Both the position numbers and the translations under genes were made by a program. This document shows positions 1 through 64,000 of a stretch of 64,000 nt of DNA, in pieces. The notes beneath the pieces were generated by a model. That model saw only the letters and a list, made by a program, of their open reading frames with translations, had not been told where the DNA came from and searched no databases. Every line of letters starts with the position of its first letter. Within the stretch, counting starts at the first letter, position 1. This DNA comes from Clostridiales bacterium (lineage in GTDB: Bacteria; Bacillota; Clostridia; Lachnospirales; Lachnospiraceae), in contig JAJQIK010000081.1 in the NCBI GenBank assembly GCA_021199255.1, positions 124,001 through 188,000 on the forward strand. The letters run 5' to 3'.

Positions 1-1659
1 AGATGGCCGCAGGGACATGTCTATTACGGTATCTTACTGGCGGCAGGGCTTGCGGTTCTGGCGCTGGCGCTTCTGACCACCCCCAATAACTGGGATTCTA
101 TGACTTATCACCTGTCCCGCATTGCCTACTGGGCTCAGAACCGGTCTGTGGAGCATTATGCGACCAATTCTCTGAGGGAGATTGCCAGCCCGGTACTGGC
201 GGAGTTTGTCAATTTGCATGTGTATATCTTATGCCGGGGCAGGGATACGCTTTGCAATCTGCTACAGGCGGTTTCCTATCTTACCTGCGCCGTTCTGGTG
301 GGAGAAATTGCGCGGAAGCTGGGGTGCGGCAGGCTTTTCCGTTTTCTGGCCATGCTGTTATATATGTCCATGCCAATCGCTTTCGCGGAGGCGCTGACGA
401 CCCAGGTGGATCATTTTGCCACGGTCTGGCTGCTTTTCTATGTGTATTTGCTGCTGGGGCTTGTGCAGCAGAAGGAGCCGTTGACCTGTCAGACGGAGAC
501 TGCGGGCAGGGTGTGCGCAATGGGTCTGTGCGTGGCATGGGGATATCTGACGAAGCCGTCGGTTTGTTTCGGAATGGTGATTTTCGCGGTCTGGCTGTTG
601 GTCGTGTGTATTGCGAGAAAGGATCCCATCAGCAGTCTGGTCAGGCTGGCGCTGTGCGCGCTGCCCTGCGTTGTCCTGCCGCTGATACCGGAGCTTATGC
701 GTAACTTCGCCACCTTCCATTCCTACGCCAGTAAGATCACAGGAGCGAGACAATTGGTGGGAACATTGCAGCCGTCCTATGTATTTGTGAATTTTGTGAA
801 AAACTTTACCTTCAATATGCCTATTGCGCTGATCCGGGACAGCGAGGAGCTGTTTGCGGGATTAGCGGTGGGGGCGGCGGAGCTTCTGGGGGTAGAGCTG
901 AACGCCGAATCGATTTCTGAAAACGGCAGAGAGTTTGGCCTGCATGAGGCTCAGACCTATGGATACGATACGGCGATTAATCCGATTGTGCTCTGGGCGT
1001 TTATTTTCTGTGTGGTATGGGCGCTGATCCGTATCAGGAGGACGGACTGGAAGGCGATTACAAGCGGTTATCTGCTCTGCGCAGCCGTTTCCTTCTGCGT
1101 ATTCTGCGCGGTGCTGCGCTGGGAGCCTTTTGTGACGCGGTACATGCTATCCTATCTGGCGCTGTTGTGTCCCATGATTGCTACCCAGCTTCAGCTTGCT
1201 ACGGCTGGAAGGGAAAGGGAGAAATGGAAGTATGGCATTGTGAGCACTGTCGGTTTTCTCTGCGTGGCAGAGCTGGTGAATCTGGTGGACTACCATGCGG
1301 ATATCTATAAGGGAGGCGCTGACAACAGACCCTATGGATATTTTGCTTCCAGAAGGGACGAAACGCAGTATTATGCGGACGTGGTAGATGAGATTAAAGG
1401 CGGGGGCTATCAGACGGTAGGACTGTATGTGGTGAAGGGCGATGCATATCAGTATCCGTTGTGGGCAATGCTGGGAAGCAGGCGCTTAGAGCATGTCAAT
1501 GTGGCCAATGAGTCGGCGGTGTATGTCGATGAAAGCTTCACGCCGGAGTGCATTATCTGGTTTGCGGCGCTCCCGGAGGAAGCGATGGAGATTAACGGCG
1601 TTGTCTATGACCGGGTAACGGATCTGGGAGAGGATCACTATTTGCTGACGGCACAATAG
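1..1659 (+). CDS. Polytopic membrane glycosyltransferase-like protein (5' end outside window)
   Basis: The frame is open from base 1, so the true start lies upstream; 552 residues are visible. The sequence is strongly hydrophobic with about ten membrane segments and ends in a soluble, probably extracytoplasmic domain of about 110 residues. Near the visible N-terminus is the segment NNWDSMTYHLSRIAYW, an acidic-residue loop after the first visible helix. That position and style match the catalytic loop of GT39/GT-C enzymes, which move sugars from polyprenyl-phosphate donors on the outer face of the membrane. Substrate cannot be read. It ends 6 bp before a convergent CotH gene, with no terminator hairpin between them. 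The membrane-protein call is secure; the enzyme class is inferred from family resemblance. Confidence 0.8.
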   Translation, partial: RWPQGHVYYGILLAAGLAVLALALLTTPNNWDSMTYHLSRIAYWAQNRSVEHYATNSLREIASPVLAEFVNLHVYILCRGRDTLCNLLQAVSYLTCAVLVGEIARKLGCGRLFRFLAMLLYMSMPIAFAEALTTQVDHFATVWLLFYVYLLLGLVQQKEPLTCQTETAGRVCAMGLCVAWGYLTKPSVCFGMVIFAVWLLVVCIARKDPISSLVRLALCALPCVVLPLIPELMRNFATFHSYASKITGARQLVGTLQPSYVFVNFVKNFTFNMPIALIRDSEELFAGLAVGAAELLGVELNAESISENGREFGLHEAQTYGYDTAINPIVLWAFIFCVVWALIRIRRTDWKAITSGYLLCAAVSFCVFCAVLRWEPFVTRYMLSYLALLCPMIATQLQLATAGREREKWKYGIVSTVGFLCVAELVNLVDYHADIYKGGADNRPYGYFASRRDETQYYADVVDEIKGGGYQTVGLYVVKGDAYQYPLWAMLGSRRLEHVNVANESAVYVDESFTPECIIWFAALPEEAMEINGVVYDRVTDLGEDHYLLTAQ

Positions 1660-1665
1660 TTTTCG

Positions 1666-3435
1666 TTATTTTCCATAAATAACCAGATCGTTTGTGACCG
1701 GCTGGCTGTTCGTATAAGGATTTCCGTCCTCGTCCCACAGTGTTTCGCAGAAAAAATGTACTTTGACCTCTTCTATGACGTCATCCGGAATGGTTTCGCC
1801 GTCCTTAATCCAATATTCCGTATCCCTGTATTCTTCGTTTGTTCCGGAATTAATGAAGAGAATATAGTGGTATTGTTCCGGGAAGTTCAGGCGGTTATAT
1901 AGATGCTCTGTCCGTGTTTGGATGTATTCGACCATATCGGAGACGGCTGACTCATAATCCGTATAATGAGGAGAATGATAACCGTCGTCCTGCCAGCGCT
2001 GCGCGTCCATGGCGATAGAAGAGGCAATCCGCTCTATATATTGGGGCAGGTAATCATTGAGATATTGTTGTATCAGCGGATAGGCGGTTTCATTATATTT
2101 CTCTGTTACGGCGTCCCGGAAGAAGGAGATAGAAAACAATTCCTCACAGTAGCCGGTGGGATAGGCGTTTAGCTCCGCTACCTGGCCGCGCGCCGTGCGT
2201 CCCCATGCGTTGTCATAGTCCCAGACCGGGCCGGCGTATAACAGGCTGTCCTCCGGATCATTTTTCTTATAATAATAGGTTGACGCGACATTAGAATCAA
2301 TATCGTTCGTGATGGCGTTGATGAGATACATATTTAGGAAGGATTCTGTGTCGATCCATTCCTGTAGCCGGGCGTATTGATCCTGGGAATCGCAGTCCTG
2401 AATCAGCGCTTCAACCGTATTCATATATTCGCTGAGAGATTGCAGTTCTGCTTCAGATACCGGATCGGAATTTTTGACCAGAAAATACCCCATATCTGTT
2501 ACCTGGAAGGGCTGGTCGTCCTCTTCGATCCGGGAGTGCAGGATCTTCTCAAGCAGATAGCCATTGGTAACGGCGACGCGGCTTTGATTCAGCTCCACCT
2601 TCTCGCACAGCAGATAATTTCCGGCGTATTCTCCGTTAAAATAGAGATCCACATATTCCGTGTCGGTGGTATAAGCAAGTCCTAAATCCTTACAGTAATC
2701 ATATACCAGCTTGTTGCGCAGATAAGTGTCGTCGAAGGCGTTGGCCTGTAGGATATATTTGTTTGCGGTTCCCATGAGAAGGACGTCGGTTGCGGTTTGA
2801 AAGGTAATCTGGTAGCTTTTTTTGTTTACTTCAATATAGCTGGAATTGCCGTGTGCCTTTATTTTGCTGAGAGAACCGCTGCTGTTCAGGCCGCCTTCCA
2901 CATTCAGGCAGGTAAAAGTGCCGGCTTCGCTTACTTCCTTGGAGGCGTTGATAGAGTCCATAGTTCCTGTGGCGGTAGTAATAAAGACAGAGGGCAGATT
3001 CTGGGATTGCATAAAGGTGATGGTCTGTGGCGTTGTACTGGTCAGAGCGGCTTCGTCAGAAACAGCGTTGACAGTCAGGGAATAGGCGGTATCAGTGTCG
3101 TATGGCTGGAGGGAAGCGGCGTTTTCCACAGGCGCGCCATCAATGGCAATCTGATAGCAGGATTCGTCGAATACCAGGACGGCTTCCGACAGAGACACGC
3201 AGGAGGGCAGAAAAAAGGTGCAGTCCCCGGACTGGCTGCAGTAGAGACGAAGCTCCGGCAGCGTAACAGAATCAGGAACCTTCAGCCAGATGTCCAGATA
3301 ACAGGCGGACTCCTGCGAAGTGATATCTGTATTGTTTACTGATGTACAGTGAGACAGAGGGATCAGCAGTCCGATTAGAAGAAGCAGTAATAATAAATGT
3401 ATGATATTCTTAAACGGTTTATTATGAATGTACAT
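1666..3435 (-). CDS. CotH-family kinase-like lipoprotein
   Basis: 589 residues. The N-terminus is a lipoprotein signal with a run of leucines and a lipobox ending LSHC (Cys30), so the protein should be anchored to the outer face of the membrane. The CotH domain (about residues 145-560) shows the glycine-rich ATP-site motif HGNSS at 195-199 followed by KK at 205-206, the acidic NDID at 377-380, and the metal-binding motif DYDNAWG at 406-412. CotH of Bacillus spores is an atypical kinase that phosphorylates coat proteins; secreted clostridial relatives are poorly studied. A short beta-rich region precedes the kinase domain. A GAGG ribosome site lies about 8 bases before the ATG. Two other CotH proteins occur in this window. 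The protein substrate is unknown. Confidence 0.88.
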   Translation of the reverse strand: MYIHNKPFKNIIHLLLLLLLIGLLIPLSHCTSVNNTDITSQESACYLDIWLKVPDSVTLPELRLYCSQSGDCTFFLPSCVSLSEAVLVFDESCYQIAIDGAPVENAASLQPYDTDTAYSLTVNAVSDEAALTSTTPQTITFMQSQNLPSVFITTATGTMDSINASKEVSEAGTFTCLNVEGGLNSSGSLSKIKAHGNSSYIEVNKKSYQITFQTATDVLLMGTANKYILQANAFDDTYLRNKLVYDYCKDLGLAYTTDTEYVDLYFNGEYAGNYLLCEKVELNQSRVAVTNGYLLEKILHSRIEEDDQPFQVTDMGYFLVKNSDPVSEAELQSLSEYMNTVEALIQDCDSQDQYARLQEWIDTESFLNMYLINAITNDIDSNVASTYYYKKNDPEDSLLYAGPVWDYDNAWGRTARGQVAELNAYPTGYCEELFSISFFRDAVTEKYNETAYPLIQQYLNDYLPQYIERIASSIAMDAQRWQDDGYHSPHYTDYESAVSDMVEYIQTRTEHLYNRLNFPEQYHYILFINSGTNEEYRDTEYWIKDGETIPDDVIEEVKVHFFCETLWDEDGNPYTNSQPVTNDLVIYGK

Positions 3436-3482
3436 GGGAGAACCTCAGTTTGCTACAATATGGATCGTCGGGTACGCATATT

Positions 3483-3511
3483 ATCTTAGCTTAAGCGCTG
3501 GAAAAATGCAA
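3483..3511 (-). promoter_or_regulatory. Sigma-A-type promoter of the CotH lipoprotein gene
   Basis: On the minus strand TTGCAT (3511-3506) is followed after 17 bases by TAAGAT (3488-3483), about 50 bases upstream of the ATG. Both boxes are imperfect but the spacing is ideal. Confidence 0.45.
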
Positions 3512-3555
3512 CCTTGGCATCATTTGGAAATGTTTCATAGGGTCAGTTCGCTGAT

Positions 3556-3570
3556 AAAATGTGTTATAAT
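3556..3570 (+). promoter_or_regulatory. Extended -10 promoter of the glucosaminidase gene
   Basis: AAAATGTGTTATAAT contains a perfect TATAAT preceded by TGT (extended -10). No good -35 box is visible at the expected distance. The site lies 38 bases before the ATG of the large secreted protein. The same AAAATGTG block recurs before the genes at 40430 and 52038. Confidence 0.55.
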
Positions 3571-3607
3571 GTTCGCATAGAAAACGAGAGAAAGGCACAG
3601 GTACTCA

Positions 3608-6600
3608 ATGCGTCAGAGGAAAAATCAAACAGGTCAATATTTTCGCAGGTGGCTGGCATGGATACTTTGTCTGGCATTGTGTCTGGGCAACAGCTCCTTA
3701 TCGGCGCTGGCACAGGAGGAACTTGTCGTGTATGATGAAGAATCCGGCAGTCAGGGTACGGCGGCTTTATCCACCGACATTTCCGGCAATACAGAAGATG
3801 TGCAGGATAGCTACACCGATTCTGCAGACGCCAGCCAGGAGGGCGAAACGACGGTAAGCGGCGGGGAGTCGGAGGACGAACAGCAGGAGGACGCTGACCT
3901 GTCGGCGGAGGAAGCGCAGGACGAATCAACTGGCATTTCAGAGAATAGTCTTTCCGATAATGATCTGGACTCTGTGTCTGAGAATGATCTAAATGGGGAA
4001 TGGACGGCGCTGGTCAAGGCGGCTGAGGAAGCTTTTGGAGCACTGTTGGAGGATAAGACGCTGATGGCGCTGCTGTATCATACGGACTCCTATCAGGTGC
4101 GCAGCAAAGCAGATGAGGACAGCTCAGTCGTGGCGGTGATTGAGGTGGGCGCTACGCTCTATTTATGCGGCGTGGAGATTACGGAGAACGACCTCTGGTA
4201 TCAGGTGCGCTTCTGGTTAGACGGTACGGAACAGACAGGCTATATTCAGAGCTATTATCTGGCATATTCCGATGAGGATTGGATTGCATGGGAAGAGGAA
4301 TATGTGACGCCGCTCTGGGAGACGGAGAATGAATTGGGCGTTTCGGCGTATGGAATGACGACCTATGCCACGGTGGAAAGCAGTGTGGATACTTCGGATA
4401 TAGACGCTTTTCCAGCGGCGTATCAGAGCGCGCTGAGGACTCTGAAGGCGGCTCATTCCAACTGGACCTTCGTGCCTATGAATACGGGGCTTGATTTTGC
4501 CGAGGCGGTGTCCAATGAGGTGGGGGATAAGAGCCTGATTCAAAAGACCTCGACCAGTACGGCTAACGGATGGGTGGGCGCCGCTTATTCCAGTAGCTGG
4601 TATTACGCCACGGAGGACGCTATCGCTTATTACATGAACCCCTGCAATTTCCTGTCGGAGAGCTATATCTTTCAGTTCGAGCAGCTTACCTTTAACAGCT
4701 CTTACCATACCGTGTCGGCGGTGCAGAGCTTCCTGAACAGTACGTTTATGAAAGGAACACTGTCGGACGATTCTGAGGGGAGAACCTACGCCCAGGCGTT
4801 TTACGAAATAGGAAAGGACAGGCAGTTAAGCCCGATACACCTTGCTTCCCGTGTGTACCAGGAGCAGGGACAGGGAACCTCTGCGCTGATTTCCGGCACC
4901 TATGCAGGATATGAGGGCTATTATAATTATTTCAATGTCAAGGCCAGCGGCACCACCGACGAGGAGATCATCGTGAGCGGGCTGACCTATGCCAAGGCGC
5001 AGGGCTGGGATACCCGTTACAAATCTTTGGCGGGGGGCGCGGCAACCATTGGCAACAATTATATCTTAAAAGGGCAGGATACGATTTATCTGGAGAAATT
5101 CAATGTGAATAAGAACAGCCCCTATGGTCTGTATCAGCACCAGTATATGCAGAATATCCAGGCGCCTGCCAGCGAAGCCGTCAGCTCGAAGAAAATGTAT
5201 GCCAACGCCGGGAGCCTTGACTCCGCTTTCATTTTTAAGATTCCGGTTTATCAGAATATGCCGGGGCTGAAGCTGGATCAGGAGTCGGCGTCTCTGGATA
5301 AGGGTGCAACGCTCCAGCTACAGCCCTCTGTGAACGGTACCGCGATAGATGTGTCCGAGGTGGCGTGGACAGTCGGTGACAAGTCCATCGCTACCGTGGA
5401 AGACGGACTGGTTACCGGAGTGGCCGTGGGAACCACAACGGTTACGGCGTCCTACGACGGATATGACGCAGGCTGTACGATTACGGTGACAAGTCCGCTC
5501 CAGAGTATCAGCCTGGAATATGAGGGCCGGACGGTGACTACGGAGAATCCGATAGTGCTCAGGAGAGCGGATACGGTGGTTGCGGATACCAGCGGATTTT
5601 CTGAAGAGGAAATCCTGGAAAATGTATCGGGGGGAGTTTTGCAGGTAGTGTTTGAACCAGAGGATACGACAGACGATACAACCATTGTCTGGAGCACCTC
5701 TAATGCGAAGATCGCCACTGTTAAGGCGGACGCTGAGGATTCAACCAGGGCTGTCATTACGGCACAGGCAACGGGAGAGGTCACGATTACGGCCAGGGCT
5801 TCCAAGGCCGGCAATCAAAAGGCTCAGTGCAAGATACAGGTCATCGCGCCGATTTATGCGCTGGAGGTGGCGAACCTGAACAATGAGGACGGGGAAGAAG
5901 AAACCACGCTGTATGCGGGACAGAGTGTGAATCTGAGCGCGGAATATTTTCCCAAGGACACCACCGACGATACCACGATTAGCTGGAGCAGCTCTGATGC
6001 TGAGGTGGCTGCCGTCCAAAACGGCAAGGTGACGGCGTTGTCGGAAGGAACCGCGGAGATTACAGCCACGGCGCAGCATTATTCCGCCACCCATACGATT
6101 GTGGTCAAGGAGTGCAAGGTGGTCTTTATGAAGCAGGACGGCGAGACTGTGCTGGATAGCCTGACGGTAGAGTACGGGCAGACCCTGTCCGAGGAGGAAT
6201 TTCCGCAGGAAGAGACGGTATCGGGCAGCCTGTTTATCGGCTGGTATACAGGCGCGGACGGTACAGGAAGCCTGTTCAACCAGGCTACGGCAGTTTATCA
6301 GGAGACGGTCACGGTATATCCTTATTATGAAGAGCAGGGCAAAGGCTTTTATGTGCTTCCCGTGGGAGACCAGACTTATACAGGCAGCGCTATCAAGCCG
6401 GTGATTCAGGTATATGACAGCGTGACCTATGAGGACGGCGACAGCGAACTGGTTCCCTTAGTGCTGAATCAGGATTACACGGTATCCTATCGCAATAATA
6501 AGAACGTCAATACCGAGGGCAGCAAGACGGTTCCGACGATTACGGTGAAGGGCAAAGGAAATTACGCGGGGACGCAGTATGTTTATTTTAATATTCTGCC

Positions 6601-8308
6601 GAAATCCCTGACGGATACGGATATCACAGCGCAGGATATTACGGTGGCTTACAGCGGCAAGACCATCAAGAGCGCGCCCGCCGTACTGCGCGACGGTAAA
6701 AAGCTGAAAGCCAATACGGATTATACGGTATCCTATCCCCAGACTGGAACCGGGGCGTACCAGAAGGCTGGAACCTATCCAATTGTAATCAAGGGAAAGG
6801 GCGGTTATACCGGAACCATTACCCTGTATGAAACCATCACTCAGGACGTATTAATGAGCAAGGTCAGCGTGGCCAGGATTCCCAGGCAGACCTACAGCAA
6901 CGATTTGGTGGATAAAGAAAAGGGCGTTGGCATTACACCGGATAGCCTGACCGTGAAATATAAGAATACCCTCCTTACCGAAAGCGAGGACGGGGGATTG
7001 ACCGGGGATTATGTCGTCACCTATCAGAATAATATGGCGGTGGGGACGGCGACCGCGACGATTACGGCGGTAGAAGGAAGCGGCTTTACCGGCAGCAAGA
7101 GCGTCACCTATCAGATTGCGGGCGTTTCTCTGTCCAGGGCGAAGGTGACGGGTATTACCGCCGTAGATTATACGGGTGATGAGGAGGACGTGAAGCAGAA
7201 CGGATATACGCTGACCCTCAACGGGGAAGAGCTGACGGAGGGGCTGGATTATGAGGTATCCTACAATAACATTTCCAAGGCGGGTACGGCCAAGATCACC
7301 TTTCAGGGAATCAATGAATATTATGGCAAGCTGACTAAGAGCTATAAGATTAATGCTTATTCGCTTGCCTTAGATGAATCCGGCAAAAACGAACGGATTA
7401 CTCTGGCCTATTATCTGCAGGGAAAATCGGAAAGCGACGCACAGATGATTACCTTTCTGGAAGACATTACGGCTCCTTATGTGAAGGGCGGCAGCAAGCC
7501 GACGGTACTTCTGTATTTTAACGGCGAGTTATTAACGCTCGGCAAGGATTATACCATTAAATACGCCAATAATAACGCGGTCACTACCGACGACATGGCA
7601 GAGAAAAAGCTGCCGAAGATTACCATTACCGGCAAGGGCAGCTTCAAGGGAAGCTTCAGCGGCACATGGAAGATTACGGACGGACAGATGGCGGATGGAA
7701 ACGGCAAGCTGACCATGACCGTCGGGGACGTGGTCTATAAGAATAAGAAGGGAGCCTATAAGGCTTCCGTCACTATCAAGGATATCAGCGGGAGCAAGCT
7801 GGCAGCGGGCAGGGACTATAATAAAAATCTGGTCTATACTTATGTAGAGGAGACTACGTTAGAGGACGGAGAGGGCGGCAGCATCACCCGCGCCGCGGGC
7901 GCTGTCGTGGAGACGACAGATATCGTGCCGGCGGGTACGACGCTTCGGGTCACGGCGACGGGACAAGGCGTTTATGCCGGAGCGGACGGGGAGGGCGCGT
8001 CCCTCTCAGCGACTTATCGCGTGGTGGCGGCGAATATCTCCGGCGCGAAGGTGAAAGTGTCCGCCAAGACCTATCTAAACGGCAGGGCGGTTACTTTGAC
8101 GCAGGAGGATTTGGCGATTACGATGAAAGGCGCTGCGGAGCCCTTAGAATATGGCACAGATTATGTGATCGACGAAGATACCTATACCAATCACACCAAA
8201 AAAGGTAAGGCGACCGTTACTATACGGGGGATCGGTAATTACGGCGGCACCAAAAAGATCACCTATACCATCGGCGCCAAGCAGATTCTGTGGTGGAAGA
8301 CACAGTAA
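3608..8308 (+). CDS. Secreted N-acetylglucosaminidase with SH3-like and Ig-like repeat domains
   Basis: 1566 residues. A signal peptide ends near ALAQEE (about residue 36) and is followed by an acidic low-complexity linker to about residue 130. An SH3-like domain (about 158-210) precedes a glucosaminidase domain (about 262-520) of the LytG/endo-beta-N-acetylglucosaminidase type, with RVYQEQGQG carrying the likely catalytic Glu419. Three Big_2 Ig-like domains (about 555-835), an InlB-like repeat (about 835-910, motif GWYTGADGTG) and several copies of a beta-repeat with DYTVSY and GKGNYAGT motifs fill the rest. It should cleave peptidoglycan glycan strands while the repeats attach to or span the wall. 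No LPxTG motif, SLH domain or C-terminal anchor is seen, so its retention mechanism is unclear. An AAAGG ribosome site lies 12 bases before the ATG. Confidence 0.9.
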   Translation: MRQRKNQTGQYFRRWLAWILCLALCLGNSSLSALAQEELVVYDEESGSQGTAALSTDISGNTEDVQDSYTDSADASQEGETTVSGGESEDEQQEDADLSAEEAQDESTGISENSLSDNDLDSVSENDLNGEWTALVKAAEEAFGALLEDKTLMALLYHTDSYQVRSKADEDSSVVAVIEVGATLYLCGVEITENDLWYQVRFWLDGTEQTGYIQSYYLAYSDEDWIAWEEEYVTPLWETENELGVSAYGMTTYATVESSVDTSDIDAFPAAYQSALRTLKAAHSNWTFVPMNTGLDFAEAVSNEVGDKSLIQKTSTSTANGWVGAAYSSSWYYATEDAIAYYMNPCNFLSESYIFQFEQLTFNSSYHTVSAVQSFLNSTFMKGTLSDDSEGRTYAQAFYEIGKDRQLSPIHLASRVYQEQGQGTSALISGTYAGYEGYYNYFNVKASGTTDEEIIVSGLTYAKAQGWDTRYKSLAGGAATIGNNYILKGQDTIYLEKFNVNKNSPYGLYQHQYMQNIQAPASEAVSSKKMYANAGSLDSAFIFKIPVYQNMPGLKLDQESASLDKGATLQLQPSVNGTAIDVSEVAWTVGDKSIATVEDGLVTGVAVGTTTVTASYDGYDAGCTITVTSPLQSISLEYEGRTVTTENPIVLRRADTVVADTSGFSEEEILENVSGGVLQVVFEPEDTTDDTTIVWSTSNAKIATVKADAEDSTRAVITAQATGEVTITARASKAGNQKAQCKIQVIAPIYALEVANLNNEDGEEETTLYAGQSVNLSAEYFPKDTTDDTTISWSSSDAEVAAVQNGKVTALSEGTAEITATAQHYSATHTIVVKECKVVFMKQDGETVLDSLTVEYGQTLSEEEFPQEETVSGSLFIGWYTGADGTGSLFNQATAVYQETVTVYPYYEEQGKGFYVLPVGDQTYTGSAIKPVIQVYDSVTYEDGDSELVPLVLNQDYTVSYRNNKNVNTEGSKTVPTITVKGKGNYAGTQYVYFNILPKSLTDTDITAQDITVAYSGKTIKSAPAVLRDGKKLKANTDYTVSYPQTGTGAYQKAGTYPIVIKGKGGYTGTITLYETITQDVLMSKVSVARIPRQTYSNDLVDKEKGVGITPDSLTVKYKNTLLTESEDGGLTGDYVVTYQNNMAVGTATATITAVEGSGFTGSKSVTYQIAGVSLSRAKVTGITAVDYTGDEEDVKQNGYTLTLNGEELTEGLDYEVSYNNISKAGTAKITFQGINEYYGKLTKSYKINAYSLALDESGKNERITLAYYLQGKSESDAQMITFLEDITAPYVKGGSKPTVLLYFNGELLTLGKDYTIKYANNNAVTTDDMAEKKLPKITITGKGSFKGSFSGTWKITDGQMADGNGKLTMTVGDVVYKNKKGAYKASVTIKDISGSKLAAGRDYNKNLVYTYVEETTLEDGEGGSITRAAGAVVETTDIVPAGTTLRVTATGQGVYAGADGEGASLSATYRVVAANISGAKVKVSAKTYLNGRAVTLTQEDLAITMKGAAEPLEYGTDYVIDEDTYTNHTKKGKATVTIRGIGNYGGTKKITYTIGAKQILWWKTQ

Positions 8309-8311
8309 GCC

Positions 8312-8330
8312 TCAGGCTAGAATAGCCTGA
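8312..8330. other. Perfect 8-bp stem-loop just after the glucosaminidase stop codon
   Basis: TCAGGCTA GAA TAGCCTGA forms a perfect hairpin starting 4 bases after the stop codon. No T-run follows, so it is not a textbook Rho-independent terminator; it may protect the mRNA 3' end. Confidence 0.5.
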
Positions 8331-8439
8331 ATGGGAATCCGGGATCTCTGCCGCCCGGAATATTCGCTGCGAGTATGCGTGCAAATATAAGAAAAAAATA
8401 AGGAAAATCTAAGAAAAACACAAGATATAGTGGGAAATC

Positions 8440-8458
8440 CACTTGTATTGCACAAGTG
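8440..8458. promoter_or_regulatory. 19-bp palindrome, candidate operator
   Basis: CACTTGT ATTGC ACAAGTG is a perfect 7-bp inverted repeat with a 5-base spacer. It covers the -35 box and the start of the spacer of the promoter at 8443-8471, where a bound dimeric regulator would block or modulate transcription. The regulator is not identifiable. Confidence 0.45.
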
Positions 8459-8471
8459 AAAATGCTATAAT
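8443..8471 (+). promoter_or_regulatory. Promoter of the BspA-like LRR protein gene
   Basis: TTGTAT, 17-base spacer, TATAAT preceded by TGC (extended -10). The start codon is about 150 bases further on, so the transcript should have a long leader. Confidence 0.6.
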
Positions 8472-8477
8472 CAGAGA

Positions 8478-8628
8478 GATTATAAGAGATTTTATGTAAA
8501 TCAATGATGCTTACATTTGGCACAGCGCATCAATATAGGAGTGGCTTTCACGGGGAGCCGAAGACGGATAAAAGGCGTTTCGCAAACGCTTGAGAACAAA
8601 AGAGCTTGAAAGGAGAATAGCTACAGAG
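8478..8628 (+). other. Long structured 5' leader of the LRR gene
   Basis: This gene-free leader of about 150 bases holds several perfect helices: 8494-8499 with 8511-8516; the loop of that hairpin (TGATGC, 8505-8510) can pair with GCATCA at 8527-8532 to make a pseudoknot; 8543-8546 with 8556-8559; and 8575-8580 with 8584-8589 (GCGTTT cgc AAACGC). I could not match it to a riboswitch class I know. The ribosome site AAAGGAG lies at 8609-8615. The in-frame TTG at 8590 falls in the last stem, which argues against it as the start. Confidence 0.4.
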
Positions 8629-11600
8629 ATGAAGAAAAGAAGGGCACTCGCATTATTGCTGGCGTTTAGTCTGGCGGTCAGCATGAACGGCATGACGGTT
8701 CTGGCGGCTGGAACAGAGGAGGCGGAAGCCACGGTAGTTTCGGTGATGGAGGTGACGGCGGACAATACACAGCAGGATGCGGACGAGTCGGCGGAGGATT
8801 CCCAGTCGGCGGAAAGCTCTTCTGGGGAGGAACAGGCTGATTCCGGGCAGCAGGTGGCTGGTCAGACAGACCCATCGGAGACTGGCACGGACAGCGAGAC
8901 CGAGGATTCCGGCACAGGCAGTCAGACCGATGGGGACGCAGCGGACGGGACAGAGGCCGAAAGCGGAGAAGAGGTTTCGGACAGCGAAGAGACGCCCTTA
9001 GAGGACGAGACGGCGGAGTCAGAGGAAGCCGCAGCAGAAGAAGTGGCTGAGGAGACGGAGGACGAAAGCGCCGCTGAGGAGAAGACCGAGACGGCGGTGG
9101 TCAGAATGGTGAGCTTTACTGATGAGACCGGCCTGCGCGTCACCTATGACGCGAACCAGACTCTTAAATATACCGTAGAAGATGGCGTATTGACAAAAGT
9201 AGAGGTAGTCTCAAACACAAATGATCTTACGAGTGATGGTACTACTGCTATCAGCGGAGCCGTGGTGCTCAGCCAGCCCGGTGATGATGACGAATACGGC
9301 AGTTTTACGTCCATTTCCGCAGATGTTTTTGCGGGAAATACCAGCATTACTTATGTGAAAATCCCATCGGGGGTAACGACTCTGGCGGAGGGTGCTTTTC
9401 AGGGGTGTACCGCGCTGAAGGGCGTTTATCTGCCCTCCACTGTGACAGAAATTCCGAAAAGCGCTTTTGAGGGTTGTACGAAATTGACGCAGCTTGCCCT
9501 GCCCAAGACGGTTACGTCTATTGGGGAGAGAGCCTTTTACGGCGACAGCAAGCTGTTTATGGTATATATGAAGGACGCGGATTATAGTAAGCTGGCTACC
9601 ATCGGCGCATCGGCGTTCTATGAATGTACGGCGTTGGAGGAGTTCTGCTCCGACACCGACTTTGTGCTGCCGAGCAGCCTGAGCGCCATTGGCGAATCCG
9701 CGTTTTATGGCTGTAAATCCATTGCCAGCGTGGATATGAATGAGAGCGTAAGCAGCTTAGGGGCATATGCGTTCCAGAACTGTACCTCTCTGACAAACGT
9801 TTCCTTCTCCAGCGCACTGGAGACCATTGCGGACTATGCGTTCGCCGGGTGTACAAAGCTGGTGGGGGTGACCTTTAAAACAGGGAATACAACCATCGGG
9901 GAATATGCCTTTTCTGGCTGTTATCATCTGGGCGGCATCGAGCTTCCTTACAGTGTGGCTACCATTGGCCAGTATGCTTTTCAGAGCTGCAGCAATCTGG
10001 TGTCGGTGGAGATCCCCAACGGAAATATAGATATAAAAACCGGGGCGTTCCCCAATATCAGCACCTTGACACTGATCGGCTATGATGGTTCCAATGTTTA
10101 TCAATATACAGTAGGCAAGGAAATCAAATTTGTAAGCTATAAGAATTACAACAGCAGCTACTATACCTATACAACCCAGACGCTGGGCAGCGGCTCCGGC
10201 ACCCTGTTGGTAAAGGATGCCAGCGGCAAGGATCCCAACACGCTTAATTCCAAGCAGGGCGTGGCTTATGGGACGACGCTTTATGTGTATTACACGCCGG
10301 CGTCGGGAAGCGCCCTGGTGGACGGTACCGTGAAATGTAACGGTACAGCTTTGGAGAAGGACAGCAGCGGGAAGTACTTTTTCACCATGCCTATCGGGGG
10401 AGCGCTGATTACCGCGGAATTTGCCAATACCTCTTCCAGTACCAGAGTAACGGGATTAGAAGATGATATCAGCGTGGAGGTCTCCAACGGCGAGGTGACT
10501 ACCAATAGTAACGATGAGATTACGGCGGTAGGGTTGAAGATCGGCCAGTATTCCAGAATCTTCCTGACTGACGCGGCGGACAGTAACCAGACCGTGGCTA
10601 CGTCGAAGATCAGCTTCACCTCCGGCAGCACCAAGGTGGCTACCATCACCAGCGCCGGTGTGGTTCACGCATTAAGCGAAGGGACGGCCAAGATCACGGC
10701 AACCCTGACGGGGGGGGACGGAAGCACCATTATTAAAGAGCTGCGGGTGATTGTGACAAGCGCGGAGGTGGAGTCCCTGCTGCTCAAGGCAAGCTCCTAT
10801 GACGCTTCTTATATTACGTTGACTACAAGCACGACCGATTCGGTGCAGACCGCTACGGCAGATAAGAACGCCATGCAGACGGCGTTGACGCTTCGCTTAA
10901 AAGCTACGGCCTATGACGAGACCGGCGACGATATGTCGGTGGCGCTGAAATGGGCAACCAGTGATTCCAGTATAGCCCAGCTCAGCAGCACCTCCACGAC
11001 GGCGTCCTCTCCCATCAACACCGTGACGATTCCCGCCGGAGCCAGCGGCGAGGCGACGATTACGGTTACGGCAACGAAAACGGATAAGACGACGGTGACC
11101 CAGTCCTTTATCGTCAGCGTCAAGGATTATACCCCCAGGCTGGTATCCTCCGCCCTGACGGTCAATCCCAATCAGTCGGACGGCGCGATCCTGGAGATTG
11201 TAGGCGCTTACGGCGTAGGAGTGACTACAAGCAGCGCCAAGCTGAAGGACGCCGATAACAGCAAGGTCACCAGTGATTTTACGCTGAGCTATCTGAGCAG
11301 TGAAAATTCTGCTTCTGATAAGATATATAAGTTCTCTGTAAAGCCCAACACCGGCGTGTCCGATGGCAAATATAGCCTGAATGTGAATGTTGACGCCAAT
11401 GACGCCACCTATTCCCTGCCGATTACCATTACGGTGAAAACCTCCACGCCCAATCCTAAGGTGGCTATTGCCAGCAAGCAGGAGAAGCTGAATCTCTTCT
11501 ATAAATATAATAACACAGAAGTGGTGGTGAACGTCACCAATCTGGGCACCGCTGAGGTGGCGGCGAGCGGCGGCTATTCACTGGAAGCGCTCTCCACCTC

Positions 11601-13674
11601 TGATGACGATCAGTTATTTACAGAGAATTTTCAGGTGACGTATGTAAGCGGAAGCAGCTGCAAGATCACACAGAAGAGCACGGAGTTAAAGTATACCTCC
11701 AAGGGCAAACCGGCGGTAACAGGTTATCTGGTGCTGCAGTTTGAGGGTTATCAGAGTACGGTTCAGAAGAAATATAAGATCACGATTCCGACCCAGACAG
11801 TGACGCCCTCTTACACCCTCAGCAGGACGTCCGATACCTATTATACCGGCTGTGCTGCACAGACTGTCACCCTGCAGCTTCTGGATAAGAAAAATAAAAA
11901 CGCGGTGGTGGAGTTTGGCGAAGACAGCGGATATACGGTGAGTATCAAATCCAGCAGTACAACGAGCGCGATTTCCGAAGCCAAACTGGTCACAGATGAA
12001 ACAGAAGGAAGCGTCATTCAGCTGACGATGAAGAAAAATCCTTCCGCGGGCAAGGTTTATCTGGAAATCGGGAATACCGCATGGGCAAACGGCAAGACCT
12101 TCACCTATACCTATACCATTAAGACCAGCTCGTCCGTGCCGACGATCAGCCTTACCAGTTCTTCTGTGACGCTGAATCCCAGTTACCCGGAGCAGACGGT
12201 GACCTTCGGCCTGAAATCCAATCAGTCGGATACGGTGATTAATGCGGCGCAGACCTTCAGCGCTAATACCAACGCGAAAACCAAGGACTCTGTGAAAGCG
12301 GAATATGAAAAGCTGAGCGTGACTTATGATAAGGGCGTTGGTACAGTAAGTATTAAGGATAGCAGCATAGCCAACGGGACTTATAAATTTACCTGTACGG
12401 TGCAATATACTTATAATAATGCAACTCAATACGCCAATACGGTGACGCTGACTGTCAAGGTTTCCAAGGGGATTCCCAGCCTTACGGTGAAGGGGACGGC
12501 AGCCCTCAATACCAAGGCAACGACGGGCGATAGCTATGCGGAGACCGTGGGGCTGACTATGACCACCAAAAACCTGCCGGAGGATTATACCTATGATACT
12601 ACGCAAATGCTTAGCAGCATAACCTGCACGACAAAGAATTGCGGCAGCTATGCGGAACGTTTCCAATGGGGCATCGACAGTGAAGAGAATCTGCTGACAG
12701 TGTCTTTGACGGAATGGTGCCCTGCTGGAACCTATAGCTTCTCCGTGAGGCCTGTTTATACCAATGCGACGGAGAGCACGGAGACACAGGAAGAAGAAAC
12801 AGCTGCGGCTGCAAGCGTGACGACTGCGGATGCGGCGGAGGGTGGTACGGCTGCGGCTAGTACCAGTACCACCAATACTGTAACCGGTAAGGCAATTACC
12901 GTTAAGGTCAAGGTATATGCCGGGGATATCAAGGTATCGCTGACCGCCAAGGGCAAGTTGAACCTGCTGGAACGCTATGGGGGAAGTGAGGAGGATGAGG
13001 ATGGCACTGATGGCGACTTCACTTTTACTACCTCCAACAGCATTATGTATACCCCTAAATTTACGAACCTGAAGGATCAGGTCAGCGAGGCGAAGGTATT
13101 TGACGCCGACGGCGCTATGCCCACATATAACGGCACGGAGAGCAGTCTTTTCCAGGTGACCGTTTCTGACGGCGTCCTGTATGTGACGCCGAAAGAGGAC
13201 GCGGAGTTAGAGAATAATAAGACCTATCAGATCAAGATCTGGATGAAGCTTACGGATTATACAGGCTTCGATGATGCGGACGGCAACGGCATATGGTCAG
13301 ACGTATTGAAGGTAAAAACGGCGCAGACGCTGCCCAAGGTAACCACTGACGAGAGCACGGTCAACCTGTATCTTTCCAACAAAAGCTATAAGGCTTCCTT
13401 TGTTGTGGACAAACAGGAAGTGAAGTCCGTAAAGCCCGCGGGTACCATAGAAAGCATTGCTTTTGATGAAGACGACACCAAGGCAAACGGAAGCTTTACG
13501 ATTGCTTCCGAAACACAAGACGACGGCTCCCTGAAGGTTACTTTAAAGCTGAACGATACGGTGTCCTACAGCAATAACAGCACGAATAAGATTACAATGT
13601 ATGTGAACTTCAAGGGACAGGGAACCAATACTGCGGGAACAAAGATTACCATGAATGTTAAGGTGAATAAATAA
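8629..13674 (+). CDS. Giant secreted BspA-like leucine-rich-repeat protein with Ig-like domains
   Basis: 1681 residues from the ATG at 8629, which has AGGAG 13 bases upstream. A signal peptide ends near MTVLAAG. A very acidic Ser/Thr/Glu/Asp-rich linker follows to about residue 165. Residues about 220-490 hold roughly nine LRR_5 (BspA/TpLRR) repeats with the signature AFxGCTxL..V.LP..V..I. The rest is beta-rich: a Big_2-like domain with the usual ATITSAGVVHALSEG pattern, then several Ig-like or cadherin-like modules. BspA-type LRR proteins of gut bacteria often act in adhesion. No sortase motif or membrane anchor is seen at the C-terminus, as for the preceding gene. The leader suggests separate regulation from the upstream gene. 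Confidence 0.88.
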   Translation: MKKRRALALLLAFSLAVSMNGMTVLAAGTEEAEATVVSVMEVTADNTQQDADESAEDSQSAESSSGEEQADSGQQVAGQTDPSETGTDSETEDSGTGSQTDGDAADGTEAESGEEVSDSEETPLEDETAESEEAAAEEVAEETEDESAAEEKTETAVVRMVSFTDETGLRVTYDANQTLKYTVEDGVLTKVEVVSNTNDLTSDGTTAISGAVVLSQPGDDDEYGSFTSISADVFAGNTSITYVKIPSGVTTLAEGAFQGCTALKGVYLPSTVTEIPKSAFEGCTKLTQLALPKTVTSIGERAFYGDSKLFMVYMKDADYSKLATIGASAFYECTALEEFCSDTDFVLPSSLSAIGESAFYGCKSIASVDMNESVSSLGAYAFQNCTSLTNVSFSSALETIADYAFAGCTKLVGVTFKTGNTTIGEYAFSGCYHLGGIELPYSVATIGQYAFQSCSNLVSVEIPNGNIDIKTGAFPNISTLTLIGYDGSNVYQYTVGKEIKFVSYKNYNSSYYTYTTQTLGSGSGTLLVKDASGKDPNTLNSKQGVAYGTTLYVYYTPASGSALVDGTVKCNGTALEKDSSGKYFFTMPIGGALITAEFANTSSSTRVTGLEDDISVEVSNGEVTTNSNDEITAVGLKIGQYSRIFLTDAADSNQTVATSKISFTSGSTKVATITSAGVVHALSEGTAKITATLTGGDGSTIIKELRVIVTSAEVESLLLKASSYDASYITLTTSTTDSVQTATADKNAMQTALTLRLKATAYDETGDDMSVALKWATSDSSIAQLSSTSTTASSPINTVTIPAGASGEATITVTATKTDKTTVTQSFIVSVKDYTPRLVSSALTVNPNQSDGAILEIVGAYGVGVTTSSAKLKDADNSKVTSDFTLSYLSSENSASDKIYKFSVKPNTGVSDGKYSLNVNVDANDATYSLPITITVKTSTPNPKVAIASKQEKLNLFYKYNNTEVVVNVTNLGTAEVAASGGYSLEALSTSDDDQLFTENFQVTYVSGSSCKITQKSTELKYTSKGKPAVTGYLVLQFEGYQSTVQKKYKITIPTQTVTPSYTLSRTSDTYYTGCAAQTVTLQLLDKKNKNAVVEFGEDSGYTVSIKSSSTTSAISEAKLVTDETEGSVIQLTMKKNPSAGKVYLEIGNTAWANGKTFTYTYTIKTSSSVPTISLTSSSVTLNPSYPEQTVTFGLKSNQSDTVINAAQTFSANTNAKTKDSVKAEYEKLSVTYDKGVGTVSIKDSSIANGTYKFTCTVQYTYNNATQYANTVTLTVKVSKGIPSLTVKGTAALNTKATTGDSYAETVGLTMTTKNLPEDYTYDTTQMLSSITCTTKNCGSYAERFQWGIDSEENLLTVSLTEWCPAGTYSFSVRPVYTNATESTETQEEETAAAASVTTADAAEGGTAAASTSTTNTVTGKAITVKVKVYAGDIKVSLTAKGKLNLLERYGGSEEDEDGTDGDFTFTTSNSIMYTPKFTNLKDQVSEAKVFDADGAMPTYNGTESSLFQVTVSDGVLYVTPKEDAELENNKTYQIKIWMKLTDYTGFDDADGNGIWSDVLKVKTAQTLPKVTTDESTVNLYLSNKSYKASFVVDKQEVKSVKPAGTIESIAFDEDDTKANGSFTIASETQDDGSLKVTLKLNDTVSYSNNSTNKITMYVNFKGQGTNTAGTKITMNVKVNK

Positions 13675-13735
13675 GGACTTCCCTGCAAACGGACTATTCA
13701 TTCATATGGCATACCGCGGACTCAACGCGGCGGCG

Positions 13736-13769
13736 CCCCGGATATTTGGTCAGAGACCGTTATCCGGGG
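13736..13769 (+). terminator. Strong hairpin downstream of the LRR gene
   Basis: CCCCGGATA (13736-13744) pairs perfectly with TATCCGGGG (13761-13769), and inside it GGTC (13748-13751) pairs with GACC (13755-13758). There is no T-run after it, so termination is plausible but not textbook. A smaller hairpin (CCGCG...CGCGG) lies at 13714-13730. Confidence 0.45.
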
Positions 13770-13832
13770 TGTTATGGTATGGCGGGATTGTGGCGTTGCG
13801 TCAGGAAGCGGAAAACTCAAAAGGAAATCCTG

Positions 13833-13861
13833 TTGAAGCCATGTCGCGGAAATGATATACT
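13833..13861 (+). promoter_or_regulatory. Promoter of the membrane protein gene at 13897
   Basis: TTGAAG, 17 bases, TATACT preceded by TGA (extended -10). Predicted transcription starts near 13868, which supports the ATG at 13897 over the earlier TTG at 13870. Confidence 0.6.
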
Positions 13862-13896
13862 GACTATAATTGCAGGAAAAGACAAGGAGTATCGAT

Positions 13897-15636
13897 ATGC
13901 GGGAGCGAGTATGGAAGAATTGGAAAGAAGCTGTGGCTTTGAGTATTTTTGTTGTGGGCGTTATGGTACTCCGGTTATTTTACATTACACGGACCACAGG
14001 CCCCTTTATCTATGCCGATGAAATAGGATATTGGTCACATGCCGCTCATATGGTGGGCTATACCTGGGCGGGAGTGATGGACGGCGTATCATGGTATTCT
14101 TTTGGATATAGCTTTTGGCTGGCTCTGACCTTTCTCTTCTCTGATGAAATGGTGGTGATGTTTCGGATTGCTGTGGTCATCAATATGCTGATGGGGGTGG
14201 CCACCTATGGGCTTGCATATCAGATCAGCAGGCGTCTGCTGGAGGGTTATGGCAGGATCATATGTGGGTTGGTTGCGTTTGCGGTCACCTCCTTTCCCAC
14301 ATATCTGTTTTATTCCTATACCACCATGACGGAAACGTTGGTGGCGCTTTTGGTCTGGCTGCTATTTTATGAATTGATTTCCCTGGAGGAGTATCCATGC
14401 TGGTGGAAGGGCATGATATTGGGACTGACGGCGGGATATGCCTATATGGTGCATAATAGACTGCTGGCGGTTGTCATAGCGGTTGTGTTATGCCTGTTGC
14501 TGCTTTGGGCGACCCGCAAAGCAGACTGGAAGGTGCTGGCAGCGTTTTGCGTATCGATAGTCTTTATGTTGCTGCTTTATACCGGAATGAAAGAGTACCT
14601 GGAATCCATGATTACAAACAGCAGTATCATGGAAGAGGCTGCCGTATCCGTTACTAGAGGTTCTCACAATACCTTAACCAATATGTTGCATAAGGTGCAG
14701 AAAATATTCTCAGGAGAGAACCTTAAATATTGTATTCTTGGCTTTATCGGGCAAATATGGGACAGCCTGGCGGCTACCTATCTGCTTTTGGGAGTGGGCG
14801 TGGCTTATTGTGTGCAAAAGCTTGTGGAATACGGTAAGATGAAGAAAATGACAGTTATGTATTGCTATCCGGCGCTTGCTTTTCTAGGGCTGGCTGGTAT
14901 GACGGCGATAGCATTTTCCGGCAGGCTTGTGCAGGTAGAAGGGCAGACAAGAATTGACACTGCATTTTATGGAAGATATAGCGAGTGTATCTTTCCGATT
15001 TTGATCCTTCTGGGAATGGTTATGATGATCAAAAAGGTGCGGTATGAAAAGAAGGTATATGGCATTGTGCTTCTCTGCTTTGCGTGCGCGTCAGTGGTAC
15101 TGTATTTCAGGCTCCGGGAAATCGAGAATGGATATCTGAATATTGTCTCATCTGTCAGTATCCATATCTTTCACTGGTTGGGAGAATTTAGCGTGATCAA
15201 ATGCTGTATTGTGGCGGCCGTTGTATTTGGGGCAGTATTGCTATTATGTCATTTTAAAATGCCCGGGCAGATGCAATATGGTCTGCTGTGCCTGATGCTG
15301 ATCTTTCTGTTTGCCACCACCGCTCTGTACTGCATGAAGCTGAGTATCCGCGGTGAGAATGACAATATCGCGAGATATCAGGTTTTGTTTGATTATTTAA
15401 ATGACAATACACAGAAGCAGGATATCGTATATATATGTGATGAAAATAAAATGGCATACGATGTGCAGACCCGGCTGGTGAATAAGACCGTCATATGTGT
15501 GACCACAGACCGGCTGGAAGAGCTGATAGGCGACCATTACGCAGTGATCCGGGAGGGGCAGACAGAGGAATTAGATATGAGCAATTATGATATCTGTCTG
15601 GAAGCAGAGGGTTATATGATTATCAGGACAGAGTAA
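13897..15636 (+). CDS. Polytopic membrane protein, GT-C/GT39-like
   Basis: 579 residues from the ATG at 13897, which has AAGGAG 7 bases upstream. About eleven hydrophobic segments span the protein, followed by a short soluble C-terminal domain (about 90 residues). The first extracytoplasmic loop contains YADEIGYWSHAAHM, with the acidic pair expected for a lipid-linked-sugar glycosyltransferase of the GT-C fold. It stands alone between its own promoter and a hairpin, facing the XRE regulator gene. Function is inferred from topology and loop position only; a transporter or polymerase role is possible. Confidence 0.75.
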   Translation: MRERVWKNWKEAVALSIFVVGVMVLRLFYITRTTGPFIYADEIGYWSHAAHMVGYTWAGVMDGVSWYSFGYSFWLALTFLFSDEMVVMFRIAVVINMLMGVATYGLAYQISRRLLEGYGRIICGLVAFAVTSFPTYLFYSYTTMTETLVALLVWLLFYELISLEEYPCWWKGMILGLTAGYAYMVHNRLLAVVIAVVLCLLLLWATRKADWKVLAAFCVSIVFMLLLYTGMKEYLESMITNSSIMEEAAVSVTRGSHNTLTNMLHKVQKIFSGENLKYCILGFIGQIWDSLAATYLLLGVGVAYCVQKLVEYGKMKKMTVMYCYPALAFLGLAGMTAIAFSGRLVQVEGQTRIDTAFYGRYSECIFPILILLGMVMMIKKVRYEKKVYGIVLLCFACASVVLYFRLREIENGYLNIVSSVSIHIFHWLGEFSVIKCCIVAAVVFGAVLLLCHFKMPGQMQYGLLCLMLIFLFATTALYCMKLSIRGENDNIARYQVLFDYLNDNTQKQDIVYICDENKMAYDVQTRLVNKTVICVTTDRLEELIGDHYAVIREGQTEELDMSNYDICLEAEGYMIIRTE

Positions 15637-15639
15637 TTT

Positions 15640-15685
15640 CGCCTGTGACGCGTTGCGGCAATGTGCGGGCAGGCGTCTACAGGCG
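15640..15685. terminator. Long hairpin between convergent genes
   Basis: CGCCTGTGACGC (15640-15651) pairs with GCGTC-t-ACAGGCG (15673-15685): 12 pairs with one bulge. It sits between the ends of the membrane protein gene and the XRE gene and could terminate both, though no clear T-run flanks it. Confidence 0.4.
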
Positions 15686-15724
15686 ATAAGGAATGGTTTG
15701 GTTTAGATCATGCATCCCTTTCTT

Positions 15725-16069
15725 TTAGTCCGTATTCTTCAAAAACCGGATATATTTTAATAAGTCTTTTCTATCCGCGGCGTTTAGCTGCTGGATATCA
15801 TACACGACGTCGTGCAGGGTGATATTGCCCACATAAGGACTCTTAAGGTTGGTGTTCCCCAGATATCCGCTTTCTGCACCCAATAAGTAATCGGTACTCA
15901 CCTTGTAGTATTGAGATAGCTTCTGTACGACCCATGTGGGAATCTCGCGGTTACCATTTTCATAGTTGGAATAGGTTTGCTGTGAGACATTCAGATATTC
16001 GGCGATCGTTTTCTGTTTCAGATCATGATCTTCCCGCAAATCCCGTATCATTTCGCATAATTCTTTCAT
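15725..16069 (-). CDS. XRE-family transcriptional regulator
   Basis: 114 residues. The start is set at the second of two ATGs (codons ATGCCTATG), where AAAGGA lies 7 bases upstream; the first (16075) is also possible. Residues about 5-62 form a Cro/C1-type helix-turn-helix with KQKTIAEYLNVSQQTYSNYE as the recognition region, ending in the common DYLLG. The C-terminal 50 residues are a small helical tail with no ligand domain. Its own upstream region has two palindromes sharing AAAAGTTGT that straddle a candidate promoter, which points to autorepression. Regulation of the divergent glycosyltransferase gene at 16395 is possible but not shown. Confidence 0.85.
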   Translation of the reverse strand: MKELCEMIRDLREDHDLKQKTIAEYLNVSQQTYSNYENGNREIPTWVVQKLSQYYKVSTDYLLGAESGYLGNTNLKSPYVGNITLHDVVYDIQQLNAADRKDLLKYIRFLKNTD

Positions 16070-16101
16070 AGGCATGTCCTTTCCCGGTGAACAATATCGC
16101 A

Positions 16102-16130
16102 TTAGTACAAAAAGTTGTTATAAATGTTAA
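16102..16130 (-). promoter_or_regulatory. Candidate promoter of the XRE gene
   Basis: On the minus strand TTAACA (16130-16125) is followed after 17 bases by TACTAA (16107-16102). The -35 is close to consensus and the -10 is weak. One palindrome lies in the spacer and the second just upstream of the -35. Confidence 0.4.
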
Positions 16131-16148
16131 CACACAACGAAAAGTTGT
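16107..16148. promoter_or_regulatory. Paired operator-like palindromes upstream of the XRE gene
   Basis: ACAA-aaag-TTGT at 16107-16118 and ACAAC-gaaaa-GTTGT at 16134-16148 share AAAAGTTGT and start 27 bases apart. Paired short palindromes overlapping a regulator's own promoter are typical XRE operators. A weaker third copy (GAAAAGTAGT) may lie at about 16163-16172. Confidence 0.55.
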
Positions 16149-16394
16149 ATTGAGAAGTTACCTGAAAAGTAGTATGCGCATGCTTAGAACAATAATGCGT
16201 TGTAAAAAATAATGACGGTGGAAGCCGCTATAGATGCGGACTTTAATCAAAAATCTCAGTCCGGGATAGCATATTGCCCAATAATATGGTAAGATTGCAC
16301 GTAGGAAATGCTTAGAAGAACGTCAGACGAGAAACCGCCTTCGCGGATTCCTCGCCGCCGCTTCGCAACAAGTTGCTCAGAAATGAGGATTAAC
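16149..16394. other. Non-coding stretch between the XRE gene and the GT2 gene
   Basis: No gene is seen. It holds the palindrome ATGCGCAT near 16174, an inverted repeat CGGACT...AGTCCG at about 16237-16263, and a GC-rich run before the GT2 start. A promoter for the GT2 gene should be here, but I cannot pick one with confidence. Confidence 0.35.
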
Positions 16395-17150
16395 ATGAGA
16401 AAGCTTAAAGTCTCTTTATTGGTCACAACCTATAATGATAGAGAACATCTGGCGCTCACCCTGGAGAGTATTGAGAGCCAGGATTATGAAAATATGGAAG
16501 TGATTATTGTAGACGGCAATTCTACAGATGGGACGCCTGCCTTGATCCGCAGCTTTGCCGATGCCCATCAGCAGGAAACGGATTCCATCAGCGTACGGTG
16601 GATTTCGGAGCCGGACAGGGGGCTGTATGACGCTATGAATAAGGCATATGGGCTTAGCAGCGGGGCTGTGATAGCGGTCTGTAATGACAGGCTGTGCACG
16701 AAGGAGTCGGTCAGTAAGCTGATGGGCGCCATCGAACAGGGCGGCAGCGGCTGTGTCGGCGCTCATTCCGATCTGGTGTATATGTCTGGCGAGCGTGTGG
16801 TCAGAACCTGGCATATGGGAGAAGGAAGATTGCGGGACGGCTGGATGCCGGGACATCCAACGCTGTTTCTCAAGAGGGAAATTTACGAAAAATATGGCCT
16901 CTATGACCTTCGTTACCGTTGTGCGGCGGATTATGAGTTCATGGTGCGTTTCCTGAAGGAGGAAGAGAATCGGCTTGCCTATGTACCGGAGGTTTTGGTG
17001 TCCATGTTCTACGGCGGAACCAGCAATAAAGGGTTAGTTAATTATCTGGTATCCTTCCGGGAAGGCTGTCAGGCTCTTGGCAGAAACGGCGTAAGGTTTC
17101 CGTTTTGGATTACAGTGAAAAGGACGCTTCGGGTGTTGAGGCAGTTTTGA
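16395..17150 (+). CDS. Glycosyltransferase family 2
   Basis: 251 residues from the ATG at 16395 (GAGG 6 bases upstream). The upstream in-frame extension is rejected because it is Arg/Pro-rich and unlike the family. The GT-A fold begins at KVSLLVTTYND; VIIVDGNSTDGT binds the nucleotide and SEPDRGLYDAMNKAY is typical of WcaA-like enzymes. The position that normally reads SDD for metal binding reads CNDR here, a small departure. GHPTLFLKREIYEKYG and the acidic CAADYEFMVR acceptor-site motif are intact. It is soluble and cytoplasmic and should add one sugar to a lipid-linked glycan. A polytopic membrane protein gene follows in the same direction. Confidence 0.88.
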   Translation: MRKLKVSLLVTTYNDREHLALTLESIESQDYENMEVIIVDGNSTDGTPALIRSFADAHQQETDSISVRWISEPDRGLYDAMNKAYGLSSGAVIAVCNDRLCTKESVSKLMGAIEQGGSGCVGAHSDLVYMSGERVVRTWHMGEGRLRDGWMPGHPTLFLKREIYEKYGLYDLRYRCAADYEFMVRFLKEEENRLAYVPEVLVSMFYGGTSNKGLVNYLVSFREGCQALGRNGVRFPFWITVKRTLRVLRQF

Positions 17151-17218
17151 GGGAAGGAAAAGGACTGCTTAAGCAAGACGGCGGGGAACAGATGGGATAA
17201 GGACAGGAAGGGAAGAGA

Positions 17219-19039
17219 ATGATGGACGGTGGAGACAGATTTTCTCGTATGATAAATGGAATGATTCGCGTTTTGGTGGCAGCCGCTGTGCTTTATTTAT
17301 GGCTGCAAAGTATCTTCAGCACCAGCTTTATGGGGTGGGTGGACAAGGAGGACGGTACGCTGCAGGCGAGAACGCTGAATATTGCAGATAACCCCTGGAA
17401 GCACCTGTTGCTTCTGGCTGTGATCACAGCGCTTCTGGTGTGGTATGGCAGAAGCAGGATATCTGCGGCTTCTTCGCAGGGCAGCGGCGATATGGGCGCT
17501 GTGCGGCCGGGCAGGAGGACGGCCAGGGCAGCAGGAAGCATTGCGCTTCTGGGAATAGCGGCAGCCGCTTTTTGGATTATGACGACTCAGTTTGCGCCGG
17601 GTTCTGATCCCTCCAAGGTATGCGCTGTGGCTTCCCAGTGGCTACAGGGGGATTTCTCAGCCTTTGAGGAGGGCAATTATCTGTTCTGCTATCCCTTTCA
17701 ATCAGGCATCGTGCTCTTTTATTATTGGCTTTCCCTTTTGTTTGGGAATGGAAATTATGTGGCGATGCAGTTTGTCAATCTGCTTGTGTTGTCACTCATA
17801 TATTATCTGCTTTATCAGATCTTTCGGCGTTTCTGGAAGCAGGACGACAGGGTGCTGCTTTTCGCTTATCTGGCGCTTGTCCTATGGGTTCCGCTGATGT
17901 TTTATGTGACCTATTTATATGGGATTCTGCCGGGCATGGCGTGTTCGCTGGGGGCAGCGTATCTGGCAGTGTGTTATCTGGAGAAAAGGAAATGGTGGTA
18001 TATGCTGCCCGCGGCGCTGCTGATGGGAGTGGCTACGGTGCTGAAAATGAACTGTCTGATTTACCTCATAGCGATCAGTTGTTTCCTGATTTATGACGCA
18101 GTTAGTCTTATATGCCGCTCCCACGGCAAGAACAGGCAGTGGATCGTGTCGTTGGTATTCGTGGCTGTTATGGGTCTGGGCGTATATAGCTGTAATCAGG
18201 GTACGAACGCTTATGTGGAGCACTTGTCCGGCTGTGAGATGCCGGAGGGGGAGGTAATGTTGTCCTGGGTCGTTATGGGTTTGCAGGAGGCGCCTAACGC
18301 GCCGGGGAATTATAACGGTTATAATGGCAATGTGTTTTTTGATAACGGCTTTGATACGGAGCTTGCCACGCAGCAGTCTGTAACGGATTTAAAGAAGATT
18401 CTGAAAAGCATGATTAAGCATCCTGTTGACAGGGGGATTTCTTTTTTCGCAAGGAAAACGGCCTATCAATGGAATGATCCGACTTTTATTGCCATGGAGC
18501 GGATGGAAGGGCGGCAATCTGCCATTACTCTGCCCTCTTGGGTGAAAAGCCTGATTGACGGCAAAGGGTGCGTGATTCTTTCGGTTATTTTAAATATGGT
18601 TCAGACTGTGATTCTGACGGGAATGTTGTTTTATCTGTTTTTTACAAGGAGAAGCGAGAACCTGTATGAACTGCTGGGGGCAGTGGTTTTTCTGGGAGGT
18701 TTTCTTTTCCACATGGTATGGGAATCAAGCCCTTCTTATACGATTCCTTATTTTGTGCTGTTGATTCCCTACGCGGTAAAGGGCTTCGCGGAATATGGGA
18801 GTCGGGCGGGCAGGGCTTATGAATGGCTCGTCCACATACCGTGGAAAGAGAAAAAGCAGGATATCAAAACCCGGATTTATGGGAAAAATATACCTGTCAT
18901 AAGCGCGGCGGCCGTGATTGTCGTTCTGGCGCTTCTGTTTATGCAGACCAATCTGTTTCACCGCACGATTGCGTTGAATGACGGCGAAGATGCCCTGAGG
19001 CAGTTTTATCAGCTTCCGGAAGAGGAAATAGAAGAGTAA
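17219..19039 (+). CDS. Polytopic membrane protein, GT39-like
   Basis: 606 residues; the start may be either of two adjacent ATGs (17219 or 17222), with GGAAGAG upstream. About twelve membrane segments are present. After the third hydrophobic segment comes FAPGSDPSKVCAVASQW, an acidic loop in the position of the catalytic Asp of GT39-like enzymes. The C-terminus has one last helix followed by a short tail. It probably transfers a sugar from a polyprenyl-phosphate carrier outside the cell. It is co-directional with the GT2 gene (68 bases apart) and ends 5 bases from a convergent GT2 gene. Enzyme class is inferred, not proven. Confidence 0.78.
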   Translation: MMDGGDRFSRMINGMIRVLVAAAVLYLWLQSIFSTSFMGWVDKEDGTLQARTLNIADNPWKHLLLLAVITALLVWYGRSRISAASSQGSGDMGAVRPGRRTARAAGSIALLGIAAAAFWIMTTQFAPGSDPSKVCAVASQWLQGDFSAFEEGNYLFCYPFQSGIVLFYYWLSLLFGNGNYVAMQFVNLLVLSLIYYLLYQIFRRFWKQDDRVLLFAYLALVLWVPLMFYVTYLYGILPGMACSLGAAYLAVCYLEKRKWWYMLPAALLMGVATVLKMNCLIYLIAISCFLIYDAVSLICRSHGKNRQWIVSLVFVAVMGLGVYSCNQGTNAYVEHLSGCEMPEGEVMLSWVVMGLQEAPNAPGNYNGYNGNVFFDNGFDTELATQQSVTDLKKILKSMIKHPVDRGISFFARKTAYQWNDPTFIAMERMEGRQSAITLPSWVKSLIDGKGCVILSVILNMVQTVILTGMLFYLFFTRRSENLYELLGAVVFLGGFLFHMVWESSPSYTIPYFVLLIPYAVKGFAEYGSRAGRAYEWLVHIPWKEKKQDIKTRIYGKNIPVISAAAVIVVLALLFMQTNLFHRTIALNDGEDALRQFYQLPEEEIEE

Positions 19040-19044
19040 GGGTA

Positions 19045-20061
19045 TCAGTGCTTTAACAGGAATTTGAATAACAGATAGAGCTTGTGCCGGATACAGAAAG
19101 CATAAACCCTGTTATGGATGCCGTTTATATCGCCGATCTTTACGGCGGAAAACGCTTTACTGATCTGCGGATATGTGCACTCGGAGCGGAAAAGATCCCT
19201 GAAACCGGAGTTTTCCTCCGAAATTTGTCTGAATACCGGAATGAAGGTCAGCAAGGTCTGATAGGCGATGTAATAATGAAGCTGCCGTTCTAATGCGGGA
19301 TAATGGGAGATATCGAGGAAACGGTACAATGTCTCAAATAGGATATGATTTTCGCCTAAACGCTTCCGATCCATGGAATGGGTGGCGGAGCCCGCATTGC
19401 TGCGATAATAATAAAAGGCTTCGTCAAAGAAATAAATGGAGGAGGCTTCCAGCATACAGCTATAGGAAGCAAGGGCGTCTTCCCCTACCAAAACCTCATG
19501 GGGAACGCGCAGCAGATGCTTTTCCAGTAAAGAGCGCCGGAAAATTTTGTTCCACATACTGGGGGCAATCCCATAGATAAAAAAGGCGCCGGAATAGATC
19601 ATGGAAGGATAGACCTCTAAGCGCAGGCGGTCCTTGTCATAGAAGCCCGGGGCAAAGGGACTGCTGCATTTTAGCTCCTGATTGGGCATGACGGCTATAT
19701 AATTGCAGAGCAGGATATCCGCGTGGGTATTCTGTGCCTCCTGGCACATACGGGGATACATATCCGGGGATATCCAGTCGTCGCTGTCCACAAAGGTCAC
19801 ATATTCGCCCCGGCTGAGACGGTATCCCTGCTGTCTGGCGGCAGTATGTCCGCTGTTGGGCTGGTGATGGCAGCGGATCTGGCTGTGGCGGGAGGCATAT
19901 TCGTCGCATAGGGCGGCAGAACCGTCGGAGGAACCGTCGTCGATTAACAGGATCTCATAGTCTGTCCATGGCTGGTTCAGAATACTGTCAAGACAGTCTG
20001 TGAGATAGGGCCTGGTATTGTAAACAGGGATAATAATACTTAAAAAAGGGGTTTCACACAT
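19045..20061 (-). CDS. Glycosyltransferase family 2
   Basis: 338 residues from the ATG at 20061, which has TTGGAGG about 5 bases upstream; a TTG 12 bases earlier overlaps that ribosome site and is rejected. The fold starts at FLSIIIPVYNTRPYL, with LLIDDGSSDGS for nucleotide binding and FVDSDDW as the metal-binding DxD. VGEDALASYS is the acceptor-side motif. The C-terminal 100 residues are helical, without a membrane anchor. This is a cytoplasmic sugar transferase of the kind used for capsule and teichoic-acid-like glycans. It lies on the opposite strand to its neighbours, as a single-gene unit. Confidence 0.9.
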   Translation of the reverse strand: MCETPFLSIIIPVYNTRPYLTDCLDSILNQPWTDYEILLIDDGSSDGSAALCDEYASRHSQIRCHHQPNSGHTAARQQGYRLSRGEYVTFVDSDDWISPDMYPRMCQEAQNTHADILLCNYIAVMPNQELKCSSPFAPGFYDKDRLRLEVYPSMIYSGAFFIYGIAPSMWNKIFRRSLLEKHLLRVPHEVLVGEDALASYSCMLEASSIYFFDEAFYYYRSNAGSATHSMDRKRLGENHILFETLYRFLDISHYPALERQLHYYIAYQTLLTFIPVFRQISEENSGFRDLFRSECTYPQISKAFSAVKIGDINGIHNRVYAFCIRHKLYLLFKFLLKH

Positions 20062-20139
20062 GGCTTCCTCCAAGGTTATAGCTGATGATATGCGGTTTCA
20101 TTGTAACTTTTTCCGGGAAGCTTTGCAAGAGGAGTATTT

Positions 20140-21201
20140 GTGAGGATGGATAAAATCGTATTTGTGATACCGGATATGCCCGGCGGCGGCACGGAGCGGG
20201 TAGTGGCGTATCTGGCGAATGAGTATTGCCAAAGAGGGATTCCCGTGGCGATTCTGTTGTTTGCGGGGCAGGAGACGGCTTATCCGCTGGACGCGCGTAT
20301 TGAGGTGGTCAGCGTGGGCGAACCCTCCGGCGGGAGCCTTCGCGCCAGAGTCCGGAGGCTTTGCCGAATGAGGCAGTTTTATGGGAAGAACAGGAACTGC
20401 CAGATTTGGTCATTCAGCGTGATGGGCGCCGTTTTTTCTGTCGTCGCGGCGCTGGGGCAGAACCATTTTTTTCTGGTGTCTGAGCGGAATGACCCGAATC
20501 AATATGAGCACCGGAGACTGCGGAATTTGTTCTATCGCTTCGCGGACGTAATTGTGTGCCAGACGCCAGATGCGGCGAGGAGCTTTCCGGCAGGGCTTAC
20601 ACGGAAGGCTGTGGTGATTCCGAATCCGATTGAGACAGGCGCGGCAAAGCCCTATGACGGCCTCCGCGACCATAGAATTGTGGCGGTCGGCAGGTTGAGT
20701 CCCCAGAAAAATCATAAGCTGCTTCTCAGGGCATTTTCTGTTTTCGTGAAGACCCATGAGGATTATGTGCTGGAACTGTATGGCAAAGGGGAATTGGAGG
20801 ACGAACTGAAAGGGTATGCGGAAGCGCTGGGGCTTCAAAATAAAGTGGTGTTCCAGGGGTTCTCGGCTCATGTCAGGGAGCAGATTAACCGGGCGGCCAT
20901 GTTTGTGCTCTCTTCCGATTACGAGGGAATATCCAATTCCATGATGGAGGCCATCGCCCTGGGGGTGCCCACGATAGCCACCGACTGTCCGATTGGCGGT
21001 TCCAGAATGTTGATTCAGGATCACCAAAACGGAATCTTAGTGCCGGTGGGAGATGAACGGGCGCTTGTGGAGGCCATGTCTGAGCTTGCGGAGCACCCGG
21101 AGCTGGGCAGGCGAATGAGTCTGGAGGGAAGAAAGCTTCGAGAGGAAAATACAGTGTCTCAGATCGCGGACAGATTTCTTGCCGCAGCGCCTTCAAGATA
21201 A
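20140..21201 (+). CDS. Glycosyltransferase family 4 (GT-B)
   Basis: 353 residues. The start is GTG at 20140 with AGAGGAG 6 bases upstream; an ATG two codons later is the alternative. GGGTERVVAYLANEY is the N-terminal acceptor loop. VAVGRLSPQKNHKLLLRAF begins the nucleotide-sugar half and SSDYEGISNSMMEAIALG carries the EX7E motif of retaining GT4 enzymes. It resembles GalNAc- or glucose-alpha transferases of exopolysaccharide clusters. A second GT4 gene starts 18 bases downstream, so the two are co-transcribed. Confidence 0.92.
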   Translation: MRMDKIVFVIPDMPGGGTERVVAYLANEYCQRGIPVAILLFAGQETAYPLDARIEVVSVGEPSGGSLRARVRRLCRMRQFYGKNRNCQIWSFSVMGAVFSVVAALGQNHFFLVSERNDPNQYEHRRLRNLFYRFADVIVCQTPDAARSFPAGLTRKAVVIPNPIETGAAKPYDGLRDHRIVAVGRLSPQKNHKLLLRAFSVFVKTHEDYVLELYGKGELEDELKGYAEALGLQNKVVFQGFSAHVREQINRAAMFVLSSDYEGISNSMMEAIALGVPTIATDCPIGGSRMLIQDHQNGILVPVGDERALVEAMSELAEHPELGRRMSLEGRKLREENTVSQIADRFLAAAPSR

Positions 21202-21218
21202 GGCGCATCAGGAAAGGC

Positions 21219-22343
21219 ATGGTGATGGCGTTGAAGAATGTATTGATTATCAATCCTATTTTATATACGGCGGAAACAAACGAGATTCCGAAGGTCGATT
21301 CTATTAAAGATACCATGATATACGCGCTGTGCATTGGATTTCTGAAGGCGGGACACAGGGTTACGCTGATTGCCGCGCAGGACTATCAGCCCTGCGTGGA
21401 GGAGGAATATCCTTTTTCGGTCATTTGGATGCATACGGTGTGCCGGTCTGTGTTTCAACCCAGATGTTTTCCGTATATGCCTGCGCTTCGGCCATTTCTC
21501 AGGCGGCATAAGGAATATGACCTGATTATTACCAGCGAGATGTTTGCCTCCTGGTCTTATACCGCGGTGCGGCTGTCCTGGGAAAAAACCGTGGTGTGGC
21601 ATGAACTGGCGGCGCACAACCGGCTGCTGCACCAGATTCCCTCTAAGCTCTGGTATCATGTGGTGGCTCGTTTCCTGATGAGGAAAGCGCGGGTGGTTGC
21701 GCGTTCCAGGGCGGCGCAAAGCTTTATCAGCCGATATGTGGGAAATGTGGCAGAGGAAGTCATCGATCACGGTGTGGAATTGGAAAAATTGCCCCCGGTG
21801 GGGACTGATGCCGGGAATATTGTGAAGGAAAAGCGGTTTGCCGTGGTTTCCCAGTTCATTGCGCGCAAGCAGATCGATAGAACCATTGAAGCTTTTGCGG
21901 ATTTCGTGGAAAGAGGGAACGGGGATTACACGTTATATCTGATCGGGCAGGGGCCGGAGGAAGCCGCTTTAAGGGAAACAGCCGTTAGGCGGAACGTGGA
22001 GCAGCGGATCCGCTTCTGCGGCCAGATGACCCATGAACAGCTTCTGCCGGTTGTGGCGGGAGCCAGGGCGCTGCTGGTTTATACCAGGCAGGATAATAAT
22101 ATGGTGTCCATTGTGGAGAGTATTGCGGTGGGGACGCCGGTAGTTACCACCTCTGTCCCTTATAATGCGGAATATATCGAACGGGAACAATTAGGGATTG
22201 TAAAAGACCGGTGGGGTGCGGAAGCGTTAGAGCAGATATGCGCGGAGAATCAGGCTTATGTGCAAAATTGCCTGCGTTATCGGGACAGGCTTTCCGCCGT
22301 ATCCTGCGCGGAGGCCTTTTGGCGCTGCTTTCCCGATACTTGA
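21219..22343 (+). CDS. Glycosyltransferase family 4 (GT-B)
   Basis: 374 residues; the start is ATG 21219 or, better spaced from AAAGG, ATG 21225. The C-terminal half has the GT4 nucleotide-sugar site: FAVVSQFIARKQIDRTIEAF, then LIGQGPEEAALRETA and TRQDNNMVSIVESIAVGTPV, in which the EX7E region is only partly kept. The N-terminal half is less conserved and would bind the acceptor. It follows the preceding GT4 gene by 18 bases in one operon. Confidence 0.88.
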   Translation: MVMALKNVLIINPILYTAETNEIPKVDSIKDTMIYALCIGFLKAGHRVTLIAAQDYQPCVEEEYPFSVIWMHTVCRSVFQPRCFPYMPALRPFLRRHKEYDLIITSEMFASWSYTAVRLSWEKTVVWHELAAHNRLLHQIPSKLWYHVVARFLMRKARVVARSRAAQSFISRYVGNVAEEVIDHGVELEKLPPVGTDAGNIVKEKRFAVVSQFIARKQIDRTIEAFADFVERGNGDYTLYLIGQGPEEAALRETAVRRNVEQRIRFCGQMTHEQLLPVVAGARALLVYTRQDNNMVSIVESIAVGTPVVTTSVPYNAEYIEREQLGIVKDRWGAEALEQICAENQAYVQNCLRYRDRLSAVSCAEAFWRCFPDT

Positions 22344-22346
22344 TTT

Positions 22347-22376
22347 TTGACTGATAGAATTGTAAAATAATAATAT
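22347..22376 (+). promoter_or_regulatory. Candidate promoter of the GT8 gene
   Basis: TTGACT, 18 bases, TAATAT in an AT-rich gap after the GT4 operon and 60 bases before the GT8 start. Confidence 0.45.
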
Positions 22377-22435
22377 TATGCCGTGGTTATAAAGGGCGAT
22401 ATGGAATGGCAGTAAGAAGATAGGGGATAGCCGGA

Positions 22436-23377
22436 TTGGATCATATAAAAGTAGTGTTCTGCTTTGATGAAAATTTAATCGCACAGGTACAGGTCACAGT
22501 CGCGTCCCTGTTGGACGCCGCAAAAGCCGAGCCGGTGCATTATGATATCTATTGTGTTTGTACGAGGGAAGCCGGAAGGGTAAGAGAGCCGTTGGAGCGC
22601 ATCGTCAGCGGAAGAGACCGGGATTCTTCCCTGCATTTGTATTGTGTGGACAATCCTTATGGAAATTCTTATCAGGTCAGGGGTATCTCAGCAGGGACTT
22701 ATCTGCGGCTGACGCTGCACAGGCTGCTGCCTGAGGTGGACAGAATCCTTTATATGGATGTAGACGTGCTGGTCTGCGGCAGTCTGCTCCCAATCTGGCA
22801 GACGGAGCTTTCCGGCCGGATATTGGCGGCAGTCAAGGGCGCGGTGAACCTGACGGACAAATGGGAATGGAACAGCGACAGGCCTTATTGGAAGCTTCTG
22901 GAAGGTCAGAAGGGCGGATATATTAACGCAGGCGTTACGCTGATGAATCTGGAGGAGATCCGAAAGCAGCGGCTGGAAGAACAGTGGAAGGAGCTGGCGC
23001 AGGAGAAATTGTATTATCAGGATCAGGATATTCTCAATATCACCTGCCGCAATCAAATATGTTATTTGCCGCCGAAGTATAATCGGCTGGCATATATGGG
23101 GAAAGAGGATTATAATAGGTTTGTGGAAGAAGGCATTTATACGCAGGAGGAATGTGAGGAGGCCTTGAGCGCTCCGGCGCTTATTCATTATGCGGGCGAT
23201 AAGCCGTGGAAGCGTTATGATACCAATCTGGGCAGCCTCTGGTGGGATTATGTGAATAGTCAGCAGGAGTTGGACGGGCTGTTTGACGAGGCGGCTGCCC
23301 GCAGTTATCATGGGCCCACGGTTTGGCAGAGGGCGGTCAGAAAATGCAGGAAAATAGCGAGCAAAGAGAAGCTTTAA
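22436..23377 (+). CDS. Glycosyltransferase family 8
   Basis: 313 residues from a TTG start; the purine-rich TAGGGGATAG upstream supplies the ribosome site and no in-frame ATG lies near. VVFCFDENLIAQVQVTVASL is the GT8 N-terminus and RILYMDVDVLV is the DxD metal site. GGYINAGVTLMNL and HYAGDKPWK are the family's C-terminal conserved blocks. GT8 enzymes are retaining and add galactose or glucose to envelope glycans. It ends 70 bases before the UDP-glucose dehydrogenase gene. Confidence 0.9.
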   Translation: MDHIKVVFCFDENLIAQVQVTVASLLDAAKAEPVHYDIYCVCTREAGRVREPLERIVSGRDRDSSLHLYCVDNPYGNSYQVRGISAGTYLRLTLHRLLPEVDRILYMDVDVLVCGSLLPIWQTELSGRILAAVKGAVNLTDKWEWNSDRPYWKLLEGQKGGYINAGVTLMNLEEIRKQRLEEQWKELAQEKLYYQDQDILNITCRNQICYLPPKYNRLAYMGKEDYNRFVEEGIYTQEECEEALSAPALIHYAGDKPWKRYDTNLGSLWWDYVNSQQELDGLFDEAAARSYHGPTVWQRAVRKCRKIASKEKL

Positions 23378-23447
23378 CGGCAGGAGCTTTTGGCGTGGCC
23401 TGGAGGCGTTAAGCCGGTTGACAGAAAGTTTCGGAACGGAGAAGAGG

Positions 23448-24758
23448 ATGAAAATAGCGGTAGCAGGAACAGGATATGTGGGGTTGGTGGCAGGCGTATG
23501 CTTTGCGGAGAAGGGGCACGACGTCACCTGCGTAGATGTAGATGAAGCCAAGGTAGAGCTGATGCGATCCGGGGTGACGCCGATCTATGAGGAAGGCCTG
23601 GAAGAGCTGATGCGGAAAAACAACGCGGCAGGCAGGCTTCATTATACTACGGATTATCAAAGCGCCTACCGGGACGCAGAGGCAATTTTTATCGGCGTGG
23701 GTACGCCGGAGCAGCCGGACGGCTCCGCCAACTTAAGTTATATCGCCACAGTCTCCAGGCAGATCGCGGAATCCGTTGAGAGAGATTGTCTGGTAGTGGT
23801 GAAGTCTACCGTGCCGGTGGGAACCAACGACAAGGTGGAGCGGTTTATCCATGATTTCCTGACGAGGGACGTAAAGGTGGAGGTGGCGTCCAATCCGGAA
23901 TTTCTGGCACAGGGTTCGGCAGTGCACGATACCTTACATGCCGCTAGGATTATTATAGGTACGGAAAGCAGGGAAGCGGAGGAGACGTTAAAGAAAATCT
24001 ATGAGCCCTTTGGGCTGCCGATTGTATCCGTTAACAGGCGGTCGGCGGAGATGATTAAGTATGCCTGCAACGATTTTCTGGCTTTAAAAATTTCCTATAT
24101 GAATGATATTGCCAACCTGTGTGAACTGGTGGGCGCTGATATCGACGCGGTAGCAGAGGGGATGAGCTATGACGCCAGAATCGGGGCTAAATTTTTAAAT
24201 GCCGGCGTGGGGTATGGCGGAAGCTGTTTCCCGAAGGATACCAAGGCTCTCAAATATATTGCCAGGCAGCATGGCTATACTCTGCGTACGGTGGAAGCGG
24301 CGGTGGACGTCAACGCAGAGCAGAAGACGAAGCTTTTCTATAAGGCTGGCAGCCGTATGATTACCTTTCAGCATCTGCGGGTAGCGGTATTGGGACTTGC
24401 TTTTAAAGCAGGGACAGATGATCTGCGGGAGGCGCCGTCCTTAGATAATGTAGAGCTGCTTTTGCAAAACGGCGCGGATATCTGTGCGTATGACCCGGTT
24501 GCCGCGGATAATTTCAAGAAGAGATATCCGGAGGGAGCTAACTTAAAGGGTACTATGCATTATGTACAGACGCCGGAGGAAGCTTTGCAGAATGCGGATA
24601 TCTGTTTTATTTTCACGGAATGGCAGGAGATTAAGGAGATAGCGCCGGAAACCTTTAAGAGACTGATGAAGATTCCCCTTGTCTATGACGGACGCAATGT
24701 CTATGGCGTCGGGAAGATGAAAGACGCCGGAGTGGAATATTACAGCATCGGACGATAG
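23448..24758 (+). CDS. ugd: UDP-glucose 6-dehydrogenase
   Basis: 436 residues from the ATG at 23448, with GGAG 6 bases upstream; an in-frame TTG ten codons earlier is rejected. It oxidises UDP-glucose to UDP-glucuronate with two NAD+. MKIAVAGTGYVGLVAG is the NAD-binding Rossmann motif, SNPEFLAQGSAVHD is in the substrate loop, and YGGSCFPKDTKAL carries the catalytic Cys260. The length matches the family. The next gene is a UDP-glucuronate 4-epimerase, so the product is likely passed on to UDP-galacturonate and the surface glycan is likely acidic. Confidence 0.96.
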   Translation: MKIAVAGTGYVGLVAGVCFAEKGHDVTCVDVDEAKVELMRSGVTPIYEEGLEELMRKNNAAGRLHYTTDYQSAYRDAEAIFIGVGTPEQPDGSANLSYIATVSRQIAESVERDCLVVVKSTVPVGTNDKVERFIHDFLTRDVKVEVASNPEFLAQGSAVHDTLHAARIIIGTESREAEETLKKIYEPFGLPIVSVNRRSAEMIKYACNDFLALKISYMNDIANLCELVGADIDAVAEGMSYDARIGAKFLNAGVGYGGSCFPKDTKALKYIARQHGYTLRTVEAAVDVNAEQKTKLFYKAGSRMITFQHLRVAVLGLAFKAGTDDLREAPSLDNVELLLQNGADICAYDPVAADNFKKRYPEGANLKGTMHYVQTPEEALQNADICFIFTEWQEIKEIAPETFKRLMKIPLVYDGRNVYGVGKMKDAGVEYYSIGR

Positions 24759-24795
24759 CCGGAAAGAGGTATTCGGTTTAGACGGGAGGAAGGCA

Positions 24796-25791
24796 ATGAA
24801 CCAGTTAGATGTGAACAAAATATATTTGATTACGGGCGGGGCGGGATTTATCGGATTTCATTTGTCCAAAAGCCTGTTGGAAAAAGGAGCCAGGGTGATA
24901 GGCTTCGATAATATGAACGATTATTACGAGGTGAAGCTGAAGGAAGATCGGCTGGCAATCCTGAAGCAGTATGACCGCTATACCTTTATCAAGGGCGATC
25001 TGGCGGACAGCGCGGCCGTCATCAGTATTTTTCAGGAGTATCGCCCTCAGATCGTGGTGAATCTGGGAGCCCAGGCGGGGGTTCGATACAGCATTGATAA
25101 TCCAGAGGCTTATATGCAGTCCAACATGATGGGATTCTTCTATCTTTTGCAGGCGTGCCGTTATTTCCCAGTGGAGCATCTGGTGTACGCCTCTTCCAGC
25201 TCCGTATACGGGGGCAATGAAAAGGTTCCTTTCTCCACGGAGGATAAGGTAGACGAGCCGGTGAGCCTGTATGCCGCAACGAAGAAATCCAACGAGCTTA
25301 TGGCGCATGCTTACAGCAAGCTTTATTCCATTCCGGTGACAGGGCTTCGGTTCTTTACAGTGTACGGTCCTTTTGGCAGGCCTGATATGGCATATTTCAA
25401 GTTTACCAGAAAGATTCTGGCAGACGAGCCTATCCAGATTTATAATAACGGCGATATGTACCGTGATTTTACTTATATAGACGACATTGTGCGGGGAGTT
25501 GAGAATATTCTCTGCAATCCGCCTCGGAAGAACAGAAAGGGGGCGGCGTATCAGTTGTACAATATCGGCAACCATAAGCCGGAGAAGCTGATGGATTTTG
25601 TAAAAACTCTGGAGAAATGCCTGGGAAAGACGGCGGAGAAGGAATATCTTCCCATGCAGCCCGGCGATGTGTACCAGACCTATGCGGATGTGTCGGATCT
25701 GATGCGGGATTATGATTTTAAACCGAACACCTCCATTGAGGAAGGACTTACCCAATTTGTGGCGTGGTATCGGGAATATTACGGATCATAG
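24796..25791 (+). CDS. UDP-glucuronate 4-epimerase (NAD-dependent SDR epimerase)
   Basis: 331 residues with a GGGAGGAAGG ribosome site. The N-terminus YLITGGAGFIGFHLSKSLLE is the SDR NAD site and GFDNMNDYYEVKLKEDRL is characteristic of GlcA epimerases (CapI/LpsL type) rather than GalE. The catalytic pair is Tyr159/Lys163 (YAATK), followed by GLRFFTVYGPFGRPDMA. It should convert UDP-GlcA made by the upstream dehydrogenase into UDP-GalA. The two genes lie 37 bases apart and are probably one operon. Confidence 0.93.
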   Translation: MNQLDVNKIYLITGGAGFIGFHLSKSLLEKGARVIGFDNMNDYYEVKLKEDRLAILKQYDRYTFIKGDLADSAAVISIFQEYRPQIVVNLGAQAGVRYSIDNPEAYMQSNMMGFFYLLQACRYFPVEHLVYASSSSVYGGNEKVPFSTEDKVDEPVSLYAATKKSNELMAHAYSKLYSIPVTGLRFFTVYGPFGRPDMAYFKFTRKILADEPIQIYNNGDMYRDFTYIDDIVRGVENILCNPPRKNRKGAAYQLYNIGNHKPEKLMDFVKTLEKCLGKTAEKEYLPMQPGDVYQTYADVSDLMRDYDFKPNTSIEEGLTQFVAWYREYYGS

Positions 25792-25887
25792 TGATCCGAT
25801 TTTGCGTGATTTGATGGAGCGATAGTAAATTTCCCTATGATGGAAAGGAGATTTGCATACGCAGGAAGAGGGAGAAAAGCTGGATTG

Positions 25888-26910
25888 ATGGAAAACAGAC
25901 CGGACAGAGAACACAATACAACAGATCGTGCGGAAAAAAGGCGGATACCGATATTATATCTGGTGGTGCCATGCTATAACGAGGAAGAGGTTATTGAGAA
26001 ATCCGCGCTTGTTATGGGTGATAAGCTTAAGAAGCTTGGACGGGAAGGAAAGATTGCTGCGGGGAGCAAGGTTATGTTTGTCAATGACGGGAGCCGGGAT
26101 CGCACCCTGCGGCTTCTGCATGAGATTGCGGATAGGGACGCCATGTTTTCCGTGGTAAGCCTGTCGGGGAATTACGGGCATCAGAGCGCGATTCTGGCCG
26201 GTATGATGATGGCGAGAAAATATGCCGACGCGGTTGTCACGATCGACGCGGATTTGCAGCAGGATATTGAGGCGCTGGATCAGTTCCTGGCAAGCTATAT
26301 GTCCGGGAGCGACGTGGTCTATGGGGTGCGCAACGACAGACATTCGGACGGGATTTTTAAGAAGGGAACGGCGACGGCTTACTATAAGCTGATGCATCTT
26401 TTGGGGAGCAATGTCATGGCAAATCATGCGGATTACCGGCTGATGTCCAGGAAAGCATTAGATGCGCTGGCAGAATATAAGGAGACGAATCTGTTCCTGC
26501 GGGGATTGATTCCCACCATGGGTTTTCCCTCTGATGTGGTGTATTTTGACGTAAAGGCAAGGGAGGCCGGACACTCCAAGTACACCTTCAGCAAGATGAT
26601 GACGCTTGCGCTGGATGGGATTACTTCCATGAGCGTCAGGCCCCTTCGTATGATTGCGGTGCTGGGCTTTATCTTTTTCCTGTTTTTCGGGGGCGTAGGA
26701 GTGACAGTAATCGTAGACTGGGTGCAGGGCAATAACGTGCCCGGTTATACCACTACGCTGCTGGTATCCCTGCTGACTGGCGGTGTGACGCTGATATCGC
26801 TGGGTATTATCGGAGAATATGTGGGCAAGATTTATATGGAAACGAAGCACAGGCCAAGGTATCTGATCGACACCTTTGTGTGGAAAGAGGAAAATGCAGA
26901 GGAAAAATAA
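25888..26910 (+). CDS. GtrB-like polyprenyl-phosphate glycosyltransferase (GT2 with C-terminal membrane helices)
   Basis: 340 residues from ATG 25888; ATG 25837 is in frame but adds 17 basic residues and has no ribosome site. The GT2 domain starts at YLVVPCYNEEEVI, with FVNDGSRDRT and the DxD-type TIDADLQQD. SLSGNYGHQSAILAGM and HADYRLMSRKALDAL are signatures of the GtrB/DPM1-like group. Two C-terminal membrane helices (about residues 250-275 and 285-310) precede GEYVGKIYMETKHRPRY. These enzymes load a sugar onto undecaprenyl phosphate at the inner face, for flipping and use outside the cell. The next gene starts 2 bases after its stop, indicating coupled translation with a large membrane protein that may use the product. 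Confidence 0.92.
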   Translation: MENRPDREHNTTDRAEKRRIPILYLVVPCYNEEEVIEKSALVMGDKLKKLGREGKIAAGSKVMFVNDGSRDRTLRLLHEIADRDAMFSVVSLSGNYGHQSAILAGMMMARKYADAVVTIDADLQQDIEALDQFLASYMSGSDVVYGVRNDRHSDGIFKKGTATAYYKLMHLLGSNVMANHADYRLMSRKALDALAEYKETNLFLRGLIPTMGFPSDVVYFDVKAREAGHSKYTFSKMMTLALDGITSMSVRPLRMIAVLGFIFFLFFGGVGVTVIVDWVQGNNVPGYTTTLLVSLLTGGVTLISLGIIGEYVGKIYMETKHRPRYLIDTFVWKEENAEEK

Positions 26911-26912
26911 CA

Positions 26913-28616
26913 ATGCTGATGGTGCTTTTTAGCTGGCTTGTCATAGGCGGGGCGGCGTTGATCTTTGGGAAAGCGATTGTGGACAGAATATATCCACAGG
27001 ATTTACAGACTATGGGAAAAACGGACATATATCTTGTGGCAGGGATTGTGTTTTTGGGGGTGTATGCGCAGTTTTTCAGTCTGTTTTATAAGGTTGCGGG
27101 AATCGCCTGTACCATTCTTGGGATAGCGGGAATGGGCGTTGTGCTGCGATATGGGATCCGCTACAGGCGTGAAAGGAAGTCCCCGGCACAGGGCGGAAAG
27201 CCGTTGGGGGGGGGGCTGCTTGTACGGTATCGGCGGCAGCTTGTGACAGCGCTTTTGTGTCTGCTGGTTACGCTGGTGTGGACCAACCGCGAGCCCTGGC
27301 ATTATGATACCGGCCTGTATCATGCGCAGGCTATTCGGTGGATTGAAGAGTACGGAGTCGTTCCGGGGCTGGGGAATTTACAGATGAGGCTGGCCTACAA
27401 TAGCGCGTTTATGTGCCTGCAGGCGCTCTTTAGCTTGGGGTGGCTTGTGGGGCAGTCCCTGCATTCGCTGAACGGATTTTTCTGCTTTGCGGGACTGACA
27501 TGGGCTTTGTCCACGATCCGCGTGAGGGGAAGGGGCAGTTGGAAGACCTCGGATTTGTTGAAAGCAGCCATGGTCATTTATATTGTGACGGTGCGCAACA
27601 GCATTTCCTCCTGTGGAACGGATATTTTGTCCATGCTTTTAATGCTCTATATCAGTATTAAATGGTGCGAATCCGCGGAGAGGGAGACGCACTCCCTGAA
27701 TCTCTGCTGCTTTTGCTGTCTGGCTGCGGTTTTTGCTGTGACAGTGAAGCTGTCTGCGGCAGTGATGGTTCTTCTGGTTATTTATCCGGCCTGGCTGCTG
27801 ATAAAAGGGAAAGAATATGGAAAAATTATCGGCAACCTGGCGGCGGGAGTTTTGATCGCGTTGCCCTTTTTGATTCGCAATTATTTCATTTCCGGATATT
27901 TGATTTATCCTTATTCTGGCATCGACCTATTTGATGTGGATTGGAAAATGGATGAGGCGATTCTGGAAATGGATAGGCAGGATATTACCATGTTCGGCCG
28001 GGGGATTACCAATGCCGACGAATATGGCCAGACGCTGGGAGAGTGGCTGCCGGCCTGGTTCCGTTCAAAAGGCTTAGATGAGAAGGCCGTCATTCTTTGC
28101 GGCGTTGCGGCCGCAGGGATCATATTATGGAAGCTGTTTGGGTATTTGTACCGCCGAAATGTGGAAAGAACGGTTTTTCTGGCAGTCTGTGTCGGCGGCC
28201 TGGTGTTCTGGATGATCTCGGCGCCTCTGATGCGCTACGGGGAGGTTTACTTTTTTGTGGTAATTGCGGTGGCGTTAGGGGAATGGCGTTACAGGTACCG
28301 GGAGCGGCTATTGGGGTGTCTGGCGCTCCTGCTGTTGGCGCCGCTTTTGGGTATTTATGGAAGCAAGGTAAAGGATCTTGCGAAGCTGGACGCTGCATAT
28401 TGGGTCAGGCAGCCGGAATACCTTGCCTGGCCGGCGTCTCAGTATGATATAGACGGCGAGTATATCTGGCTGCCGGACGAGGGAGATCAGGTAGGATATA
28501 TGGCTTTTCCCAACACTTCGTCCGAAAGACAGCTAAGAACCCTTGCCCTGCGCGGCAATTCCCTGAAGGGCGGTTTCCGGTGCGGGGAGAAGAGAGAGCT
28601 TCGCAGGGTGGAATGA
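26913..28616 (+). CDS. LIC_10190-like polytopic membrane protein
   Basis: 567 residues from ATG 26913, two bases after the GtrB-like stop and with AGAGGA 9 bases upstream. About twelve membrane segments are seen. The first large outer loop has REPWHYDTGLYHAQAIRWI followed by EEYGVVPGLGNLQMRLAYNS, the signature I associate with the LIC_10190 family of unknown function. The C-terminal 60 residues are soluble. Tight coupling to GtrB suggests a GT-C-like enzyme that uses the lipid-linked sugar. The family name is from memory and needs a profile search. Confidence 0.78.
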   Translation: MLMVLFSWLVIGGAALIFGKAIVDRIYPQDLQTMGKTDIYLVAGIVFLGVYAQFFSLFYKVAGIACTILGIAGMGVVLRYGIRYRRERKSPAQGGKPLGGGLLVRYRRQLVTALLCLLVTLVWTNREPWHYDTGLYHAQAIRWIEEYGVVPGLGNLQMRLAYNSAFMCLQALFSLGWLVGQSLHSLNGFFCFAGLTWALSTIRVRGRGSWKTSDLLKAAMVIYIVTVRNSISSCGTDILSMLLMLYISIKWCESAERETHSLNLCCFCCLAAVFAVTVKLSAAVMVLLVIYPAWLLIKGKEYGKIIGNLAAGVLIALPFLIRNYFISGYLIYPYSGIDLFDVDWKMDEAILEMDRQDITMFGRGITNADEYGQTLGEWLPAWFRSKGLDEKAVILCGVAAAGIILWKLFGYLYRRNVERTVFLAVCVGGLVFWMISAPLMRYGEVYFFVVIAVALGEWRYRYRERLLGCLALLLLAPLLGIYGSKVKDLAKLDAAYWVRQPEYLAWPASQYDIDGEYIWLPDEGDQVGYMAFPNTSSERQLRTLALRGNSLKGGFRCGEKRELRRVE

Positions 28617-28718
28617 GCTTTATTATTGTTTTAAGTACCTGCAAAACGCATGATTGAGGGCGGAATTGCACAGATTGTATCGCCAACACAGGAGCGCTTG
28701 CGGGGGAAAGGATCCAAG

Positions 28719-29663
28719 ATGGGACAGACAGAGATTCATGCAGATGATTATGGCTTAACGGTTCATACCTCCAGAGATATGCTGGAGTGTATGAAGGAGG
28801 GAAAATTGGACAGTATTAGTATTGTCCCCAATATGTCGTGCTTTGCGCAATGTATGGAACTGCTGTATGAGACGATTCCGGCTATGCCGTTTCTGCCCCT
28901 GATGTCGGTGCATCTTGATTTTGTGGAGGGGCGCAGTCTGGCAGGAGGAGAGACAGTTCCTCTGCTCACCCGGCCGGGGAGCGATCTGATGGGGCTTTCC
29001 TGGGGCGGCCTGATGGGGCTTTCCTATCTGCCGTGGAAACGTGGGAAGGCCAAAGTACAGCTTAAGAAGGAGATCAAGGCGCAGATTGGGCGTGTGCAGA
29101 GGGCGGTGGAGCGCTGCCTGGAAATTGCCGGGAATCATGGCGTTCCCTGCGCCCAGAAAGGATTAAGAATCGATTCCCATCAACATGCCCATATGATTCC
29201 GGTGGTCTGGGAGGCGACGATAGAGGCGGCTGATGAGGAAGATTATCCGCTGGAATATATTCGCAATTCCAGGGAGCCGCTGCTGCCCTTTGTGGCGGAG
29301 TTTTCCCTGTGGAAGACCTATCGCCCGATTAATTTTGTGAAAAACAGGCTTCTTGCCCTGTATTCCTGCAAGGCGGATCGGTATTGCCGGAAGCACGGGA
29401 TACAGCAGATGTACCTGTGGGGGCTGGTGATGAGCGGCCATATGGATTATGACAGGATTGTCAGATTATATCCCCGGCTTGCCGCCAGGGCACAGAAGGC
29501 GGGCAGGACGCTGGAAATCCTGTTTCATCCGGGGATTACGCTGCCGGAGGAAGTGACGGAGGAGATCGGCGAAGAAGCAGCGAAGGATTTTTATCTGAAA
29601 CAAGACAGACAGGTGGAGATGGATGCTGTGATGGCAGGAATCGCTGTTTTACGGCGTCCGTAA
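28719..29663 (+). CDS. ChbG/YdjC-family carbohydrate deacetylase
   Basis: 314 residues from ATG 28719 (GGAAAGGA 7 bases upstream); the in-frame extension upstream lacks family features. The N-terminal HADDYG motif (residues 7-12) and RIDSHQHAHM supply the metal-binding Asp and His residues of YdjC deacetylases, which remove N-acetyl groups from amino sugars. There is no signal peptide, so it acts in the cytoplasm, perhaps on a lipid-linked or nucleotide-linked acetamido sugar. Similar proteins are common in glycan-assembly loci. A CotH gene follows 11 bases later. Confidence 0.9.
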   Translation: MGQTEIHADDYGLTVHTSRDMLECMKEGKLDSISIVPNMSCFAQCMELLYETIPAMPFLPLMSVHLDFVEGRSLAGGETVPLLTRPGSDLMGLSWGGLMGLSYLPWKRGKAKVQLKKEIKAQIGRVQRAVERCLEIAGNHGVPCAQKGLRIDSHQHAHMIPVVWEATIEAADEEDYPLEYIRNSREPLLPFVAEFSLWKTYRPINFVKNRLLALYSCKADRYCRKHGIQQMYLWGLVMSGHMDYDRIVRLYPRLAARAQKAGRTLEILFHPGITLPEEVTEEIGEEAAKDFYLKQDRQVEMDAVMAGIAVLRRP

Positions 29664-29674
29664 AGAGGAAGTGG

Positions 29675-31183
29675 ATGAAAAAAAGGGCGAAACTGGTTTG
29701 TTTGCCGGTATTTTTATTATTGTGTGTATATTTGATCATGAAATATGATAGCCGGGATGTACAGCTTGCGGTCTGCGGAGAGGGCGGCAGCCTGTGTATG
29801 ACGGTAATGGCCGGCGATATGGAGCAGAAATTATATCCATGGTATGACGAGGAGGAGGATCTCTATTATTTTTTCCTGCCGTCCTTTGTGAATGACAGTG
29901 AGATTTTCTTTGACCAGATATGGGAATCCGGAATCGAAATCAATGGTCAGGCTTATCGCTGGGGCGACAGCCTCGCGTGGAAAACAGGAGAAATTTATCA
30001 GCTTCAGGAAACAGGCTCTGACCAGTGCTTTCGGGTTTCCTTCCTGAAATCGGAGAATCTTCCGGCTTTTTTTGTCAGCACGGACAGCGGCAGCCTGGAA
30101 TATCTGCACAGTGACAAGGAAAATCAGGAGCAGGGTACGCTGACGGCTGTTACCGGGGATGGAACGGTAGAATATCATGGCGGTCTGGATAAGATTTCGG
30201 GGCGCGGCAACAGCACTTGGGATATGCCGAAGAAGCCTTATTCCATTACGCTTCCTGTGGCCTATTCTTTGGGCGGCCTGGAAGCAGGACAAAAGTGGTA
30301 TCTTCTGGCGTTATGGTATGAATCAGACCGTATCCATTCCAAGCTGGTGTACGATATGGCGCAGGAGCTGGGAATGGATTATGCCATTCAGTGTACCTGG
30401 GTTGATTTATATTGTAATGGGGAGTATCAGGGACTCTATCTGCTGACGGAGGCGGTTACGGTGGGCGACGGCAGAGTGGAAATACAGGAATTGGAAGAAG
30501 GCGATTCCGATATCAGCGGGGGATATCTGCTGGAAAAAGATCAGACGGACGGGACAGATGAGGGCACGCAGTACATCTACACAGATTACGCCACATTTAA
30601 AATCTGTTCCCCCAAGCAGGCGAACGAGGATCAGGTCAATTATATTGCGGGTTATATGCGATGGATTGAAAGTATGATCCTGTCGGGTGACGAGGCATAC
30701 CGGAATTATGTGGATCTGGACTCCTTTGCAGATCATTTGATTCTGGAAAATATCGCATTGGATGACGACGGTATGGTAAGAAGCACGTTTTTCTATAAAG
30801 ACCGGGGAGACGACAGGCTGTATCTGGGACCCGTATGGGATTATGACAGAGCCATGGGAGAGGGATATTCCGGACAGTATGAGTCGGAGGTATTCATGGT
30901 AGGTATGGAAGCCTGGTATCAGGCTTTGTATGCCGATGAGGAATTTTATGCCACCGTCCTGTCCGAATACCGGAAGCTGCGTCCCTATCTGCAAGAGATC
31001 GCGGATGGGCAGATAGAGGCTTATGCGGATCAGATCCGGGCGTCCGCGGCAATGGATTGTACCAGATGGAGCGCCGCCAGGGACTTTACCATACAGGATT
31101 ATGAAGAATCCGTAGGGCGTTTGAAAGCTTATCTGGCAGAGCGGATAGAATATCTGGATGGGTTGTGGGGCGAAGCGCCATAA
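29675..31183 (+). CDS. CotH-family kinase-like protein, membrane anchored
   Basis: 502 residues. The start ATG has GAGGAAGTGG directly upstream. An N-terminal helix (about residues 5-23) with no lipobox probably serves as a membrane anchor, leaving the rest outside. The CotH domain carries GRGNS (176-180) followed by KK (186-187), DDD at 363-365 and the metal-binding DYDRAMG at 389-395. The layout (small beta domain, then kinase) matches the CotH lipoprotein at 1666-3435, but the anchoring differs. It lies 11 bases after the YdjC gene and may be co-transcribed with it. A secreted protein substrate is inferred. Confidence 0.88.
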   Translation: MKKRAKLVCLPVFLLLCVYLIMKYDSRDVQLAVCGEGGSLCMTVMAGDMEQKLYPWYDEEEDLYYFFLPSFVNDSEIFFDQIWESGIEINGQAYRWGDSLAWKTGEIYQLQETGSDQCFRVSFLKSENLPAFFVSTDSGSLEYLHSDKENQEQGTLTAVTGDGTVEYHGGLDKISGRGNSTWDMPKKPYSITLPVAYSLGGLEAGQKWYLLALWYESDRIHSKLVYDMAQELGMDYAIQCTWVDLYCNGEYQGLYLLTEAVTVGDGRVEIQELEEGDSDISGGYLLEKDQTDGTDEGTQYIYTDYATFKICSPKQANEDQVNYIAGYMRWIESMILSGDEAYRNYVDLDSFADHLILENIALDDDGMVRSTFFYKDRGDDRLYLGPVWDYDRAMGEGYSGQYESEVFMVGMEAWYQALYADEEFYATVLSEYRKLRPYLQEIADGQIEAYADQIRASAAMDCTRWSAARDFTIQDYEESVGRLKAYLAERIEYLDGLWGEAP

Positions 31184-31195
31184 ACGCCGCCGTCG

Positions 31196-32152
31196 TTAAT
31201 ATCGTTCTAATTCCGTTACCTCGTCCCGCAGGATATCCATAAAATAAACGGCGCCGGCATCATTTAAGTGGTCGGAGTCTGAGAAGTAATCCAGATTGTC
31301 GCGGAAGCGGGCGTCATTGGAATAGTCATAATAACTGACACCTGTGTCAGTCGCGATTTTGGTTACAGTGGTATGAAATTCTTCTAAAAATTCATCGGAG
31401 ATCAGGTCACGATAGTATTTGGAAAAAGGCGTGGTAATCAGAACCGGTATAATCTCATGGCTCTGGCAATAGTCGATGATCGCATACAATTCTTCAATCC
31501 GCTCCGGCAGGAAATATTCTTCCTTGTTATCAAAATGCCTGCTGTAGCGTTCTTTTGCCCTTTCGGCAAACTCAGCCTCATCGATGCCGTCGTCCGCAGC
31601 CTGAACCGTTAAGGTCAGCTTCAGGCTCGGGAACAGCTCCAGAATGTCCTCGCCGGCGGAGAGAATGGGCATTTTATGGGTTACCAGATCAATATAAGGA
31701 TCATAATCGGGGATATATTCCGACGGCAGGAAATGATAATAGCGGATGCTCATAGCCTCCCGTTCGCTGTCATTTATGACTTCATTGTTAAAAGAGAAGT
31801 AGGATACTGGAATGAACATCACGCTGTCCTCTACCATATATTGTCCATATGCCTGCAAAATCGCGTAGTCATAATCGTAGGATTGGCTGGTGTTGGCGAA
31901 ATTAAAGCAGATATAGCCCTTTTCCCGAATCGCGTCATAGTTGAAATCGTAGGCTCCGTGGGAGCTTCCCAGATTACCCACGTGGATTTCCCAGTATTCT
32001 CTTCCCAGCATATCAAATTTAACGACGTCCGCGTACTTTTGTTCGTCTATTTTCAGATAAGGCTTGTTCAGGCAGTAGAGCAGCAGCAGCGCCGCCGCCG
32101 GAATCAGCATACATTTCAGGATAAAACGAATTACGTCTCTTTTCTTTTTCAT
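31196..32152 (-). CDS. SGNH-like membrane-anchored acyltransferase partner (DltD/AlgX-like)
   Basis: 318 residues with one N-terminal membrane helix (about 10-27). The SGNH fold is marked by VGNLGSSHGAYDF, with Ser64 at the nucleophile position, and by the C-terminal Asp292-x-x-His295 pair (DSDHLND). These proteins are extracytoplasmic and assist MBOAT enzymes: DltD works with DltB, and AlgX/AlgJ with AlgI. It lies 30 bases downstream of an MBOAT gene on the same strand, so the two form a module. The acyl group and acceptor are unknown. Confidence 0.82.
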   Translation of the reverse strand: MKKKRDVIRFILKCMLIPAAALLLLYCLNKPYLKIDEQKYADVVKFDMLGREYWEIHVGNLGSSHGAYDFNYDAIREKGYICFNFANTSQSYDYDYAILQAYGQYMVEDSVMFIPVSYFSFNNEVINDSEREAMSIRYYHFLPSEYIPDYDPYIDLVTHKMPILSAGEDILELFPSLKLTLTVQAADDGIDEAEFAERAKERYSRHFDNKEEYFLPERIEELYAIIDYCQSHEIIPVLITTPFSKYYRDLISDEFLEEFHTTVTKIATDTGVSYYDYSNDARFRDNLDYFSDSDHLNDAGAVYFMDILRDEVTELERY

Positions 32153-32182
32153 ACTTATGATTGAACCTCCATTGCGAAGCGT

Positions 32183-33646
32183 TTAGAACTGCATATAAAT
32201 AAATTCCGTGGACACGCCCTTAGGGGCGAACAGGGCTATCAGGACAAGCAGCAGGACATATACCGGCCAGCGGATGAAAAATTTTTGCCTGGAAAAAGCC
32301 GCGATCACATCGCATTTTAAAGCCGCATAATCGTAGATGCCCAGCAACAGGACAGATAAAGTCATGCCAATGGCGGCAGCCGGGGACAAGCCCAGACAGA
32401 CCACCGCAGTCTGCAAATAGCTGAGCGGGCGGGAAGCGTCCCAGAAAAGACGGGAGATTACCCACACCGCGTCCGCCATGGTATTAGCCCGGAAGAAGAT
32501 CCAGGTAAACCATAGAAGCGTAAAGGTAAGAGGAAGCTGCCACCAGTGCCTGCGCCCCCAGAAACGTTTCAGGCGGCTTTGGGGGTTCGAATCCCTGGAG
32601 CGGGGATAAAGAAAGGTTTCCAGAATTTGCAGCAGCCCGTGCAGGCCACCCCAAAGAAGGTAGGTCAGGCTGCTGCCGTGCCAGAAGCCGCTGATCAGGA
32701 AGGTAATCATCAGATTCAGGCAATGCCGCCATCTTTTTACCCGGTTGCCGCCCAGAGGAATATAGACGTAGTCACGAAACCAGGAGGACAGGGAAATATG
32801 CCATCTGCTCCAAAATTCCTTAATGGAGAAGGAAAAATAGGGGCTTTTAAAATTAGTCATAAGATCGATTCCGAACAGCTTGGCACAGCCCACCGCAATG
32901 TCAGAGTAGCCTGAAAAGTCGCAGTAAATCTCGATGGCAAACATGATCGTGGCAATGATAAAAGCAAGCCCCACATAGCTATGGACATTGTCATATAATT
33001 GGTCTACCGTCTGGGCGAAGACATCGGCGATCACCAGTTTCTTAAAATAGCCCCATGCCATCAGCTTTAAACCATAGGTTACTTTGTCATATTCAAAAGG
33101 ACGCTCCTTCTTATATTGGGGCAGCAGAGAGTCGGCTCTGCCGATAGGCCCGGCCAGGAGCTGGGGGAAGAAAGACACAAACAGCGCGTAGTAGCCGAAG
33201 TGCTTTTCTGCAGGGATTTTGCCCCGATAGACGTCGATCAGATACCCCATGGACTGAAAGAAATAGAAGGAGACGCCTGCCGGAAGAAGGATCTGCAGGG
33301 TAATAGGCTGCATGGCAAGACGGCCGACGCCGATCAGGCTGTTGAACTGATTAATCACGGGGCTTCCTAATTTATAGAACAGCAGAATCAGAATCAGAGG
33401 CACAAGCCCGCCCAGAAGGCAACGCCGTTTCTGCTTTACAGAAGCCGCCTTTTCCACCTTCAGCGCCAGCACATAGGTCAGCAGGGTAGCCGCCAGCAGA
33501 AGGATACCGTATCCGATATGCAGATTCATATAGAATAAATAGCTGGCAAGCAGCAGGAATCCCCACCTGTATTTATGGGGCATCAGGTAATACAGAATAA
33601 ATACAATGATGATAAATATGCCAAACGATAAAGAATTAAACAGCAT
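32183..33646 (-). CDS. MBOAT-family O-acyltransferase (AlgI/DltB-like)
   Basis: 487 residues from the ATG at 33646, which has AGGGAG 8 bases upstream; a longer in-frame start lacks a ribosome site. MLFNSLSFGIFIIIVFILYY is the typical MBOAT N-terminus. Motifs in order are SFFPQLLAGPIGRAD, FCDFSGYSDIAVG (here YCDFSGYSDIA), FWSRWHISLSSWFRDYVYIP and GFWHGSSLTYLLWGGLHG, with the two conserved His. It moves an acyl group across the membrane onto a surface glycan. The SGNH partner follows directly. A second MBOAT gene is transcribed divergently from the same 204-base gap. Confidence 0.95.
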   Translation of the reverse strand: MLFNSLSFGIFIIIVFILYYLMPHKYRWGFLLLASYLFYMNLHIGYGILLLAATLLTYVLALKVEKAASVKQKRRCLLGGLVPLILILLFYKLGSPVINQFNSLIGVGRLAMQPITLQILLPAGVSFYFFQSMGYLIDVYRGKIPAEKHFGYYALFVSFFPQLLAGPIGRADSLLPQYKKERPFEYDKVTYGLKLMAWGYFKKLVIADVFAQTVDQLYDNVHSYVGLAFIIATIMFAIEIYCDFSGYSDIAVGCAKLFGIDLMTNFKSPYFSFSIKEFWSRWHISLSSWFRDYVYIPLGGNRVKRWRHCLNLMITFLISGFWHGSSLTYLLWGGLHGLLQILETFLYPRSRDSNPQSRLKRFWGRRHWWQLPLTFTLLWFTWIFFRANTMADAVWVISRLFWDASRPLSYLQTAVVCLGLSPAAAIGMTLSVLLLGIYDYAALKCDVIAAFSRQKFFIRWPVYVLLLVLIALFAPKGVSTEFIYMQF

Positions 33647-33691
33647 GACGGTTCTCCCTGTAAATCTCGTATATACAATAAATCCCACATC

Positions 33692-33720
33692 ATTTTACTT
33701 TATTTACCGGGAATATGCAA
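33692..33720 (-). promoter_or_regulatory. Promoter of the MBOAT-SGNH pair
   Basis: On the minus strand TTGCAT (33720-33715), 17 bases, TAAAAT (33697-33692), about 45 bases before the MBOAT start. A second candidate -10 (TATATA) lies nearer the gene. Confidence 0.5.
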
Positions 33721-33850
33721 ACCTTTGCGATTCTTTGCAAAAAGCGCCTCAGAATCGATGAAAAATGTTTCTTTCAGGTTTTATTTATGATAAACTCTTA
33801 TTGTTTCTATCAAACAGCGGAAACTGAGAAGTCGAGGAATAGATTGGATT

Positions 33851-35386
33851 ATGGGAATTACCTCATTTTATTTTTTGTGTTTTTTTGCGGCTATGTTAAT
33901 TGTGTATTACAGTATCCCCAAGAAGCTCCAGTGGGGATTTCTTCTGGTATGCAGCGTGGCGTATTATCTGATGTCCGGCAATGGGCTGCTGATTCTTTAT
34001 CCGATTGTATCGGTGAGCGTCTGTTATCTGGGGATACGGCTTCTTGGGAAGCTGTCCTCAGAGAAGGAAAAGGAGCGAAAAGGGGTTCTTATTATGACCA
34101 TATTGGTCAATATAGGGATTCTGGTGGTGCTGAAATATGTGAACTTCGGTATCTATACGGTCAATGGAATTGCCAGCCTGCTTGGCGGTTCCGGCACGCT
34201 GCTGGAAGAAGTGGATTTTCTGGCGCCTTTGGGGGCGTCCTTTTATACCTTTTCCTTATTGGGCTATGTGGTGGATGTTTATTACGGCATTGCTGCGCCC
34301 CAGCAGAATTATGGGAAGCTGGCGCTGTATGGAATGTATTTTCCGGTGATGATATCCGGGCCGATTTTAAAGTACCGGGAGCATGGAGAGCAGTTCTTTG
34401 CCCCCCATTTCTTTGATTATCGGCAGGTGACCCGCGGGCTGCAGCGTATGGTCTGGGGCTTTTTTAAGAAGCTGGTGATTGCCGAGAGGCTGGGAACGCT
34501 GGTGAGTACGGTTTATGGACAGTATCCGGATTATCCGGGAGCCTATATCTGGATTGCTACCATATGCTATGCGTTTCAGCTCTACACGGATTTTTCCGGC
34601 TGCATGGACATTGTACTGGGAATGTCGGAGAGCCTGGGTATTATACTGCCGGAGAATTTCCGCACGCCCTTTTTTGCGGAAAGCGTTGCAGAGTATTGGA
34701 GAAGGTGGCATATTACACTGGGCGTGTGGATGAAGGACTATGTGTTTTATCCGGTGCTGCGCTCCCGGTTTTTCACTAAGCTGAATCGTTCCTGGAAGGA
34801 GAGATTTGGCAAGAAGAGGGGGAAGCAGTATGCGACCTTTGCGGCAATGTTTATTTTATGGCTGACGGTGGGTATCTGGCATGGCGGCGATTGGAAATTT
34901 GTGATCGGTTCCGGCTTGCTGCATTGGTTTTATCTTGTGATGGAGGAGCTTCTGGCTCCCCCCTGCGCCCGACTGATGAGCTGTCTCCATGTGAATGGAA
35001 AAGGAAGAGTTATTCATGTGGTTCGCGTGCTCAGAACCTTTTTCCTGGTATGCGTCGGAGACCTGTTTTTCCGGGCGTCGTCGGTGGGAGATGCCTTTGC
35101 CATGCTCAGGGAGGCGGTGACAACATGGAATGTATCGGTATTGTGGGACGGTTCTCTCCTGCAGCTGGGGCTGGACGGGGTGGAAATGGCCATTACCGCG
35201 GTATCGCTGCTGCTGCTGTATGGGGTATCGCTAAGGCAGCAGAAGGGTTCCGTGCGGGACGCGATAGCGGCAAAGCCTTTGCCGGTTCGCTGGATTCTTT
35301 GGTATGCCCTGTTGTTCTATGTGATTTTGCTGGGCTGCTACGGGCCGGGCTACAGCGCTTCGGAATTTATCTATCAGGGATTTTAA
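33851..35386 (+). CDS. MBOAT-family O-acyltransferase
   Basis: 511 residues; GAGGAA lies about 12 bases before the ATG. MBOAT motifs in order: FPVMISGPILKYREH, LYTDFSGCMDIVLGMS, EYWRRWHITLGVWMKDYVFY and VGIWHGGDWKFVIGSGLLHW, with the catalytic His retained. It differs clearly from the other two MBOATs of the window, so a different acceptor or acyl donor is likely. No SGNH gene adjoins it; a DPM1-like GT2 gene follows instead. It may borrow one of the unpaired SGNH proteins encoded elsewhere in the window. Confidence 0.93.
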   Translation: MGITSFYFLCFFAAMLIVYYSIPKKLQWGFLLVCSVAYYLMSGNGLLILYPIVSVSVCYLGIRLLGKLSSEKEKERKGVLIMTILVNIGILVVLKYVNFGIYTVNGIASLLGGSGTLLEEVDFLAPLGASFYTFSLLGYVVDVYYGIAAPQQNYGKLALYGMYFPVMISGPILKYREHGEQFFAPHFFDYRQVTRGLQRMVWGFFKKLVIAERLGTLVSTVYGQYPDYPGAYIWIATICYAFQLYTDFSGCMDIVLGMSESLGIILPENFRTPFFAESVAEYWRRWHITLGVWMKDYVFYPVLRSRFFTKLNRSWKERFGKKRGKQYATFAAMFILWLTVGIWHGGDWKFVIGSGLLHWFYLVMEELLAPPCARLMSCLHVNGKGRVIHVVRVLRTFFLVCVGDLFFRASSVGDAFAMLREAVTTWNVSVLWDGSLLQLGLDGVEMAITAVSLLLLYGVSLRQQKGSVRDAIAAKPLPVRWILWYALLFYVILLGCYGPGYSASEFIYQGF

Positions 35387-35537
35387 AATATAATAGTAAA
35401 GAACGGGTTTTTATGTTAAAATAATAATCAGGCCATTGGACTGTAAATATATTTTAGGGAGCGTTGTATACCGTATATGCCGTGGGCTGGGATCAAGCAT
35501 GGCGGCAGTTGGAGAAAAGCTTCGGAATGGGGTAAGG

Positions 35538-36467
35538 ATGGATAAAATAGCTGTATTGATTCCGTGCTATAATGAAGAAAAAACGATTGCCAAGGTGGTG
35601 AAGGACGCTAGGGAGGCTTTGCCGGAGGCGGTGATTTACGTCTATGATAATAACTCCAGGGATCGTACCGTGGAACTGGCCAGAGAGGCGGGCGCTGTGA
35701 TCCGCTACGAGTATATGCAGGGAAAGGGCAACGTGATCCGGCGGATGTTCCGGGAGATTGAGGCAGAATGTTATATTATGGTGGACGGAGACGACACCTA
35801 TCCTATGGAATATGCCAGACAGATGGCCGATCAGGTGCTTGGGCATCATGCGGATATGGTTATTGGGGACCGGCTTTCCTCCACATATTTTACAGAGAAT
35901 AAGCGTCCCTTCCACAATTTTGGAAATTCTATCGTGCGCAGCAGCATTAACAGGCTGTTCCACTGTGATATCAAGGATATTATGACGGGATACCGCGCGT
36001 TCAGCTACGGGTTTGTCAAGACGTTTCCCGTACTGTCTACCGGGTTTGAGATTGAGACGGAGATGACCATTCATGCGGTCTATAATCATATGCAGATTGA
36101 GAATGTAATCGTGGATTACCGCGACAGGCCGGAGGGCAGCGAATCCAAGCTGAATACCTTTTCCGATGGATTTAAGGTTTTGCGCACGATATTGAAATTA
36201 TACAGGGATTACAAGCCCCTTGAATTTTTCGGGTTATGTTCAGCGATTCTGGCGCTGGTGGCGGTGGCTTTATTTGTGCCGATTCTGGTGGCTTATATTG
36301 AAACCGGGCTGGTGCTGCGGTTTCCTACCCTGTTCGTCAGCGGTTTTATTGCTTTGGCGGCGATCCAATCGCTGTTTGCCGGGTTGATTTTGTCGAATAT
36401 GGCGTTGAAGAACCGCAGGGATTTCGAGTATCGTCTGGCTCTGGTGACACGCAGGCTCAAAGAGTGA
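35538..36467 (+). CDS. DPM1-like glycosyltransferase family 2 with C-terminal membrane helices
   Basis: 309 residues from ATG 35538, preceded by GGGGTAAGG. The GT2 domain has IAVLIPCYNEEKTI, VYDNNSRDRTVELA and the DxD-like MVDGDDTYPM. IKDIMTGYRAFSYGFVKTFP is diagnostic of bacterial dolichyl-phosphate-mannose-synthase-like enzymes. Two membrane helices follow (about residues 225-250 and 265-290). It should load a hexose onto polyprenyl phosphate. It is the second such enzyme in the window besides the GtrB-like one, implying two lipid-linked sugar pools. The next gene is a large polytopic protein 30 bases away. Confidence 0.92.
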   Translation: MDKIAVLIPCYNEEKTIAKVVKDAREALPEAVIYVYDNNSRDRTVELAREAGAVIRYEYMQGKGNVIRRMFREIEAECYIMVDGDDTYPMEYARQMADQVLGHHADMVIGDRLSSTYFTENKRPFHNFGNSIVRSSINRLFHCDIKDIMTGYRAFSYGFVKTFPVLSTGFEIETEMTIHAVYNHMQIENVIVDYRDRPEGSESKLNTFSDGFKVLRTILKLYRDYKPLEFFGLCSAILALVAVALFVPILVAYIETGLVLRFPTLFVSGFIALAAIQSLFAGLILSNMALKNRRDFEYRLALVTRRLKE

Positions 36468-36497
36468 CGCGGCATGGAATAGAGGCATGATTATCAC

Positions 36498-38390
36498 ATG
36501 GAAAAAATACGGCGGGATTTTACAACAAGAGAACGGATCATTACTATTACGGCGGCGTGTGCTGCGTTAGCGGCAGCCTGTCGTATTTTTCTGCTGCTGC
36601 GGGCGGAGGGCAGCGGATATACGATGGGAATTTTTCCGCTGGCCGTTTGTTTGGGCTTATATTGTTTATGGAAAAAGGCTTTGTTTTTACAGGAAGTCTT
36701 TTTTTCTGTTCCGGTAAGAAGCCTTCTTGCCGCCGCTTTTACGGCGTTGCAGGTGATCGGCCTGTGGTGGAGCAACCCGGGCATGGAAACGCAGGTGGGC
36801 GGAGGGGAGATTTTCCTGTGGATCTTATGTCTGACGCCCCTTGCCTTTGGGGGGCAGAACCTGTTGTTTTCGTTGTGGAGCCATAGGGGAGACTGGTGGG
36901 CAGGGACAAGCCGCTGCCGAAAGGAAGGAAAGGCATTTTCTCCGGGCAAGGGATTTCTGGCGGCTTTTGCGGTGATTATGATCGGTTTTATGATTCCCTT
37001 TATCACATATTATCCGGCGATTATGGCTTACGACGTCATTACCCAGCTGGATCAGATTAAAATAAGCGGTTATACGACTCATCACCCGCTGGTGCACACG
37101 CTGCTGCTTGCTTTCTGTCTCAAAATCGGTGAAATACTGCCTTGGGTTCGGAATGTGGATCGGGCGGGGCTGGCGGTCTATTCGCTGCTGCAAATGACAG
37201 TCATGTCGGGAAGCTTTGCTTATGTGTATGTATTTTTGCGCAGGCGGCATGTGAACCGTTACTTGTGCTATTTCTATGTATTATGCGTGGCGTTTTATCC
37301 CACCCATGGTATGCTGGCGGTCTCCGTTACCAAGGACAGCATATACGGGGTGCTGGTGATGCTGTTTGCGGTATGGGTGTATGACGCGGTAACCAGGAGC
37401 GCGGGGCAGGAGCTGTCCCGGAAATGGTTGGCAGCCTATACGGTGATTACCGTTTTTCTGCTGCTGTTTCGCAATAACAGCGTCTATGCGTGGGTTCTGT
37501 TTTTCGTAGCTTATGGTGTGGCTATGCGCAAAAGCAGCGGTTACAGGAAGATGATGGCTGTCCATGTGTTGTCGCTGCTCCTGTATCTGGCGTTGAGTCT
37601 GGGGCTGACCCGTCTGACCGGCGCGACCAGCGCCACCTACGCCAGAGAAATGCTGAGCGTACCGGCGCAGCAGATTGCCAGAGTGGTTGCTTATCATAGC
37701 GAGGAGCTTACAAAAGAGGATTATGAGAAAATAGAGGCGGTCTGGGGAGAGGGCAATCTGCCCGAATATGTGTCGGCGGTAGCGGACCGCAGCAAGAGAG
37801 ATATTTTGAATGATCCGGAGGTTCTGAAGAACCTGGCAAGTCTCTGGGCGGATTTGGGCAGCAGGTATCCGGGAGAATATATGAAAGCCTTTCTGCTCAA
37901 GTGCAAAGGAATGTGGTATCTGGAGGATACCAGTTATCTATATGATATCTATTCCTACGCCAAGGGATATCTGCAGATTACTTATCCCAGCGACCAGCAG
38001 GAATATATTGAGGCGCTGGTTCCGGGCTATTACCGACATCAGAGATTACAGCTTTTGCAGGCTGTGTACCGCTTCTTCGCGGCGGGAGACGCCGTATGGC
38101 GGTATATTCCGTTTCTGGCGGTGGTGATGCAGCCGGCATTTTACTGTTACCTGTTATGCGGTTATGCGCTGGCATGTATCGGGCGGAAGCGTTATCGACG
38201 CCTGATTCCGGTTGTCTATCTGGCGGCGCTGACAGGGACTCTGCTGTTAGGTCCCTGTGTGCTGGTACGTTATATGTATCCGATTATGCTTGCCATTACG
38301 GTATTAACGCTGGCCGATCTCTGTCCGGGAGAGAGAAATGGTCAGAGTGCGGCCGGTTCCTGTCCCGAAGAGGAAGAGGGGCGAAGCTGA
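36498..38390 (+). CDS. DUF6020-like polytopic membrane protein
   Basis: 630 residues with about thirteen membrane segments. The central outer loop has ITYYPAIMAYDVITQLDQI and TTHHPLVHTLLLAF, the acidic and His-His pattern that I associate with DUF6020 proteins of Firmicutes, often annotated as glycosyltransferase-like. It lies directly behind the DPM1-like gene, so it may use that enzyme's polyprenyl-linked sugar. Its last 49 bases overlap the end of the convergent gene at 38342-40210. The family call is from memory. Confidence 0.78.
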   Translation: MEKIRRDFTTRERIITITAACAALAAACRIFLLLRAEGSGYTMGIFPLAVCLGLYCLWKKALFLQEVFFSVPVRSLLAAAFTALQVIGLWWSNPGMETQVGGGEIFLWILCLTPLAFGGQNLLFSLWSHRGDWWAGTSRCRKEGKAFSPGKGFLAAFAVIMIGFMIPFITYYPAIMAYDVITQLDQIKISGYTTHHPLVHTLLLAFCLKIGEILPWVRNVDRAGLAVYSLLQMTVMSGSFAYVYVFLRRRHVNRYLCYFYVLCVAFYPTHGMLAVSVTKDSIYGVLVMLFAVWVYDAVTRSAGQELSRKWLAAYTVITVFLLLFRNNSVYAWVLFFVAYGVAMRKSSGYRKMMAVHVLSLLLYLALSLGLTRLTGATSATYAREMLSVPAQQIARVVAYHSEELTKEDYEKIEAVWGEGNLPEYVSAVADRSKRDILNDPEVLKNLASLWADLGSRYPGEYMKAFLLKCKGMWYLEDTSYLYDIYSYAKGYLQITYPSDQQEYIEALVPGYYRHQRLQLLQAVYRFFAAGDAVWRYIPFLAVVMQPAFYCYLLCGYALACIGRKRYRRLIPVVYLAALTGTLLLGPCVLVRYMYPIMLAITVLTLADLCPGERNGQSAAGSCPEEEEGRS

Positions 38391-40210
38391 TATACGTTAT
38401 AGGTGGTCTGCCCGGCGACAAAGCTGTCCGTCTGGTACAGGGCGGCGTTATAGGTATGCCGCAGATACATAATGACCGGATGCTCTTCCGGGTAGGGGGC
38501 TGCCTCCAGAATAAAATAGACGTTGTCGCTTTCTATCAGATCCTGCCCAAATTCTCCGATTCCGTGGGCGGATAGTTTCTTTTGGCTGTTGGGGTTGCAC
38601 ACCACGCCCCAGTTGGTATAGAAGAAATTGTTATAAGTATCGAGAGTCATATCAAAGGGAGATTCGCAATAGTTATCTAACGTATTTCCGTCATAAGTCC
38701 AGATATAAAAATTGTCCGCGTGGCTGTGGCAGTATTCTTTCAATCCTTCCCAGTTTTCCTGTTTTGCATGATAATTTTCATCGATGTCCGCCTTGGTAGA
38801 GTACAGGGAGACGGCGCTCAGCAGGACGACGCAGGGAAAGATGACGGCGTATGGCCGTTTCTTTTCCAGCCTGAGAAGATGGAAGCTGAAGAGGATGCCC
38901 AGAAGAATCATATAATCTACGGTAATTAAGGGCTGGGAGATTCGTTTGGGGAAGCGCCCCTCGAACAGGACATAGCCCCAGCTCACGGTACGGCCGAACA
39001 AATAGAACAGATAGACCAGAAGCGCGTTGTAATTATGTCGGATCAGAATGAGAACCAGCGTAGTACAAAGCAGCAGGGCAAGCAGCATATTGGCGGGCTG
39101 CATACCGTCCTGATAGAAGAATACCGCGACGCTTCCGACGACGACGTTTTTGACGCGGTCCCGGATATTCGTGCGTTTCAGGTAACAGTCTCTGGCGATG
39201 TCGTGCATCTGCTTCCAATCCTCTACGGACATACCATATCCGATATAAGGCGCGCCGTTCATGCGGTAGCTGTATTCTTCTTCAGAGATGCCCAGGGCGG
39301 CAAGCTCGTCGGCACATTCCTCATAGGCAGGCCAGGTATAGAAATCCCCTACCCGCTCCCGATAATGATTGATCTGGCGAAAATCGCTCCACTGTGTGTC
39401 GGAATAGGCGGCCAGATGGATACTGAGCAGGATTCCCATTCCGGCAAGGAGAATCAGGGCGCAGCTTAAGAGCTTTAAGGCAATCTGTCCACAGCCGTTT
39501 CGGCGGGCAACGACCCATTTGGCCAGCCAGAGCATTCCCGCCATGGGGAGGATCAGGTAAAGCATATTCTGGCGTATACAATAGGCGGTCAGCGCAAAGA
39601 GGAACGTGGGAATATTACGTCTTAAAAACGTGGGCACAGAGAGGCTCATGCGGGTTGTGATAAAGCAAAAAAGCGCCGCCGCCGCCGCGATTCCGGCGGT
39701 GGTAGTGTACTGTACCTCCGAAATAGTATTCAGGTCGATCAGGAAAAAGAAACCCAACAGAAGAAGGAGAGCAGGCTTCCAGATTCCCTCCCTGGTATTA
39801 TGCCTGCGCCACAGGGTCAGGGAGCGGGTGTAAATAAAGTACAGGCATGCAATATGTACGCCATGCTGAAACAAACCATACCAGGGAATAAAGCTGCAAA
39901 GCATATAGAGGCGGCACAACAGCCAGGAAAGCGGATATAGGAAGAACAGCACATGGGCGTCCGGGTAGCCCAGATAAGCGCCGGATAAGGTGCTGTACAT
40001 GCCCCAGTCGTCATTGATGCCGTCCACAGGCTTGATCCAGAATAATTCGATGCAGTAGAAAACGGCCAGAAAGAGCAGGAAAAGAAGTCGCTGCAGCATG
40101 GCGGATCTGCCAAAGGAGGAAGCCGCACCGTCTCTTTGCTTCCTGTAGGGGGAAGATTCGGAATAGAAAGGAGCGGCGTCGGGAGCCGCTCCGGGATTGA
40201 TAAGCGCCAT
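38342..40210 (-). CDS. Polytopic membrane protein of unknown function
   Basis: 622 residues. The start ATG has AAAGGGAC about 8-10 bases upstream. A hydrophilic N-terminal tail of about 37 residues precedes roughly twelve membrane segments and a soluble C-terminal domain of about 140 residues. The first outer loop is VDGINDDWGMYSTLSGAYLG, with an Asp pair in the position of GT-C catalytic residues. I do not recognise the family with certainty. It is a single-gene minus-strand unit with its own promoter, and its 3' end overlaps the convergent neighbour by 49 bases. Confidence 0.75.
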   Translation of the reverse strand: MALINPGAAPDAAPFYSESSPYRKQRDGAASSFGRSAMLQRLLFLLFLAVFYCIELFWIKPVDGINDDWGMYSTLSGAYLGYPDAHVLFFLYPLSWLLCRLYMLCSFIPWYGLFQHGVHIACLYFIYTRSLTLWRRHNTREGIWKPALLLLLGFFFLIDLNTISEVQYTTTAGIAAAAALFCFITTRMSLSVPTFLRRNIPTFLFALTAYCIRQNMLYLILPMAGMLWLAKWVVARRNGCGQIALKLLSCALILLAGMGILLSIHLAAYSDTQWSDFRQINHYRERVGDFYTWPAYEECADELAALGISEEEYSYRMNGAPYIGYGMSVEDWKQMHDIARDCYLKRTNIRDRVKNVVVGSVAVFFYQDGMQPANMLLALLLCTTLVLILIRHNYNALLVYLFYLFGRTVSWGYVLFEGRFPKRISQPLITVDYMILLGILFSFHLLRLEKKRPYAVIFPCVVLLSAVSLYSTKADIDENYHAKQENWEGLKEYCHSHADNFYIWTYDGNTLDNYCESPFDMTLDTYNNFFYTNWGVVCNPNSQKKLSAHGIGEFGQDLIESDNVYFILEAAPYPEEHPVIMYLRHTYNAALYQTDSFVAGQTTYNVYQLRPSSSSGQEPAAL

Positions 40211-40277
40211 AATTTGTAGTCCCTTTCGTAACAGGCTGTGAATAACGCCCGGTTTGATGCATAATTTTACTGACTTT

Positions 40278-40306
40278 ATTATATACTATAGCAGAAACAG
40301 GCACAA
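40278..40306 (-). promoter_or_regulatory. Promoter of the membrane protein gene at 38342-40210
   Basis: On the minus strand TTGTGC (40306-40301), 17 bases, TATAAT (40283-40278), about 70 bases before the ATG. The -10 is perfect. Confidence 0.5.
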
Positions 40307-40381
40307 ATGGAAATGTGGGTCAATTCTTAAGATTTATGAAAGATTTTTTAATAAAATCGAAGGGGGATATTCAAATTCATC

Positions 40382-40396
40382 AAAATGTGGTATGGT
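40382..40396 (+). promoter_or_regulatory. Extended -10 promoter of the SGNH-FkbH unit
   Basis: AAAATGTGGTATGGT, with TGG before a TATGGT -10 and no clear -35 box, 34 bases before the start codon. It nearly repeats the sites before the genes at 3608 and 52038. Confidence 0.4.
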
Positions 40397-40429
40397 AACA
40401 AATGATTAAGGAAAGGCGGTGATGTAAGT

Positions 40430-41533
40430 TTGGAACAGAGAGAAAATCGTAATAGAAAAAGAGGAAAATATCAGAATAATATCCTGTTGCTGACGGTACT
40501 GATCGGATTCTGTATTCTGGCGCTGATTGAGATTGCGTACGGACATGCGCAGATGAAGGTGGAGAAAGAGCGTCTGGCCTTAGAGGAGTCCAACAGTCAA
40601 ACTGTGCAGGAATTAAAGCAGGAATGGGATCAGATCAAGGACGGCTCCAGCGTGGTAACGGACGAGGAAGGGCAGACAGTCAGCAGCGGGGAAAACACGG
40701 AGACCGAATCGGCCGAGGTGGTGGAAAAGGAGCAGGAGGACGAGGCGGACGCGGATTTGCCGGACGAAGAGGGAGACTATGATATGCAGATCGTCATTAT
40801 GGGCGACAGCATCATGGATAATGACAGGACGGAGAGCGGCGTGGCGGCTATTATTGGCGAGGAGTGCAATGCCAAGGTCTATAATATGGCGATGGGCGGC
40901 ACCACGGCGGCGCTGATGCCCACGGAGCAGTATAATTACGGTACATGGGATTCCCGATGCCTCCTGGGAGTGGTGAATGCCATTCTTGGCAATATCAATA
41001 CGGATATTTTTGACGGCTATACGGCAGGCAAGATTCTGGAAGAGTGCGACTTTGAAGAGACCGATTATTTTATTATCGAATATGGGGTAAATGATTTCTT
41101 GACGGGACAGATTCCCCAGAGCCGTTATCTGGAGGACGGCGATACGCTGGCCGTGGATGCGGTGCATACTTATACGGGTGCTCTGGAGAATGCGGTCGTA
41201 CTGCTGCAGGACAGCTTCCCGGACGCCAAGATTTTACTGATCGCCCCTCATTATTGCCAGATTTTTAACGGCACAACCTTTGTGGGAGACGGTTATTCGG
41301 TAGATTATGGCTGGGGCACTCTGGTCAGCTTTGCCAGAGGAACGGGGTATATCTACGAGCAGCATAAAGAGGAAAACGTTATTTTCTTCAACGCCTTTGA
41401 AGACAGCGGAATCAATGCAGAGACAGCGGATAAATACCTGGAGGACGGTATCCATTTGACGGCGGAGGGAAGCAGGGTATATGCGGATTATGCCGCCAGG
41501 GTTATTAATGCGGATTTCAGGCCGGAGGAATAG
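40430..41533 (+). CDS. Membrane-anchored SGNH/GDSL hydrolase
   Basis: 367 residues from a TTG start; the ribosome region AAAGGCGGTGATG precedes it and no in-frame ATG lies before the membrane helix. One N-terminal helix (about residues 17-38) is followed by an acidic linker and an outer SGNH domain. The catalytic blocks are complete: MGDS with Ser127, YGVND (block III) and DGIHL with Asp339 and His342. It should be an esterase or acyltransferase acting on surface glycans. The FkbH-like gene follows by 16 bases, tying it to acyl-group metabolism. A degenerate paralogue is at 56649-57674. Confidence 0.88.
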   Translation: MEQRENRNRKRGKYQNNILLLTVLIGFCILALIEIAYGHAQMKVEKERLALEESNSQTVQELKQEWDQIKDGSSVVTDEEGQTVSSGENTETESAEVVEKEQEDEADADLPDEEGDYDMQIVIMGDSIMDNDRTESGVAAIIGEECNAKVYNMAMGGTTAALMPTEQYNYGTWDSRCLLGVVNAILGNINTDIFDGYTAGKILEECDFEETDYFIIEYGVNDFLTGQIPQSRYLEDGDTLAVDAVHTYTGALENAVVLLQDSFPDAKILLIAPHYCQIFNGTTFVGDGYSVDYGWGTLVSFARGTGYIYEQHKEENVIFFNAFEDSGINAETADKYLEDGIHLTAEGSRVYADYAARVINADFRPEE

Positions 41534-41549
41534 GACAGGTAAGAAACAT

Positions 41550-43397
41550 ATGAGGGAATTAGAGTATCCTTTTGACAGCGAATATATTTTAAAGAAATCC
41601 AGAAAGCTCAGGCGGCAGCTTCTGGAGGAGGGAAGCGGTTTCCTCCCCAGGAAAATCGCGGTGTTAGGCGGAAGCACTACCCATGATATTATCAGGGTGC
41701 TGGAGCTGTTTCTCCTGGATCAGGGCATACAGCCGGAGTTTTATGAGTCGGAGTATGACCAGTACTGGCAGGACGTGATGTTTGACAATCCCGCGCTGAC
41801 AGCCTTTGCGCCGGATCTGGTTTATATCCATACCTCCGGCCGCAATATCTCTGTTTTTCCCAGCCCCACAGACAGCGAAGCGCAGGTAGAGGATATGCTT
41901 GCCCGCCAGTACGGGCATTTTCAGGTGATGTGGGATAAGCTGGCGGACAAGTATCATTGCCCGGTGATTCAGAATAACTTTGAGTATCCTTTTTACAGAA
42001 TATTGGGGAACAGGGACGCTTTCGACATTCATGGCAGAATCTGCTTTATTAACAGGCTTAACGAATTGTTCTACGGATATGCGAGGGAGCATCAGAATTT
42101 CTATATCAATGACATGAATTATATGGCCTCCGCCTATGGGCTGGATCGATGGGCGGATCCGTTGTATTGGCATATGTACAAGTATGCCATGTGCATGCAG
42201 GCGATTCCTGAGTTTGCATTTAATCTGGCCAATATCATCAAGGCAATTTTCGGTAAGAACAAGAAGGCTCTGGTCTTAGATCTGGATAACACTCTCTGGG
42301 GCGGTATTGTGGGCGACGACGGCGTGGAGAATCTGGAGATCGGCCAGGAAACTTCCATGGGGCAGGTTTATTCGGAATTTCAGAATTATATTAAGGCACA
42401 GAAGGATATCGGCGTTCTGCTCAATGTGAATTCCAAGAATGAATATGACAATGCTATTGCGGGTTTAAATCATCCGGACGGCAGCCTGCAGCCTGATGAT
42501 TTTATCGTTATTAAGGCGAATTGGGAGCCCAAGAGCAAGAATATGGCGGATATCGCCGACGAATTGAATATTATGCCGGACAGTCTGGTATTTGTAGATG
42601 ATAATCCGGCGGAACGGGAGATCATCAGAAACCAGGGGGGCGGCGCCGTTGCGCCGGAGATCGGTACGCCGGAGCAGTATATCAGGGTGTTGGATCATTC
42701 GGGCTTTTTTGAGGTGATCGGCTTGTCTGAAGATGACAGGAAGCGCAACGAGATGTATAAGGCGAATTTGCAGCGCAGACAGCAGCAGGACAATTTCGGG
42801 GATTACAGGGAATATCTGCTGTCCCTTGAAATGCGGGGGACGATCCGGGCGTTTGAGCCGCTTTATATGGCGCGCATCGCGCAGCTTTCAAATAAGAGCA
42901 ATCAGTTCAATCTGACTACCAGAAGATATACCCAGAGCGATATTGAGCGGTTCGCCGCGGACGAGGCTTATATTACCCGGTATGGCAAGCTGGAGGATAA
43001 GTTCGGCGATAATGGGGTAGTCTCTGTGGTAATCGGCAGAAAGGGGCGGGCGTTTGATACGGCCCTCTATCAGAAGGCAGGCGCGCTGACAGGCGCTATG
43101 CCCTCTGAACCGTGTGATGTGCTGCACCTGGAGCTGTGGCTGATGAGCTGCCGGGTATTAAAGCGCGATATGGAATACGCTATGATGGACAGTATGGTGC
43201 GCGCCTGCCAGGATTGCGGTATCGCCGTGATGATGGGTTATTATTATCCCACCGCCAAAAACGCAATGGTCAGGGATTTCTATGGGCAGCAGGGCTTTAC
43301 GAAGGTTGCTGAAGATGAAGCGGGCAACAGCGTCTGGCAGTTTATGATTCCTGAGGATTATCAGCCTAAAAACACGGTGATTGCCGTAAATGACTAA
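41550..43397 (+). CDS. FkbH-like HAD-IIIC protein with GNAT-like C-terminal domain
   Basis: 615 residues from ATG 41550 (AGGTAAG 7 bases upstream); an earlier in-frame ATG overlaps the previous gene. An N-terminal SGNH-like region (about 1-230) precedes the HAD-IIIC domain, with LVLDLDNTLWGG (Asp244, Asp246), NVNSKNEYDNA and FVDDNPAERE. The C-terminal third is GNAT-like, with LSNKSNQFNLTTRRYT and DFYGQQGF. Known FkbH proteins take the glyceryl group from 1,3-bisphosphoglycerate, dephosphorylate it and load it onto a carrier protein. Those enzymes often have Cys just before SKN; here the residue is Asn, so chemistry may differ. The ACP gene follows. It probably supplies an acyl group for surface O-acylation (inference). 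Confidence 0.9.
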   Translation: MRELEYPFDSEYILKKSRKLRRQLLEEGSGFLPRKIAVLGGSTTHDIIRVLELFLLDQGIQPEFYESEYDQYWQDVMFDNPALTAFAPDLVYIHTSGRNISVFPSPTDSEAQVEDMLARQYGHFQVMWDKLADKYHCPVIQNNFEYPFYRILGNRDAFDIHGRICFINRLNELFYGYAREHQNFYINDMNYMASAYGLDRWADPLYWHMYKYAMCMQAIPEFAFNLANIIKAIFGKNKKALVLDLDNTLWGGIVGDDGVENLEIGQETSMGQVYSEFQNYIKAQKDIGVLLNVNSKNEYDNAIAGLNHPDGSLQPDDFIVIKANWEPKSKNMADIADELNIMPDSLVFVDDNPAEREIIRNQGGGAVAPEIGTPEQYIRVLDHSGFFEVIGLSEDDRKRNEMYKANLQRRQQQDNFGDYREYLLSLEMRGTIRAFEPLYMARIAQLSNKSNQFNLTTRRYTQSDIERFAADEAYITRYGKLEDKFGDNGVVSVVIGRKGRAFDTALYQKAGALTGAMPSEPCDVLHLELWLMSCRVLKRDMEYAMMDSMVRACQDCGIAVMMGYYYPTAKNAMVRDFYGQQGFTKVAEDEAGNSVWQFMIPEDYQPKNTVIAVND

Positions 43398-43413
43398 ACT
43401 TTGGGCTGAAAGG

Positions 43414-43442
43414 TTGCGAAAAAATAGAAAAAACGTTATAGT
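43414..43442 (+). promoter_or_regulatory. Promoter of the acyl carrier protein gene
   Basis: TTGCGA, 17 bases, TATAGT, beginning 17 bases after the FkbH-like stop codon. It would let the ACP gene be transcribed independently of the upstream genes. Confidence 0.55.
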
Positions 43443-43548
43443 GTTTATATTGGCTGTCTGCGGAAGCCCTATTGGGAAAGAAGCGGCGGCGTAGGAAGCC
43501 TTGGGGACAAGGAAGTCCGAATGGCGGAAAGGTACGGGTAATGATACA

Positions 43549-43791
43549 ATGACAAGGGACGAAGTATTTCAGAGATTAAACGGAGTGTTTCAGGACGTAT
43601 TTGACGATGAGAGTATTACGGTAACGGAAACGACTACCGCAGATGATATTGAAGAATGGGATTCCTTAGAGCATATTAACCTGCTGGCTGCGGTGGAGCA
43701 GGAGTTTGGCATGAAGTTCAACATGGGACAGGTGGTATCCATGAAAAATGTGGGGGAGATGGCGGATATTATCATGAGTCAGGCCGGTTGA
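43549..43791 (+). CDS. Acyl carrier protein (phosphopantetheine-binding)
   Basis: 80 residues from ATG 43549, the usual ACP length. EEWDSLEHINLL contains the DSL attachment site, with Ser39 as the phosphopantetheine residue. The domain is highly acidic, and the DSLEHI variant is common in dedicated, non-fatty-acid carriers such as DltC-like proteins. It sits right after the FkbH-like gene, with its own promoter and a terminator behind it. It probably carries the acyl group loaded by that enzyme and presents it to an MBOAT, as DltC does for D-alanine (inference). Confidence 0.93.
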   Translation: MTRDEVFQRLNGVFQDVFDDESITVTETTTADDIEEWDSLEHINLLAAVEQEFGMKFNMGQVVSMKNVGEMADIIMSQAG

Positions 43792-43828
43792 CAGACAGTG
43801 TTCTGACAGAATACCGGTTCTTTTGCTT

Positions 43829-43855
43829 ACGTGCGCCGCAAGGACGCACGTTTTT
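43829..43855 (+). terminator. Rho-independent terminator after the ACP gene
   Basis: ACGTGCG (43829-43835) pairs with CGCACGT (43845-43851) around a 9-base loop, followed by TTTTT. It ends 28 bases before the start of the next co-directional gene, so it may also act as an attenuator for that gene. Confidence 0.75.
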
Positions 43856-43882
43856 GCGATTCAGGTATGCCTGTATGAGTTT

Positions 43883-45385
43883 ATGGAGAAATTAGGAATA
43901 AGAAGGGAAGCCGTTCTGGTGTGGGGCTTCTTTGCCCTGCTTGTCTTCGGGGTGGTAATCGGCATGGGTACGCTGACCTCCGGTTTTCATCTGGTGGACG
44001 ACTGGGAACTTGCCAAATATGTGGAGTGGCTGACGTTGGAGCAGCGTAGCCTGTGGGACTGCCTGAAGGAAGCGGTGGGCTATGATCTGACCATGCGTTT
44101 CCGGCCGCTATATTATAGTAACCGGGTGCTGATGGCGGCTGTGTTTGGAATTAATCTGACGGCCATATCGGTGATAAAGGCGTGTGAAATTGTGGTTGCG
44201 CTGGCAGCGCTGTATTATTGCGCCAGACAGATGCAATGTAATATGGCATACGCGGCGCTTTTCGCCCTGACCGTGATGGTGGGATACCAATCGGCGGTAT
44301 GGTGGAAGCTGGGGCCTCAGGAATCCTATGATATCATGATGTTTGCCATTGGGTTTTATCTGCTTTTAAAGTGGCTCCGGACGGGGAAGAAGGGATATAG
44401 CTTTGCCAGTATGGGCGCCTTTTTTCTGATGTCGCTTTATAAGGAACCCTTTATTTTGCTGCTGCCTTTTGTGGGACTTTACGTGCTATATGAGGAAATG
44501 CGGGGTGAGAGCGTATCCTGGAGAGGGCTGTGGAGGGCGGTTCGGGCAAGAGCGCCCTATTTGCTGGCACTGGGCGTCATTTTTGCGGTGGAAATGTATC
44601 TGATTCTGTTTGTCATAGGCGCCAATAATTATTCCTATGTGGGGCTGGATGAAAGCGTGACCCTTGAGGAATATCGGCAGGTGTGGAGCAGCGCTTTGGG
44701 AGCCAATCTGAAATGGTATGCGCGGTTTGGGGTTTTGATGCTGCTGATCCTGCTGACCTATTGGGAACAGCTTAAGAAGCTGGGTTGGGAGTGTCTGCTG
44801 ACGGCGGCGGTGATCCTGCCTCAGTGTATTACCTACAGTAAGACGGCGCTGGAAGAACGGTATCTTCTGCCTGCGGTTTTTGGATTTGCTTTCTGGTTTG
44901 TGATAGTAGGGTGTAATTTCAGGCCCCTGTCAGGAAAAAGAAGGATTGCCTATATGCTTTGCCTTTTATTGATGCTGGCGGCGCATGGCAGGGTGGTTCT
45001 TCGGGAAGCGGATTATTTCGCTTACCGGGGAGAGAGTATTACCGCCATGCTGGAGACCACGCTGGAGCAGGTAGAGGGCACGGACAAGCGGGTGCTGTCC
45101 TGTTTTGGCCCCAATCTGGAAGGCAATAAGACCATGTATTATTGGTTTCTGATACACGGATACGACGAGGTGTTTTACTGGAATGAGGAAAAGCAAAAGA
45201 TTGGCAGAAGCTACGGGCCAAGAGAAGATGAGACAGATGTGCTGGACAACATGGATATCGTGGTGATGTATAATGAAGAAGACCGTCACTGGTGTTATAC
45301 GCCGAGTCTGGATCTGACTGGCTTTACGGAGAAGAAATGTGGTACGATTACCATGTATATACGGGACGCCGCGCAGGCGGAATAA
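43883..45385 (+). CDS. Polytopic membrane protein of unknown function
   Basis: 500 residues from ATG 43883. No good ribosome site precedes it and the terminator lies just upstream, so expression may be low or depend on read-through. About eleven membrane segments are followed by a soluble C-terminal domain of about 120 residues. The first outer loop has GFHLVDDWELAKYVEWL, with an Asp pair placed as in GT-C enzymes and like that of the protein at 38342-40210. I cannot name its family. The C-terminus faces the VOC gene. Confidence 0.75.
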   Translation: MEKLGIRREAVLVWGFFALLVFGVVIGMGTLTSGFHLVDDWELAKYVEWLTLEQRSLWDCLKEAVGYDLTMRFRPLYYSNRVLMAAVFGINLTAISVIKACEIVVALAALYYCARQMQCNMAYAALFALTVMVGYQSAVWWKLGPQESYDIMMFAIGFYLLLKWLRTGKKGYSFASMGAFFLMSLYKEPFILLLPFVGLYVLYEEMRGESVSWRGLWRAVRARAPYLLALGVIFAVEMYLILFVIGANNYSYVGLDESVTLEEYRQVWSSALGANLKWYARFGVLMLLILLTYWEQLKKLGWECLLTAAVILPQCITYSKTALEERYLLPAVFGFAFWFVIVGCNFRPLSGKRRIAYMLCLLLMLAAHGRVVLREADYFAYRGESITAMLETTLEQVEGTDKRVLSCFGPNLEGNKTMYYWFLIHGYDEVFYWNEEKQKIGRSYGPREDETDVLDNMDIVVMYNEEDRHWCYTPSLDLTGFTEKKCGTITMYIRDAAQAE

Positions 45386-45413
45386 AGGGTTCAGAGCTTT
45401 TGCAGCGTGGCGC

Positions 45414-45809
45414 TTACCTGAGCAGCTCGATGATACCGATCACGGCGCTGTTTAAGAACACCACCTCTCGTCCGCCCAGGGCAGGAGCGGGAGTGGGGCT
45501 GTCAATGGCAATAAAGCCGTTAGCGGTCAGCCAGGCATAGTCCGCGTCAAAATCGGAGGCTTCATAACAGATATGATAGGGACAGTTTTTGTACTTTTTC
45601 ATCAGGCCAGCCACCACGGAATCCTCGGAAGCCGGGGAGACTAATTCTACGCGGTACCCGTCTTTGACGAGAAAGCAGATCGTTACCTTGCGGATATCGT
45701 CGTAGACGGCGTCCTGTTCGATTCTGTAGCCAAGCGCGAGAAAGGCCTGGACGGCTTTGTCTATTTTTTTGACTAAATAACCAATGTGGTGTATTGTTAA
45801 TGTCGGCAT
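45414..45809 (-). CDS. VOC-family (glyoxalase/methylmalonyl-CoA-epimerase-like) protein
   Basis: 131 residues from ATG 45809, which has AGGAGG 9 bases upstream. The vicinal-oxygen-chelate fold is shown by the paired repeats: TIHHIGYLVKKIDKAVQAF at the start (His as metal ligand), VELVSPA, and PYHICYEASDFDAD at the second half (His ligand). It is soluble and cytoplasmic. VOC proteins of this type epimerise or rearrange small acyl thioesters or act on oxo-acids. Its place near the FkbH-like protein and ACP suggests a role on the same acyl group, but this is context only. Confidence 0.85.
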   Translation of the reverse strand: MPTLTIHHIGYLVKKIDKAVQAFLALGYRIEQDAVYDDIRKVTICFLVKDGYRVELVSPASEDSVVAGLMKKYKNCPYHICYEASDFDADYAWLTANGFIAIDSPTPAPALGGREVVFLNSAVIGIIELLR

Positions 45810-45911
45810 GATTGTTTTCCTCCTGTTTTGTTCCAAGTCCTTATTGCCATCATAACGCAAAACAGGGAAAAATGATAGATACAGATGGAAAAAGCATCAA
45901 AAAGGAAGCTT

Positions 45912-46379
45912 ATGAATACAATCAGGAAATTATATAAAGCGCATAAAGATTTCATCATGGAGGTTATTCATTTCGGAATGGTGGGCGTGATGAACACCCT
46001 GCTCGGCTGGATTATCATGGCGGGATTATACAATCTGGCTCATTTTAATTATTGGCTGTCCAGCGGGATATCTTACTTCGCAGGCAGCGTCTATTCTTAT
46101 TATATGAACAGCAGGCTGACCTTCAAGGTGGAGAAGAAGGATAAATGGCTGCCCTGGCGCTTTGCCCTGAATATTATCCTGTGCTATGCCGTTGCCTTTG
46201 GGGCAGCGAAGCCGGCGGTGAGATATCTGTTGGCGTCCCAGCCCGTTGTGCTGATGGAAAATGTGGCCATGGTTCTGGGAATGTGCCTGTTTATTGTGAT
46301 GAATTTCTTCGGGCAGAAGCTGTTTGTGTTTCGCAGGAGAGATGGAAACAGTAAGGCCGGGGCGGCTCCGGAGGATTAA
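45912..46379 (+). CDS. GtrA-family membrane protein
   Basis: 155 residues from ATG 45912 (AAAGGA 6 bases upstream); an ATG 27 bases earlier lacks a ribosome site. Four membrane helices and the motif FGMVGVMNTLLGW near the start, with YYMNSRLTFK in the second loop, define GtrA (PF04138). GtrA proteins are thought to help flip polyprenyl-linked sugars made by GtrB-type enzymes. The GtrB-like gene here is about 19 kb away, so pairing is not by adjacency. The next gene, a large polytopic protein, starts 26 bases later. Confidence 0.9.
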   Translation: MNTIRKLYKAHKDFIMEVIHFGMVGVMNTLLGWIIMAGLYNLAHFNYWLSSGISYFAGSVYSYYMNSRLTFKVEKKDKWLPWRFALNIILCYAVAFGAAKPAVRYLLASQPVVLMENVAMVLGMCLFIVMNFFGQKLFVFRRRDGNSKAGAAPED

Positions 46380-46405
46380 TGTTCGGGTCGGGATAGGAGA
46401 AGGGT

Positions 46406-48157
46406 ATGCGGGGATTGTCACAGCAAAAATGGTTTATATGGCTGACACGATATTGGTTTCTTTTTCCGATTGCGGGCTTTCTGCTTCTGACCGCAGGGGT
46501 GTTTGTGGGCTTTGGAGAGCAGAGCTATATCGCGGTTCATGATAACATGGATTTGTTCCTGGCGCAGTATCAGATGCTTAAGAATACCGGTTCGTTCTGG
46601 AAGCATGGAGTGGACGTGCCGTTTCTGGGAGGCATCAGCAGGGATAACCTGCCTTCAGAGCTTTCGCTGTACAGTATGCTCTATATGCTGTTTCCCACTT
46701 ACCTTGCGTATGTATTAGGGATCATCGGCAAAATCCTATTGGGAATGTTTTCTTTCCGGCTGCTTGCCAGGGAACTGTATCCCGACCGCTATCAGACCTA
46801 CCGCCCGATGATTTACATGGTGGGCTTCGCTTACGGAATCATCTGGTTTTTCCCGGCATTTGGGTTTGCCTTTGCCTCGATTCCGCTGTGCGTCTATCTG
46901 CTGATTAAGATCTACAGGCAGCAGGGAAAGAGATGGTATCTGGCGTTGTTTGCCTATCCGCTGGTATCCTATTTTTCTTACCATGGAATCTTCCTGTTAG
47001 GATATCTGGCGATTGCGGTGATCTGGCTTTCCATCCGTGACAGAAAGCCTGCGAAATCATTGATTGCCGCGCTGTTTGTGCTGGCGGCGGGCTATGTGGC
47101 GTGTGAATACCGCCTGTTCGGGCAGATGCTGTTTAGCGATGAGGTGACGATCCGTTCTACCATGGTAAACCCGTCGCTGACTGTGGCGGAGGTGTTGCAG
47201 GAGTCTCTGGAGGTGTGGAAAAACGGTATTTTTCATGCCGACGGCGTGCATGGCAAGGTGATCCTGCCCGTCTGCCTGCTTTACTTTGTGGTTCAGAACC
47301 TTTCCTATTTGCTGCAAAAGCAATGGAAGAGAATTTTTCATGATCCGTTTAATTTTGTGATGCTGTTCCTTGCCTTTAACAGTCTGATCTATGGACTCTA
47401 TGATTTTGAACCGCTGAGAAGCCTTGTGGAGACTCTTGTGCCCCCTTTGCAGGGCTGGCAGTTTAACCGGACGATTTTCTTTAATCCGTTCCTGTGGTAT
47501 TGCGCTTTGTTTCTGATACTGATTCGGTTGTATGACAGAGGGAGGGCGGCGCTCTGGGCGGCGAATATTATCATCTGTATCGCTGTTTTGGCGGTGATTC
47601 TTACGCCCACCAGATATAACGATTTGTTTGCGACCTGTTATAACCATGTGCGGAGCACGGAAATTGACGAATACAATTATGAGCAGTTTTATGCGACGGA
47701 GTTGTTTGAGCAGATCAAAGAAGACATCGGTTATGACGGGGAATGGTCGGTCGCATACGGTATGCACCCGGCGGTGCTGGAATACAATGGCATCGCTACT
47801 CTGGACGGTTATCTGGGCTTTTATTCCCAGCAGTATAAAGAAGCCTTCCGTAAGATTATCGCGCCCGCGCTGGAGAGAGTGGAGGCAAGCCGCATTTATT
47901 ATGACGACTGGGGCGCCAGGGCGTATCTGTATTCCGGTACCGATGAGAGCGTGGTAAGCTCCGCTAAGACGGTTTATGCTACAGACCGGACGTTATATAT
48001 GGATACGGAGGCGTTTCAGGAGCTGGGCGGTCAATATATTTTCTCAAGAATCGAGATATCCAATACAGAGGAGCTTGGATTGGCGCAGGCGGGCGTCTAC
48101 ACGGCGCAGGACGGAAGCTGTACGGTGTATGTATATCAGTGTGAAGGAAATCGTTAG
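46406..48157 (+). CDS. DUF6044-like polytopic membrane protein (YkoS-like)
   Basis: 583 residues with GGAGAAGGG just before the ATG. About twelve membrane segments are followed by a soluble C-terminal domain of about 170 residues. SYIAVHDNMDLFLAQYQML, with an Asp pair in the first outer loop, and FLGGISRDNLPSE resemble the DUF6044 family (B. subtilis YkoS). YkoS is encoded beside a GtrB-like enzyme in Bacillus, which fits the GtrA neighbour here. Proposed role: use of a lipid-linked sugar at the outer face (inference); the family name is from memory. Confidence 0.78.
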   Translation: MRGLSQQKWFIWLTRYWFLFPIAGFLLLTAGVFVGFGEQSYIAVHDNMDLFLAQYQMLKNTGSFWKHGVDVPFLGGISRDNLPSELSLYSMLYMLFPTYLAYVLGIIGKILLGMFSFRLLARELYPDRYQTYRPMIYMVGFAYGIIWFFPAFGFAFASIPLCVYLLIKIYRQQGKRWYLALFAYPLVSYFSYHGIFLLGYLAIAVIWLSIRDRKPAKSLIAALFVLAAGYVACEYRLFGQMLFSDEVTIRSTMVNPSLTVAEVLQESLEVWKNGIFHADGVHGKVILPVCLLYFVVQNLSYLLQKQWKRIFHDPFNFVMLFLAFNSLIYGLYDFEPLRSLVETLVPPLQGWQFNRTIFFNPFLWYCALFLILIRLYDRGRAALWAANIIICIAVLAVILTPTRYNDLFATCYNHVRSTEIDEYNYEQFYATELFEQIKEDIGYDGEWSVAYGMHPAVLEYNGIATLDGYLGFYSQQYKEAFRKIIAPALERVEASRIYYDDWGARAYLYSGTDESVVSSAKTVYATDRTLYMDTEAFQELGGQYIFSRIEISNTEELGLAQAGVYTAQDGSCTVYVYQCEGNR

Positions 48158-48224
48158 GCTCGAAAACAGCCAGGTTTCTCAATGACCTTTAAAAAATCAG
48201 ATTATGACAGGAGAGGATACGGAA

Positions 48225-49208
48225 ATGCCAATTAGAGTACACAATTTCGGCGGTTTGGCGGGTTGGAACGCCAAAAAATATTTACCCAGATTGTCCAGTG
48301 AAAGCTATTTGAAGCTGCAGTTTATCAGCAGAAGGAAATCGCAGAAGCAATACATTGATTACTTTATGGGTGCGAAAGAGACTCCCCAGCCGTTAGTAGT
48401 GAATCTGGAAACGGTGAATCGATGCAACAGCACCTGTGAATTTTGTACAGCTAATATCCATGCGGAAAAGCGCCCTTACAAGAAGATGGAGGATGAGCTT
48501 TATTATTCCATTATCGATCAGCTGAGCCAGTGGGGTTATAAGGGGCATCTGACGCTTTACGGCAATAACGAGCCGTGGCTTGATAAGCGTATTGTGGAGT
48601 TTCACCGGTATGCCAGAGAAAAGCTGCCGGACGCCTTTATTTTCATGTCCACCAACGGGCTGCTGCTGGATATTGATAAGGTGAAAGCCATTATTCCTTA
48701 TGTGGATCAGTTAATTATCAACAATTATTGCCTGAATATGAAGATGCATGACAATATTCAGACGATTTATGAATATGTCAGGGCACACCCGGAAGAATTT
48801 CAGAATGTGGATATTTTGATACAGATTCGCTATCTGAAAGAAGTGCTGACCAACCGTGCCGGCAGCGCCCCCAACAAGCAGTCTAAGGGTAAGGTTATCA
48901 AGGAAACCTGTCTGATGCCGTTTACGGATTTGTGGATTATGCCTAACGGCAGGCTGGGCGTTTGCTGCTGCGATAATTTTGAGGTGACAGACCTGGCGGA
49001 TTTACATCAGGTGTCGTTGAAGGAAGGGTGGAACAGCGCCAAATACCGGGAACTGCGGGAAGCGATTGCGAGCGGGAGGCAGAATTACCCGTTCTGTAAG
49101 TATTGTGATTTTATTGACGCCGGGCTGAGAATGGACGCGGTGGATGACGTCCTGAAGCACAGAGATAAGATGCACGGCGCGAGACAGTCGATGTTTAAGA
49201 AGCGATAG
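48225..49208 (+). CDS. Radical SAM/SPASM domain protein
   Basis: 327 residues from ATG 48225, with GGAGAGGA 7 bases upstream. The 4Fe-4S cluster motif is Cys67-x3-Cys71-x2-Cys74 (NRCNSTCEFC). YGNNEPWLD and FMSTNGLLLD match the SAM-barrel strands. The C-terminal domain has LGVCCCDNFE and YPFCKYCDF, the Cys-rich SPASM/Twitch pattern that binds extra Fe-S clusters. It is cytoplasmic and oxygen-sensitive, as expected in an anaerobe. SPASM enzymes often modify peptides or sugars; no precursor peptide gene is visible nearby. An SGNH lipoprotein gene follows. Confidence 0.9.
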   Translation: MPIRVHNFGGLAGWNAKKYLPRLSSESYLKLQFISRRKSQKQYIDYFMGAKETPQPLVVNLETVNRCNSTCEFCTANIHAEKRPYKKMEDELYYSIIDQLSQWGYKGHLTLYGNNEPWLDKRIVEFHRYAREKLPDAFIFMSTNGLLLDIDKVKAIIPYVDQLIINNYCLNMKMHDNIQTIYEYVRAHPEEFQNVDILIQIRYLKEVLTNRAGSAPNKQSKGKVIKETCLMPFTDLWIMPNGRLGVCCCDNFEVTDLADLHQVSLKEGWNSAKYRELREAIASGRQNYPFCKYCDFIDAGLRMDAVDDVLKHRDKMHGARQSMFKKR

Positions 49209-49250
49209 GCTCGCAGGAAGCGGGTACGCTGGTTTGATAAGGGAGAAGGT

Positions 49251-50213
49251 ATGAGGGATTACAAAAGCTGGAAACTGGCGGCAGGGCTATTGACAATTCT
49301 GTCGTTCTGCGGGGGCTGTGGAAGGGAAACGGATTCTCTGCCGACAGAACAGCAGGCCGGACAAATGGAAGAACAGGATATGTCCGTGAATCAGGAAGAA
49401 AGCCGGGCACAGGAAAGGGATGAGGAGGTTGAAACGGCGGGAGAGGAGGAAGCGGACGTGTCAGCCGACAGCGGCGATGGGACGTTTGCTCTGGAAGGAG
49501 TTACCCTGTCCATTCTGGGGGATAGCATTTCTACCTTTGAGAACTGGATTCCCTACGGATATAATAATTTCTATCCTATGAGCGGCGAGGTGACGGATAT
49601 TAACGATACCTGGTGGATTCGGGTATTTGATGACACCGGCATGAAGCTGTGCGCCAACGCGTCCAGTGCCGGCAGCACCTGTACAGGCGATTCCACTGAT
49701 GCGGAAAATCCTCAGGCGGGCTGCAGCGATTTCAGAATTACGGATTTGAGCGACAGCAACGGCGTATATCCGGATATGATAGTGGTGTTTATGGGAACCA
49801 ACGATCTGCTGGCCAATGTGCCTCTGGGGGAGAATGATGGCAGTACCGCTGTGGAGGAAGGACTGATAGATAATTTCGCGGACGCTTATTCTCTGATCCT
49901 GGATAAGCTGGAGACCTATTATCCCGGTTCCCGGCTCTATTGCTGTACGCTGTTGCAGGTTGGGGATTATGGTACGGATACGCCTTATATTCCCTTTACC
50001 AATGGCCAGGGGCTTACGGCGGAGGATTATACGAATCAGATATGGACGATTGCGGAGAATAAGGGCGTTTCTGTCGTCGATCTGTATCATTGCGGGGTTG
50101 AGATTGATAATTTGCAGCAAACGACTTCCGACGGGGTACACCCGAATCCGGAGGGCATGCGATATATCGCGGAGGCAGTAGAAGCTGCGATTCTTAGCGA
50201 ATACAATCAGTAG
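49251..50213 (+). CDS. SGNH/GDSL-family lipoprotein
   Basis: 320 residues. The signal ends in the lipobox SFCGGC, so the protein is lipid-anchored outside the cell. An acidic linker of about 50 residues precedes the SGNH domain, with ILGDSIS (nucleophile Ser), VFMGTNDLL (block III) and DGVHPNPEGM (Asp/His). All catalytic residues are present. It probably removes or transfers acyl groups on extracellular glycans. It follows the radical SAM gene by 42 bases and ends at a bidirectional terminator. Confidence 0.9.
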   Translation: MRDYKSWKLAAGLLTILSFCGGCGRETDSLPTEQQAGQMEEQDMSVNQEESRAQERDEEVETAGEEEADVSADSGDGTFALEGVTLSILGDSISTFENWIPYGYNNFYPMSGEVTDINDTWWIRVFDDTGMKLCANASSAGSTCTGDSTDAENPQAGCSDFRITDLSDSNGVYPDMIVVFMGTNDLLANVPLGENDGSTAVEEGLIDNFADAYSLILDKLETYYPGSRLYCCTLLQVGDYGTDTPYIPFTNGQGLTAEDYTNQIWTIAENKGVSVVDLYHCGVEIDNLQQTTSDGVHPNPEGMRYIAEAVEAAILSEYNQ

Positions 50214-50228
50214 GAGAAACGGGAAGGA

Positions 50229-50259
50229 AAAAGGCTCAGCGTGCGCTAAGCCTTTTTTT
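50229..50259. terminator. Bidirectional Rho-independent terminator
   Basis: AAAGGCT-c-AGCG pairs with CGCT-a-AGCCTTT, with a T-run after it on the plus strand and TTTTT after it on the minus strand. It lies between the convergent SGNH lipoprotein and FAD oxidoreductase genes and covers the last codons of the latter. Confidence 0.85.
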
Positions 50260-51802
50260 CGTGGTATTCTTTTTCGGTATTCACATTCCAGACGGCGTCC
50301 TTATCGTCGATGCCGTTGATGATATTATGAACGGTGACAAAGGAGGTTACCATAGAGTGGTCTATATTGTTGTATCTGTGCTGGCCGTTACGTCCTACAC
50401 AGTGCAGGTTGTCAATTGATTTCAGATAAGCGGTCAGGATATCCATATCCTGATAAGTGTCAAAGTACGCCGGGTAGGCTTTTTTTACACGTTCTACGTG
50501 GGAATCCATGACGTCCTCAGGGGAATCGATCAGTCCCATGCTGACGATTTCGTCTACCGCGAATCTGGTAAACTCCTCATCGGACATAGACCAGTACTTG
50601 TCCCCCTCGAATACAAAGTATTCCAGACCAATCCATACCGTGTGCTCCAGATCTTTGATCATGTAAGGAGACCAGTTATTATAGATCTGGAACCGTCCCA
50701 GTTGTACATTGCGGTCATGGACATAGACCCAGCAGTCCGGTACGATGTTGCCTATGGTTTTCATCCTGGTCTTGTTTTTCAGGTTTAATTTGGGAAGCAG
50801 CAGCCCTACCGTCATATAATCCCGGTAGGGAAGGCCGGCGGCAATCTCGGCTTCTCTCCTGGGCACGTCGTTCATACCGGCGATCAGATCCTTAACCGGC
50901 ATGGAGGAAATGAAAATATCGCCTTCCACGGTCACCTCCTCGCCGCCGTGCACGTAGGTAAGGGAAGTGATATGGTTCCGGTCGTTTTTGCGGAGTCTGG
51001 TAACCTTACAATTCCGCAGGATAGAGCCGCCCAGCTTCTGGATTTCTTCCGCGGTCACGTCCCAGAGCTGTCCGGGTCCCAGCTTGGGATAGCTGAATTC
51101 TTCAATCAGGGAAGTTTCTACCTGCCGGTTCCTTTGGCCGGGGAGCATTTTGGCAAACACATCTTTAAGAATTGCCACGATGGATAAGCCCTTAACCCGC
51201 TGAGCCCCCCAATCAGGAGCGATTTCGCTGGGATGGCGTCCCCAGAGATTCTCTGTATAATGCTCAAAGAACATGGAATAAAGCTTTCTGCCAAAGCGGT
51301 TGATATAGAAATCCTCTAAGGAATTTTCCCTGCGCTTGTGGATCAGGGAGGCCAGATAGCTGAAGCCTACTTCCAGAGTAGTGAGAAATCCCATGTTGGC
51401 AAAGGTTTGGGGTTTCAGGGAAATCGGATAATCAAAAAATTTGTTCTTAAAATAAATACGGGAGACGCGGTTCCGGCGGAGCATTACCCGGTCTTCTTTA
51501 TCAGGATCGGGGCCTCCCGGCGTCAGCGTCATTTCACGGTGGAGAATTTTGTCGTCGTAGGTGGGGGAACCCTGCAAGGGCAGCATATGGTTCCACCATT
51601 CGTTGACCTCGGGTACCTTGGAAAAGAAACGGTGCCCGCCCATATCCATGCGGTTGCCCTTATAGTTGACGGTTTTGGAAATGCCGCCCATGGCGTTGCT
51701 TTCTTCTAAGACGACCACTTCATATTCTTTACTTTGTCTTAATAATTCATATGCGGCAGTCAGCCCCGCAGGGCCTGCCCCGATCACATATACTTTTTTC
51801 AT
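50246..51802 (-). CDS. FAD-dependent oxidoreductase, UDP-galactopyranose-mutase-like
   Basis: 518 residues. [20 protein letters not shown] is the FAD-binding dinucleotide fold, [16 protein letters not shown] and [17 protein letters not shown] belong to the UGM/protoporphyrinogen-oxidase-like group, and the C-terminus has [16 protein letters not shown]. It is about 150 residues longer than classical Glf, so galactofuranose synthesis is not certain; sugar-ring or sugar-chain redox chemistry fits the neighbourhood. It is a single-gene minus-strand unit ending at a bidirectional terminator. Confidence 0.88.
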
Positions 51803-51981
51803 GAAAATCTTCCATTCTTGCTCAGTGCGCGAATTTATGCGGATATTAACAGAGGTAGAAAGGGTTTCCGTATTTATCCGCAGATATTATTAGTTTATCA
51901 TGTTTGAAAGGGGATGTACAGAGCGGCCGCAAAAAAAGATGGCGGGGAAAACATCGTCCCAGGTGGCTATGTAAAAAGGAT

Positions 51982-51996
51982 AAAATGTGGTATACT
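51982..51996 (+). promoter_or_regulatory. Extended -10 promoter of the DUF6077-like gene
   Basis: AAAATGTGGTATACT, with TGG before TATACT and no good -35 box, 42 bases before the ATG at 52038. It shares its first ten bases with the site at 40382. Confidence 0.5.
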
Positions 51997-52037
51997 ACAA
52001 CTATTATTTGACCAAAACCTGGAATGAGAGGATTTGT

Positions 52038-53999
52038 ATGACGGCAATTATCAGTTTGTTTTTTTGGCTTGTGATGATCCCGTTCTGTATAGGGCTGGTA
52101 CCGGCTTGTTTCATATCGCCGGTTCAACGCAGGCGGAATCCGGGAGTGATCCTGCTGGGAGGATACTTTTGTATGTGGGCGTTGTTCGGGCTGGTTGCCA
52201 TTCCGGCGGTGCTTTGGGTGCAGTACCATAATTTCAGCGTGGCTTCCCGCTGCTTTACGGTGCTGAGTATTCTGTGCGCGGCCGCGGGGCTGTTAATGTG
52301 GCGTCGTAAGGCGGGGGATTACAGGCCGGAACTGACGTCCCCCGCCAGGGAAAGGGAGGAAGGCATAGTGAAGCGCTTCCTTCACAGGACATGGGCTGAG
52401 AAAATCGAATGGCTGCTCTTTTGGGCGCTGCTGGGCTTTCAGCTCTATAAGGCGGTCGCCTATACCTCCTTTGACGGCGATGACGCGTACTATGTGGTGG
52501 AATCCCTGATTGCCCAGCAGGCGGATGTGATGTACCGTATCCTGCCCTATACGGGAGGTTCCACAAGTCTGGATGTGCGCCATGCGCTGGCGGTGTTCCC
52601 TATGTGGGTGGCTTTTGTGGCGGTGCAAAGCGGTATTCATGCGACGATCGTGTCCCATGTGGTGATGCCGGTGGTATTGATTCCCCTGACCTATCTTGTG
52701 TATTATGAAATTGGAAAGGGATTGTTTGGCGAGCAGACCCCTGGCGATGGGGAACGCCTGCCCTTATTTATGATTGTGATGTGCGTGTTCCAGATTTTCG
52801 GCAATGTGTCCATCTATACCAACGAGACCTTCTTTCTGACCAGGACCTGGCAGGGCAAAGCGGTTGCGGGAAGTCTGGTGATTCCGGCGTTTTTGTGGCT
52901 GCTTCTGTGGATTTATCAAGGCGCCGGAAAAGATAAGGAGAGGGACGCGGGGCTGTGGATCATTCTGGTATGCGTCAATATGACGGCGGGAATCTGCAGC
53001 TCTATAGCGGTGTTTATCGTGTCCATTCTGCTGGCGGTTACCGCCCTTGGCCTGGCGTTTGCGCAACGGGATGGCAGGGTGCTGCTCAGGATTGGGGCGG
53101 CATGTATCCCCAATGTGATTTATATGGGGCTTTACGTGATGGTGGCATATGGCCCGGCGTTGGGATAGAGGGCGTTTGCGGGGCTGGCAGGGCAGCCTGG
53201 AAGCAGGCGGAGAATTTGGGAGCGGACTATGTGGGGTATTTTTTTAGAAAGTGTGGTCATTTTTCAAAATTATATGGGCTTTTATGAAAACGGCTATCTG
53301 GCGGGCATTTATCTTTTTGCGTTGTTGTACCTGTGGCTGACGGAAAAGGACAGGAACAGGCGCGCCATCTTTGTCTATGCGCCGACGCTTTTGCTGGTTA
53401 TGTTTTTCTGCCCTTTGTTCCGCAAGCTGTTTGTCAGGGTGCTGGACGATTCGGAGACCTATTACCGGCTGCTGTGGCTGTTGCAGATGAGCCTGGTCAG
53501 CGCCTACGGAATCATCAGGCTGTGCGGCAGGCACCGGAGAATCGGCGTGATTGTCGCGTGTGTGGCAATCATGGCCTGCGGGAATTATGTGTATGACAGC
53601 GAGCACATTACGAAAGCGGAAAACGCTTATCATCTGCCGCAGGAGGCGATCGACCTTGTGGATATGATAGAGCCGGAGGAAGGGCGCATTACTGTGCTGG
53701 TACCGGCGGATCTGATTTATTATGTGCGGCAGTACAGTACCAACATAGAGCTTCCCTATGGAAGAGAGATGCTGATTGCCAGATGGGATTATTACCATGC
53801 GATGTATGAGGCCATGGAAGAAGCGGAGGTCATTGAAACGGAGAGCTTCGCAGAGCTTGCCAGAGAATATCCCTGCGCATATGTGGTGTTAGAGGAAGAC
53901 CGGGAGACGGAAGAACCCTTGACGGACTACGGCTATGAGATTTACGGGCAGGTAGGAGAGTATGTGGTCTACAAGGATATTACGCTGTCAGGGGAATGA
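52038..53999 (+). pseudogene. DUF6077-like polytopic membrane protein gene interrupted by two opposite frameshifts
   Basis: The first part (52038 to the TAG at 53166-53168; AGAGGA before the ATG) has about nine membrane segments and the motifs DGDDAYYVVESL and RTWQGKAVAGS. The second part runs to 53999 in the same frame and holds more helices plus a soluble end with YYVRQYSTNIELPYGREM. Between them the next frame reads through without a stop (EGVCGAGRAAWKQAENLGAD). Adding one G to the GGG at 53162-53164 and removing one T from the T7 run at 53240-53246 restores one continuous protein of about 650 residues. Both lesions are in homopolymers, so assembly error, phase variation or recent decay are all possible. 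The DUF6077 name is from memory. Confidence 0.75.
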
Positions 54000-54044
54000 G
54001 GGCGCGGAAAATTATTATTTTAGGACAGGAGCTTACTGCCGGAT

Positions 54045-55559
54045 ATGTTGTTTAATTCCTATATTTTTGTTTTGTTTTTTTTGCCTATATGTTTGTTAGG
54101 GTATTACGGCCTGCTGCATAAGCGGAAGGAGAAAGCGGCCAGACTTTTTCTGACAGCTATGTCGTTTTGGTTTTACGGCTATTTTAATAGTTTTTATCTG
54201 CTGATCATGGCGGGAAGTATTCTGGCGAATTATTTCTTTCACAGGATGTTGTCCCGGAACCCGCAAAAGCGGCTGATGCTGCTGGCGGTGGCGTGTAATC
54301 TGGGCGTTTTGTTTTACTTCAAATATTTTGATTTTTTTCTTTCCACCATGAATAGTGTGTTTCGCGTATCCATGCCGCTGCGGGGCGTTTTACTGCCCCT
54401 GGGAATCAGCTTTTTTACCTTTCAGCAGATTTCCTTTGTGGTGGATACCTATCACGGTGAAATCAAAAACTGCGGTTTGGTAGAGTACGCGCTGTTTGTA
54501 TCTTTTTTTCCTCAGTTGATTGCGGGTCCTATCGTGAACCACAGCGAAATGCTGCCCCAGTTTGACGCCATAGGTCGCCGGCCTGTTGTGTGGGAACGGA
54601 TTGGGGAAGGAATGGGGCTTTTTATTCTGGGTCTTGCCAAGAAGGTGTTGATAGCGGATACCTTTGGGGCGGGAGTGGATTATGGATACGCCGATTTGGC
54701 TCAGTTGGGGCGTTTTGACGCCTGGCTGGTTATTTTCTTTTACGCCTTGCAGCTATATTTTGATTTCAGCGGTTATTGCGACATGGCAAGGGGGATCGGC
54801 AAGATGTTGGGGATTGAGATTCCGGTGAATTTCAATTCGCCTTACAAAGCCACCAATATCATTGATTTTTGGAAGAGATGGCACATTACCCTGAATCGGT
54901 TTTTCCGCAAATATGTATACATACCTCTCGGCGGCAACCGCCGGGGAGCGGCGCGGACGTACGTGAATCTGATGCTTGTATTTCTGTTAAGCGGCTTATG
55001 GCACGGCGCGGGATGGAATTATATTCTCTGGGGGGCGTTGCACGGGGGATTGTATGTGCTGACCAGATTCTGGAAGAGGCGTTTGGCAGAGCGGGAGCCT
55101 TGTACCGGGGACAGGAGCCGGGAGGAACAGCCGGGGCGTGAAAAGCGAAGAAGTATCATTATGACACTTGTGTCACGTATTGCGCTTTTCCTTTATGTAA
55201 GCGTGGCATGGGTCTATTTCCGGGCGGAAAGCATCGGGCAGGCCAATCAAATGCTGCTTACGGCACTGAAAGGGTCGGTGAAAAAGGTGTCGTTGGAGCT
55301 GGCGGAATGTTTCCGCTTAGATGAGTTCTGGTATGTGCTGAAGGTGTTACATCTGGATCAGATGACATACAGCGGATATTTTCTGATGGGAGCCATTTTG
55401 GCGGCGGGGATTTATCTTGCCATGGTCGGCGATAACGCGGCGCAGAGAATGGAGCGGCTCAGGTACAGGCCTGCATCGGCGCTGGTTTTGGCGGGACTTA
55501 TGATATGGTGTGTGCTGACTTTTTCTCAGGTCAGTACCTTTCTGTATTTTAATTTTTAG
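54045..55559 (+). CDS. MBOAT-family O-acyltransferase
   Basis: 504 residues starting MLFNSYIFVLFFLPI, a typical MBOAT N-terminus; GGAG lies about 13 bases upstream. Motifs in order: SFFPQLIAGPIVNHSEM, LYFDFSGYCDMARGIG, FWKRWHITLNRFFRKYVYIP, and SGLWHGAGWNYILWGALHGG with both conserved His. It is closer to the MBOAT at 32183-33646 than to the one at 33851-35386. An SGNH-like partner gene begins 24 bases downstream, repeating the MBOAT-SGNH arrangement seen at 31-33 kb. Confidence 0.95.
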   Translation: MLFNSYIFVLFFLPICLLGYYGLLHKRKEKAARLFLTAMSFWFYGYFNSFYLLIMAGSILANYFFHRMLSRNPQKRLMLLAVACNLGVLFYFKYFDFFLSTMNSVFRVSMPLRGVLLPLGISFFTFQQISFVVDTYHGEIKNCGLVEYALFVSFFPQLIAGPIVNHSEMLPQFDAIGRRPVVWERIGEGMGLFILGLAKKVLIADTFGAGVDYGYADLAQLGRFDAWLVIFFYALQLYFDFSGYCDMARGIGKMLGIEIPVNFNSPYKATNIIDFWKRWHITLNRFFRKYVYIPLGGNRRGAARTYVNLMLVFLLSGLWHGAGWNYILWGALHGGLYVLTRFWKRRLAEREPCTGDRSREEQPGREKRRSIIMTLVSRIALFLYVSVAWVYFRAESIGQANQMLLTALKGSVKKVSLELAECFRLDEFWYVLKVLHLDQMTYSGYFLMGAILAAGIYLAMVGDNAAQRMERLRYRPASALVLAGLMIWCVLTFSQVSTFLYFNF

Positions 55560-55583
55560 GCGGCGGAAAGGCATGGTGTCAGA

Positions 55584-56639
55584 TTGAACAAATATAAAAA
55601 ATGGCTGCTTGCCACAATACTTATTATTATCATCGGCCTGATAGCGGAGGCTGCCGTGGTCGTCTACGTGGACCCTTTTTTTCAATACCACGCGCCTCTT
55701 GAGAAGTTCCCTTATCTGGTGGACAATCAACTGAGCCAGAATCCGGGTATGGCGAAAAATATGGAGTATGACAGCGTGATCCTGGGCTCTTCCATGACCG
55801 TGAATTTTAACACCAACTGGTTTGAGGAACTGCTGGGGCTTGATGCCATTAAGCTGAATTACAGCGGGGCATATCCTAAAGACCAGGCGAATATTATGGA
55901 GCGGATCTTCTCCAGCGGCCATCAGGTGAAGGCGGTGTTTTTAGGGGTGGATGTGATGACGTATACCGGCGGCGTGGAGGAGACGAAGTACCCCATACCT
56001 GAATATCTATATGATGATTCCATCTGGAATGACGCGGAGTATTTGTGGAATAAGGATGTGTTTTTGAATTATATCCTGCGCCCTATGGCCGATCCTGACA
56101 AGACTGATTTGGCGACGGTATACCAGAGCTGGTGGACAGATGAATATTATAATATACAGTGGGTTATGCATAATTATGTGCAGCCGGAGCAGGTAGAAGA
56201 AGAAACGCCCGCGGATGCTTATCTGGAAAGCGTGGGGGAGAATCTGGACATTAATATCTGCCCCTATATCGAGCAGAATCAGGACACTGTTTTTTATATC
56301 TTCTTTCCGCCCTACAGTATCCTGTACTGGAATGATGTGATGCAGGAAAACCACTTAGAGGCGACGATGGCGGAGTACCAGTACATTGCGGACAGGCTGC
56401 TTGCCTATGACAACGTGCGGGTCTTCTATTTCCCCAATCAGGAGTGGATCGTAACGGATCTGAATAATTATGCCGATTACAGCCACTATCACAAAGACAT
56501 CAATTACTATATGACGCAGTGCTTCGCGGACGGGAGCTGTGAAGTGGCCACCTCCGGGGAGATGGCGCAGGCTCTTGATCAGATGCGGGAGGTGATTGCC
56601 GGTTTTGATTTTGAGGAACTGTTTTCAGTGGAATACTAG
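55584..56639 (+). CDS. SGNH-like membrane-anchored acylation partner (DltD/AlgX-like)
   Basis: 351 residues from a TTG start; GGAAAGG lies about 13 bases upstream. One N-terminal helix (about 7-28) anchors it, followed by VDPFFQYHAP. The nucleophile block is SVILGSSMTVNF with Ser70 and the C-terminal Asp/His block is NYADYSHYHKDINYYM. The GSSM and D-x-x-H pattern resembles proteins that work beside MBOATs. It is paired with the upstream MBOAT and ends 9 bases from a convergent gene. Confidence 0.82.
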   Translation: MNKYKKWLLATILIIIIGLIAEAAVVVYVDPFFQYHAPLEKFPYLVDNQLSQNPGMAKNMEYDSVILGSSMTVNFNTNWFEELLGLDAIKLNYSGAYPKDQANIMERIFSSGHQVKAVFLGVDVMTYTGGVEETKYPIPEYLYDDSIWNDAEYLWNKDVFLNYILRPMADPDKTDLATVYQSWWTDEYYNIQWVMHNYVQPEQVEEETPADAYLESVGENLDINICPYIEQNQDTVFYIFFPPYSILYWNDVMQENHLEATMAEYQYIADRLLAYDNVRVFYFPNQEWIVTDLNNYADYSHYHKDINYYMTQCFADGSCEVATSGEMAQALDQMREVIAGFDFEELFSVEY

Positions 56640-56648
56640 CCGGAATCC

Positions 56649-57674
56649 CTATTCTTCCGCATCTTCTGAAACCAGATCCGGGAAAATACACTGCACGAAC
56701 CGGTCTGCCAGCAATTCCCTTCCGGCGTCATTAAAGTGGATATAATCTGTCATATAGTCCAGATAGTTATCCTCATTGATGGAGCCGTAAAAGTGATCGA
56801 TAAAGGATACGCTGCAGTCGCTGGTTGCATCCAGTTCCTTCTGCAGGTAATGGCTCAGGGTTCCGTTGCCTAAATCAACCCGGTCGCCGTTTTCGAAGTT
56901 ACCTTCTTCATTGATGGTATGGCAGAAGGTGTGGGACATCACAACGATACGGATATGCGGATAAGCGTCCTGAATCGCCCGGATACCGGCTCTGAGGGCG
57001 CCTGTATAGGTGACGATGGATTCCGGCGCGTTGGGGTCGTCGCAGGCTCTTTTATTGATATAATCGCTTCCGTCATACATGATACAGAGGACATCCACCG
57101 AGTTCATGTCCAGGCTCTCCAGCATTGCCGTGGTCTGGGGAAACGCCTCGTCATAGCTGTAGGTGGCGGCGGTCTTCATCAGATCGAAATCGCCGGAGGC
57201 GAGGCTCTGGGCTACATAGGAGAATGAGAACGCGTCCAGAATATAGCCGTCATTGTAAGATTCATACTGGGCGGCTATGGTAGTTCCGGTAAAGGAGCCG
57301 TTATAAACGGTGGCCCCGGTCTTGGCGGCAATCTGTTCGGCCAGTCCGCCTTCGCCCTGGTTCAGTGAAAAGGGGTCGTCGCCCAGGCACAGGATAGTTG
57401 TGACGCCGTCGTCCTCATGGCCTTCGAGCTTGTCCGGCGCAAGAGGGATAATGTTGTCCATCGCCTCAACATCGAAGTCGGTAGTCTGGTAGTCGGGGTC
57501 ATAATCCGACGGTATGCCCTTGTTCCATTTATATAGCTTATAAGCGGAAAATCCCGCGATCAGTACAATAGCGCATAAAAGAAGGATGTGGATATTCAGG
57601 CGGAAGCCCTTCTCTTCCCTGCTGTTTTCCGGATTTTCATTTTCCCTGATATTTGTGTTTTGATCTGGTTTCAT
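56649..57674 (-). CDS. Degenerate SGNH-fold membrane-anchored protein (likely pseudoenzyme)
   Basis: 341 residues from ATG 57674 (AAAGGA about 9 bases upstream). One N-terminal helix (about 27-46) leaves the rest outside. It is clearly a paralogue of the SGNH hydrolase at 40430-41533: VYNGSFTGTT against VYNMAMGGTT, and VTYTGAL against HTYTGAL. The nucleophile block reads LCLGDDPFS, with Asp100 where the other has Ser127, and block III reads MYDGSDY instead of EYGVNDF, losing the Asn. The Asp/His block DYIHFND is kept. Loss of two catalytic positions suggests a binding or scaffold role rather than hydrolysis; Ser103 might substitute. Confidence 0.82.
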   Translation of the reverse strand: MKPDQNTNIRENENPENSREEKGFRLNIHILLLCAIVLIAGFSAYKLYKWNKGIPSDYDPDYQTTDFDVEAMDNIIPLAPDKLEGHEDDGVTTILCLGDDPFSLNQGEGGLAEQIAAKTGATVYNGSFTGTTIAAQYESYNDGYILDAFSFSYVAQSLASGDFDLMKTAATYSYDEAFPQTTAMLESLDMNSVDVLCIMYDGSDYINKRACDDPNAPESIVTYTGALRAGIRAIQDAYPHIRIVVMSHTFCHTINEEGNFENGDRVDLGNGTLSHYLQKELDATSDCSVSFIDHFYGSINEDNYLDYMTDYIHFNDAGRELLADRFVQCIFPDLVSEDAEE

Positions 57675-57840
57675 GATTGATTTCCTTTCGCCCTTTCTTC
57701 CGTTGAGGCAATTATCTATTTCTTCCATTGCGAAATAACGGGTTTCTTTTCAGTATGATTATTCTACTATGAAATTTTATAAAAATCCATGGCTTACCGA
57801 TATTTTAAGAAATTATTTTGTTTTACGGTTCAGCTTATGG

Positions 57841-57884
57841 AAAAGGAGCGTATTCGGAAATTCATCGATTCCCGGATACACTCC
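57841..57884 (-). terminator. Candidate terminator of the zinc-ribbon gene
   Basis: Read on the minus strand, GGAGTGTATCCGG pairs with CCGAATACGCTCC (one mismatch, one wobble) and is followed by TTTTCC, about 75 bases after the stop codon. Confidence 0.5.
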
Positions 57885-57956
57885 TTATTGGTCCTGGCTG
57901 GTGATAATCACCCCATTGACGCTGCGTTTTCCATCGTGGTTTGTTTAGGTTTCGGG

Positions 57957-58232
57957 TTATGCGATAATGGCCGGCTGAGGAAGCTGCTTCTGCAAATCCT
58001 TGTACCACTTGCTGTATTTATACATACGGTAGGTAGTGCTCAGTTTCTGAAGCTGTTCCTCGTCCGCACAGCAGATACAAAGCTGCGTTCTTGCGTCCTG
58101 ATCCATGGCGACGTAGTCCATGTAGGAAAGCTTCAGCTCGGTGATGGCGTCCCTGCATTTTGGACAATTCTGCTTGTGCCCATTTAACATATAAACCCGA
58201 TGGCAACGCTTACAATAGTGCATGTACATCAT
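57957..58232 (-). CDS. Small zinc-ribbon-like protein
   Basis: 91 residues from ATG 58232, with AAAGGGGA about 6 bases upstream. The N-terminus has YCKRCHRVYML and NCPKCRD, two CxxC pairs 15 residues apart that would bind one zinc ion. A further CICCADEE follows at about residue 52. The C-terminal half is charged and helical. No signal peptide. It resembles small conserved Lachnospiraceae proteins without assigned function; a nucleic-acid or protein-binding role is typical of zinc ribbons. It is transcribed alone, away from the lysozyme gene. Confidence 0.75.
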   Translation of the reverse strand: MMYMHYCKRCHRVYMLNGHKQNCPKCRDAITELKLSYMDYVAMDQDARTQLCICCADEEQLQKLSTTYRMYKYSKWYKDLQKQLPQPAIIA

Positions 58233-58406
58233 GAAAAATTCCCCTTTTCTCACTAAAATGTTGAAATTGTAATGTTGCTCTTATATTGTGTCAGTTGGGG
58301 GTGATAAAGTCAAGCGGATTTTACCAAAAAATGGTGTATTCGGCGATGTTAAATATCGCGCGCGGCTGAGGAAAAGGGAAAAGATCCGGCTTATGGTTAA
58401 CGAGTC

Positions 58407-58435
58407 TTGACACTCCCGCCTCTTTATGCTATAAT
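58407..58435 (+). promoter_or_regulatory. Consensus sigma-A promoter of the GH25 lysozyme gene
   Basis: TTGACA, 17 bases, TATAAT, with TGC before the -10 (extended). Every position matches consensus, the strongest promoter in the window, 35 bases before the start codon. Confidence 0.85.
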
Positions 58436-58470
58436 TTTTACAAAATTGTTACAAATGAAAGGTTTACATA

Positions 58471-61098
58471 ATGCAAAATAAAAAGCAGGGTAAAAAGAAC
58501 AAAGAGCCGCAGGATCTGTTTTTAGAAGAACTGCTGGTAGATGAAGAGGGTATTTTCGATGATGAGGATGGGGACAGCGTCACGGAAGACACGCTGGAGT
58601 TTTTGAGTCTTGATGACGATATGATCGAGGCATATCATCGGGAGCATGGCGCTTCCGGGGATAAGAGCCCTATCGCCGCAGAATATAACGGTGACAGGGA
58701 AGAACCTGATGACGGCTATGAGGAAGAGGAATACGAGGACGGTTGTGAGGAGGATGCCGAAGAGTACGAAGACGGCTATGAAGATGAGGACGAAGAGTAC
58801 GAGGACGGCTATGAAGATGAGGATGAAGAGTACGAAGACGACTATGAGGAGGATGCCGATGAAGGAAGCGGCGTGATTGTCCGTTTCCGGCATTTTCTGG
58901 CCAGCATGAGCACCCTTGACATGGTAGTGGCGATCCTTGGGATTGTGGTGCTGGCAGGCGTGTTTGTGACGGGCGGCCTCTATGTCAATGCGAAGACGGT
59001 GGAAAAGCAGGTGGAGGCTTTCGCGTCGGTAGGGGAAGAGATTGAAGGAATCTCTGTAATCGGGGAAGGCGGTCTTCTGGCTGTATCGGAGTCCGCAAAG
59101 CTTGCCGGTATGGTCGGGGAGGAAGAACAGGAGGAAGAGGACGAGGATCAGGAGTTCATTCAGGTGTCCTTGCGCCTGACCTCTGTCCAGTCAGATTTAA
59201 AGATTAAGTTCATCAATCAGGAAACCGAAAAGCTGATTGGTAGCGTACCCTTTGAGGTAGAGGTGACAAACGGCAGCAAAACCTATGACCTGAAGGATGA
59301 GGATAAGGATGGGATTATTTATCAGACGGGCATAGAATCCGGCACGTATCAGGTGACTGTAAAGCCCTTTAGCGGAGACGAATATCAGGAATATAAGCTT
59401 CCCTCTGAAGCGAGCACCGTGGAGGTGACGGATCAGATCGCTTACAAGAAGGTAGACGTGGCGGACGAGATTAAGTCTGAGTCGGAGGTAAACGCGGCGA
59501 TTGAGGATACGGCACAGCAGGATACGGCGGAGGAGTCCGCGTTGACAGATACTGTGGAGTGGGTAGAATCCACCAAAACCCTTATCGGAGATGGAGAGGT
59601 CAGCTACGAGGAGGTTCCCAAGAGCAAGATTACTGATCCGTGGACGGTAAGCAGCGCTTACCGAAAGCTGGTGGAGGAGTCCTCCGAAACGGTGACGGTG
59701 ACGCTCAATAAGAGCAGCGTTACCATGGAAGAGGGCGGAAGCGCATCTTTACAGGTTTCAGTGAGCGGCAGCAGCGATGCTTATACTGTGACGTGGGGTA
59801 GTACGGATACGTCCGTTGCTACGGTAAGCGACGGCAGCGTCAGCGGCGTCGGCGCGGGAAGCGCTACGATCACCGCGGAGGTGACTGTGGGGAGCCTGAT
59901 TGAAACGCTGTCCTGTTCGGTAACGGTTACGGAAGCATCGGATGATGACGGAAGCGATGATGATGACAGCGATGATGAGGAGACGGTCTATACCAAGGTA
60001 ACAGTCAGCGGTACCAGTGAAGTAACAGTGGGTTCAACCGTAACGTTGACAGCAACCACCACGCCGACAGGCGGCAGCGTTACCTGGAGCAGCGGAAGCG
60101 AATCGGTGGCTACGGTTACGCAAAGCGGCGTGGTTACCGGCGTGGCGGCAGGAACGGCCAAGATCAAGGCGGTTTGCGGTGATGCCTCTGCTTCCTTCAC
60201 GGTAACGGTGAGTGAAGCGACGACGGTGGATGGAAGTACGAAGCTGAAGGATCAGGACGGCAACCAGATGTATTATCTAAGCTCTTCAGGAGAGTATAAG
60301 GAAGCCACCTATGATGATTATAATGAGCGGGATACCTTCTATAAGAAAGTAACGGCGTCCCAGTATAAATATACCGGCTGGCAGACCATTGACGGGTACG
60401 TTTATTTCTATGATAAGGATGGGAATGTGGTGACAGGGGAACAGGTTATTCAGGGAGCAAAATACAGCTTCGGCAGCGACGGCAGGCTGGCGTCCGGTTC
60501 CGGGACGCTGGGAATCGACGTGTCCAAGTGGAATGGTTCGATCGACTGGAGCGCGGTAAAGAACGCGGGAGTATCCTATGTGATTATCCGATGCGGCTAC
60601 CGGGGATCTTCTACCGGAGCTTTGATCGAAGACCCCAAGTTTAAGACGAATATCAAGGGCGCTAAGGCGGCGGGGCTTAAGGTCGGCGTATATTTCTTCA
60701 GTCAGGCGACGAATGAGGTGGAGGCGGTAGAAGAAGCTTCCATGGCGATTAATCTGGTCAGCGGTTACGGCTTGAATTATCCGATCTTCCTGGATGTGGA
60801 ATCCAGCGGAGGCCGGGGAGACGCCATCAGTAAAGAGACAAGAACCGCCGTGTGCAAGGCCTTTTGCGCAACGGTGCAGAACTCAGGATATACCGCCGGC
60901 ATTTATGCGAACAAGACATGGCTTACGGAGAAAATCAATACCAGCAGCCTGACCGGATATAAGATCTGGCTGGCACAGTACGCCAGCTCGCCGACCTATA
61001 CGGCTACCAGGTATGATATGTGGCAGTATTCTTCCAAAGGAAGCGTCAGCGGCATCAGCGGCAATGTGGATATGAATATCAGCTATTTGAATTATTAG
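58471..61098 (+). CDS. Membrane-anchored GH25 lysozyme with acidic repeat tail and Ig-like domains
   Basis: 875 residues; AAAGG precedes the ATG. The N-terminal 145 residues are extremely acidic and tyrosine-rich with three perfect-length 11-residue repeats (97-129), then one membrane helix (about 151-172), so this tail is cytoplasmic. Outside come a linker with a beta domain (about 225-330), two Big_2 domains (about 410-490 and 510-585), a cell-wall-binding-type repeat region (TGWQTIDGYVYFYDKDG) and a C-terminal GH25 domain starting LGIDVSKW (Asp683), with the catalytic FLDVE (Asp775, Glu777). It should cut the MurNAc-GlcNAc bond of peptidoglycan. The long acidic inner tail is unusual for a muramidase and could bind a cytoplasmic partner. 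Confidence 0.92.
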   Translation: MQNKKQGKKNKEPQDLFLEELLVDEEGIFDDEDGDSVTEDTLEFLSLDDDMIEAYHREHGASGDKSPIAAEYNGDREEPDDGYEEEEYEDGCEEDAEEYEDGYEDEDEEYEDGYEDEDEEYEDDYEEDADEGSGVIVRFRHFLASMSTLDMVVAILGIVVLAGVFVTGGLYVNAKTVEKQVEAFASVGEEIEGISVIGEGGLLAVSESAKLAGMVGEEEQEEEDEDQEFIQVSLRLTSVQSDLKIKFINQETEKLIGSVPFEVEVTNGSKTYDLKDEDKDGIIYQTGIESGTYQVTVKPFSGDEYQEYKLPSEASTVEVTDQIAYKKVDVADEIKSESEVNAAIEDTAQQDTAEESALTDTVEWVESTKTLIGDGEVSYEEVPKSKITDPWTVSSAYRKLVEESSETVTVTLNKSSVTMEEGGSASLQVSVSGSSDAYTVTWGSTDTSVATVSDGSVSGVGAGSATITAEVTVGSLIETLSCSVTVTEASDDDGSDDDDSDDEETVYTKVTVSGTSEVTVGSTVTLTATTTPTGGSVTWSSGSESVATVTQSGVVTGVAAGTAKIKAVCGDASASFTVTVSEATTVDGSTKLKDQDGNQMYYLSSSGEYKEATYDDYNERDTFYKKVTASQYKYTGWQTIDGYVYFYDKDGNVVTGEQVIQGAKYSFGSDGRLASGSGTLGIDVSKWNGSIDWSAVKNAGVSYVIIRCGYRGSSTGALIEDPKFKTNIKGAKAAGLKVGVYFFSQATNEVEAVEEASMAINLVSGYGLNYPIFLDVESSGGRGDAISKETRTAVCKAFCATVQNSGYTAGIYANKTWLTEKINTSSLTGYKIWLAQYASSPTYTATRYDMWQYSSKGSVSGISGNVDMNISYLNY
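58759..58857 (+). repeat. Three 33-bp tandem repeats in the lysozyme gene
   Basis: Units 58759-58791, 58792-58824 and 58825-58857 each encode an 11-residue unit close to EEYEDGYEDED. Units 1 and 2 differ at only two bases; unit 3 has diverged in its last third. A degenerate copy precedes them (58720-58758). Confidence 0.85.
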
Positions 61099-61100
61099 AC

Positions 61101-61129
61101 TTGGAATTTTGCATTGTCTTTACTATAAT
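61101..61129 (+). promoter_or_regulatory. Promoter of the rfbB gene
   Basis: TTGGAA, 17 bases, TATAAT, directly after the lysozyme stop codon and 30 bases before the start codon of the dehydratase gene. Confidence 0.6.
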
Positions 61130-61159
61130 AAACAGGAAAAGGGAGGTAACTATCAGCTT

Positions 61160-62242
61160 ATGAGGACATATCTTGTAACCGGAGGCGCCGGATTTATCGG
61201 TTCTAACTATATCCATTATATGTTTAAGAAATATGACCAGGAGATCAGGATCATCAATGTGGATGCGCTGACCTATGCAGGCAATCTGGAAAATCTGAAG
61301 GATATAGAGAACCGGGAGAATTATACGTTTATTAAGGCGGATATCTGCGATAAAGAAGCCATTGCCGCAGTTTTTGCGGAAAATGATATTCACAGAGTAG
61401 TGCATTTTGCGGCGGAGAGCCATGTAGACAGGAGTATTAAGAACCCTGAGGTATTCGTACAGACTAACGTGCTGGGCACGGCGGTGATGCTGAACTGTGC
61501 CAAAGCCGCGTGGGAGCTTCCGGACGGCACTTATAAGGAGGACAGGAAATTTCTGCATGTGTCCACGGACGAGGTGTATGGTTCCTTAGAGGAGGACGGC
61601 GGTTATTTTTATGAGGACACGCCCTATGCGCCCCACAGCCCTTATTCGGCAAGCAAAGCAGGCTCGGATATGCTGGTCAGGGCCTATATGGACACCTATC
61701 GGTTCCCGGCGAATATCACCAACTGCTCCAATAATTACGGGCCGTATCAGTTTCCGGAGAAGCTGATTCCCTTAATTATCAATAACGCCTTGCAGGGCAG
61801 GAAACTGCCGGTGTACGGTGACGGCAGGAATGTGCGGGACTGGTTATATGTGGAAGACCATGCGAAAGCCATCGACATGGTGCAGGAACAGGGCAGGCTG
61901 TTTGAAACCTACAATATAGGCGGGCATAATGAGAAGCAGAATATTGAGATTATCAAAATCATTCTGGCTTCATTGCAGGAGATGCTGCCGGACGACGATC
62001 CCCGCAGGGCGCTTGTCAGCGAGGATTTGATTACTTATGTGGAAGACCGTAAGGGGCATGACAGAAGATATGCCATTGCGCCGGACAAGATTAAGGCGCA
62101 GATCGGCTGGGAGCCGGAAACCATGTTTCAGGACGGTATCCGCCGGACGATCCAGTGGTTTTTCGAGCATGAAGACTGGATGAAAAATGTGACAAGCGGC
62201 GATTATCAGAAATATTATGAGGATATGTACCAGACAAAATAA
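61160..62242 (+). CDS. rfbB: dTDP-glucose 4,6-dehydratase
   Basis: 360 residues from ATG 61160; GGGAGG lies 13 bases upstream. It converts dTDP-glucose to dTDP-4-keto-6-deoxyglucose, the branch point to rhamnose and other deoxysugars. TYLVTGGAGFIGSNY is the NAD site, FAAESHVDRSI and STDEVYGSL hold the Asp-Glu dehydration pair, and the YSASKAGSD motif gives Tyr162/Lys166. NYGPYQFPEKLIPL and GRNVRDWLYVEDH complete the family signature. No RmlA, RmlC or RmlD gene is in the window, so the end product is open. A CotH gene follows 20 bases later. Confidence 0.96.
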   Translation: MRTYLVTGGAGFIGSNYIHYMFKKYDQEIRIINVDALTYAGNLENLKDIENRENYTFIKADICDKEAIAAVFAENDIHRVVHFAAESHVDRSIKNPEVFVQTNVLGTAVMLNCAKAAWELPDGTYKEDRKFLHVSTDEVYGSLEEDGGYFYEDTPYAPHSPYSASKAGSDMLVRAYMDTYRFPANITNCSNNYGPYQFPEKLIPLIINNALQGRKLPVYGDGRNVRDWLYVEDHAKAIDMVQEQGRLFETYNIGGHNEKQNIEIIKIILASLQEMLPDDDPRRALVSEDLITYVEDRKGHDRRYAIAPDKIKAQIGWEPETMFQDGIRRTIQWFFEHEDWMKNVTSGDYQKYYEDMYQTK

Positions 62243-62262
62243 GGATACGGCAGGGATGGAAT

Positions 62263-64000
62263 ATGAGTCAGTTAACAGCGGGAATAGCGCTATTCCTGAT
62301 ACCGGGACTGATACCTGCGTATGTACGGCATAAGAGTGGTGAGAAGGGCAGTCGGTTATCTATGGCAGTAAATGCGCTGACGAACGCCTTTCTCATTCTT
62401 ATTTGTACCTATGGCTGTATGTATGGTTTGTTCGGTGACGCCGTATTTGGGCTGATCCCGGTGGAAGAAGCGGATTCTTTTTATAATCATTATATACTGT
62501 TATATGTGCTCTTCTTTGTGACGGCATATGGCTGCGCGCTGCTGATGTCCCTGCCTGTGGTATGGAAGGGGAGCGGGCAGGGACTGCCCGGCGGGAAATG
62601 CGCCGTCCTGCTGATGGCCACGGTATTGTGGGTGATTCTTCTGATGGCGGTGGAATATGATGATTATGCCGGAACACACCTTGTGATCAACGAAGTATGC
62701 AGCCATAACCTCTCTCTGATTTTAGATGATCATGGAGACAGTAGCGATTATATTGAAATTTATAATTCTTCCCTTACCACAGTATCGTTAGAGGGCTGGT
62801 ATCTGACGGCGCATGAGGATGTGCTGACCTCAAAGCCTCTACAGGGCATCTATATCGAACCACGCTCCTATCTGATTTTCTTTGCCAATGGCGACGTGGC
62901 TTCCGGCTCCAATGAGGAGGGGAAAACGGGGCAGTATCAGGATCTTGATTTTAAACTGGACGAAATGGGAGAAACGTTGATTCTGGCAGACCCGGACGGC
63001 CGCGTTGTTGACCGGGTGGAGGTGCCGGAGCTGACCGCAGATGTTTCCTATGCAAGATTAGAGGATGGACAGGACAACTGGAGTATTGTGAAATGGGGCA
63101 CCCCTGGACAAACCAACGAGGGGCTGTCGCCTTATGTGATTCCCACTCTGGAGACGCCGGTATTTTCGGCGGAAAGCGGATTTTATGACGCATCGTTTAT
63201 CTTGTCGCTGGAGGCGGGAGAAGGGCAGAAAATATACTATACCCTGGACGGCTCTGAGCCTACTCAGGAATCCTCCTTATATACGGAGCCGATTACCATA
63301 GGGGATAACAGCAGCGCCGAAAATTATTATGCCAATATAGAAGGAACAGCGCCGGACGGCGACTATCAGCCTGCCTATCTGCTGGATAAGGGCACTGTGG
63401 TAAAGGCTATATGTGTCAATGAACAGGAGGAGGTCAGCGAAGTCGTTTCCCGGATTTACTTCGTAGGCTTCGACGAAAAATCCGGTTATGATCAGGTGAA
63501 TATCCTGTCCATCACCTGCGACCCGGAGGATTTTTTCTCAGCGGACAGGGGAATCTATGTTTTGGGGGACGTTTACCGTCAATGGGAGCTTTATGAGGAA
63601 AATCTGGGTTATTCCTTCGCAGCGAATTATACCCATACGGACAGGACAGGCGAGAGAGTAGTGACAGCAGCTCTTTTTAATACCGCAAAGGAACTGGTAG
63701 CCGAGGAAGAGATCGGCGTCAGGATACGCGGCGGGGCGAGCAAGAATCTGCGGCAGAAGGGATTTAATTTTTATGCCCGCGAGGAGTACGGCGAGGACGT
63801 TTTGGGACTGGGCAGCAAGATGCTGCGTACCTCCGGCTCTATTGATACCAACAAAACCATGCTGCGGGACGTGTTTAACCAGTCGCTGGCGGCGGACAGG
63901 GATCTGGAAACTCAGCCGGGCGAACCCTGCGTTTTGTTCCTGAACGGGGAATACTGGGGGCTGTATAATTTACAGACCCGTTTTACGGAGGAGTATTTTG
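62263..64000 (+). CDS. Multi-domain CotH protein with membrane region and lamin-tail domain (3' end outside window)
   Basis: 579 residues are visible from ATG 62263 (AGGGATGG just upstream) and the frame is still open at the window end. Three or four membrane helices fill residues 1-130. A lamin-tail-like domain starts at VINEVCSHN (about 141-275, with DYIEIYNSS and LEGWYL). A chitobiase-C-type segment follows, with YYTLDGSEPT at about 325-334, then the start of a CotH domain with VRIRGGASKNLRQKGF (from residue 486) and LFLNGEYWGLYN. The lamin-tail plus CotH pairing is common in large secreted clostridial proteins; the polytopic N-terminus is less so. Domain calls past the window cannot be checked. 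Confidence 0.88.
   Translation, partial: MSQLTAGIALFLIPGLIPAYVRHKSGEKGSRLSMAVNALTNAFLILICTYGCMYGLFGDAVFGLIPVEEADSFYNHYILLYVLFFVTAYGCALLMSLPVVWKGSGQGLPGGKCAVLLMATVLWVILLMAVEYDDYAGTHLVINEVCSHNLSLILDDHGDSSDYIEIYNSSLTTVSLEGWYLTAHEDVLTSKPLQGIYIEPRSYLIFFANGDVASGSNEEGKTGQYQDLDFKLDEMGETLILADPDGRVVDRVEVPELTADVSYARLEDGQDNWSIVKWGTPGQTNEGLSPYVIPTLETPVFSAESGFYDASFILSLEAGEGQKIYYTLDGSEPTQESSLYTEPITIGDNSSAENYYANIEGTAPDGDYQPAYLLDKGTVVKAICVNEQEEVSEVVSRIYFVGFDEKSGYDQVNILSITCDPEDFFSADRGIYVLGDVYRQWELYEENLGYSFAANYTHTDRTGERVVTAALFNTAKELVAEEEIGVRIRGGASKNLRQKGFNFYAREEYGEDVLGLGSKMLRTSGSIDTNKTMLRDVFNQSLAADRDLETQPGEPCVLFLNGEYWGLYNLQTRFTEEYF

Follow-up and report, generated by a model that had tools for sequence, protein, structure and literature searches.

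FkbH-type protein and dedicated acyl carrier protein as candidate parts of a Dlt-like surface acylation system

Results

Gene content of the locus

The window, that is the whole DNA stretch of 64 kb analysed here, contains an SGNH, an FkbH-type and an acyl carrier protein (ACP) gene in a row on the plus strand between positions 40430 and 43791 (Table 1). An earlier note on this DNA had described an SGNH, an FkbH-like HAD-IIIC and an ACP gene as adjacent, and searches with Pfam and NCBIfam models, which the three products passed, agree with this description. The coordinates of the FkbH and ACP genes follow from their likely ATG codons, at 41550 (read from the DNA) and 43549, respectively.

Table 1. 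Positions of the genes of the window that are treated in the text.
Feature	Position	Strand	Model or remark
DltD-like protein	31196-32152	-	beside MBOAT_A
MBOAT_A	32183-33688	-	beside DltD-like protein
MBOAT_B, proposed membrane transferase	33851-35386	+	PF03062
SGNH/GDSL protein, membrane-anchored, proposed final transferase	40430-41533	+	Pfam Lipase_GDSL_2
FkbH-type HAD-IIIC/acyltransferase protein, proposed glyceryl-ACP loader	41550-43397	+	TIGR01686, FkbH_N
Dedicated acyl carrier protein	43549-43791	+	PP-binding
VOC-fold protein, methylmalonyl-CoA epimerase/glyoxalase I-like	45414-45812	-	Glyoxalase_4
MBOAT_C	54045-55559	+	beside AlgX-like protein
AlgX-like protein	55584-56639	+	named by eye; no Pfam match

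The SGNH protein matches the Pfam model Lipase_GDSL_2 with 40.6 bits (cut-off 32.9), has a hydrophobic stretch at its N terminus as judged by eye, and carries GDS and DxxH motifs (GDSI at residue 125, DGIH at residue 339). The FkbH-type protein scores 252 bits with the FkbH model TIGR01686 (cut-off 146.65), thereby passing the family test, and 39.4 bits with Pfam FkbH_N (cut-off 27); PDB entry 3slr (BF1531) was the sole solved relative found. Its residues D244, D246 and C534 are invariant in 23 aligned sequences. We take the two aspartates to be those of the HAD domain and assume an acyl-holding role for C534, the conserved C-terminal cysteine.

The ACP was recognized by the Pfam model PP-binding with 22.5 bits (cut-off 20.8), and both the W and the S of its WDSxxH motif, the latter being the attachment serine, are kept in all 101 aligned members of its family. 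With TIGR00517, the model for the ACP of fatty-acid synthesis, it reaches 23.2 bits, below the cut-off of 70.45, whereas the two housekeeping ACPs of the genome pass with 96.5 and 89.1 bits. The NCBIfam matches listed for the window ACP are general ACP models alone, with no DltC match among them, and its best PDB relative is 2lml. Beside the window FkbH gene we found no MaoC, SDR or transketolase gene and no polyketide synthase or FabH-like gene. The same genome has a second copy, in which MBOAT, SGNH-like, FkbH, ACP and MaoC genes follow in a row and which also has an SDR gene.

The window encodes three MBOATs, as the earlier note had claimed. The two DltD/AlgX-like SGNH partners that it counted are present too, the AlgX-like one as named by eye, and the SGNH protein upstream of FkbH is likely a third. 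The DltD-like protein scores 23.8 bits with LTA_DltD, for which the model value is 150; the SGNH protein next to FkbH is a GDSL protein. MBOAT_B matches PF03062 with 63.6 bits (cut-off 27) and passed the superfamily test; its residues H287 and H344, invariant among 23 relatives, are presumably the conserved MBOAT histidines with a functional role. Each of the three MBOATs in the window gives a match with the DltB model TIGR04091, MBOAT_B having the lowest score (139.1 bits, below the cut-off of 375). For this reason, the finding that the MBOAT_B profile retrieves only DltB chains from the PDB at E 0.01 is no guide to the partner MBOAT. MBOAT_B is the MBOAT nearest to the window FkbH gene, at about 6.2 kb and with an inverted gene between them, so that positions 40430 to 43791 would comprise the activator and carrier genes and one SGNH gene, leaving out the membrane transferase.

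Conservation of the neighbourhood

We compared 121 FkbH loci, 103 close and 18 distant, which include close kin (for example L147, L152, L156, L157 and L169). The candidate set consisted of the best 80 of 593 candidates, the gene caller was simple, and names of MAGs may be wrong. Nearly all called FkbH proteins have the HAD motif (119/121) and the SCR motif (120/121), and an ACP is present in 107 of the 121 loci. Measured from start to start, 70/121 loci have a same-strand MBOAT within 5 kb and 82/121 have one within 9 kb; on the opposite strand, an MBOAT within 5 kb was seen in two. In 55/121 loci, a same-strand MBOAT is accompanied by an SGNH-type gene, each within 9 kb of FkbH. Compact sets such as MBOAT-DHHW-FkbH-ACP and FkbH-ACP-MBOAT-ThrH occur, and Butyrivibrio sp. 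XPD2002 (L137) has the order FkbH-ACP-MBOAT-DltD-like. The SGNH family of the window itself has a member on the same strand as FkbH in 14 close loci (of 103), these 14 being of the window's kind, and in 2 of the 18 distant ones.

A same-strand MBOAT within 9 kb is missing from 28 of the 103 close loci, some of them on contigs that stop short; where a close locus is flanked by 5 kb or more on both sides, one is present in 52 of 67 cases. In a fresh phylum-wide sample, an MBOAT was found by FkbH in two of four genomes other than that of the window, one of the remaining loci being cut by a contig end. Genome G190 has FkbH on one contig, with no ACP found with it, and an ACP-MBOAT-DltD-like set on another.

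As a control, the neighbourhoods of FkbH genes and of RmlB, a sugar gene, were compared, using an MBOAT model built mainly from FkbH-locus MBOATs. A same-strand MBOAT with a gap of at most 5 kb was found at 20/41 FkbH loci vs 1/40 RmlB loci (Fisher p = 1.2e-6), and with full flanks only at 19/38 vs 1/33. The FkbH loci came from 39 genomes (41 without G087 and G097) and the RmlB loci from 40, these being mostly shared genomes. MBOAT linkage to FkbH is thus far above the RmlB control, and chance proximity within polysaccharide loci was rejected. The earlier note had named a neighbourhood not conserved in relatives as a refuting outcome; the counts and this control show that it is conserved.

DltA and the DltA-like loci

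In the window's genome (99.28% complete, 93 contigs), no DltA over the cut-off was found, the best match to TIGR01734 being 22.3 bits (a frame of 928 aa) vs a cut-off of 559.85, and there was none at E 1e-30. Since none of the DltA, DltB and DltC models was passed, we dropped the label dlt operon. DltA-like loci have the same DltD-like family as FkbH loci, together with another activator and a different, DltC-like ACP, whose model was built on four of the DltA-like loci later found with it. The SGNH family of the window differs from this DltD-like family.

The MBOAT assigned to FkbH and ACP

In FastTree trees, MBOAT_B falls into a clade of 77 rows that combines MBOATs of FkbH loci with those of DltA-like loci and holds none of the 31 background MBOATs, which were the best PF03062 scorers and therefore lean to canonical forms. 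MBOATs shorter than 380 aa had been dropped earlier, and the clade tree was made without one long-branch row and two duplicates. The DltA-adjacent MBOATs entered the tree by a high score with the MBOAT_B model, and their place in the clade is thus partly due to selection; 39 of 95 FkbH-locus MBOATs lie outside it. Near relatives of MBOAT_B are encoded directly 3' of FkbH-ACP in L052, L053, L099 and L106 and close after it in L098.

With the MBOAT_B model, 13 of 13 matches of at least 590 bits were in 12 genomes that have FkbH, five of these not having been used in model building, and such a match was present in 11 of 22 close-FkbH genomes of the family sample. Among the next-best matches in 200 genomes, 28 of 43 have a listed DltA-like gene no more than 5 kb away. 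These sequence comparisons make MBOAT_B the likely partner of the window FkbH-ACP pair. The Dlt-like logic of activator, carrier, MBOAT and SGNH protein that the earlier note had proposed gains support from the linkage, the absent DltA and the MBOAT clade and DltD-like family held in common with DltA-like cassettes.

VOC protein and accessory enzymes

The VOC protein scores 68.1 bits with Glyoxalase_4 (cut-off 27) and 108.6 bits against the glyoxalase-I structure PDB 3hdp; its only NCBIfam match, metmalonyl_epim (TIGR03081), stays at 50.1 bits, below the cut-off of 114.95. Its family is found within 5 kb of FkbH in 30/121 loci, 16 times on the same strand; the 55 control regions contained no member (0/40 RmlB, 0/15 DltA-type). 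The VOC protein is possibly a stereochemical editor of the ACP-bound group. Other accessory genes at FkbH loci encode MaoC (23/121), SDR (15/121) and a split transketolase (10/121). Their presence in other cassettes implies that not every cassette has to use glyceryl.

Discussion

Proposed mechanism

The sequence comparisons point to a Dlt-like surface acylation system in the window, with FkbH and its own ACP in place of DltA and DltC: they show protein families whose motifs are intact, a linkage kept across loci, the position of MBOAT_B in the tree and a genome with no DltA match over the cut-off. We consider it probable, at roughly 0.6, that such a system exports a glyceryl group onto a surface glycan. 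Each chemical step, as well as the glyceryl identity, the export and the acceptor, is what we infer from these families. FkbH would take 1,3-bisphosphoglycerate, the phosphate being lost through the HAD domain, and would hold the glyceryl group on its cysteine until it is handed over to the phosphopantetheine of the ACP. The VOC protein may, in certain lineages and perhaps in that of the window, invert or otherwise modify the alpha carbon of this thioester. Next, MBOAT_B would accept the group from the ACP and move it across the membrane, where the anchored SGNH protein, or MBOAT_B itself, would link it as an ester to a hydroxyl group of the surface glycan that the locus produces.

Alternatives

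The FkbH-ACP pair might serve MBOAT_C, with its AlgX-like neighbour, or MBOAT_A, instead of or besides MBOAT_B. Genes for MBOAT_C-like and AlgX-like proteins adjoin FkbH in L066, L104 and L131, the MBOAT of L104 grouping with MBOAT_C in a three-row group with a support of 99; the MBOATs of other FkbH cassettes (MBOAT-DHHW-FkbH-ACP) come from the same half of the tree, and MBOAT_A is retained in many window-type loci. We nevertheless regard this assignment as very unlikely, as both are paired with another SGNH-type gene in the window and lie outside the 77-row clade, MBOAT_C is more than 10 kb away from the window FkbH gene, and it is MBOAT_B that directly follows FkbH-ACP in near relatives. 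Tree position and pairing led us to reject MBOAT_A; MBOAT_C was made less likely by the tree and the near-relative loci and is kept as a rival.

With the machinery as proposed, the exported group might also be a different one, which we regard as unlikely: a small hydroxyacyl group such as lactyl or one derived from pyruvate, formed by further enzymes acting on the ACP or by glyoxalase-like chemistry at the thiol of the ACP. The MaoC, SDR and transketolase genes of other FkbH loci and of the own-genome second copy (MaoC and SDR) are consistent with this, as is the glyoxalase/epimerase-like VOC protein, which the window has as well. Against it, the three enzymes were not seen in many other FkbH-ACP-MBOAT loci any more than beside the window FkbH, and glyceryl-ACP is held, in the polyketide passages cited below, to arise from FkbH and ACP alone. 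FkbH-ACP might also act in the cytoplasm, acylating a sugar that is linked to a nucleotide or a lipid, the MBOATs being separate O-acetyltransferases of the same polysaccharide. NeuB/NeuA loci with FkbH-ACP and without an MBOAT (L068, L085-L088, L164, L168) indicate that FkbH-ACP serves other acceptors too; a passage of PMC7099621 places cj1302, an FkbH-domain gene of C. jejuni, within the flagellar glycan locus, and a passage of PMC3958885, in which the gene link does not figure, reports a di-O-methylglyceric acid form of pseudaminic acid on C. jejuni flagellin. The cytoplasmic route is distinctly unlikely for the window, given that MBOATs are linked to FkbH much more often than to RmlB, and given compact sets that combine FkbH, ACP, MBOAT and SGNH-type genes, and an MBOAT clade split by activator type.

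Significance

Beyond the window, we tentatively suggest, at somewhat less than even odds, that surface acylation in Clostridia includes a separate class that is widespread. It would turn the glycolysis intermediate 1,3-bisphosphoglycerate directly into an exported ester via FkbH and a dedicated ACP, on an MBOAT/DltD-type chassis for which DltA-like enzymes are the activators in other species; the VOC protein would set the stereochemistry, and MaoC, SDR, transketolase and a ThrH-type HAD protein would yield related hydroxyacyl decorations. If so, glyceryl-like hydroxyacyl esters would join D-alanine and acetyl as MBOAT-exported surface groups, and ACP-dependent export would be modular, one MBOAT/DltD chassis working with exchangeable activator and carrier. 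A high-energy intermediate of glycolysis would feed directly into an envelope decoration, with no adenylation step in between. Many FkbH-ACP pairs of gut and rumen bacteria outside polyketide pathways would be accounted for, and base-labile glycerate esters, easily lost during routine glycan analysis, would be predicted. In the open-licence literature, no listed title or abstract on FkbH with MBOAT, DltB, ACP and polysaccharide, flagellin or glycans describes such a cassette.

Comparison with known systems

The dlt operon system transfers D-alanine to teichoic acid. As in dltABCD, an activator, a small carrier, an MBOAT and an SGNH-type partner form one set, and the DltA-like loci of the same bacterial family have the MBOAT clade and the DltD-like family in common with FkbH loci. 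The window differs in that its activator is FkbH, its carrier a WDSxxH-type ACP and its genome without a DltA match; moreover, MBOAT_B stays under the DltB cut-off, the SGNH partner is of GDSL type and a VOC protein is added.

For cj1302 of C. jejuni, the acceptor is presumably a nonulosonic acid of cytoplasmic origin. This system resembles the window in having an FkbH protein in a glycan locus, and differs from it in that the passage of PMC7099621 on the locus mentions no MBOAT.

Pairing of an MBOAT with an SGNH partner is seen in the window as in AlgI/AlgX systems. To our knowledge, AlgI/AlgX-type systems have no dedicated activator or carrier, whereas an activator and a carrier recur beside the MBOAT in FkbH loci. 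According to the review PMC9558356, the alginate-type AlgI/AlgX and other such pairs consist of an MBOAT and an SGNH partner acting on an exported polysaccharide.

In polyketide pathways, FkbH is held to make glyceryl-ACP, according to passages of PMC7489565 and PMC3679948. The loading systems for tetronates and methoxymalonyl-ACP are similar to the window in that FkbH lies beside a stand-alone ACP and the same family model is passed; in the window, by contrast, the pair has MBOAT and SGNH proteins as partners, in a locus for a surface polysaccharide.

FkbH, its ACP and their surroundings

An SGNH hydrolase, an FkbH-type protein and an ACP had been read from the sequence as neighbours in the earlier note; the trio is real, with all three genes on the plus strand between 40430 and 43791. 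The surrounding surface polysaccharide region encodes UDP-glucose dehydrogenase, an epimerase, glycosyl transferases, DUF6020 and DUF6044 proteins and a CotH protein. Two CotH-kinase-like proteins were seen within the polysaccharide locus, and a relative of the SGNH protein carries GDD in place of GDS, so that its nucleophilic serine seems to be absent.

Features of the window
Feature	Position	Strand	Remarks
CotH-kinase-like protein	1666-3435	-	by eye
CotH-kinase-like protein	29675-31183	+	Pfam run
DltD-like protein	31196-32152	-	beside MBOAT_A
MBOAT_A	32183-33688	-	
MBOAT_B	33851-35386	+	
SGNH protein	40430-41533	+	GDS and DxxH motifs; hydrophobic stretch at N-terminus
FkbH	41550-43397	+	TIGR01686 252 bits (cut-off 146.65); FkbH_N also passed
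ACP	43549-43791	+	WDSxxH motif
VOC protein	45414-45812	-	window member of family
MBOAT_C	54045-55559	+	
AlgX-like protein	55584-56639	+	beside MBOAT_C
SGNH relative	56649-57728	-	GDD replaces GDS

The nearest named FkbH relatives, among the matches listed, are from Lachnospiraceae, and sequence comparison gave BF1531 (3slr) as the sole relative of known structure. Residues D244, D246 and C534 do not vary among the 23 family members aligned; C534 is presumably the acyl-holding cysteine. The W and S of the WDSxxH motif are kept in 101/101 aligned ACPs. Since the window ACP scores only 23.2 bits with a housekeeping ACP model, compared to 96.5 and 89.1 for two other ACPs of the same genome, it looks like a dedicated carrier. 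This genome (3.08 Mb, 93 contigs), in which the window spans positions 124001-188000 of one contig, encodes two FkbH proteins, both on that contig. Around the second copy, which is 62% identical to the first, the gene order is DUF6020-protein relative, MBOAT, SGNH-like protein, FkbH, ACP, MaoC; beyond these lies an SDR. Eight MBOAT matches were detected in the genome, and a profile search did not find DltA (top match 22.3 bits, cut-off 559.85).

Conservation of the neighbourhood

Of the 200 genomes of the family, 41 encode an FkbH that passes E 1e-30. We compared 121 loci: the window, 40 family regions (39 matches from 38 other genomes and the second copy) and the best 80 of 593 candidate loci; 103 are close (at least 45% FkbH identity) and 18 distant. 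An ACP is present anywhere in the locus in 107/121 and on the same strand within 5 kb of FkbH in 99/121. The earlier note had made its proposal depend on conservation in relatives, and the neighbourhood does recur: 70/121 loci have a same-strand MBOAT start no more than 5 kb away (opposite strand 2/121), and 82/121 have one within 9 kb. An SGNH-type gene lies within 9 kb in 60 loci, together with an MBOAT in 55. Of the 568 other genes longer than 150 aa within 5 kb, 449 share the strand of FkbH.

Four sets recur: FkbH-ACP-MBOAT-DltD-like, MBOAT-DHHW-FkbH-ACP, FkbH-ACP-MBOAT-ThrH-like HAD and FkbH-transketolase-MaoC-ACP-SDR-MBOAT. Some of them are units, as opposite-strand genes flank one or both sides. 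The compact FkbH-ACP-MBOAT unit is followed by a HAD protein (Pfam), which we take to be ThrH-like, in L141, L142, L147, L151, L152, L156, L157 and L169. L103, L111, L117, L118, L132, L143, L144, L158 and L252 carry a transketolase split over two genes, frequently alongside MaoC and SDR; the product there may be a larger or different acyl-ACP. FkbH lies directly upstream of housekeeping genes (phosphofructokinase-, DnaX-, YbaB- and RecR-like by eye) in L054, L101, L102, L107 and L119; four of the five have the ACP, and no MBOAT was found in the available stretches.

As control for chance MBOAT proximity in polysaccharide loci, 40 regions around the dTDP-glucose dehydratase gene rmlB were taken from the 41 FkbH genomes (none was found in G165). 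With one MBOAT model, built mainly on FkbH-locus MBOATs, and one rule (same strand, gap up to 5 kb), an MBOAT was found near FkbH in 20/41 loci (13/23 close, 7/18 distant) and near RmlB in 1/40 (Fisher p = 1.2e-6). Restriction to approximately full flanks gave 19/38 and 1/33. The window itself falls outside this rule, its FkbH-MBOAT gap being about 6.2 kb. In a fresh phylum sample, strong FkbH matches occur in 5/398 genomes, including the window's own. The other four show the order MBOAT, small gene, FkbH, ACP (G341), MBOAT-DHHW-FkbH-ACP (G535), a locus ending at the contig end beside transketolase genes (G406), and, for a distant FkbH, MaoC-SDR-FkbH-ACP with no MBOAT found in the region (G565).

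The likely partner MBOAT and the relation to DltA-like loci

In a FastTree tree of 147 MBOATs, a 77-row clade (support 100) takes in 56 of 95 FkbH-locus MBOATs, including MBOAT_B and that of the second copy; MBOAT_A and MBOAT_C lie outside. It also holds all 11 DltA-like-adjacent rows, 7 further top matches, 3 rows from FkbH genomes that lie far from FkbH, and none of the 31 background rows. Inside it are one group of 54 rows (support 87), nearly all FkbH, and another of 18 rows (94), mostly DltA. Because the DltA rows were picked by score to the MBOAT_B model, it is more telling that 28 of the next-best 43 matches to this model in the 200 genomes (approximately 512 to 583 bits) have a listed DltA-like gene no more than 5 kb away. 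At 590 bits or more there are 13 matches in 12/200 genomes, all 12 with FkbH, of which 7 contributed rows to the model and 5 did not; such a match is present in 11 of 22 genomes with close FkbH. MBOAT_B and the SGNH protein at 40430 are the likely pair in the window. That MBOAT_B acts alone is made less likely by L066, L104 and L131, where FkbH has MBOAT_C-like genes and their AlgX-like partners nearby. The MBOATs of the MBOAT-DHHW-FkbH-ACP cassettes form another lineage (11 rows, support 100), which suggests that FkbH-ACP and MBOATs became paired on more than one occasion.

Fifteen regions with DltA-like genes or top-matching MBOATs (L230-L244) were compared. A DltC-like ACP is present in 14 (4 of which seeded the ACP model), and a DltD-like protein of the FkbH-cassette family likewise in 14. 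The two cassette types thus have an MBOAT/DltD chassis in common, with activator and ACP exchanged jointly. By-eye comparison in the 41 genomes showed FkbH matches and listed DltA-like matches to be always more than 10 kb apart (nearest 10.8 kb). In G190, no ACP was found beside FkbH on contig 34, and contig 7 carries an FkbH-type ACP, MBOAT and DltD-like gene; the cassette parts are kept in one genome though mapped apart. Sets of DltA-like protein, DltC-like ACP, MBOAT and DltD-like protein recur in the family (L230-L243) and may use a substrate other than D-alanine. The DltA cut-off is passed in 6/200 genomes; at E 1e-70, and counting frames of peptide-synthetase size, 103/200 have a DltA-like match.

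A VOC protein and the proposed pathway

A glyoxalase/methylmalonyl-CoA epimerase-like VOC protein is encoded within 5 kb of FkbH in 30/121 loci (16 same strand, 14 opposite) and in 1/4 fresh-sample FkbH regions; none was detected in the 40 RmlB and 15 DltA-type regions searched. In 14 of the same-strand loci its start lies 1.6 to 2.3 kb downstream of that of FkbH, in most of them directly 3' of the ACP. Two His and two Glu, which we take to be metal positions, are invariant, and the nearest solved relatives are 3hdp (glyoxalase-I), 2qh0 and then methylmalonyl-CoA epimerases. An enzyme acting at a thioester alpha carbon fits a role in which the VOC protein would edit glyceryl-ACP.

FkbH-ACP would be the donor module, with glyceryl-ACP as its simplest product; this is the product attributed to FkbH in polyketide pathways (PMC7489565, PMC3679948). 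The MBOAT and SGNH-type protein, often coupled to FkbH-ACP in these Clostridia, would export the group, as the Dlt precedent for such coupling suggests. In nonulosonic-acid loci FkbH-ACP seems to serve the cytoplasm instead, cj1302 being a possible case (PMC7099621); the window is likely an export case. In the open-licence papers searched, no title or abstract on FkbH with MBOAT, DltB, glycan, flagellin or polysaccharide describes the cassette. The window system would work like Dlt, yet by the tests applied it stands outside the dlt family.
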